Shown here: positions 1-33,410 of the stretch, in pieces | Layout: each line of letters opens with the position of its first letter | How positions within the stretch are numbered: the stretch's first letter is position 1 | Source: Bryobacterales bacterium | Lineage (GTDB): Bacteria; Acidobacteriota; Terriglobia; Bryobacterales; Bryobacteraceae | NCBI GenBank assembly: GCA_947467185.1 | Contig: CANIHR010000018.1 | Span: forward strand, 1 to 33,410 | DNA: 33,410 bases | Direction of reading: 5' to 3' | The notes under the pieces: model-generated | The model's input: the letters and a program-made list of their open reading frames with translations, nothing else | Database searches by the model: none | What the model was told of the DNA's origin: nothing | Program-made: the position numbers and the translations under genes

Positions 1-2836
1 TGAGGCCATGCGAGAGCTGTTTGCGGAGCGTGGTCTGCATGGAGTGGTACCAGGAGGCTCCGGTGAATTCGCTGGCGAGCAGAGCTGTGGGCGTCTCGCC
101 GAGGATGGGCACGCGCCGGGAGGCGTTGGCTGCGGTGTTGGTGGTGATGCAGTGGGCGGAGTCGCCATCGTAGCCGCAGTTGAGGGGCTGGGTGGGCGAC
201 GCGAGCAGGGGCTGGTTTAAGCCGCGGGAAAGCTGGAGCTGGCTGCCGTAGGAGCCGACGTAACCGAGGTCGAGTGAGAGCTGGTGACCGAGCTGGGTCT
301 TGATGGTGAAGTTCCACTGCTGCAGGCGGGGGACCAGGTATTCGGGGCCGGCAATGCGGTCAGACAGCTGCGAGGTGAGGGTGCGGGGGACGTAGCCAAG
401 GGTGGTGGTGGGGAAGGGCTTCGCAAAGGTGGAGAGGTTGTTGGAAGAGTCAGAGTTGGTGAAGCCCTGGGCGAAGGGGGCGGAAGTGAACAGGGGCGCG
501 TTGGCGGCGTTACCACTGAAGAGCGGTGCCTGGTAAAACCAGCCGTAAGCGCCACCGATGACGATCTTGCCGGTGCCGCCGAAGGGCTGCCAGGCGAAGC
601 CGACGCGGGGGGCGAATTTGTCGAGGGGCGCGCCGTTTTCGTAGAAGCTGTTCGAACTGCGGACGGTGACGCCCATCGGGGGTGCGCCGAAGGCTTTGCC
701 GGTATACGGGTTGATGAGAGCGGGGTTGTAATTGGCAGCGACGGTGTTGCCTTCGAGAGTGCCTCCGGCAGGCGGGATCGGAGTTTGTTTCAGCGCGGCG
801 AGGGACATATTGCCAATGGTGCCGGCTTCATCGAGCGAGGGGCCGACGTATTCCCAGCGGAGGCCGAGGTTCACTGTGAAATGCGGGGTGAGCTTGTAGT
901 CGTCCTGCACGAAGGCCGCACCGTAGTAGCGGCGGTAGCGATAGACGATGTCGCCGAAGGGTCCGACACCTTCACTGGCCTGGACGGTCTGGATGTTGGA
1001 ACGGTTGGTGGGGCTGAGGTTGCCGGCGGCGCTGAGGCCGACGAGGAAATCTTCGAAGGTCTGGAAGGTGATGCGGCCGCGGGCTCCGCCGGTGTCGGCG
1101 CGTCCGTTGAACTGATTCAGGAAGTAACCGCCGGTGCGGAGGCGGTGCTTGCCGAAGACGAAGGAGACGTTGTCGGCGGCGGAGAAGGTGCGGGTGGAGA
1201 AGTGGTTGTCGTTGGGCGCGGTGCCGAACAGACGGAAGGAACCCTGGGGGCCGAGGACGGTGATTTCGGGGGCCTGCGGGAAGAGGGGGTCCACGGCAGT
1301 CATACCGACGGAGGACGCTGCGGGAGTTTCGACGCCGAAGGTGTCGGATTTATTCCGGGTATAAGCGATGGCGGCTTCGTTGACGATGGTGGCAGAGAGC
1401 TGGGACGTGGCACGGCCGGAGAGGGCGAGGTCCACCGCGTCGAGGGTCTGGGCGGAGCCGAAGCCGGGCGTCATGGGGGCGCCGGGGTAGCCGTTGGGGG
1501 AGCCAAAGGTGCGGAGCTGGTTGATGGTGGCGGCGAAGGTGCGGGCGGAGATAGTGTGTTTCGGGGAGAGGATGTAGTCGCCGTTGCCGACGAAGTGGTG
1601 TTCGTCGTACGTGGACGGGAGCGAGTAGGCGGAGAAGCCGAGGCCCGCATTGGCTCCGCTGGTGAGGATGGTTTGGGGCGTGGGGATGAGGTATTTGCCG
1701 TCAGCGCCTTTCATCTGCAGGAGCTGGAGGGCGACGGGGTTGATGGGGGCGGTGGTGGAGGTGGTGGCACCAGCGCAGTCAAGCTGGCGACCACCGGCGA
1801 AGGTCTGGAAGCGGGCGTCGCCGGCCTTCTGGAGACCGGGGCAGAACTGGCGGGAGAGGGTGGCTGCGGAGCGGTCGTCGGTGAGGCCGGGGAGGATGAG
1901 GTTGGAGACGGAGGTGGGGTCGAGGCCATTGACCTGTTTGGTGCCCTGCCAGGAGCCGAAGAAGAACAGTTTGTTGTGCTTGACGGGGCCGCCAACGGCT
2001 GCGCCGAACTGATTCTGTTTGAGGTTGGGTTTGCGCTGGCCGGTGGAGTTGGAGAAAAAGGCGTTGGCGTTGAAAATGTCGTTGCGGTTGAATTCCCAGA
2101 GGCTGCCGTGGAAGGCGTTCTCGCCGCGTTTGGTCATGAGGTTGGTGGACGGAGCGAGGGCTCCAAACATGGCGTCGTTCTGGGAGGTCTGGATCTTGAA
2201 TTCGGAGATGGCGTCGGGGTTGGGGACGGTGGAGGGGGCCCAGGCTCCGTCGATGGTGTAGCCGCCCGCAGTGGTGTTGCCGTTGACGTTGACGCTGGCG
2301 TTGCCGCGACCGAGGGCTCCGGCGTTACTGACGCTGGCGGCGGAACCGGAGGACATGGACAGGACCTGCGTGAAGTTGCGGGTGTTCAGGGGGACGGCGG
2401 TGATGGTCTTTTCGTCGACCAGGGTGCCTGTTGAGGGGGCAGAGGCTCGGAGCGTGCAGGTACAGGGGCCCGTGGTGGCGAAATCACCGAGGTCGAGAGT
2501 GGCGTCGAGGGACGGGACCTCGCTGGCATTGATGGCGAGATCGACCATGCGCGAGGTTTTGAAGCCTTCGTGGCGGAATTCGATCTCGTAAGTCCCGGTG
2601 GGGACGAGGGAGAAGTGAAATGAACCTGCTGCGTCTGCGCGGGCGGTGCGCTTCTCATCGGTGGCGACGTTGCGGAGGCTGACGGTGACGTCGGCGACGG
2701 GTTGACCCGAGGCGTCTTTGACAGTGCCTTCGAGAGCTCCGGCGGCGGCAGATTGCGCGTATGCCGGGGCGGAACCAAGCAGCAACGAAACGGCGATGAG
2801 GGAAGCGAATGCCCCAAGTCTCCGGTAAAAAGGCAC
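1..2836 (-). CDS. TonB-dependent receptor, Oar-like, with N-terminal carboxypeptidase-regulatory-like domain (C-terminus cut by window edge)
   Basis: The frame is open from a GTG at 2836 to the window edge, giving about 945 residues with no stop; the C-terminal part of the barrel lies outside. A Shine-Dalgarno GGAGG sits 8 nt before the GTG. Residues 1-26 form a signal peptide (hydrophobic LIAVSLLLG, then AYAQ). A carboxypeptidase-regulatory-like beta-sandwich follows (ALEGTVKDASGQPVADVTV, then GSFHFSLVPTGTYEIEF). Next comes a plug-type region with VPLNTRNFTQVLSMSSG, a variant of the usual LPLNGRN box, and barrel-type text such as TKRGENAFHGSLWEFNRND and NQFGAAVGGPV. Family members sit in the outer membrane and import or bind large substrates using TonB energy; in Acidobacteria they are numerous and their substrates are mostly unknown. 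I infer a role in nutrient uptake or surface binding. Family assignment is firm, substrate unknown. Confidence 0.93.
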   Translation of the reverse strand, partial: MPFYRRLGAFASLIAVSLLLGSAPAYAQSAAAGALEGTVKDASGQPVADVTVSLRNVATDEKRTARADAAGSFHFSLVPTGTYEIEFRHEGFKTSRMVDLAINASEVPSLDATLDLGDFATTGPCTCTLRASAPSTGTLVDEKTITAVPLNTRNFTQVLSMSSGSAASVSNAGALGRGNASVNVNGNTTAGGYTIDGAWAPSTVPNPDAISEFKIQTSQNDAMFGALAPSTNLMTKRGENAFHGSLWEFNRNDIFNANAFFSNSTGQRKPNLKQNQFGAAVGGPVKHNKLFFFGSWQGTKQVNGLDPTSVSNLILPGLTDDRSAATLSRQFCPGLQKAGDARFQTFAGGRQLDCAGATTSTTAPINPVALQLLQMKGADGKYLIPTPQTILTSGANAGLGFSAYSLPSTYDEHHFVGNGDYILSPKHTISARTFAATINQLRTFGSPNGYPGAPMTPGFGSAQTLDAVDLALSGRATSQLSATIVNEAAIAYTRNKSDTFGVETPAASSVGMTAVDPLFPQAPEITVLGPQGSFRLFGTAPNDNHFSTRTFSAADNVSFVFGKHRLRTGGYFLNQFNGRADTGGARGRITFQTFEDFLVGLSAAGNLSPTNRSNIQTVQASEGVGPFGDIVYRYRRYYGAAFVQDDYKLTPHFTVNLGLRWEYVGPSLDEAGTIGNMSLAALKQTPIPPAGGTLEGNTVAANYNPALINPYTGKAFGAPPMGVTVRSSNSFYENGAPLDKFAPRVGFAWQPFGGTGKIVIGGAYGWFYQAPLFSGNAANAPLFTSAPFAQGFTNSDSSNNLSTFAKPFPTTTLGYVPRTLTSQLSDRIAGPEYLVPRLQQWNFTIKTQLGHQLSLDLGYVGSYGSQLQLSRGLNQPLLASPTQPLNCGYDGDSAHCITTNTAANASRRVPILGETPTALLASEFTGASWYHSMQTTLRKQLSHGL

Positions 2837-2837
2837 T

Positions 2838-2849
2838 GGAGGAACCTCC
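2838..2849 (-). promoter_or_regulatory. Shine-Dalgarno of the TonB receptor gene inside a palindrome
   Basis: On the minus strand the sequence is GGAGGTTCCTCC, ending 1 nt before the GTG start. The first GGAGG is the ribosome-binding site and its complement CCTCC follows after two bases. A GGAG/CTCC hairpin with a 4-base loop could mask the site. The sequence is seen directly; any regulatory effect is inference. Confidence 0.5.
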
Positions 2850-2883
2850 GTTTGTGAATGAACCTGGAGTTTATCAGCAGGGG

Positions 2884-2898
2884 AGGCGGGACCCGCCT
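2884..2898. repeat. Perfect inverted repeat in the leader region of the TonB receptor gene
   Basis: AGGCGGG and CCCGCCT are separated by a single base. It lies in the 106-bp gap between the small membrane protein gene and the TonB receptor gene, about 50 nt upstream of the receptor start. It could be an operator or a weak hairpin terminator; no T-run follows on the minus strand. The rest of this gap shows nothing I can name. Confidence 0.35.
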
Positions 2899-2942
2899 TT
2901 GGATTGGAATTAACGCTTACTTCCGAAAACCGCCGCGGGCGC

Positions 2943-3323
2943 TTACTGAAGCCGCTTACGGGCGCTGTCGCCGAAGTGGGCCAGGGCGGCTCCGAGAAAT
3001 ACGGGCGTGGCGGCGAAGGCGAGGATCAGGAATTCGAAGGGGAAGAGGTTGTGGTCGGTGGGATCGAGACGCCAGTCGAGGGCGATGACCGTGGCGTGGA
3101 CGAGGAAAGCACCGAGGATGGCGCAGGCGGCAGTTCGGTAGCGAGACTTCCCTGCCCCGAGGGCGACGGCGAAACCGATGGCGAAGAGGGCGAGGGCGAA
3201 GGTCTGGTACGTGGTGATCGGAAGGCGGTTGCGTTCGGTGTATGAGAGGAAGCGCCAGAGGGTGGCGGTGTAGGCGATGGCCCCGAGCAGGGTGGCAACA
3301 ACCTTGCGCGGCACGGGGGACAT
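2943..3323 (-). CDS. Small integral membrane protein, unknown function
   Basis: 126 residues with four hydrophobic segments at about 8-26, 41-58, 66-84 and 93-114, separated by short polar loops, so a four-helix inner-membrane protein is likely. Loop residues include YTERNRLP (after helix 1) and LDWRLDPTDHN (between helices 3 and 4). I do not recognise a family. ATG at 3323 has no Shine-Dalgarno, but an extended -10 promoter ends 6 nt upstream, so a leaderless transcript is plausible. It lies between the TrpB2-like gene and the TonB receptor gene on the same strand, with a strong hairpin separating it from the former, so it is probably transcribed separately. Being a real gene is supported by coherent membrane topology and by filling the gap without overlap; function cannot be inferred. 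Confidence 0.75.
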   Translation of the reverse strand: MSPVPRKVVATLLGAIAYTATLWRFLSYTERNRLPITTYQTFALALFAIGFAVALGAGKSRYRTAACAILGAFLVHATVIALDWRLDPTDHNLFPFEFLILAFAATPVFLGAALAHFGDSARKRLQ

Positions 3324-3329
3324 TGCGGC

Positions 3330-3338
3330 AGTATAACA
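3330..3338 (-). promoter_or_regulatory. Extended -10 promoter element, possibly leaderless, for the small membrane protein
   Basis: The minus strand reads TGTTATACT, a TGn extended -10 with hexamer TATACT (5 of 6 to TATAAT). Its last base is followed by 6 nt and then the ATG at 3323, the spacing at which transcription would begin at or next to the start codon. No good -35 is visible, which is tolerated by extended -10 promoters. Confidence 0.45.
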
Positions 3339-3343
3339 ATTTG

Positions 3344-3373
3344 CGGGAGGGCCTATGGTGCGTGGCCCTCCCG
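3344..3373. terminator. Strong 10-bp hairpin followed by a T-run on the plus strand
   Basis: CGGGAGGGCC and GGCCCTCCCG pair perfectly over 10 bp around a 10-nt loop. TTTTT follows at 3374-3378 on the plus strand, and the mirrored A-run precedes the stem on the minus strand. It sits just after the stop of the TrpB2-like gene (3380). It is the best candidate for ending that minus-strand transcript; the T-run itself faces plus-strand (antisense) transcription, as in a bidirectional terminator. Confidence 0.65.
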
Positions 3374-3379
3374 TTTTTC

Positions 3380-4753
3380 CTATTGGGCGGGGACTTCGGG
3401 GGTGTGGAGTTTGCCGATTGCCTCGTCGATTTCGGCCTGCGAGAGCTCGTGGGATTCCAGCTTGCCCGAGAAGTAGGCCTCGTAGGAACTCATGTCGAAG
3501 TGGCCGTGGCCGCAGAGGTTGAAGAGGATGGTCTTTTTACGGCCTTCCTCTTTTGCCTTTTTGGCTTCGGAGATCGCGACGGCGATGCCGTGGTTGGCTT
3601 CGGGCGCGGGGATGATGCCTTCGGTGCGGGCGAAGAGAACGCCCGACTCAAAGGCGCTGATCTGGTCAACAGCCTGAGCTTCGATGAGTTTGTCTTTCAG
3701 AAGCTGGCTGACAATGGCTCCGGCACCGTGATAGCGGAGACCTCCGGCATGGATACGTGCGGGCACGAAGTCGTGGCCGAGCGTATACATGGGGAGAAGG
3801 GGCGTGAAACCGGCGGTGTCGCCGAAGTCGTAGCGGAAGACGCCACGGGTGAGCTTGGGGCAGGAGGTGGGTTCGGCGGCGATGCACCGGATGTTGGTGC
3901 CCTTCGTGAGGTTCATGTGGAGGAAGGGGAAGGAGATGCCTGCGAAATTGGAGCCACCGCCGAACGGGGCGATGACGATGTCGGGGATGATGTTCTCTTC
4001 GTCGAGTTGTTTGATGCATTCCTGACCGATGACGGTCTGGTGCATGAGCACGTGGTTGAGGACGGAGCCGAGAGAGTATTTCGTGTCGGGACTCTGCGCG
4101 GCGAGTTCGACGGCTTCGGAGATGGCGATGCCGAGGGAGCCGGCGCAATCGGGGTCGGCGGCGAGGATGCGGCGACCAGACTCGGTGCGGTTGGAGGGTG
4201 ACGGGTAGACGTCGGCTCCCCAGGTGTTCATGAGGACGCGGCGGTAAGGCTTCTGTTCGTAAGAGACCTTCACCATGTAGATCTCGCAGGTGAGGCCGAA
4301 GTGCTGTGAGGCGAAGGCGAGAGCGCAACCCCACTGCCCTGCCCCGGTCTCGGTGGTGATGCGTTTTACGCCCTGCTGCTGGTTGTAGTAAGCCTGGGGG
4401 ACGGCGGTATTGGGTTTGTGGGAGCCGGAGGGGCTGCCGCCTTCGTACTTGTAGTAAATGGCGGCGGGGGTATCGAGGGCCTTTTCGAGACCGCGGGCGC
4501 GGAAGAGCGGCGTGGGACGCCAGAGCTTGTAGACCTCGCGGACGGGTTCGGGAATGGGGACCCAAACATCGGGGCTGTACTCCTGGCGGATGACTTCGAG
4601 GGGGAAGATTGGCTCGAGGTCGGCGGGGCCCACGGGCTGGAGCGTTTGCGGGTTGAGGGCGGGCGCGGGCTGGTTGGGCAGGTGCGGGAGGATGTTGTAC
4701 CAGGCTTCGGGAAGCTGGTCTTCGCGAAGGTGGATTTTGTTGCGAGTTGACAT
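3380..4753 (-). CDS. TrpB-like pyridoxal-phosphate-dependent enzyme (TrpB2 type)
   Basis: 457 residues from the ATG at 4753, which has AAAGGG upstream; a longer TTG reading from 4816 lacks support. This is the TrpB2 branch of tryptophan synthase beta chains, which joins indole and serine (or in some members O-phosphoserine) to give tryptophan. Visible signatures: [16 protein letters not shown] at about 78-93, GSHKPNTA with probable PLP lysine K113, the ETGAGQWG segment at 135-142, [11 protein letters not shown] near 162-172, and the PLP-phosphate glycine loop GGGSN at 265-269. Length and the N-terminal extension fit TrpB2 rather than TrpB1. No trpA, trpC or other pathway gene is nearby, so it is a stand-alone copy. 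It may act independently of TrpA, as reported for other TrpB2 proteins, or recycle indole. Cytoplasmic. Family very sure, physiological substrate not. Confidence 0.95.
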
Positions 4754-4767
4754 GCGGGATACCCTTT

Positions 4768-4808
4768 CTGCGAGGCAGTGTGTTCCCGGCAAGAGGGGAA
4801 CGTCGCAG
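4768..4808. promoter_or_regulatory. Nested inverted repeats in the leader of the TrpB2-like gene
   Basis: The outer pair CTGCGA (4768-4773) and TCGCAG (4803-4808) encloses an inner pair GTTCCC (4782-4787) and GGGAAC (4796-4801). Read on the minus strand this can form a bulged hairpin ending immediately before the AAAGGG ribosome-binding site of the gene. It is also inside the 99-bp divergent region shared with the downstream kinase gene, so it could be an operator instead. Pairing is seen; function is inferred. Confidence 0.4.
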
Positions 4809-4841
4809 GATATCAAAGGGGTGAGCGGGAGGGCGATCTTC

Positions 4842-4847
4842 TATGAT
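4842..4847 (+). promoter_or_regulatory. -10-like hexamer directly upstream of the AAA_28 gene
   Basis: TATGAT matches TATAAT at 5 of 6 positions. It ends 5 nt before the GTG at 4853 and 8 nt before the ATG at 4856, the spacing expected for a leaderless transcript. No Shine-Dalgarno is present and no convincing -35 is visible. Confidence 0.4.
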
Positions 4848-4852
4848 CGTGG

Positions 4853-5482
4853 GTGATGGAATCGCTTCCTGTTGGGACACATTCGTGCGGTTGTGAAAAG
4901 CTGCGGCATCGGGCAAAGCTGGTGGTTTTGACGGGAGGTCCGGGCGGCGGGAAATCGGCCATTCTGGAACTGGCGCGGCTGTATCTGTGCCGGCATGTGG
5001 TGTTTGTTCCGGAGGCTGCGAGTGTTGTGTTCGGGGGCGGTTTCCCGAGAGTTCCGGGGCTGGCGGGGATGCAGGCGTCGCAGAGGGCGATCTTCCGAAT
5101 TCAGCGGGAGATGGAGGAACTGGCGCGGAAGAATCCGGAGGCCGGGATGGTGGTTTGTGACCGGGGAACGATTGATGGTCTGGCGTACTGGCCCGGGAAG
5201 CCGAATGCGTTTTTTGAATCGGTGGGGACCACGATGGAGGCGGAATTAAAGCGCTATTCGGCGATTGTGCACATCACGACTCCGGCGCTGCCAAATCAGT
5301 ATCAGAAGAACTCTATCCGGCACGAGAGTTTGCGGCAGGCGCGGGAGATCGATAAGAAGATCAGCGAGTTGTGGGCACCCCATCCGCATCACCATGAGGT
5401 GAGCGCAGCGACGAATTTCATTGACAAGGCGACGTCCGCGATTCAGGTTCTGCGGGATCATCTGCCGAAGTGCTGTCAGTAG
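4853..5482 (+). CDS. P-loop ATPase/kinase of the AAA_28 type
   Basis: 209 residues. Walker A GGPGGGKS occupies 28-35. VPEAASVVFGGGFP (about 53-66) resembles the substrate-side segment of the family, followed by the RAIFRIQREMEELAR helix and a Walker-B-like strand MVVCDRGTIDGLAYW near 99-113. This order matches AAA_28 / NadR- and Ttd14-like P-loop proteins, probable small-molecule or nucleotide kinases or GTP-binding proteins with unassigned substrates. The C-terminus ends in paired cysteines (KCCQ) and carries HPHHHE. Start is GTG 4853 or ATG 4856; neither has a Shine-Dalgarno. Divergent from the TrpB2-like gene, and its stop overlaps by 7 nt the end of the convergent CxxCH protein gene. Cytoplasmic. 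The fold is confident, the substrate unknown. Confidence 0.88.
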   Translation: MMESLPVGTHSCGCEKLRHRAKLVVLTGGPGGGKSAILELARLYLCRHVVFVPEAASVVFGGGFPRVPGLAGMQASQRAIFRIQREMEELARKNPEAGMVVCDRGTIDGLAYWPGKPNAFFESVGTTMEAELKRYSAIVHITTPALPNQYQKNSIRHESLRQAREIDKKISELWAPHPHHHEVSAATNFIDKATSAIQVLRDHLPKCCQ

Positions 5483-6537
5483 CTGCTGTTCGCAGTGAGT
5501 GCCATGACCGCGAAGGCTGTGGCGGCGTCGCTCATGAAGCGACCGGCATCGGAGTTGAGTTCGCGATTCTTGTTGACGGACCAGGCGGGCCAGCGGCCGT
5601 CGGTGGGGTCCTGGTGGGAGTTGAGCCAGGCGAGGCTGTGGCTCAGTGATTTGTCGGTGGCGGGCGTGCCGGTCTGTTGCAGGACAAGAGCCACGACGCC
5701 TGTGGCGTAACCGTCGCTTTGGGTTAAGAGAGGGGTGTTGTCTTTGCGCCTCCAGGCTCCGATGAAGTGGGAGAGGCTGAAGCCACCATCGGACTGCTGT
5801 TTGGCGAGGGCTTCGGTGAGGATGGCCTTCTGGTCGGCGGGCGTGAGCAAATCAGGCCGAATGGTGTTGGCCCAGACGAGGAAGAGTCGGTCCATCAACG
5901 TCTGCGCGGCCAGTTCCGAGGCGAGATAACGGCGGAGGCTGACGACGGCCGTCTTAACTTTCGGCTGTGAGCGCCAGGTGGCCGGGGCTCGTCCGATGGC
6001 GAGAGCGGCGAGGGTGGCTCCGAAGTATTGGGAATCGCCTTCCCACGGGGCATTGTGGAACTGGAGCCAGGGCCAGGCACCGGCCGCGTCGCCAGTGGCG
6101 ATCTGCAGAGCGAGCATGTTGTCGAGAGCGAGCGTGGTGTCTTCGGCAGGAGCTTTGTTCGAGACCAGAGCGAGGGCGTTCAGGATGGCTTCGGTGCCGC
6201 GCGATTCGAGGGTCTTCCCTGCTCCGCGCATGGCGTCGGGATAGAAGGGTTCCACGTCATTCCAGAGGCGAACTCGTTTGGTGAGGTTGGCGACGAGGGT
6301 GGTTTCGAGGGGCGAAGCGCCGGACTCATGTAGCGCGGTCCGAAGTGACTGGCGACCGAGGGCGTAGGGAAGAACGGTGTGGCAGGAGATGCAGAAGGTC
6401 TGGTGGTCGCGCTGTGAGGAGGACCACGTGGACCACCATTCCATACGGGTGTCGAGATAGCTGGCAGCGGCCTGCGGACTCCAGGTTTGGGCGGTGAGCG
6501 TAGTGGTGAAGAGGAAGAGCGCGGCTACCGTTTTCAT
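5476..6537 (-). CDS. Exported CxxCH-containing protein with squalene-cyclase-like alpha-toroid repeats
   Basis: 353 residues from ATG 6537, with GGAG 8 nt upstream; a longer reading to 6585 begins with proline-rich sequence before the true signal peptide. Residues 1-17 are a signal peptide (MKTVAALFLFTTTLTAQ). A single c-type haem motif CISCH lies at 49-53 in the context FCISCHTVLPYALGRQSL. The rest is helical with the repeat marks of terpene-cyclase/prenyltransferase toroids: QQSDGGF at 247-253, QSDGYATGVVALVL at 273-286, and DGRWPAW at 313-319. A squalene-hopene cyclase is about 650 residues with a DXDD motif; this protein is about half that and I see no such motif, so cyclase activity is unlikely. 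I infer a periplasmic haem-binding or redox-linked protein of unknown role. It lies 61 nt downstream of the PEP-CTERM gene and may be co-transcribed with it. Confidence 0.85.
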   Translation of the reverse strand: MKTVAALFLFTTTLTAQTWSPQAAASYLDTRMEWWSTWSSSQRDHQTFCISCHTVLPYALGRQSLRTALHESGASPLETTLVANLTKRVRLWNDVEPFYPDAMRGAGKTLESRGTEAILNALALVSNKAPAEDTTLALDNMLALQIATGDAAGAWPWLQFHNAPWEGDSQYFGATLAALAIGRAPATWRSQPKVKTAVVSLRRYLASELAAQTLMDRLFLVWANTIRPDLLTPADQKAILTEALAKQQSDGGFSLSHFIGAWRRKDNTPLLTQSDGYATGVVALVLQQTGTPATDKSLSHSLAWLNSHQDPTDGRWPAWSVNKNRELNSDAGRFMSDAATAFAVMALTANSSY

Positions 6538-6598
6538 GACGAAGTCTCCAGTGGGATAAGGCCCGGGAGTCGGCAGCGGAGGCAACGTCCGGAAGTCC

Positions 6599-7231
6599 TC
6601 AGATTAGCAGGCGACGCCGGGACACGAGGAGCAGGAGGATTGCCAGGCCGAGGGTTCCGGTGGCGGCAGAGGAGGGTTCGGGGGTTCCGATCTGAATGGT
6701 GTCGAGGATGGCATTACCTCCTCCGGAACCGGCTGTACTGAAGAGGATTTCATCAAAGCCTGACAGACCGGTGAAACCGAAAAAGTGGCCTGTGAAGTTT
6801 GTCGAAAAGGAGAAGCTATCAATGTCGTTGCCGCCGAGCCGCGCGGTGATGGTGGTGACGTCGCCGACATTGGTGACCAGGCCGAAAGCGACTTCGGTTT
6901 GCGGCGTGGAGAAATAGATGGAATACGGATTGTAGATATCGAGATTGGCATCGAAGTTTGCCGCGCCGGGGGCGGCGATGGACAAACCGAAGGTGTAGTC
7001 GTTATTGAAGTACAGGTTGCTGAAGGTAAGGCCCTGTGCAACAAATTGATTTGTCAGGGGAGTATCCGGGGCCAGCGAGACCTCCGCGAAGGTGACAGTG
7101 AAGGCAGGATTGGCCAGACCGGTATTACTGTCGATCAGCCTCCCGGCGGTGAGGCCAGGGGCGATGGCTGCTGCGAGCAGCAACAGAGTGGTGTGGCGCT
7201 TGAGGAGGTATCCCCCGAGAATAAGTCGCAT
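6599..7231 (-). CDS. PEP-CTERM sorting-domain surface protein
   Basis: 210 residues from ATG 7231. An alternative ATG at 7285 would add 18 residues before the signal peptide and has no ribosome-binding site. The N-terminal basic stretch GGYLLKRH is followed by hydrophobic TTLLLLAAAIAPGLTAG, a signal peptide. The C-terminus is a textbook PEP-CTERM tag: PEPSS, a hydrophobic stretch GTLGLAILLLLV and a terminal SRRRLLI. Such proteins are processed by an exosortase and released or attached at the surface, often with exopolysaccharide. The middle is a beta-rich domain (FGFTGLSGFDEILFSTAG is typical of this class) without a catalytic signature. No exosortase is in the window, so it must be encoded elsewhere. 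Divergent from the 7320 gene with only 88 bp between starts. Confidence 0.88.
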   Translation of the reverse strand: MRLILGGYLLKRHTTLLLLAAAIAPGLTAGRLIDSNTGLANPAFTVTFAEVSLAPDTPLTNQFVAQGLTFSNLYFNNDYTFGLSIAAPGAANFDANLDIYNPYSIYFSTPQTEVAFGLVTNVGDVTTITARLGGNDIDSFSFSTNFTGHFFGFTGLSGFDEILFSTAGSGGGNAILDTIQIGTPEPSSAATGTLGLAILLLLVSRRRLLI

Positions 7232-7305
7232 ATGCCACCAAGAACGGATTTCCGCGGCGAAATCGATCACCAGAATGGTAAACATGTGATCGACGAACTA
7301 CGTGC

Positions 7306-7311
7306 TACGAT
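7306..7311 (+). promoter_or_regulatory. -10-like hexamer upstream of the 7320 gene
   Basis: TACGAT (4 of 6 to TATAAT) ends 8 nt before ATG 7320, and no Shine-Dalgarno is present. This resembles the leaderless arrangement seen at other genes in the window, but the match is weak. If the GTG at 7302 is the true start this is not a promoter element. Confidence 0.2.
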
Positions 7312-7319
7312 TCTCAGCG

Positions 7320-8339
7320 ATGAGATGGCCCCTCGCATTCCTCCTTTCACTTGCCCAATTGTCCGCAGCCGAACTGACGACGATGCGCGGCAGCACCCTG
7401 GAGGTTATGGCCGACCTGACGGGCTGGAGCCAGGCCCAGGGCGCGGCCGTACTCCGTGGCAACTATGAGCGACTGGGGCTCTTCAGTGCAAGCGGCGGAC
7501 GCGCCCTTTCGCTGCAGGTAGATGATCTGCCCCCGAACACATCGGACCTGAATTCGCTGTGCAGCGGCGCCGTGAAAAGTTACAGCAGTAAAGCCCCGGT
7601 GAAGATGCTGGTGCGGGAACAATTTGCCGGGAAGCCGGCGTGCCTGTTCACCCTTCCTGGGGAAATGGGGCGACGGGATTATTACGTCGAGATGCTGTTC
7701 GAGGGCCGCTGGATTGAGCTTCACTATTCAGCGCCTGATAACAGTGGCGCTGGTGCGACGGCGGCGGAGTCCCTCACAAGCATCGTCGGGTCGTTGACGG
7801 CGAAACCACTGGCCCAAACCTCTGCGCTTCCGGTTGCCGATATTACAGAGGACGAAATCGGAATGGCGGAGAAGCGGCAAAACTGCGGACCGAAATCAAA
7901 AGACTTTGTTTGCCGAGCGCTGACGGCGTTCCGCACGGGGGTACGGCCGTCGGGGCGCCCCCGGCCTGTCGGCGTCGCAGGTGCAGGGATGGTGATCATT
8001 TTCGGAATGGATATCGGCACGCTGGAACCAGTTGCAACATATATGGTGATTTCGGATTCGGCAGTCGAACTCGGTGGCTTCGAGACGAGAAAAGGCGATG
8101 ACGAGAAGGCAACCCGTCAGATCATTCGAGATGTCAAGTCTGGTAAGCACCCTGACGACAACAATGTATTTGTGAAATCGGCGAGAACGCTCACAGAGAC
8201 CACCCCCGCAGGACTGGCCGAGAAATCACTCGTCACAACAACCCGAGGCTATGTTCGCGAGACCAGTATGGGGTTGGTGTTCCTGAGCTTTACACCTGGG
8301 GCGACGGGTATCCTGCTGGGCGTGTACCCGACGCCGTGA
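7320..8339 (+). CDS. Exported protein of unknown function
   Basis: 339 residues from ATG 7320; an upstream GTG at 7302 adds six residues and cannot be excluded. Residues 1-17 (MRWPLAFLLSLAQLSAA) are a signal peptide. An N-terminal half of mixed alpha/beta character contains LVREQFAGKPACLFTLPGEMGRRDYYVEMLFEGRWIELHY, a pattern of strands like a small lipoprotein-type domain, and four cysteines appear (LCSGAV, PACLFT, NCGPKS, FVCRAL), consistent with two disulfides outside the cytoplasm. The C-terminal half holds a glycine-rich turn (GVAGAGMVIIFGMDIG) and ends LSFTPGATGILLGVYPTP. I do not recognise a family or catalytic motif. Its stop is 1 nt from the end of the convergent DUF1501 gene. Codon phasing and the signal peptide make it a real gene; no function can be named. 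Confidence 0.8.
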   Translation: MRWPLAFLLSLAQLSAAELTTMRGSTLEVMADLTGWSQAQGAAVLRGNYERLGLFSASGGRALSLQVDDLPPNTSDLNSLCSGAVKSYSSKAPVKMLVREQFAGKPACLFTLPGEMGRRDYYVEMLFEGRWIELHYSAPDNSGAGATAAESLTSIVGSLTAKPLAQTSALPVADITEDEIGMAEKRQNCGPKSKDFVCRALTAFRTGVRPSGRPRPVGVAGAGMVIIFGMDIGTLEPVATYMVISDSAVELGGFETRKGDDEKATRQIIRDVKSGKHPDDNNVFVKSARTLTETTPAGLAEKSLVTTTRGYVRETSMGLVFLSFTPGATGILLGVYPTP

Positions 8340-8340
8340 C

Positions 8341-9765
8341 TCAGGCGAGAACCTCTTTAATCACGTTGCCGCCAAAGTCAGTTAGTTTTTCGTTGCGGCC
8401 GTTGTGGAGGAACCAGAGGCGGTTTTGGTCCATGCCTAAGAGGTGGAGGATGGTGGCGTGGAAGTCGCGCATGGGATAGCGGGCTCCTTCGCCTTTTAAG
8501 CCGAGTTCGTCGGTCTGGCCCACTACAGTACCAGGCTTCACACCCGCACCGGCCATCCACATGGTGAAGCCGTGGGGATTGTGGTCGCGACCGTTGCCGC
8601 CCTGTGACATGGGGAGGCGTCCGAATTCGCTGCCCCAGATGACGAGGGTTGAATCGAGGAGGCCTCGTTGCTTCAGGTCGGCAAGGAGACCGGCGACGGG
8701 TTGGTCGGTCATGCCGCACATCTTTTCGTGGTTCTCGACGAGGTTAGAGTGGGCGTCCCACTGGACGGAGACGGGACCTCCACCGGAATAGAGCTGCACA
8801 AAGCGTGTGCCGCGTTCAACCAGGCGGCGGGCGAGAAGACAGCGGGTGCCGAATTCATTGGTCCGCTTCTGGTCGATGCCGTAAAGCGCTTTAGTGGCTT
8901 CGGTTTCTTTGGACAAGTCCACTGCTTCGGGCGCATGGCTCTGCATGCGGAAGGCCAGTTCGTAGGAACTGATGCGGGCGGCCATCTCGGTGTCGGTGTC
9001 GAGCGTGTCGAGTTCGTTCATGCTCTGCAGGAAATCGAGGGTACGGCGCTGGCGCTGCGGGGTGACACCTTTGGGCGGATTGAGATTGAGGATCGGGCTG
9101 GCCCCGGGCCGGAACACGGTTCCCTGGTAGACGGCGGGGAGGAAGCCCGCGCCCCAGCAGGGCGTGCCCCCTTCAGGCGTGCCTTCCGGCTGGGGCATGA
9201 CGACGTAGGCCGGAAGATTATCGCTCTCGCTGCCGAGCCCATAGGTGATCCACGAACCCATAGACGGGTAGCCCATCAGAATGCGACCGGTGTTGACCTG
9301 GTACATGGCGGGGGCATGGACGGTGCTGTCGGTGTAGAACGAGCGGACAAAGCAGAGGTCGTCGACGTGTTTGGCGATATGGGGGAAGAGGGTGGAAACG
9401 TCCATGCCGCTCTGGCCGTGCTTCGCGAACTTCCAGGGGGAGGCGAGGAGAGGGGTGTCGCCTTTGGTGAACTGGCTGACGATAGTGCCGTAGCTGGGCG
9501 GGAGAGGCTGGCCGTTGTATTTCGCGAGGGCTGGTTTGGGGTCGAAGGTGTCGATGTGGCTGGGGCCACCGACCATGAACAGGAAAATGACGGATTTGGC
9601 TTTGGCCGGGAAGTGCGAGGGTTTGGCGGCGAGGGGATTGACGCGTGCGGCGGCGTGCATTGAATCGGGGAGCAGCGAGGCGAGGGCGATGGAGCCGAAC
9701 CCGTGGGCGGCTCGGGCGAGAACATCGCGGCGGGTGACGGCCTTACCGAAATGGTTAGGGGACAT
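8341..9765 (-). CDS. DUF1501 domain-containing protein (Tat-exported)
   Basis: 474 residues from ATG 9765, whose first 11 nt overlap the end of the DUF1553 gene. The N-terminus carries a twin-arginine signal (TRRDVL with RR at 12-13, then [11 protein letters not shown]), so export is in folded form. Family motifs follow: [18 protein letters not shown] at about 61-78, [12 protein letters not shown] near 141-152, [11 protein letters not shown] at 375-385, [21 protein letters not shown] at 392-412 and [16 protein letters not shown] at 431-446. DUF1501 proteins belong to the alkaline phosphatase/sulfatase superfamily by fold; the conserved Asp and His residues fit metal binding, but no activity is established here. 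In Planctomycetes, Verrucomicrobia and Solibacter-like bacteria they are regularly paired with a DUF1549/DUF1553 protein, as here. Length is normal for the family. Confidence 0.94.
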
Positions 9766-11908
9766 AAACGAACTCGTTTCTGTTGAGGAGGGCAAGGGAC
9801 ATTTCCTGCAGGGTGCCGCCGTCTTTGAGGAATTTCAGCGCCAGGTTTAGTTCTTTGGGTGAAGCGGAGCGGGAGAGGGTTCGGTTCCAGGCTGTCTGGA
9901 CGCGGCAGGTCTGGTCGCCCACTTTGCATTGGGCGTCGAGAAGACTGGCGAACGCGGTGGACTGTTCCTGCATGAAGTCACTGTTAAAGAGCGACAAGGC
10001 CTGGAGGGCGTGGGTACTGACGGGGCGGACCGGGCAGGAGGTGATGGCGTCGGGCTGGTCGAAGGCGGAGAAGAGCGGGAGGCGGACGCCGCGTTTGTTG
10101 AGAAGGTAGATGCCGCGGCGGTTCTGCACAGATTTATCGGGGCTGACGGGCCAAAGGCCATCGCGTTCGTATTCGGTGAAGATGAGGTCGTAGACTTCCG
10201 GTTCGATGGGGATGCGGACGGGGCGTCCGCCAAGCTGTGGGTTCAGGGTTCCGGCGGCGCTGAGAACGGAGTCGCGGAGGGTTTCGGCGTCGAGGCGTTT
10301 GCGGTTCATGCGCCACAGGAGGCGATTTTCGGGGTCGGCCTTTTCTCCGGCCGGGTTGGGCGTGGCGGACTGGCGGTAGGTGGCGGAGAGCAGGATCTGG
10401 CGGTCGAGGGACTTGATATCCCAGCCGCTATCCATGAAGGAGACAGCGAGGAAGTCCAGCAAGGCCTGGTTGGAGGGGTGGCCGCCCATCACGCCGAAGT
10501 CATTGGGCGTTTTGACGAGGCCGACACCCATGCGGAGTTGCCACATGCGGTTGACCATGACACGGGCGGTCAGGGGATTGTCTTTGGAGACCAGCCAGTC
10601 GACGAAGGCAGTGCGGCGTCCAGTATCGGCGGTTGGGATTTTGGCGTTCGCACGGACGATGCGAGGAGCGGCAGGGTCCACCGATTCGAGGGGATCTTTG
10701 GGATCACCCATGCGGAGGATGTGGGCCTGCGGGGCGGGTTCTCCGGCGTTGACATACGCATAGGCGGTGGCGAGGGGGTCCGGGGCGGTGTCTTCGAGTT
10801 GGTGCAGGCGGACGCGGAGATCGGCGCGGGAAGCGAGGTCTTCGGGGGACATGGCGGCGACGATGAGGTCCCAGGTGGGTTCGATCTGGCTTTTGGCGTC
10901 GGCGGCGAGAGTCTTCTGTTTGGGGGTACGTTTGTCTTTGGGGGTGAGCCAGGCTTCTCTCATTTCGGGCTCAAGTTTGGCGAGGCCTTCCTGTTCGAGT
11001 TTCACCTTGTACGGGTCGGCGAGACTTTTGAGGGCATCCTGGATGGGCTTCAGGCGCGACTGGTATGCCTGATCGGCGGCCTGCCATTCCGCCTTTTCGC
11101 TGGGCTGAGCAATTTCGACATCTTTGCCTTTGGCGGCCCCGAAGACGGCCTGGAGACGGTAGAAATCTGCCTGGAGGATAGGGTCGAACTTGTGATTGTG
11201 GCAGCGGGCGCAGTTGACGGTCAGGCCGAGGAAGGTCTGCCCGACGTTGGTGGCGATTTCGGTGAGGACTTCCTGACGGCTGACGTCGGGGTCGATGTTG
11301 CCGGAGACGAGGTGTTCGGAACCCGCACGGAGGTAGCCGGTGGCGATGAGGGCTTCGGGTGAAGCAGGGGAGATTTCGTCGCCCGCGAGTTGTTCGCGGA
11401 TGAAACGATCGTAGGGCTTGTTGGTGTTGAAGGCGTTGATGACGTAGTCGCGGTAGCGCCAGGAGTGCGTCCGCTCCTTGTCAAGCTCGAAACCGTTGGT
11501 GTCGGCGTAACGGACGATATCGAGCCACTTGAGGGCCCAGCGTTCGCCATAGGCTGGGGAGGCCATCAGGCGATCGACCAGCTTTTCGTAAGCGTTGGGG
11601 GAGCGGTCGTTCAGAAAGTTGGTGACTTCCGCGGGGGTTGGGGGAAGTCCTGTGATATCGAGGGTGGCGCGGCGAATGAGTTGTGCGCGGCTCAGGGGTG
11701 CGGAGGGCTGGAGGTTTTTCGCTTTCAGCGCGCTGCGGATAAAGGTATCGATTGAGGTGGGGGTTGCCGGACGTAATGGGGGTTGAAAAGCCCAATAGCC
11801 GGCGCGTGTTCCGAGGAAACTAAGTTCTTTTGCCGGGTCCGTCGAATCGGTGGCCAGAGCAGCCGATGAGGATGCGAGAAGCAGAAGCAACAATACGCGC
11901 TGAAGCAC
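9755..11908 (-). CDS. DUF1549 and DUF1553 domain-containing exported protein
   Basis: 717 residues from GTG 11908. Signal peptide [22 protein letters not shown]1549 spans about 52-255 with [39 protein letters not shown] and a haem-type motif CARCH at 233-237 in [15 protein letters not shown]1553 spans about 430-690, with [41 protein letters not shown] and [19 protein letters not shown]. The N-terminal cytochrome-like PSCyt1 domain found in many relatives is absent, which explains the shorter length. It is the first gene of a two-gene operon: its TAA lies inside the start of the DUF1501 gene, so the two are translationally coupled. The biochemical role is not established; the families are thought to act outside the cytoplasm. 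No Shine-Dalgarno; TAAACT lies 6 nt before the GTG. Confidence 0.94.
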
Positions 11909-11914
11909 GCAGAT

Positions 11915-11920
11915 AGTTTA
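11915..11920 (-). promoter_or_regulatory. -10-like hexamer just before the DUF1553 gene
   Basis: The minus strand reads TAAACT (4 of 6 to TATAAT), followed by exactly 6 nt and then the GTG start at 11908. The gene lacks a ribosome-binding site, so leaderless transcription is possible. No clear -35 is present. Confidence 0.3.
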
Positions 11921-12275
11921 CGACGAACCGGATGGAGCGCGGAAGTACCATGCGGGAGTCCTGTAACCTGACTTCACCCGAATCTGACGGGAATGAGCGA
12001 TTCCGTGTAGTAGATTTAGATGATGCCCATAGTGACGACGTGTGAAAATTCACTAGCGAAAACGGTGCTGTCGGTCCGAAGATCCGGGCCGGGGTGCCGG
12101 GCAACATTTCGATGCCGACCGCCACTATCCGCCGTCTGATGAGTTTCGCACCGACATTCCGGGGCCGTTATGCTCCGCTGCTCCTCGTAATCCGGTTGCT
12201 CACCGGAACGTTGCTTTTCGCCTCCACACAACTTCTGTTCGACTCTTGCTCAACCAGCTGTGCCGCCCACAGCTC

Positions 12276-12280
12276 AGGGG
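12276..12280 (+). promoter_or_regulatory. Ribosome-binding site that fixes the start of the giant gene
   Basis: AGGGG lies 4 nt before ATG 12285. The open frame extends 39 nt further to a TTG at 12246, but that reading puts non-signal sequence (LNQLCRPQLRG) ahead of a clear signal peptide, so ATG 12285 is chosen. Confidence 0.7.
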
Positions 12281-12284
12281 AACT

Positions 12285-15200
12285 ATGATCCACCGTTTCT
12301 TCCGTCTGAATCCGTTTTTGAAGGCTATTGCCGGAAACCGTCTTTTCACAGTGCTTGCAGCACTGAGTCTGGGGATGGCTGCGATGGCGCAGGCCCAGGT
12401 CACGCTGTTGCCTGCCAGTATCCCTGGTGGGACGGTCGGGTTCCCGTATTCGACACAACTGGTGGCCAGTGGTGGAACAGGTACAGGGGTGGTGTTCACC
12501 CTTGTTAGCGGAACGCTGCCCTCGGGCGTCACGCTGAATTCCAGCACGGGTTTGATCAGCGGCACGCCGACGGCTGCCGGAACATTTTCGCCGATCATTC
12601 AGGTCACGGACAGCGGGTCGAACATCGACAGTAAACCTTACAGTCTGGTGGTTCGGGCCAGCGGCATCCTGAACACCAGATGGCAGGGAACACAGGGGAC
12701 GACGCAAACGTACACCGGCGCGGCGGTGATCGGAACTGCGGGCGATACCTGGAATTCATTCTTTACCGGGACGGCTTCCAATCAGCCACTGGTGGACAAT
12801 GCCGGACAGTCACTACCGGTTTCGGTTTCATGGAACAGTGTGACGGCGTGGCATTCTTTGAGCCGGAATGGATTTTGTACGCCAACGCCGACAGGGTTCT
12901 GTCCGCTGATGAATGGCTACATCGCCCAGAACGGCGGAACCGTTGCGAATGTCAACTTCTCGGGCCTGCCTGCGAACACATCGTGGGACATGCTGCTGTA
13001 CAACCAGATCGATTCGGGCGGATTGCGCCGGATCTCGGTCACGATCAATGGCACCACGACGGCATTCACCACGACGGACGTGGCCGGAACGGACTCCACC
13101 TTTATTCAGGGGAAGAACTACCTGGTGGTGACGGCCAACACCGACAACAGCGGGAATTTCAATATCGCCTATCGCGGCATTGGTGCGGACAACGAAGCCG
13201 ATATCAATGGCATTCAGTTGCGGCCGCATGTGAGCGGGGCAAGTATCAACCAGCTGACGCTGACGAATCCCGCATTGGGTGTGGCGTACAACGCGGCACT
13301 AACGGCTACGGGCGGAACCGGTACGGGTAAGGTGTGGACCATATCGGCAGGAAGTTTACCCACGGGACTGACGCTGAATTCGTCGACGGGAGCGATTTCG
13401 GGGACTCCGACCGCAGCCGGAACATTCATTTTCACAGTCCAGATGGTTGACTCCGGGGCGAATACAGCGATACAAGCATACTCCGTGACGGTGGGCTCCA
13501 TCCTGATCACAAGATCAACTTTGCCGTCGGGCCTGGTAGGAACCGCTTATAGCCAGACGATGACGTCGTCGGGCGGATCGGGCGGTAATGTCTGGTCAGT
13601 GAGCAGCGGGACGCTGCCAACGGGCCTCAGCCTGAATTCTTCGACCGGCGCGATTACGGGCACGCCGACGGTCGCGGGCACGAGCAATCTAATATTCCAG
13701 GTGACGGACAGCAGCAGCGCGACGGCTACCCAGGCCATCACGCTGGTAGTGCAGCAGAATACCACTACCTCACTGACGTCAAATCTGGCCAGTCCGTCCG
13801 TCCTGGGCGGGGCGTTGTCGCTGACAGCCGCGGTTGTACCTTCCTCGACGGGCACGGTGATCTTTTACGACGGCAGCGTCATTCTTGGAATCAAGACCCT
13901 TTCGAGCGGCACCGCGACCCTGTCGTATCCGCTGTTACCGGTCGGCACTCACAAGCTGAAAGTTGTTTACACGGGAGCGGCGCTGGCGCTGCCCAGCCAG
14001 TCGGCGGTGCGCACACAGGTAGTGAATTCCCGCGCACAGAGTGGATTTGTCGGGGCGGTGTCGTCCGCTACAGGTGCCAACCCGTGGAGCCCGGCGGTGG
14101 GCGACTTCAATAATGACGGCAGGCCGGATCTGGTGGTGCCGAACTATGGGTCCACACCAGGGTTTGTCGGTGGGGGCACGACGGTCAGCATCTTCCTGGG
14201 GACAGCGAATCCCGCGGCGCCGTTCTCGGCCGCAACAACAGTGTCGACCGTAACCGGGCCCATTAATGTTGCCGTAGGTGATTTCAATGAAGACGGCAAT
14301 GCCGATATTGCTGTAGCCGGCTACTCCAGCGCGTCGGTTGGCATCCTGCTCGGCAATGGCAGTGGCGGGTTTACGGCGTCGAGCTTCACGGCCGGCGTGG
14401 GGACAAGCCCAACGGCTTTTGCGTTAGCCGATTTCAATGGTGACGGTCACATCGATATGGCTGTTGCGAATAACGGCTCCGGGAATATGGGCGTCCTGTT
14501 CGGAAATGGCGCGGGAGTATTTTCCCCCTCGGCCACTTACACTACAGGGCCGAATCCGGCCGAGGTTCTGACCACCGATCTGAATTCGGACGGCTTCACG
14601 GATCTGATCCTGACGAACAATAACAACCAGATCAGTGTCCTGCTCGGCCAGGCCAGCGGTCTGTTTGGCGCGGTCACCACCTATGCCACGGGCGGCACTG
14701 GCACCAACTCGATCGCCCTGGCGGACTTCAATGGGGACGGTTTCCTGGATATCGCTGCAAGTCACTCCAGTTCGAATAATGTCGGGATTCTGCTGGGAAC
14801 AGGCTCGGGGACCTTTGGGACGGCCACCCTGGTCGCCGGGAACGGCACCACATCGTCGCTGAAGACGGGCGATTTCAACGGCGACGGAAAAGCAGACGTC
14901 GCGGTGACCAACTACACGAACAGCAATGTCTACATCCTGCCGGGCAATGGCAACGGCACGTTCGGGACCGGAATCAACTACAACGCACCTTCGGGAGCGG
15001 GATCATTGTATTCGGTTGTGGCCGATCTCAATGGCGACGGCGTTTCCGACCTGGTGATGGCCAATAACACGATCAGCACCATCAGCACGCTGATCGGGAT
15101 AGGGACCACGACGACGACGCTGACGAGTTCGGTGAATCCGACGAATTTCGGCCAGAGCACGACGCTGACGGCGACCGTTTCTCCGAGTACCGCTACCGGC

Positions 15201-18200
15201 AGCGTGACATTCCTGGATGGCGGGTCGTCGATTGGAACCTCCACATTGTCCACTGGCATCGCCACTTTAAGCGTCTCGAATCTGGGATTCGGGCCGCATA
15301 CGCTCACAGCGGTGTATGCGGGCGATACCACCAACGCAACAAGCACTTCGTCCACCGTGACACAAACGGTTCGCCAGCCGGTTGTTGTATCGACAAGCAC
15401 CCTGCCCGCAGGGCAAAACGGGTCGGCTTATAGCCAGACGCTAGCTGCGACCGGTGGTGCCGGACCCTACACGTGGTCAGTGACGACTGGTGCCTTGCCA
15501 ACGGGGGTGACGCTGTCAACGGGTGGCGTCCTGAGCGGGACGCCCACAGTTACTGGAACGTTCAACTTCACGGTGCTGGCCACGGATTCGTTCAGCGCCA
15601 CCGGGTCACAGGCTCTCTCGTTATTGATAAACCCACCGCCACCGCCTTCAACGCTGACCTCGCTGTCGATAGGCGGCTGTTCTTCCGGTTGCACGGCAAC
15701 GCTGAGCCAGTCGGTCTCTCTCCAGGCAACGGTCACTTCTGCCGGCAACAGTGTTGGGTCGGTCGGTTCGGTGACATTCTTCAGCGGTACGACAATTCTT
15801 GGGGTGGCACCTGTTACCGGAGGCGTTGCGACCCTGGCGACCAAAACAATACCGTCAGGCTCGAACTCGTTAAAGGCAATTTACCTCGCGAACGCCAGTT
15901 ACGGGCTGAGTGCCTCCTCCGCCACCTCACTCGCGGTTACTCCCCGAGCCGGAACTGGCTTCGCGGCAAAGAGCAGCTACGGGAGCGGCGGGACCAACCC
16001 CTACGCGGTGGCACTGGGTGATGTTTCTGGTGATGGTATTCCCGATTTGGTCGTGTCGAATTCCGGAGGGAGTCCCGGCCTGATCGGAGTCCTGGTTGGC
16101 AATGGAAGCGGGGGCTTTACCGCGGCGCAAACATTCGCTGTCGGGTACATAACCAAAGGGGTTGTGATTGGAGACTTCAACAGCGACGGAAAAGCTGACA
16201 TCGCAGCCGTAAACAATGATGATGACACCATCAGTATCCTGCTGAACACCAGCCCCAACACGTCGACCCTGAGTTTTGCGAGCGCGGTTAACTACGCCGC
16301 AGGTGTGCTTCCCCAATCCATGGTCGTTGCCGACTTTAACGGCGATGGCATCGCGGATCTTGCGATTACGAACTTCGTTAGCCCGGTGACGGTGAGGGTT
16401 TGGTTTGGGGTTGGGAATGGCACGTTCCCTGCTTCGCCGTCGCTCATCCTGACGGGCCCCGCCGGTAATGCAACCGGCGGCCTTGGAGTGGGGGACTTTG
16501 ACGGGAACGGAACGACCGATATTGCGGTCGGTACGGGCGGCACCCTGAGCGTCTTCCTGAATTCCGGTGGCGGCAGTTTCGGCGCCGCGAACAACTTCAG
16601 TTTTGGTGTTATGACGAACCCCGTGTCATTTACCATTGGGGACTTCAACGCCGACGGCAAGACGGATGTCGCGCTCGCGAATTATCAACCCAGCCCCAGC
16701 GGGACAGCAGTAGTCCTGCTGAACAACACCGTGGCAAGTCTGAGTTTCACGGCCGCCGGAACATACCAACTCGGGGCGAATCCCTCGAGTATCGCCAGTG
16801 GCGATTTCAACGGAGACGGAAACCCCGATCTGGCCGCCGCAAATCTGGTTGACGGAAACGTCAATATCCTGCGGGGGAGTGCCGCCGGAAGCTACACAGC
16901 CCAGTCTATTGTCGCTGTCGGCAGTTTCCCGCAAGGAATCCTGGCGGGAGATGTGAATGGCGATGGAATCGTGGATATTGTGACCGCCGACTCCGGGGCA
17001 GGCGTCAGTGTGCTCGTGGGAATTGGCAGCACCACAACTTCGCTAACGAGTTCGGTGAATCCGACAAATTTTGGGCAGAGCACCACGCTGACGGCGACGG
17101 TTTCTCCGAGCACCGCCAGTGGCACGGTGACGTTCAAAGACGGGGGATCGAACATCGGGACGGTCACGATGACCGGTGGGGTTGCGACTTTGAGTGTGTC
17201 CAACCTGCTCTCGGGTGCCCGTTCTCTGACTGCGGTTTACGGGGGCGACGCCACGAATACGACCAGTACGTCGAATACGGTTTCGCAGGTCGTTCGCGCG
17301 CCGGTGACGATCTCGACTCTTACGGTGCCGTCGGGACGAGTTGGGACCGCTTACAGCCAGACGCTGGCGGCAACGGGCGGTACGAGTTCGTACACCTGGG
17401 CCGTTTCGACGGGAACTCTGCCGGGTGGCGTTACGCTTTCGTCGGGCGGTGTTCTGAGCGGAACGCCCGCGGCAGCCGGAACATTCAGCTTCACAGTGCA
17501 GGCGACCGATGGCGCGAGCGTAAGTGCGACGCAGGCATTGTCGCTGGTGGTGGTTGCGGCAAATTCCGTGTTCAACGGCCAGCAGGTCCAGGTGACCTGG
17601 ATGTATCCGGATCAGTCCACCATTTATCAGGCACCGCTGACGGCCACCGTTGGGGCCGGGGTTGAGTTCCCAGGCTACGCCTCGGGCAATGATGCGTTTA
17701 ATATCGATTTCTCCGATACCAGTATTCTGATCAGCAGCAACCGAACGGGCTCGAATTTTGATCCCGCCCAGCCGTTCAATGGTCTGGTGATCACCAACCC
17801 TGGCGGCCTGCCCCCGTTTGTTAATGCGACTATCGCCTCGACCAACTGGACGGACATCACGTCAGCGACATTCGACAGTTCGCGTGTCTCCTTCGATGCC
17901 ACACATATTTATCTGAATTTCAAAGGGATGCTGAATCAGGTCGGGATGAGTGTCACGATTCAGGTGAATGGTCTCAGCCTGACGCCATCGACATTACCGG
18001 GCAGCGCGGTTGGCTTCCCGTATTCCACGCAGTTATCGACGCTGGGTGGCACGGGCACAGGACGTGTTTTCAGCCTGACGAGCGGCACGTTGCCGACTGG
18101 TCTGACACTGAACACGTCCACGGGAGTCATCAGCGGTGTCCCGACCGTGGCTGGCACTTTCACGCCGACTATCCAGGTGGTAGACAGTGGCAGCAACACT

Positions 18201-21200
18201 ACCAGCCTGACCTACAGTGTGGTGATTCGCGCCAACGGACTGATCAGCACCAGATGGCACGGACAGCCAAACGCCGTTTACACGGGCCCTGGTCAGATCG
18301 GATACTCCAGTGACGTCTGGAACCTTTACGACACTGGGTCCGGTTCGGGGCTGCTGAAAGATAATGCAGGCCAGAGCACGCCCGCCGGTATCACATGGTC
18401 GGCTGATGGCGCGGTGAACAGTCAGTTGCTCGACAGTAATAATTTCTGCTATCCCTCGCCGACTCCGTTCTGCTCGCTGCTGGCGAACTATCTGTATAAG
18501 ACCAGCGGGGCGACGGGTAACGTCACGTTTGGCGGGCTACCTGCCAGCAGCCCCTGGGACATCTATATTTATACACAGATTGAGGGTTCGACTTCCCCCC
18601 GGCAGTTAAGCGTCACGGTAAACGGAACGACTTCAGCGACAACCAGCCCCAGCGACCGGAACGACTCGACGCTGATCCTGAACAAGAACTACCTGGTAGT
18701 AAATACAACCACGACGGCGGGCGGCCAGATCTCGGTCGACTTCCATGGCACTGCGGGCGACCTGGAAGGCGACATTAACGGCATTCAGTTGCGGCCGCAT
18801 CTGGCACCCCTGACGATCACGCAGGTTTCGCTGCTCCCACTTGTGCAGGCACATACCTACACCGTTACGCTGACAGCCACCGGGGGTACGACGACAGGGC
18901 TGACGTGGCAGGTTTCCAGCGGTTCCCTGCCCCCGGGTTTGACGCTTTCGAGCGGGGGCGCTCTGACTGGGAACCCGAGCGCTGCAGGCAATTACAGCTT
19001 TACGGTGACCGTTACGGATGACCAGGGTAATCAGGCAAGCCAGGCTCTCACGCAGTTGATTAACCCTCCGCTATCCATTACGACCTCCACCCTGCCGACA
19101 GGCGTCCTCGGTTCCCCGTACAGCCAGACACTGGCGGCGGCGGGCGGGACAGGGGGCTATGTATGGTCGATCTCGGGCGGCTCCCTCCCCGGGGGGCTGA
19201 CTCTGAATTCCGCCAGCGGCCTCATCAGCGGCACGCCCATACAGACCGGTAATCCGACTGTTTTCTTCCGGGTGACGGACAGCAGTTCGAGCTTCACCAG
19301 CGTCGGTTTGACGCTGACGGTGAATCCCGGGGTGAGCGTGACGACTTCCACGCTGCCTTCCGGTGCAATCGGAGCGCCGTACAGCCAGACCCTCGCCGCG
19401 ACCGGCGGCCTTGGCGGCTATACCTGGTCGATCACTTCCGGCACCCTGCAGACGGGCTTGACGCTCAACTCCGCAACCGGGCAGATCTCGGGGACTCCGA
19501 CCGCGGGCGGCGCGGCGACCATCACATTCCGCGCCACGGATTCAGGCAGCAATTTTGGAGCGGGAACGCTGACCCTGACGATTGCGTCAGCGACCTCGAC
19601 GGTACTGACGAAGTCATTGACCAGCCCTTCGCTGCTGGGTGTGAACCTGACTTTGACGGCGTCGGTGACACCCAACACTTCGACGGGTAAAGTGACGTTT
19701 TATGACGGCAGTTCCGTGGTGGGTATTGGGACGCTTTCGGGCGGAAGCGCGACGATCAGTGCGAAGCAACTGAAGACGGGTACTCACGCACTGCTCGCCT
19801 ACTACCAGGGCAGTGCGCTGGGGAGTCCGAGTCTTTCGACGGGTATCGTCCAGGTGGTGAACTCCGCACCGCAGAGCGGCTTTGGAACAGGTACCCAAAT
19901 GGCGACCGGCGCTGGCCCCTGGATGAGCGCTACCGCCGACTTTAATGGCGATGGCAAGACGGATTATGTGGTGGCGAACTATGGCGCCAACACGATCAGT
20001 GTCTTCCTGGGCAATGGCAACGGGACGTTCAGCTTGCCGACCACCATCACGCTCGGCACGAATCCGTTCTCGGTGACGACGGGTGATTTCAATGGCGACG
20101 GTTTTGTGGATATCGCAGCCGCCAACCTGTTCTCAGACAGCGTCAGCGTCCTGCTGGGTGATGGCGCCGGCACCTTTGCCGCAGCCGTAAATTACACTGC
20201 CGGAGTCGGCTCACACCCGGGCCAGATTATCGCGGGGGATTTCAACCGCGATGGCTTCGTGGATCTGGTGACCGTGAACTACAACTCGAACAATATCAGC
20301 GTCCTGTTTGGAACCGGGACCGGGACTTTTGGAACCGGCGTGCTGTATGCGGTGGGTAGCGGCCCGGCGTCGGTCGTGGCCGGTGACTTCAATCAGGACG
20401 GATTTCCTGATCTTGCGGTGGCGAACCAGAATACGAATGACGTGAGTGTCCTGCTGGGTCAGAATGGCGGTACTTTTGGCACCGCGACGAATTATGTATC
20501 CGGGGGAGTAACACTGCAGGGAATTTCCGCGGCGGATTTCAACGGCGACGGACGCCTCGATCTGGCAGTCGCGGCCACCGATACCGGCAGTGTCACGATT
20601 CTGTTGGGCACGGGCACGGGGGCGTTTGCAGCGCCAAACTCAGGGGGCGCGGTCAATCAGGCATATTTTGCGGCCCCCGGTGATTTCAACGGTGACGGCA
20701 TTCCCGACCTGGTGGTAGCCGGTGATTCCGGTGGATACGCCGTGGTACTGACGGGCAACGGCACGGGGACCTTTGCGGCTCCGGCGCTTTACAGTTCCGG
20801 GGGCAGTGGTGCTCGTTTTGTAACGGTCGCCGAACTGAACGGCGATTCTGTTTCGGACATTATCGTTTCGAACTATTGGAGCGCTCAGGCGAGCATCCTG
20901 CTGGGCGTTGGCGGGACTACAACGACGCTGACGTCATCCGTGAATCCATCTACTGTGGGCCAGACGACCGCTCTGACCGCCACTGTTTCCGCCCCGGTTT
21001 CGACCGGGACGGTCGCGTTCCAGGACGGGGGCGTCACGATCGGAACAGCGACGCCAAACAGCGGCATCGCGATCCTGAATGCGCAGTTCGCAACCGCCGG
21101 GACGCATTCTCTGACCGCCATTTATGGCGGCGACGCGACCCATGCGCCCAGCACTTCATCGGCGGTGTCTCAGACGGTATCGAAGGGTACCAGCACCATT

Positions 21201-24200
21201 TCTCTAAGTGCGAATCCCAATCCGAGCACCTGGGGGAACAATGTCACCTTCACGGCGACGGTTGTTCCCTCGACCGCAACGGGCACTGTGACCTTCCTGC
21301 TGAACGGTCTCACGATGGGAACCGGAGTTGCCAGCGGGGGTGTGGCTACTTTCAGCACCACGACGCTGGCGGCCGGGTCCTATTCGATTACCGCCACGTA
21401 CCCCGGCGACACAAATTACCTTTCGAGCAGTTCCAACACAGTCACGCAGACAGTGAACGCCCTGACGACGACTACCGGGCTGACCTCGTCGCCGAATCCC
21501 TCGGTGGTGGGCGGCAATGTCACGCTCACGGCAACTGTCATCCCGAGTTCGGCGACCGGTTCGGTGAACTTCAAAGACGGGGCCACGATCATTGGCACCG
21601 GTACGCTATCCAGCGGCAGCGCTTCTCTGCTCTACGGTGGCTTCACGGCGGCCAACCACTCGCTGACCGCCGTCTATGCGGGCGACGGTAACAACGCAAC
21701 CAGCACCTCGGCCGCGATAACGCAGGTGGTAAACGCGGCGCTTGTGATTACGACTTCAACCCTGCCGGACGCAATCCAGGGTACGCCCTACAGCCAGACG
21801 CTGACTGCCACGGGCGGAACAGGTGCGAAAACCTGGGCACTGATCAGCGGGACTCTGCCCGCCGGGCTGACGCTGAACGGTGCCACGGGAATCATCTCGG
21901 GTACACCCACAACGCCGGATGGCCAGGTTATCCAGGTCCAGGTGACGGATGCAGCCAGCAACACGCAGACCGCGAATCTGGTAATCATCGTGAACCCGGC
22001 CCTGCAACTCATCAGCGGCACGCTCTTCAACGGTACGGTCGCCTTCCCGTACAGCCAGTCGCTGTTTGCGACAGGTGGGACGGGTACGGGTTACACCTAT
22101 GCGGTCTCGACCGGCACTCTTCCCGCCGGTCTGGCGCTCAATGCCTCAACGGGGGCGATTTCCGGCAGTCCGACGGTTGCCGGGACATACAACTTTACGA
22201 TACGCGTGACGGACTCTTCGGCAGCCACGGCAACACAGACTTACAGCATTGCCATTGATGGCTATGGTGTCCTGAACGTACAGTTCCAGCCAGTCGACTC
22301 CAGTCTATTCTTCGGCCCTGCCTTGATCGGTAACGACATTGACCTGTGGAACAGCTTCGGCGGGCCTGCAGGCAACCGTCCTGCCCTTTATGACGACGCC
22401 GGGAACATCACCGCGGCAGGCGTCACCTACAACGTCCCTGGCGGAAGCACCGTAACGAACGTGACCTCGGGTGGCGGCGGTTTCTGTACTCCCGTGACGG
22501 CCTTCTGTAACCTGATGAAAACGTACCTGGCTGCACCTCCGGGGGCGACGGGCACGATAAACCTGACCGGCTTCACACCCGGTTCCGCGTGGGATATCTA
22601 CGTCTACACGCAGGGCGATACGAGTGGCCGCAGCCTGTCGGTTACGGCCACTGGGGCCAGCCCGGTCAACTCTTCAGCCGCCAGTGCCTCGGACTCCACG
22701 TTTACTGCGAACAAGAACTATATTCTGATTCCTGCCATCGCCAATGGATCGGGCAATATTGATTTGACCTTTACCGGTGGCGGGGGTGGCGAAGGCGACC
22801 TGAACGGTCTGCAGCTGACGCCGCATGTGACCCCAATCAGTATCACTTCGGGAGCACTCCCGGCGGGTGTTTCCGGTGTTGGCTACAGCCAGACTCTTTC
22901 AGTATCGGGCGGGACGGGCCTCCTCTATAACTGGGCCGTCACGACCGGAACGCTTCCCACGGGCCTCGCCCTGAATGCTTCGACCGGCGCTATCACGGGG
23001 ATTCCGACAGTTGCGGGATCGTTCCCCTTTACCGTCACCGTGGATGACGCTCTGAACTATGTCGCCACGAAGAACTTCACCATCGTGGTGGGTCCGGCGC
23101 TTTCGATCACGTCGGTTTCACCACTTCCCACGGGATTCCTGGGCGTACCTTATTCCCAGACTCTGACCGCATCAGGCGGGACGGGTGGTTATGTGTGGGC
23201 GATCCAGTCCGGACTTTTCCAGAGCGGCCTGATTCTGGACAGTTCGGGGGTGATTTCGGGAACTCCGACCAGTCTCGGGACGGCTAATGTCGTGGTACAG
23301 GTTTTCGATTCCAGCAATGCGGCCGCCAGCAAAACACTCCAACTGACTGTGTCGGCGGCGCTCAGCGTCATGACTTCAACACTGGCTGGGGGCGAAATTG
23401 GTGTGCCATACAGCCAGACCCTTTCGGCTACGGGAGGGGCTCCCGCTTATACATGGAGCATCGTCTCCGGGACGCTACAGGCCGGCCTGACGCTGAACCC
23501 CTCAACGGGCGCTATCACGGGCACGCCAACGGTTGGCGGGACAAACAATCTGGTGTTCCGCGCGACAGATTCGGCCAGCAATACGGCCGTCTCCACTACG
23601 GTGGCACTGACCGTGGCGCCGGCGGTCACAATCACCACTTCCACGCTCCCGGCAGGTGTGGTCGGAATCACCTATAGCCAGCAACTGGCTTCAACCGGTG
23701 GCACGGGCCCGTATACGTGGGCCATCACCTCGGGCGGTATTCCCGGCCTGACACTTTTCAGTAACGGCATCCTCTCCGGCCCCCCGCAGACGGCGGGCAC
23801 ATTCACAGTCAATGTACGCGTGACAGATGGGCTGAACGCGCAGGCGAACCAGACGCTGAGTGTTACGATCAACGGCGCGCTGCAGATCACAACCAGTGTT
23901 CTGCCGGGCGGTACTGTGGGTATTCCTTACTCGCAACAACTGGTCGCAGGTGGTGGCAGTGGTTCGGGCCGGGTGTTTAGTATTTCTGCCGGCACCATGC
24001 CATTGGGCCTGGTCCTCAACCAGGCGACGGGCGTCCTGAGCGGAAACCCGGTTACCGCGGGTGCCGCTTCCTTTACGGTCCAGGTAACGGATTCAACTTC
24101 CGCAACAGCATCAACACCGTATTCGTTTACGCTCAACCCATTTGGCAGCGTCAATGTGCAGTTCCAGGGTCCATCGGCTTCCTTCTACCAGGGGCCCGCG

Positions 24201-27200
24201 GTGATTGGAGCGGCAAACGACAACTGGAACCAGGTCCTGACGCCGACGGGGACGGCCACACTCAATGAGAGCCATGGCCAGCAGAGCGGGGTCACCTTTG
24301 ACTGGACCGGCGATTCGCTGGTGAACGGCCAGTTGCAGAGCGGATTCTGCTCTGTGGCAGGACCCTATTGCCCACTGATGAACGGCTACCTGGCGAAAAC
24401 CGCCGGGCAACCATCGTTGTTCACATTCGGCGGTCTCAATCCCGGCAGCAACTGGGATATCTATGTCTATACCCAGCCGAGCACGACGGCCACGCGGTCG
24501 ATTTCCGGCTTCCTCAACAGCCAGGCATTTGGGCCGTCCTCGACCAGCAGCCACACGGATTCCTCGTTCCTCCTGAACAAGAACTACGTGGTACTGAACA
24601 CCAACGCAAACGCCCAGGGCCAATTATTGTTGAGCCTGAGCGGGGCCACGGGCGATCTGGAAGCGGACATTAACGGTATCCAGATCCGGCCTCATCAGGC
24701 ACCGCTGGTGATCTCGCAGTCGACCGCACCACTGGGGGTACAGGGAGTGCCGTATAACCTGGCGCTTTCCGCTACCGGCGGAACGGGAACGGGTCAGATC
24801 TGGAGCATCATTTCCGGCCAGATGCCTGCCGGATTCTCCATCGGTCAGGCCAACGGTATTGTGGCGGGCGTCGCATCGGCCTCCGGTACCTCGAACTTCA
24901 CGGTTCAGGTGGTGGATTCGGGCGGAAACACCGGGACTCAGGCGTACTCGCTGGTGATCAATCCACCGATCGCCATCAGCACTTCCTCGTTGCCCAACGG
25001 TGTCCCGACCGTCGCGTACAGCCAGACGCTGGCCGCAACGGGTGGATTCGGAGGGTATACGTGGTCGATTCAGTCGGGCACCTTGCCGGCTGGCATCACT
25101 CTCAATTCGGGTAGCGGTTTACTTTCCGGGACACCCTCGGTGCCCGGTTCCTCCACTGTGATCTTTAAGGTGCTCGACAGCGGTTCGCAGTTCATCACCA
25201 AATCTCTCACCATCGTGGTGGCTTCGAACCTGACGATCACAACGTCGACGTTACCGACGGGGACGCAGGGCGTCCTTTACAACCAGACCATCGTCGCGAC
25301 AGGCGGTGTCGGTGCGCTGACATACAACGTTCAGGCAGGCACCTTACCCGCCGGGCTCACCCTGACTACCAGCGGTGTGCTGAGTGGCACGCCAACCGCG
25401 GCAGGAACCTCCAGCTTTACGGTTAGGGTAATCGATACGGCGACGGGGGTAGCGACTGCTGCCTACTCCCTGCTGATTAACCCGCCAATTGTCATCAACA
25501 CCTCGGTCCTTCCGACCGCGACTCAGGGCACAGCATACACGCAGACCCTGAGCGCTGTGGGTGGCAGCGGGACGATTACCTGGTCGTTTGCCCCGACTTC
25601 GACGGCGGCACAAGCCGGGTTCTCCCTCAGTTCCAGCGGCGTTCTGACCGGTACGCCCAACACCTTCGGCACGCTGTCGGTGGTGGTGACGGTCCAGGAT
25701 CAGGCGAGCAATGTCTCCACGGCGACCATCCCGCTCCCGATTGCGCGGCAGGGGGCAGCGACCAGAGACTTCATCATTTCCGACTCCTCATCCGGCAAGC
25801 TGTTCCGGATGGCTTCAGATGGCAGTTCACTGCTGCAGATCTGCGGCCCGCCGAATTGCCGCACCGGTAGCATCACGGCGGATGCACAGGGCAACGTCTA
25901 CTCGTACGACGGCTCCGGCGTCTACAAGATCACGCCCGGCGGGACGGTCACGACTATCCTGACCCGGTCCGGTGGCGTGGGTGGGGCTGCAGTTGATGCG
26001 AGCGGCAATGTAATCTTCGTCGACAACAGCAGCGACACTGTCTACCGCGTCAGCCCGACCGGAGTTCTAACAACGGTAGGCCCATTGCCGATCCAATCCC
26101 CAGGCGGTCTGCAGGATACCGCGATTGCGCTGGATGCGAACGGAGACTACATCGTCGCTTCCGATGACTCCAACGCAGTGAAGCTATACCGCTTCACCCC
26201 GGCCGGCGTTAGTACCACGCTGGCAACCATCCCCAGTTCCGGGGTAACCGGCGTGGCGGTAACCAGTACGGGAACTATCGTGTTTACCGACTACCGAAAC
26301 CGGCGTCTGGTCACGTTTGATCCCGCAGGTTCTCCCAACAACGCGGCGGTGACGAATCTGGATATCGGCGATGCGGTAATTAACGGTTTGGCAATTGACC
26401 CGGCCAACGGACACTACCTGGTGCCCGGCCGGCAAACCGCTACGGTGAGCCGCGTGACGCCATCGGGAGCGATCACGCTACTGCGCGCGGGTTCTCCAAT
26501 TACCGGACCGAGAAGTATTGTCGCGGTGCCCACACTGGGCGGACCGACAATCACCACCTCCTCGCTGCCGAACGGCCTGGCGGGCCAGAATTATGGCTCT
26601 GTCCAGTTCACAGCTGCCAATGGTTCGGGTAACTACACGTGGGCCGCCACCGGCTTCCCGTCCGGGATGGCGTTCTCGACGGCGGGTGTCCTGAGTGGAG
26701 GTCCGACCGGTCCGGGGACGTTCTCCATCAACGTGACTGTAACGGACGTCCTTACCAGCCTGACCGGCTCAGCCACGCTTTCTCTGCGCGTGAATTCACC
26801 GGTACCGCCGCTGTTCATCAGCGGTTCGTCTTCCCAGGCCAATGTGGCGGTCGGCGGCGCAGTTTCGGCGACGTTCAGCGCGTCGGGTGGCGCACCGCCC
26901 TACACCTTCATCGGCAATGGTTTGCCACAGGGTGTGAGCGTTTCTTCTGGTGGCATACTGAGTGGCGCTCCGACACAACCGGGCAATTTCTCTGCCAGTG
27001 TTGGCGTATCCGATACCAGTGGCAGGTCTGCTTCGACCAGCTTCACGATCAACGTTCTGGGTATCGTGGCGCCCTCGCTTCCCAACGGCACGGTGGGGAC
27101 ACCCTATGCGGTAAGCTTCGCCGCCATCGCCGGGTTGCCGCCTTATACCTTTACGGGTTCCGGACTTCCCCCGGGGCTGGGCATTTCCGGTGCGGGAACG

Positions 27201-30200
27201 TTGTCCGGAACCCCCACGGCGGGCGGTACCTTCACAGTCGGCATCACGGTGACCGATAGTGGCGGGGCTCGCATTTCCACCGGCGGCACGGTCACCATCC
27301 TTGTCCCCGGGGCGCCCGTTTCTATTCCCAGCGGCAATCTGCCGGATGGCACGGTGAACGTCCAGTACACGGCGTCGCTCAGTGCGGTCGGCGGTAAGAG
27401 CCCTTACACGTGGTCCATCCTCTCGGGCGGCCTGCCGGAAGGCCTGTCGTTCGGTTCGAACGGCGCTGTCACCGGCATTCCTTCCGCTCCGGGTATTGCG
27501 TCATTCGCTGTCCTCGTGACGGATGCGGCGGGCGGCACGGCCAGCACCGCGGTCGGATTCTCCGTGAAACCAGCTCCGGTGGTTATCACCTCCAAATCTG
27601 CTCTGGCTTCCGGCATGGTGGGCGTCGAGTATCCCGGCGTTCAACTGGCGGCCAGCGGCGGCGTGAGTCCCTATAAGTGGTCTGTGTCGAGCGGCTCGCT
27701 GCCAGCAGGCATGTCTCTGGATGCGGGTGGCACCATCTCCGGGATTCCGAGCGCAGCAGGCGACTTCACGTTCGGCGTCACCGTAGCAGATGCCGCCGGG
27801 ACGACCGGAACGTCGAGCTTCTCGATTACGGTTCGGCCGATCTCCGCCGACCTGATCATTTCGACCGGAACGGCAGCCTTCGAACTCACGACAGGCGCGG
27901 TCTCGATTCCGTCCGGTCAGACGATTGGCGTCCAGTCAACCTCGGTGGTGCAGCAGATCTCGTACGGCGTCACTGTGACGCCGGCGGTCGGGTGGCTGGC
28001 CATCAACAACGGCACGAAGACCCCGGACAGCATCAGCATCGCGCTTTCCAGCGGGGCGCTGTCGCTGCCCGCCGGACAGTACGCGACCACGGTGAAGATC
28101 ACCTGTTCGACCGGGAGTTGCGCGGGTTCGGCTCAGTCGGTGGCGGTATCGCTGTCGATCACTTCGCCCCCGCCAAAGCTGAAGGCTGTGACTGACGTTC
28201 TGGCGTTTACCACGACGTCGCAGAGCCTGGGTCCGATTTCCGAGAACATCGCGCTCCAGAACGCCGGTGGCGGCTCGCTGGGTGTGGCTTCGGTCTCCTG
28301 CGGCGCACCCTGGTGCGTCGCGGGCGTTCCGCCTTCCACCATCCCAGGCGGCAGTACGGTCAATGTTCCCGTGACGGTAACGCCGGCCTCGGTCAGCCCG
28401 GGCTTCTACCGGACGACGGTGGAAATCACTACTTCGGCGGGCAAGGCCTCAGTGCCGGTCACGCTGTTCATCGCGCAGAATTCCAGCATGACGCTGTCGC
28501 CCTCCGGCGGTCAGTTCAGCATGCCGCAGGGTGGCGCGCCGGGTAATCCTTCCGGTTCCTTCCTGGTGAGCGTGAACAGCACGCCGTCCGTTATCTTCAC
28601 CGCCGCGCAGTTGCCTGGTGCGGACTGGCTGAAGCTGAACACGACCTCGATAAGCGCCTCTTCGGCGCAGCCGGGAACGATCAGCTACTCGATTGACACC
28701 AATGCGGTGGCAGCACTCAAGACGGGGGCGTATTACGGCCAGATCAGCGTGGGAGGTCCCGGCATTGTAAATGCGCCGCAGACCTATCAGGTGATTCTGA
28801 ACGTGACGCCGCCGACGGATGTGGCGCGACCCGATCCGCAACCCGCCGGTCTGTTGTTCCTGACCACGGTGGGCGGCACGAATCCGCCGCCTCAGGTAGT
28901 GAACGTCTTCACCAGTTCCACGAAGGCGGTTCAGTTCCAGGCGTCGGCAACTTCCGAGGGGGGGTGGCTGACCGTGACTCCGACGATTGGCACCACTTCC
29001 CAGCCGGCTCCTGCGGCGACGAACGCCAGCGTGAATATCGCGGGTCTGAAGACGGGTGTTTACACCGGTCTGATCAGCTACGCGTTCGCCGGCAATGCGG
29101 TTCGCTCTGTGAACGTAACGCTGGTGGTAGCACCGGTGGGAGGCACGGCGGCGACGCTGACGTCTTCCGCGGTGACGCCTTCAGTGAACGCGCCGCTGCT
29201 GCCCCGGGATACCTGCTCTGCCACTACGCTGGCAGCAGTGCAAACGGGAATTGTGACCAACTTCTCGGCTCCGGCCGCCTGGCCGACTCCGCTCTCCATC
29301 AAGCTGGTGGATGATTGTGGCGGGACAGTGACGGGAGCCCAGATCGTGACCACGTTCAGTAACGGGGATCCACCCCTGCCGCTGCCGATGATCGACTCGA
29401 AGAACGGCCTGTACGCGGGAACCTGGACGCCCCGCAAGCAGTCAGGATCGCTGACGATCAACGCGAAGATTTCGGCCAAGGGCTACAAGGACCTGACGAC
29501 GCAGCTGGTCGGCGCAGTCACGCCTAATGCCGCTCCGCTGCTGACGCCGCACGGTACCGTCCACGCGTTCTCTCCGCTGGTGGGCGCTCCGCTGGCACCG
29601 GGTAATATCGTGGCGGTTTACGGCACAAACCTTGCCATTCTGACAGGGGTGCCGAACGCGGTACCCCTGCCGACGGCGGTGAACGGGACGCAGGTCCTGA
29701 TCGGCGGCATCAAAGCGCCGTTGTACTTCACCAGCCCGGGTCAGGTAAACGCCCAAATTCCGTACGAACTGGAGCCGAACAAGCAGTATCAGGTGATTGT
29801 CTCGGCGAACGGCGCGCTCTCAACGCCGGATGCAATCCAGCTGGCTACGGTGGTTCCGGGTCTGGCGGCTTACGCTGACGGCACGGTGATCGCGCAGCAC
29901 GCGGATGGCACGCTGATCAATGCGAAGTCCCCGGCCAAGGCGGGAGAGACGGCGATTGCTTACCTCTCCGGTCTGGGTGCGACGGACAACGCCCCGACAA
30001 GCGGTGGCGCCTCACCGGGTGATGTCCTGGCCCGGCCGAACGCGATACCGACGCTCACCATCGGCGGGAAGGACGCGAAGATTGCCTTCGTGGGCCTGAC
30101 TCCGGGGCTGGTGGGTCTCTACCAGATGAACTTCGAGGTTCCGGCCGGAGTCCCGGCGGGCAATCCGACGATCACAGTCACGCAGGACGGGGCTTCGAGC

Positions 30201-30230
30201 GCACCGGTGCTCATCCCGTACATTCCCTAA
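12285..30230 (+). CDS. Giant secreted modular protein (5981 aa): He_PIG, Big_3_5, FG-GAP and NHL propellers, BACON-like, TIGR03437 C-terminus
   Basis: One uninterrupted frame. Signal peptide at 1-38 ending AMAQAQ. Module order: He_PIG; unnamed module A1 (128-315); two He_PIG; Big_3_5; propeller 1 (583-940); Big_3_5; He_PIG; Big_3_5; propeller 2 (1222-1581); Big_3_5; He_PIG; unnamed module B (1762-1896); He_PIG; A2 (1986-2172); three He_PIG; Big_3_5; propeller 3 (2528-2876); three Big_3_5; two He_PIG; A3 (3329-3514); five He_PIG; A4 (3955-4137); four He_PIG; NHL-like propeller (4489-4754); five He_PIG; four BACON-like (5188-5621); linker domain; TIGR03437 (5756-5981). He_PIG repeats show PYSQTLxATGGTG, LPxGLTLNxxTGxISGTPT and FTVxVTDSxS. 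No catalytic domain, LPXTG, PEP-CTERM or type IX tag. All 18 cysteines occur in pairs. The architecture points to an extracellular adhesin, matrix or glycan-binding protein; role inferred. Confidence 0.96.
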   Translation: MIHRFFRLNPFLKAIAGNRLFTVLAALSLGMAAMAQAQVTLLPASIPGGTVGFPYSTQLVASGGTGTGVVFTLVSGTLPSGVTLNSSTGLISGTPTAAGTFSPIIQVTDSGSNIDSKPYSLVVRASGILNTRWQGTQGTTQTYTGAAVIGTAGDTWNSFFTGTASNQPLVDNAGQSLPVSVSWNSVTAWHSLSRNGFCTPTPTGFCPLMNGYIAQNGGTVANVNFSGLPANTSWDMLLYNQIDSGGLRRISVTINGTTTAFTTTDVAGTDSTFIQGKNYLVVTANTDNSGNFNIAYRGIGADNEADINGIQLRPHVSGASINQLTLTNPALGVAYNAALTATGGTGTGKVWTISAGSLPTGLTLNSSTGAISGTPTAAGTFIFTVQMVDSGANTAIQAYSVTVGSILITRSTLPSGLVGTAYSQTMTSSGGSGGNVWSVSSGTLPTGLSLNSSTGAITGTPTVAGTSNLIFQVTDSSSATATQAITLVVQQNTTTSLTSNLASPSVLGGALSLTAAVVPSSTGTVIFYDGSVILGIKTLSSGTATLSYPLLPVGTHKLKVVYTGAALALPSQSAVRTQVVNSRAQSGFVGAVSSATGANPWSPAVGDFNNDGRPDLVVPNYGSTPGFVGGGTTVSIFLGTANPAAPFSAATTVSTVTGPINVAVGDFNEDGNADIAVAGYSSASVGILLGNGSGGFTASSFTAGVGTSPTAFALADFNGDGHIDMAVANNGSGNMGVLFGNGAGVFSPSATYTTGPNPAEVLTTDLNSDGFTDLILTNNNNQISVLLGQASGLFGAVTTYATGGTGTNSIALADFNGDGFLDIAASHSSSNNVGILLGTGSGTFGTATLVAGNGTTSSLKTGDFNGDGKADVAVTNYTNSNVYILPGNGNGTFGTGINYNAPSGAGSLYSVVADLNGDGVSDLVMANNTISTISTLIGIGTTTTTLTSSVNPTNFGQSTTLTATVSPSTATGSVTFLDGGSSIGTSTLSTGIATLSVSNLGFGPHTLTAVYAGDTTNATSTSSTVTQTVRQPVVVSTSTLPAGQNGSAYSQTLAATGGAGPYTWSVTTGALPTGVTLSTGGVLSGTPTVTGTFNFTVLATDSFSATGSQALSLLINPPPPPSTLTSLSIGGCSSGCTATLSQSVSLQATVTSAGNSVGSVGSVTFFSGTTILGVAPVTGGVATLATKTIPSGSNSLKAIYLANASYGLSASSATSLAVTPRAGTGFAAKSSYGSGGTNPYAVALGDVSGDGIPDLVVSNSGGSPGLIGVLVGNGSGGFTAAQTFAVGYITKGVVIGDFNSDGKADIAAVNNDDDTISILLNTSPNTSTLSFASAVNYAAGVLPQSMVVADFNGDGIADLAITNFVSPVTVRVWFGVGNGTFPASPSLILTGPAGNATGGLGVGDFDGNGTTDIAVGTGGTLSVFLNSGGGSFGAANNFSFGVMTNPVSFTIGDFNADGKTDVALANYQPSPSGTAVVLLNNTVASLSFTAAGTYQLGANPSSIASGDFNGDGNPDLAAANLVDGNVNILRGSAAGSYTAQSIVAVGSFPQGILAGDVNGDGIVDIVTADSGAGVSVLVGIGSTTTSLTSSVNPTNFGQSTTLTATVSPSTASGTVTFKDGGSNIGTVTMTGGVATLSVSNLLSGARSLTAVYGGDATNTTSTSNTVSQVVRAPVTISTLTVPSGRVGTAYSQTLAATGGTSSYTWAVSTGTLPGGVTLSSGGVLSGTPAAAGTFSFTVQATDGASVSATQALSLVVVAANSVFNGQQVQVTWMYPDQSTIYQAPLTATVGAGVEFPGYASGNDAFNIDFSDTSILISSNRTGSNFDPAQPFNGLVITNPGGLPPFVNATIASTNWTDITSATFDSSRVSFDATHIYLNFKGMLNQVGMSVTIQVNGLSLTPSTLPGSAVGFPYSTQLSTLGGTGTGRVFSLTSGTLPTGLTLNTSTGVISGVPTVAGTFTPTIQVVDSGSNTTSLTYSVVIRANGLISTRWHGQPNAVYTGPGQIGYSSDVWNLYDTGSGSGLLKDNAGQSTPAGITWSADGAVNSQLLDSNNFCYPSPTPFCSLLANYLYKTSGATGNVTFGGLPASSPWDIYIYTQIEGSTSPRQLSVTVNGTTSATTSPSDRNDSTLILNKNYLVVNTTTTAGGQISVDFHGTAGDLEGDINGIQLRPHLAPLTITQVSLLPLVQAHTYTVTLTATGGTTTGLTWQVSSGSLPPGLTLSSGGALTGNPSAAGNYSFTVTVTDDQGNQASQALTQLINPPLSITTSTLPTGVLGSPYSQTLAAAGGTGGYVWSISGGSLPGGLTLNSASGLISGTPIQTGNPTVFFRVTDSSSSFTSVGLTLTVNPGVSVTTSTLPSGAIGAPYSQTLAATGGLGGYTWSITSGTLQTGLTLNSATGQISGTPTAGGAATITFRATDSGSNFGAGTLTLTIASATSTVLTKSLTSPSLLGVNLTLTASVTPNTSTGKVTFYDGSSVVGIGTLSGGSATISAKQLKTGTHALLAYYQGSALGSPSLSTGIVQVVNSAPQSGFGTGTQMATGAGPWMSATADFNGDGKTDYVVANYGANTISVFLGNGNGTFSLPTTITLGTNPFSVTTGDFNGDGFVDIAAANLFSDSVSVLLGDGAGTFAAAVNYTAGVGSHPGQIIAGDFNRDGFVDLVTVNYNSNNISVLFGTGTGTFGTGVLYAVGSGPASVVAGDFNQDGFPDLAVANQNTNDVSVLLGQNGGTFGTATNYVSGGVTLQGISAADFNGDGRLDLAVAATDTGSVTILLGTGTGAFAAPNSGGAVNQAYFAAPGDFNGDGIPDLVVAGDSGGYAVVLTGNGTGTFAAPALYSSGGSGARFVTVAELNGDSVSDIIVSNYWSAQASILLGVGGTTTTLTSSVNPSTVGQTTALTATVSAPVSTGTVAFQDGGVTIGTATPNSGIAILNAQFATAGTHSLTAIYGGDATHAPSTSSAVSQTVSKGTSTISLSANPNPSTWGNNVTFTATVVPSTATGTVTFLLNGLTMGTGVASGGVATFSTTTLAAGSYSITATYPGDTNYLSSSSNTVTQTVNALTTTTGLTSSPNPSVVGGNVTLTATVIPSSATGSVNFKDGATIIGTGTLSSGSASLLYGGFTAANHSLTAVYAGDGNNATSTSAAITQVVNAALVITTSTLPDAIQGTPYSQTLTATGGTGAKTWALISGTLPAGLTLNGATGIISGTPTTPDGQVIQVQVTDAASNTQTANLVIIVNPALQLISGTLFNGTVAFPYSQSLFATGGTGTGYTYAVSTGTLPAGLALNASTGAISGSPTVAGTYNFTIRVTDSSAATATQTYSIAIDGYGVLNVQFQPVDSSLFFGPALIGNDIDLWNSFGGPAGNRPALYDDAGNITAAGVTYNVPGGSTVTNVTSGGGGFCTPVTAFCNLMKTYLAAPPGATGTINLTGFTPGSAWDIYVYTQGDTSGRSLSVTATGASPVNSSAASASDSTFTANKNYILIPAIANGSGNIDLTFTGGGGGEGDLNGLQLTPHVTPISITSGALPAGVSGVGYSQTLSVSGGTGLLYNWAVTTGTLPTGLALNASTGAITGIPTVAGSFPFTVTVDDALNYVATKNFTIVVGPALSITSVSPLPTGFLGVPYSQTLTASGGTGGYVWAIQSGLFQSGLILDSSGVISGTPTSLGTANVVVQVFDSSNAAASKTLQLTVSAALSVMTSTLAGGEIGVPYSQTLSATGGAPAYTWSIVSGTLQAGLTLNPSTGAITGTPTVGGTNNLVFRATDSASNTAVSTTVALTVAPAVTITTSTLPAGVVGITYSQQLASTGGTGPYTWAITSGGIPGLTLFSNGILSGPPQTAGTFTVNVRVTDGLNAQANQTLSVTINGALQITTSVLPGGTVGIPYSQQLVAGGGSGSGRVFSISAGTMPLGLVLNQATGVLSGNPVTAGAASFTVQVTDSTSATASTPYSFTLNPFGSVNVQFQGPSASFYQGPAVIGAANDNWNQVLTPTGTATLNESHGQQSGVTFDWTGDSLVNGQLQSGFCSVAGPYCPLMNGYLAKTAGQPSLFTFGGLNPGSNWDIYVYTQPSTTATRSISGFLNSQAFGPSSTSSHTDSSFLLNKNYVVLNTNANAQGQLLLSLSGATGDLEADINGIQIRPHQAPLVISQSTAPLGVQGVPYNLALSATGGTGTGQIWSIISGQMPAGFSIGQANGIVAGVASASGTSNFTVQVVDSGGNTGTQAYSLVINPPIAISTSSLPNGVPTVAYSQTLAATGGFGGYTWSIQSGTLPAGITLNSGSGLLSGTPSVPGSSTVIFKVLDSGSQFITKSLTIVVASNLTITTSTLPTGTQGVLYNQTIVATGGVGALTYNVQAGTLPAGLTLTTSGVLSGTPTAAGTSSFTVRVIDTATGVATAAYSLLINPPIVINTSVLPTATQGTAYTQTLSAVGGSGTITWSFAPTSTAAQAGFSLSSSGVLTGTPNTFGTLSVVVTVQDQASNVSTATIPLPIARQGAATRDFIISDSSSGKLFRMASDGSSLLQICGPPNCRTGSITADAQGNVYSYDGSGVYKITPGGTVTTILTRSGGVGGAAVDASGNVIFVDNSSDTVYRVSPTGVLTTVGPLPIQSPGGLQDTAIALDANGDYIVASDDSNAVKLYRFTPAGVSTTLATIPSSGVTGVAVTSTGTIVFTDYRNRRLVTFDPAGSPNNAAVTNLDIGDAVINGLAIDPANGHYLVPGRQTATVSRVTPSGAITLLRAGSPITGPRSIVAVPTLGGPTITTSSLPNGLAGQNYGSVQFTAANGSGNYTWAATGFPSGMAFSTAGVLSGGPTGPGTFSINVTVTDVLTSLTGSATLSLRVNSPVPPLFISGSSSQANVAVGGAVSATFSASGGAPPYTFIGNGLPQGVSVSSGGILSGAPTQPGNFSASVGVSDTSGRSASTSFTINVLGIVAPSLPNGTVGTPYAVSFAAIAGLPPYTFTGSGLPPGLGISGAGTLSGTPTAGGTFTVGITVTDSGGARISTGGTVTILVPGAPVSIPSGNLPDGTVNVQYTASLSAVGGKSPYTWSILSGGLPEGLSFGSNGAVTGIPSAPGIASFAVLVTDAAGGTASTAVGFSVKPAPVVITSKSALASGMVGVEYPGVQLAASGGVSPYKWSVSSGSLPAGMSLDAGGTISGIPSAAGDFTFGVTVADAAGTTGTSSFSITVRPISADLIISTGTAAFELTTGAVSIPSGQTIGVQSTSVVQQISYGVTVTPAVGWLAINNGTKTPDSISIALSSGALSLPAGQYATTVKITCSTGSCAGSAQSVAVSLSITSPPPKLKAVTDVLAFTTTSQSLGPISENIALQNAGGGSLGVASVSCGAPWCVAGVPPSTIPGGSTVNVPVTVTPASVSPGFYRTTVEITTSAGKASVPVTLFIAQNSSMTLSPSGGQFSMPQGGAPGNPSGSFLVSVNSTPSVIFTAAQLPGADWLKLNTTSISASSAQPGTISYSIDTNAVAALKTGAYYGQISVGGPGIVNAPQTYQVILNVTPPTDVARPDPQPAGLLFLTTVGGTNPPPQVVNVFTSSTKAVQFQASATSEGGWLTVTPTIGTTSQPAPAATNASVNIAGLKTGVYTGLISYAFAGNAVRSVNVTLVVAPVGGTAATLTSSAVTPSVNAPLLPRDTCSATTLAAVQTGIVTNFSAPAAWPTPLSIKLVDDCGGTVTGAQIVTTFSNGDPPLPLPMIDSKNGLYAGTWTPRKQSGSLTINAKISAKGYKDLTTQLVGAVTPNAAPLLTPHGTVHAFSPLVGAPLAPGNIVAVYGTNLAILTGVPNAVPLPTAVNGTQVLIGGIKAPLYFTSPGQVNAQIPYELEPNKQYQVIVSANGALSTPDAIQLATVVPGLAAYADGTVIAQHADGTLINAKSPAKAGETAIAYLSGLGATDNAPTSGGASPGDVLARPNAIPTLTIGGKDAKIAFVGLTPGLVGLYQMNFEVPAGVPAGNPTITVTQDGASSAPVLIPYIP
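12666..13229 (+). repeat. Unnamed module A, copy 1, of the giant protein
   Basis: 188 residues. Landmarks shared with the other three copies: VIGTAGDTWN, VDNAGQS, FC-x6-FC then LMNGY, LPANTSWDMLLYNQ, DSTFIQGKNYLVV and the end DINGIQLRPH. No named family recognised; the pattern suggests a lectin-like or galactose-binding-like beta-sandwich (inference). Confidence 0.85.
14031..15104 (+). repeat. FG-GAP/VCBS beta-propeller 1, seven blades
   Basis: 358 residues with seven calcium-loop motifs at regular spacing: DFNNDGRPD, DFNEDGNAD, DFNGDGHID, DLNSDGFTD, DFNGDGFLD, DFNGDGKAD and DLNGDGVSD. Each is followed by a VxxLLGxGxGxF-type strand. Seven units fit a closed integrin-like propeller. Flanked on both sides by Big_3_5 Ig domains. 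Confidence 0.9.
15121..15194 (+). repeat. Near-identical Big_3_5 segment, copy 1
   Basis: These 74 bases match 17044-17117 at 66 positions by hand alignment, and all eight differences are silent, so the encoded 24 complete residues are the same. It is the Ig domain directly after propeller 1. Confidence 0.85.
15948..17027 (+). repeat. FG-GAP/VCBS beta-propeller 2, seven blades
   Basis: 360 residues with seven loops: DVSGDGIPD, DFNSDGKAD, DFNGDGIAD, DFDGNGTTD, DFNADGKTD, DFNGDGNPD and DVNGDGIVD. The fourth loop departs from the calcium consensus (GNG for GDG). The preceding Big_3_5 domain contains a close cysteine pair, GGCSSGC. More divergent from propellers 1 and 3 than those are from each other, judged by eye. 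Confidence 0.9.
17044..17117 (+). repeat. Near-identical Big_3_5 segment, copy 2
   Basis: Partner of 15121-15194 (66 of 74 bases identical, all differences silent). It is the Ig domain directly after propeller 2, so the propeller-plus-Ig block looks duplicated as a unit. Confidence 0.85.
17568..17972 (+). other. Unnamed module B of the giant protein (single copy)
   Basis: 135 residues unlike every other module here. Landmarks: VQVTWMYPDQSTIY, GVEFPGYASGNDAFNIDFSD, QPFNGLVITN and IYLNFKGM. The motifs resemble an unnamed beta domain I have seen in PEP-CTERM-type exported proteins, but I cannot attach a family name. It replaces a He_PIG-type linker between propeller block 2 and module A2. Confidence 0.7.
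18240..18800 (+). repeat. Unnamed module A, copy 2, of the giant protein
   Basis: 187 residues. QIGYSSDVWN, KDNAGQS, FC-x6-FC then SLLANY, LPASSPWDIYIYTQ, DSTLILNKNYLVV, and the end DLEGDINGIQLRPH, closest of the later copies to copy 1. Confidence 0.85.
19866..20912 (+). repeat. FG-GAP/VCBS beta-propeller 3, seven blades
   Basis: 349 residues with DFNGDGKTD, DFNGDGFVD, DFNRDGFVD, DFNQDGFPD, DFNGDGRLD, DFNGDGIPD and a degenerate last loop ELNGDSVSD, which has lost the first Asp and one Gly. Preceded by one Big_3_5 and followed by three in tandem (20913 to about 21736). Confidence 0.9.
22269..22826 (+). repeat. Unnamed module A, copy 3, of the giant protein (most divergent)
   Basis: 186 residues. 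LIGNDIDLWN, YDDAGN in place of DNAGQS, FC-x5-FC then NLMKTY, FTPGSAWDIYVYTQ, DSTFTANKNYILI, and the end EGDLNGLQLTPH. The cysteine spacing is one residue shorter than in copies 1 and 2. Confidence 0.85.
24147..24695 (+). repeat. Unnamed module A, copy 4, of the giant protein
   Basis: 183 residues. VIGAANDNWN, NESHGQQ in place of DNAGQS, FC-x5-YC then PLMNGYL, LNPGSNWDIYVYTQ, DSSFLLNKNYVVL, and the end DLEADINGIQIRPH. Confidence 0.85.
25749..26543 (+). other. NHL/SMP-30-like beta-propeller domain of the giant protein
   Basis: 265 residues with repeated propeller strands: RDFIISDSSSGKLFRM, ADAQGNVYSYDGSGVYKITPGG, VDASGNVIFVDNSSDTVYRVSPTG, LDANGDYIVASDDSNAVKLYRFTPAG, VTSTGTIVFTDYRNRRLVTFDPAG and IDPANGHYLVPGRQTATVSRVTPSG. 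That is about six units, similar to NHL or Vgb-type propellers. A CX4C pair (ICGPPNC) lies in the first unit. It is a different propeller class from the three FG-GAP ones. Confidence 0.8.
27846..29147 (+). other. Four BACON-like beta domains of the giant protein
   Basis: Four successive ~100-residue domains with the GWLAINNG / DWLKLNTT / GWLTVTP pattern, followed by LxxGxYxxTVxI-type strands. The first two each contain a CX4C pair (TCSTGSC, SCGAPWC). BACON domains are known from secreted bacterial proteins and are thought to bind carbohydrate or mucin or act as spacers. Confidence 0.75.
29550..30227 (+). other. TIGR03437 C-terminal domain of the giant protein
   Basis: 226 residues: APLAPGNIVAVYGTNLA, APLYFTSPGQVNAQIPYEL, ETAIAYLSGLGATDN, GLVGLYQMNFEVPAGVPAG, ending PVLIPYIP. 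This family caps many otherwise unrelated secreted proteins of Solibacter-like acidobacteria, so a role in sorting, anchoring or folding is inferred; none is established that I know of. Confidence 0.88.
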
Positions 30231-30238
30231 GCAGGCAC

Positions 30239-30280
30239 GGTGGTCTGGGCGTCAACGAAGAGTTTGACGCTCAGGCCACC
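30239..30280. terminator. 17-bp hairpin between the convergent giant gene and histidine kinase gene
   Basis: GGTGGTCTGGGCGTCAA (30239-30255) pairs with TTGACGCTCAGGCCACC (30264-30280) over 17 positions, 15 Watson-Crick and two G-T, with an 8-nt loop. It starts 8 nt after the giant gene's stop and its right arm contains the kinase stop codon (30271-30273). No T-run follows on either strand, so termination efficiency is uncertain, but position and symmetry suit a shared bidirectional terminator. Confidence 0.65.
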
Positions 30281-33200
30281 GAGAATTCCAGTTCGAAACG
30301 GGTCCCAATGCCGCGTACAAAGCGGCATTTGCCTTTTAGCTGCCGGACCAGATTTTCAACAAGCTGCAGGCCAAGACCAGAACTGCTGCCCAGGCCAACC
30401 GCTTCCGGCAGACCGCGGCCGTTGTCTTCGATGACCACCAAAAGCATGGAGCCGACCCGGCTCAGGGTGACGGCGACAACGCCGCTTCGAGCGGGGAACG
30501 CATGTTTCAAGGCGTTCGAAACCAGTTCGTTCACGATCAATCCGCAGGGCATGGCAGCCCCCATGGGCATCGATTCGTCATCCCCACCCACAACCGAACA
30601 TTGCACGTCGCCGCGGCCGTAAGAGGATGCAACAGCCGCCACAACGCGGCGCAGATACGCGGCCAGGTTCACGCGGGTGAAATCCGGAGTCCGGTACAGG
30701 CTTTCGTGCACTGCGGCCATGGAATGCACTCGATTTTCACTCTCGCGGAACAACGCTTTGGCTGCCGGAACTTCGGTGAGACCCGCCTGCATGTGCAGAA
30801 GACTGGCGACGATTTGCAGATTGTTCTTCACCCGGTGGTGGAGTTCACGAAGCAGAACCTCTTTTTCCTGCAGCGAGAGTCGAAGGGCCTCCTCCATGCG
30901 GCGGCGATCGGAGATATCGATGACAATGCCCTCGAGAACAGGGCCGTCGGGGTCATCCTCGACAATCGCTACAGTCGCCGAGGTCCACAGGGGTTCCCCG
31001 CCCTGCCGCAGAAGGGGACTTTCGAAATTGACGGCAATCCGGTGCTCTTCAAGGGACTGCGCAACCATGGCGCGTTCGTCGGTGTCAGGACTGAAGGTCA
31101 CCATGTTCCGACCGATCCGTTCGTCGGGCGAGGTAAACCCGAGCATTAAGGCAAAGGCGGCGTTGCAGTCGAGGATCTCGCCCAACGGCGTGGTGCGGAG
31201 AACACCAGCGGGGCTGCGCTCAACAAAACGCCGGTAGCGCTGCTCAGAGACGCGGAGAGTTTCCTCGACGCGCAGGCGCGCCTGTTCGGCCCGACGGCGT
31301 TCGGTGATGTCGATGAGACTTGCGCGAGTGCGGACGAAACGCCCGTCGCTATCCAGATGGATCGAAACACTTACAAGGACTGAGAGGATAGATCCATCCT
31401 TGCGGACCAAATCGTATTCGATGCCATCCAGTGATCCGGTCTGGAGTGAAAGGGACAGATTTTCGCGGAACCTGGGTCGGTCCGCCTCAACGAGCAGATC
31501 GGCCAGTGAGCGCTTGCCCACAATCTCGTCCCGTTCGTAGCCGATCATGCGGAGTTCGGTGTCGTTGATCCGGAGGAAGATACCGTTGGCATCCAGAGAG
31601 TGGTACCCGCAGGGGGTGTGATTGTAGAGGTCATCGAGTTCCTCGGCATACATCCGAAGGGTTTGCTCGATAGTCTTCCGTTCTGTGATGTCCTGGACCG
31701 TACCGTTCAGCGCAATCAAATTCCCGGCGGAATCCCGTTCCGCTTCGCCTGTGATAGTGACGAAGCGGGCGGCCCCGGGTCTGGGGAGTAACTCCAGGTC
31801 GATTTCGAAGCTCTGCTGATCAGTGATTAGGGCATTCCGCAGCGCAATAAAGCGGTCCAGACTGGCGGGAGTGTAGACAGCATTCCGCGCTTCGTCGGTC
31901 GACGGGGGGGGCATTGACGAATCCCAGGCGTACAATGCGTACATTTCTTCGGACCACTCAATGGTCCATTTCCGGGCGTCGATGTGCCAGTTTCCAAGCC
32001 TGGCAATTCGCTGGGCTTCACGAAGAACCTGGCGGCTGCGCCGAAGATCCTCTTCCACCTCTACCAGGCGAGTAATATCTGTAAACGTTGTGACTGCGGC
32101 GGGGCGAGGACTGTTCGATTCACCAGCCTGAAATGGCTGGGAATTGATCAGAATCCAACTGCGGGTACCATCTTCCCGGCAAATCCCCATTCGGATGTTG
32201 CTCTGTGGTTCGCCGGTCCGCAGCACGACCATGGCGGGATGCTCCAGTCCCGGGAAAGGGGATTCGTCATCACGAATACACCGATGCTCCAGGTCAGTGG
32301 AGGTCCGTCCGAGGAGCTGCGATTCCGTCAGACCGAGGATCCGGAGAGCGCTCTGATTGAAGGCAGTGATCTCACCGGCACCTTCCTGCACGACCACACC
32401 CTCCGCCATGGCAGAAAACATGGACCGGTAGAGGATGTCCCGGGAGCGAACGAGTTCTTCGGTCTCGCGCGCGTCGGTGATGTCATGCATTGTCAGCATG
32501 GCGCCCAGTAAAACGCCGTCGGGGGAAGTGATTGATCGGCCACTCGCCAGAATGGTCCGGGGCTTGCTTCCGGCAGGGACAACCCGGAGCTCGAGGTCGT
32601 TGACGTGCTCCCCTGCAAGTGCGCGATAGAGCGGCATCTCGCGGGAGGATAGTAGTGCCCTGCCGTCACTGTGGAAGAGGTTATGAACCTCCGGCGACTG
32701 GCCGACAGCCCCCCCTTCCCCGATGCCATAGATGCCCCGTGCAGCGCGATTCATGCGCGTCAGGGTGCGGTTGGCGTCACAGGCGACGACACCGTCATGG
32801 AGGTTGTCCAGAACAGCTTCAGTAAATTCGTGCGCGGCAATCAGGCTGGCGTCGCTCCGTCGCTGGCGACGGAGGCCGGAATAGAGCAGCCACCACGTAA
32901 TGAGGATGACGGCGAAGGCGAAGAGGGTGCCCCACTCCGTGAGAGGCAACAGGCCACGGATGGCCGTTTCGGCGGCATTTGGGTTCCGTTGACGGCGCGA
33001 CAGTTCCCCCGTGACCAGCCGGAAGCGAGAATCTTCCAGGCGTCGAAGAATGTCCAGGTCAGCCCCGGAGGCGAGGAGCGCGGCAAGTCCGGGCCTGATA
33101 CCAGAGCGTCGCGCTTCGACCAGGCGCTGTGCCGCAGAGAGACTTTGGTCGGCCAGGTCGGCCAGGCCCGACAACCCGCCGCCGGGCACCTCCTGCTTAC

Positions 33201-33410
33201 GAAGGTCCAGGACCTGGGCCCGCGCCCGGGCCAGAAGCGTGTCAAAGGACTGGAGTTCCTCTCCGGACTCGGCGAAAACCCGGGCCGCAGATCCCAGCCG
33301 TCGTATGTCAAAGACGGCTTGTTCCATGCTGCGGGTGGCAGACTCCGTCCGCCGGACCTCTTCGCCCGCCCGCGACAACTGCAGCAGCGCCCTTTGTTCA
33401 ACGTAACCAA
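30271..33410 (-). CDS. Multi-PAS sensor histidine kinase, HisKA_2/HWE type (N-terminus cut by window edge)
   Basis: 1045 residues are visible and the frame is open at the right edge, so the true start is outside; an internal TTG at 33378 is not the start. Order: an N-terminal helical region rich in Arg, Glu and Leu that resembles a CHASE3-like periplasmic helical sensor (uncertain); one membrane helix, WGTLFAFAVILITWWLLYSGL, near 159-179; then five PAS domains, recognised by VLDNLHDGVVACDANRTLT, MFSAMAEGVVVQEGAG, RIARLGNWHIDARKWTIEWS, YNHTPCGYHSLDANGIFL and RFVERSPAGVLRTTPLGEIL. The kinase core has LLRELHHRVKNNLQ with the phospho-acceptor His at about 857 (30835-30840), and an HATPase with NELVSNALKHAF and EDNGRGLPE. 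Such kinases phosphorylate a separate response regulator; none is adjacent in the window. Convergent with the giant gene. Ligand unknown. Confidence 0.93.
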   Translation of the reverse strand, partial: GYVEQRALLQLSRAGEEVRRTESATRSMEQAVFDIRRLGSAARVFAESGEELQSFDTLLARARAQVLDLRKQEVPGGGLSGLADLADQSLSAAQRLVEARRSGIRPGLAALLASGADLDILRRLEDSRFRLVTGELSRRQRNPNAAETAIRGLLPLTEWGTLFAFAVILITWWLLYSGLRRQRRSDASLIAAHEFTEAVLDNLHDGVVACDANRTLTRMNRAARGIYGIGEGGAVGQSPEVHNLFHSDGRALLSSREMPLYRALAGEHVNDLELRVVPAGSKPRTILASGRSITSPDGVLLGAMLTMHDITDARETEELVRSRDILYRSMFSAMAEGVVVQEGAGEITAFNQSALRILGLTESQLLGRTSTDLEHRCIRDDESPFPGLEHPAMVVLRTGEPQSNIRMGICREDGTRSWILINSQPFQAGESNSPRPAAVTTFTDITRLVEVEEDLRRSRQVLREAQRIARLGNWHIDARKWTIEWSEEMYALYAWDSSMPPPSTDEARNAVYTPASLDRFIALRNALITDQQSFEIDLELLPRPGAARFVTITGEAERDSAGNLIALNGTVQDITERKTIEQTLRMYAEELDDLYNHTPCGYHSLDANGIFLRINDTELRMIGYERDEIVGKRSLADLLVEADRPRFRENLSLSLQTGSLDGIEYDLVRKDGSILSVLVSVSIHLDSDGRFVRTRASLIDITERRRAEQARLRVEETLRVSEQRYRRFVERSPAGVLRTTPLGEILDCNAAFALMLGFTSPDERIGRNMVTFSPDTDERAMVAQSLEEHRIAVNFESPLLRQGGEPLWTSATVAIVEDDPDGPVLEGIVIDISDRRRMEEALRLSLQEKEVLLRELHHRVKNNLQIVASLLHMQAGLTEVPAAKALFRESENRVHSMAAVHESLYRTPDFTRVNLAAYLRRVVAAVASSYGRGDVQCSVVGGDDESMPMGAAMPCGLIVNELVSNALKHAFPARSGVVAVTLSRVGSMLLVVIEDNGRGLPEAVGLGSSSGLGLQLVENLVRQLKGKCRFVRGIGTRFELEFSVA

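Follow-up and report, generated by a model that had tools for sequence, protein, structure and literature searches.

A four-copy module with a predicted malectin/CBM57-like fold in a giant acidobacterial secreted protein

The window analysed here, a contig stretch of 33,410 nucleotides, carries an open frame of 5,994 aa (12246-30230) that encodes a giant secreted protein. We count this protein from an ATG at 12285, although the frame itself begins at 12246 or upstream; both the ATG and the hydrophobic, signal-peptide-like N-terminal stretch (MIHRFF...AMAQA) were judged by eye. The features of the protein are as follows.

12285..30227, + strand: giant secreted protein, 5,981 aa counted from the ATG at 12285
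12399..12653, + strand: He_PIG Ig-like domain before copy 1, 12-nt gap (He_PIG profile, PF05345)
12666..13229, + strand: module copy 1, 188 aa; nearest relative L021 (genome G007), 82% identical
13239..13493, + strand: He_PIG domain after copy 1, 9-nt gap (He_PIG profile)
14103..15041, + strand: FG-GAP repeat set 1, seven DxNGDG-type loops, first to last motif (motif scan)
16020..16967, + strand: FG-GAP repeat set 2, five loops matched (motif scan)
17973..18227, + strand: He_PIG domain before copy 2, 12-nt gap (He_PIG profile)
18240..18800, + strand: module copy 2, 187 aa; nearest relative L033 (G007), 63% identical
18810..19061, + strand: He_PIG domain after copy 2, 9-nt gap (He_PIG profile)
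19938..20699, + strand: FG-GAP repeat set 3, six loops matched (motif scan)
22002..22256, + strand: He_PIG domain before copy 3, 12-nt gap (He_PIG profile)
22269..22826, + strand: module copy 3, 186 aa; nearest relative L042 (G007), 50% identical
22836..23090, + strand: He_PIG domain after copy 3, 9-nt gap (He_PIG profile)
23880..24134, + strand: He_PIG domain before copy 4, 12-nt gap (He_PIG profile)
24147..24695, + strand: module copy 4, 183 aa; nearest relative L038 (G007), 51% identical
24705..24959, + strand: He_PIG domain after copy 4, 9-nt gap (He_PIG profile)
26178..26552, + strand: SGL/NHL-like beta-propeller stretch (PF08450)
29565..30218, + strand: C-terminal domain TIGR03437 Soli_cterm, 186.5 bits (cut-off 29.05)

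Matches to FG-GAP_3/FG-GAP families in the profile scan also support the three FG-GAP sets, and PF08450 reached 27.2 bits for the whole piece scanned (cut-off 26.3), its single stretches each lying below the cut-off. The protein ends in the TIGR03437 domain that marks Soli_cterm proteins; an NCBIfam scan of the final 276 aa (E up to 10) listed this family alone, with no PEP-CTERM there. The NCBIfam scan of a 2,980-aa half of the protein had missed TIGR03437, which the short C-terminal piece revealed; negatives on such long repetitive pieces are thus unsafe, and the modules were scanned singly.

The four copies of a ~186-residue module that had been proposed from the letters of the DNA were recovered at the same positions, all in frame 1 of the open frame. 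They are 36-47% identical to each other with 35 invariant columns, and for each of the six pairs the local alignment score (296-418) far exceeds the maximum of 77 in 200 shuffles. When the 5.78-Mb assembly (96% complete) was searched with a profile of the four copies, the hits were these copies themselves (E 1.9e-83 to 1.8e-91), as they must be by construction, and a fifth was not seen at E up to 0.001. The repeat is real, and its motifs vary around a consensus: IGxxxDxWN and the FC-x5/6-[FY]C pair occur in all four copies and LMxxY in three (copy 2 has LLxxY), while WDIYVYTQ is exact in two (WDMLLYNQ in copy 1, WDIYIYTQ in copy 2), DSxFxxNKNYxV is exact in copy 4 and one residue off in each of the others, and D[IL]NGIQLRPH is exact in two (DLNGLQLTPH in copy 3, DINGIQIRPH in copy 4). 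Every copy lies between two He_PIG Ig domains, whose coordinates come from a home-made He_PIG profile seeded on the giant protein itself, with a PF05345 match also seen.

Relatives of the module were found in both Planctomycetes and Verrucomicrobia, the phyla in which the sequence-only reading had guessed at similar beta-sandwich regions, although the strongest ones outside Acidobacteriota are in Chlorobiaceae. A query of the four copies confirms relatives in Chlorobiaceae (E 1e-28), Verrucomicrobiota (7e-19), Planctomycetota (4e-14) and Acetobacteraceae (2e-12), these E-values being relative to candidate stretches. Within the Acidobacteriota sampled, the module is almost confined to one genus. 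No relatives were found in viral_contigs (one degenerate pattern only), nor by tblastn in plasmids or phage records. The proposed disulfide fared less well as a mark of the domain: the FC...[FY]C pair is present in 10 of 56 family members and restricted to the clade of giant-protein modules, and so it is not a family feature.

Many of the relatives are small proteins that end in a PEP-CTERM sorting tail. Among eight stand-alone proteins scanned, seven pass the cut-off of TIGR02595 (PEP_CTERM) and six that of PF07589; L008 passes TIGR02595 only and L019 neither. Most of these stand-alone proteins thereby show the C-terminal PEP motif, membrane helix and basic end of PEP-CTERM proteins, and by eye 39 of 42 short frames have PEP-CTERM-like ends. 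One protein, L011, shows sub-cut-off matches to several NCBIfam PEP-CTERM families, tail included (best floc_PepA, 36.2 against 80 bits). Exosortase is encoded in all 19 genomes of the acidobacterial genus, module-less ones included, so its presence says little. Two of the 17 long frames scanned join the module to an enzyme: L157 to an alginate-lyase-like domain (barely above cut-off, 23.7 against 22.2 bits) and three CBM6-type domains, and L169 to a sulfatase; the other 15 are without a carbohydrate enzyme. Many other members are passenger-type/autotransporter proteins with PATR repeats, or Ig-repeat proteins. The module is a real domain family that spans several phyla; it occurs in the giant protein, in small PEP-CTERM proteins, in proteins of autotransporter type and in two or more enzymes that probably act on carbohydrates.

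As the sequence-only reading had also held, the module matches no named family: scans of single modules against Pfam-A and NCBIfam gave no significant match. Among 55 members, 23 families were listed at a limit of E 1 (HMMER filters drop most matches above E 0.1 despite this limit), and neither malectin (PF11721) nor PF21254 (AGA-YXIM_GBD) was among them; the list does include weak matches to GH101_dom-5 (PF21466) in four members (best E 0.0052), fn3 in 16 (best E 0.006) and Big_6 in one. SodCMycob and OMP_33_36 (NCBIfam, E 0.004-0.005) were hit by one copy each, far under cut-off, and we take them as chance. We rejected an assignment of the modules to Ig/fn3 domains (He_PIG, Big_3_5), as no such profile matches over the module. 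Among solved structures the best fn3 match covers ~35 residues around the GLxxxTxYxxYxY strand, the single-domain fn3 alignments shown are at E 1.8 or worse, and the match to 1fnh (E 6.7e-5, whole chain) arises from that ~35-residue strand motif repeated in fibronectin. Designed TIM barrels appear in the same search at E 0.001-0.01, likewise via summed repeats. Literature searches found no paper describing the domain, a weak negative, since text searches are poorly suited to a domain that has no name; the Solibacter genome paper (PMC3174227) does not contain the terms Ig-like, VCBS, FG-GAP or adhesion.

Using a 23-sequence alignment as input, AlphaFold2 predicted copy 2 (18237-18806) as a compact beta-sandwich with pLDDT 90.1 and pTM 0.89, in line with the earlier expectation of a folded domain rather than disorder. 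With four sequences as input the model had been poor (pLDDT 61.2, pTM 0.64); the fold search did not use it. In the Foldseek list no entry exceeded TM 0.53 and the best E was 1.6e-4; these weak matches were of several kinds, CBM35, CBM22 and CBM61 standing next to influenza haemagglutinin, Cry1Aa and iota toxin pore entries. VIA-align, applied to the Foldseek-ranked structures (families absent there remain candidates), gave these matches: residues 719-886 of the B. uniformis beta-glucuronidase at Z 14.1 (3.1 Å over 149), 13.7 and 13.5, the C-terminal domain of the B. dorei beta-glucuronidase at 12.3, ANXUR2 at 12.8, YxiM at 11.8 and human malectin at 11.4 (3.2 Å over 152), where, according to a note of the structure-comparison tool, models without a clear match usually reach 7-8 at best. 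The module thus has the malectin-type beta-sandwich in its predicted model rather than in a solved structure, and this malectin/CBM57-like fold is predicted with confidence. A structure search of viral models lists phage tail-fibre proteins (best E 2.2e-8, TM 0.66), a similarity of fold only. The idea that the domain is new therefore holds for the sequence family, which is undescribed, but not for its kind, which is already known from malectin and CBM57.

This raises the question of whether the module is merely a divergent branch of malectin PF11721 / CBM57, to be merged there, which we regard as possible but doubtful. The predicted fold and the order of its elements are the same, and in hhalign a 55-row module profile matched 16 PF11721 domains from the relatives' genomes with P 2.6e-4 (the four window copies alone gave P 3.8e-4, probability 36%, 65 columns). 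However, the larger alignment has a probability of 42% and, although in register, covers 77 of 187 columns in the C-terminal part, less than half of the module. PF11721 is absent from the families listed for the 55 members, and malectins occur in 16 of the relatives' 61 genomes but at no place in the genome of the giant protein (E up to 0.001). As controls, the module against five PF21254-type stretches from relatives gave P 0.63 (a shallow, partial alignment) and against the He_PIG profile P 0.34 (a two-row alignment).

Our preferred reading, which we consider fairly probable, is that the module is of the malectin/CBM57-like kind and binds glycans, and that its repetition gives avidity to a giant adhesin. 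The loops at one end of the sandwich would bind a polysaccharide, which could be exopolysaccharide made by the cell itself or a glycan from the environment. With four modules, each between Ig-like He_PIG domains on a secreted arm of roughly 6,000 residues, weak binding at single sites could add up until the protein adheres strongly to a surface or matrix. In the giant-protein lineage, one loop may have been stabilised later by the additional pair of cysteines. It seems unlikely that the module instead has a malectin-like fold with no sugar site and serves as a protein-protein interaction or spacer domain, as suggested for plant CrRLK1L domains. There is a precedent for such a role, as PMC6038381 describes ANX1, one of the closest structural matches, as having no canonical sugar-binding surface and the oligosaccharides tested as unbound by ANX1 or HERCULES1; the many PATR-repeat passenger-type or Ig-repeat members without an enzyme would also suit it, and several of the most highly conserved residues (W27, N28, N150, N180, G181 and Q183) could be structural. 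However, two proteins join the module to CBM6-type and alginate-lyase-like domains or to a sulfatase, and the top structural matches are beta-glucuronidase C-terminal domains described as CBM57. The near-confinement of the module to one genus of the sampled Acidobacteriota might suggest a lineage-specific repeat without family members elsewhere, but this is refuted by the relatives that the four-copy query finds in four other groups and by the confident fold.

Taking glycan binding as the preferred reading, one might tentatively see in the module a cross-phylum, lectin-like family that specialises in holding secreted proteins in exopolysaccharide matrices, often via exosortase/PEP-CTERM; one acidobacterial genus would then have acquired it, multiplied it to four copies and stabilised it with a disulfide on a giant adhesin that is not a PEP-CTERM protein. 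A 2006 study reports that all bacteria with PEP-CTERM in the genomes it covered had EPS genes, and describes PEP-CTERM proteins as a highly diverse group in which homology to known proteins is scarce (PMC1569441). The predicted fold gives a testable role, glycan binding, to surface proteins of Chlorobiaceae, Verrucomicrobiota, Planctomycetota and Acidobacteriota that are now without a named domain in Pfam-A/NCBIfam except for the sorting tail, and it offers a lead on the possible binding targets of the giant protein in this uncultured acidobacterium. The module alignment is deep enough for a curated family.

The closest known structures are the CBM57 domains of Bacteroides beta-glucuronidases (5uj6, 6d50, 6d8g, 6ed1), whose fold matches the entire module at Z 12.3-14.1, with 148-156 aligned residues at 3.0-3.2 Å and an identity of 13-15%. 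The B. dorei enzyme carries a CBM57 'based on malectin', a loop of which enters the active site, and that of B. uniformis (BuGUS) also has one DUF and one CBM; from its C-terminal place, we read residues 719-886 as that CBM. These domains are attached to an enzyme, whereas the module in the giant protein is a repeat between Ig domains. Human malectin (9ikp, PF11721) is alike in fold, with its C-terminal part in register at the profile level, but carries AGGxxxxDxxGxxWxAD, LYxTxRYG and NAIEI where the module has GDxWN, LMxxYL and INGxQ. The malectin-like ectodomains of the plant CrRLK1L proteins ANX1, ANX2 and FER (Z 11.3-12.8) form a tandem pair in receptor kinases, unlike the module. YxiM (2o14), which by its family name we infer to represent PF21254, has a similar fold over 138 residues but no similarity at the profile level in the shallow comparison above. 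GH101 chains are also among the structure matches, 5a56 in the Foldseek list and EngBF (6qep), which we take to be a GH101 enzyme, at Z 8.0 in VIA-align; these, like the weak profile matches to GH101 endo-alpha-N-acetylgalactosaminidase domain 5 (PF21466), are far weaker than the malectin-type matches. Finally, most of the stand-alone members seen are PEP-CTERM proteins of the exosortase system, whereas the giant protein ends in TIGR03437 Soli_cterm instead.

All four copies of the module, a domain of about 186 residues, lie in one open frame of 5,994 aa, and the protein likely starts at the ATG at 12285, with a stretch right after it that by eye resembles a signal peptide. The window (G000:C18:1-33410) belongs to a 5.78-Mb assembly of 496 contigs, and its features include:

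2-2836, reverse strand: OMP_b-brl_4/CarboxypepD_reg outer-membrane beta-barrel protein, a neighbour of the giant gene
12246-30230, forward strand: the giant frame
12666-13229, 18240-18800, 22269-22826 and 24147-24695, forward strand: module copies 1 to 4
within the giant protein: He_PIG (PF05345), Big_3_5, FG-GAP repeats and a weak SGL stretch (Pfam domain scan)
C-terminus of the giant protein: TIGR03437 Soli_cterm (NCBIfam scan of a short C-terminal piece)
30271-33378, reverse strand: multi-PAS histidine kinase (HisKA_2/HWE type), a neighbour of the giant gene

The copies located by the sequence-only reading are all in frame and match its coordinates exactly; its motif strings hold as a consensus but, checked copy by copy, not as invariant residues. 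The copies share 36-47% pairwise identity and 35 invariant columns, and score 296-418 in local alignment against each other, versus at most 77 with shuffled partners. A profile search of the whole genome (E <= 0.001) recovered the same four copies and nothing more.

Upstream of the giant gene, a DUF1501 + PSCyt2/PSD1 gene pair (8335-11731) is 80% identical in DNA to its counterpart in a sister genome (locus L005, 3077-6418), where its orientation relative to the giant gene is reversed; aligned pieces of the giant gene itself are 66-71% identical. In another relative (L006, Kiruna2; 104-7066 and on to 10554), the blastn alignment reaches window position 30230, the C-terminal end, although the open frame there stops at 7066, through either a break or an assembly error.

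The giant protein is built as a patchwork of known extracellular domain types. A home-made profile, seeded from four of its own He_PIG domains, finds 25 He_PIG copies, and every module is flanked by He_PIG on both sides, 12 nt before and 9 nt after in 4/4 copies when the module borders of the sequence-only reading are used. Given this constant spacing, the module looks as if it had been inserted or duplicated as a cassette. A motif scan matched three groups of DxNGDG-type loops (seven, five and six), and the NCBIfam scan found no PEP-CTERM at the C-terminus. Since NCBIfam did not list TIGR03437 when 21288-30227 was scanned as one protein, and found it in the short piece, negatives from profile scans of long, repetitive giant proteins need caution.

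Single modules had no match in Pfam-A at a limit of E 10 (HMMER filters drop most matches above 0.1) and two in NCBIfam, each in one copy and far under cut-off. No consistent known family emerged across twenty members, nor across 55, for which the commonest matches were fn3 (16/55, best E 0.006), apparently traceable to one strand motif, and GH101_dom-5 (4/55, best E 0.0052). The earlier suggestion that the module matches no named family is borne out for the versions of Pfam-A and NCBIfam that were scanned; on that basis it is an undescribed sequence family of a known fold class. The family is useful, testable and moderately interesting, and brings no new principle.

With the four copies as query, genome contigs yielded 16 loci, spread over Terriglobia/Acidobacteriia, Chlorobiaceae, Verrucomicrobiota, Planctomycetota and Pseudomonadota. 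Counting matches at E <= 0.001, with profiles that include some counted members and with seed genomes counted, 12/61 of the window's relatives match, all within its genus (12/19, versus 0/42 in other genera), G003 and G004 with E no better than about 1e-9. The corresponding counts among sampled genomes are 38/240, mostly weak, in the phylum to which the Verrucomicrobia locus L013 belongs; 20/61 in the family Chlorobiaceae; 14/199 in Planctomycetota; 5/297 in Acidobacteriota, including the window's own genome and four weak matches; and 2/100 in Acetobacteraceae. One Chlorobiaceae genome (G064) matches in eight stretches, some only fragmentary, and two loci (L008 and L009) each have two adjacent genes with the module. 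Relatives were found neither in viral contigs (a single pattern search) nor in plasmids or phages (tblastn).

In a tree of 56 sequences, whose bootstrap is not fully settled and whose deep branches are weak, the four window modules form one clade (100/100) with four modules from genome G007 and one each from genomes G015 and G016. Each window copy pairs with one G007 copy, so the duplications appear older than the divergence of these two species. Of the 56 sequences, the ten in this clade, and no others, have the FC...[FY]C pair, which makes the disulfide a derived feature of the clade; seven further sequences have two cysteines each at different positions. The single disulfide proposed earlier is thus plausible in the giant proteins but local to them.

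Among short frames (<480 aa) with the module, 39/42 show by eye a C-terminal PEP or PES motif, then a hydrophobic segment and basic residues; many of these frames encode related Chlorobiaceae proteins and so are not independent. In a scan of eight stand-alone proteins, TIGR02595 was above cut-off in seven and PF07589 in six. Exosortase (PF09721) is present in 19/19 genomes of the window's genus, with or without the module, and in 24/37 relatives overall, the window's own genome having only a partial match. Longer carriers include two Planctomycetota members (L015 and L016) with an autotransporter beta-domain and PATR repeats, and the L013 protein with Ig and RCC1 domains. A probable carbohydrate-active enzyme occurs in 2/17 long frames scanned: L169 joins the module to a sulfatase (161.9 bits), and L157 has an alginate-lyase match barely above cut-off (23.7 vs 22.2 bits) together with three stretches that match both CBM6 and CBM_35_2.

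Structure prediction, proposed earlier as a check, returned a confident and almost entirely beta fold for copy 2 (23 sequences, pLDDT 90.1, pTM 0.89). A second-look aligner matched this model to the B. uniformis beta-glucuronidase C-terminal domain (Z 14.1, 13.7 and 13.5), plant malectin-like ectodomains (12.8-11.3), YxiM (11.8) and human malectin (11.4), over most of the module in each case, with CBM35 modules next (about 8-9). The Foldseek list was weak and mixed (best E 1.6e-4), with CBM35, CBM22, CBM61 and ANXUR beside entries for influenza haemagglutinin, Cry1Aa and the iota toxin pore. Against 16 malectin domains from relatives' genomes, profile-profile alignment gave P 2.6e-4 (probability 42%) over 77 columns, in register to the last strand, and P 3.8e-4 (36%) with the window copies alone; controls gave P 0.63 (PF21254-type) and 0.34 (He_PIG), from shallow alignments of five and two sequences. 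These results identify a malectin-type domain family, predicted to be folded, on surface-type proteins of several phyla. Viral structure models with the fold include phage tail-fibre proteins, one of them from Vibrio phage Kuja (A0A6B9JB13, E 2.2e-8, TM 0.66), and A0A385A154 (TM 0.69); tblastn found no sequence similarity to the module in phages.

The module would bind glycans, judging from its malectin-type fold, from the proteins in which it is fused to probable polysaccharide-active enzymes or CBM6-type domains, and from the link of PEP-CTERM systems to EPS made in PMC1569441; by extension, the four-copy giant protein would adhere multivalently. Weighing against this, PMC6038381 reports that ANX1 and HERCULES1, which have malectin-like domains, showed no binding to the sugars tested. 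The most conserved residues (W27, N28, L80, Y84, N150, Y151, G162, N180 and Q183 in copy 2) sit chiefly in loops or close to strand ends, which would suit a structural core as well as a site close to the N-/C-terminal loops. A structural calcium site is possible, as the same paper describes for ANX1 and other CBMs. Among known systems, the B. dorei GUS domain is described as a CBM57 based on malectin, with the same arrangement in B. uniformis beta-glucuronidase (BuGUS), whose C-terminal domain, probably this CBM, shares the module's predicted fold at the best Z.
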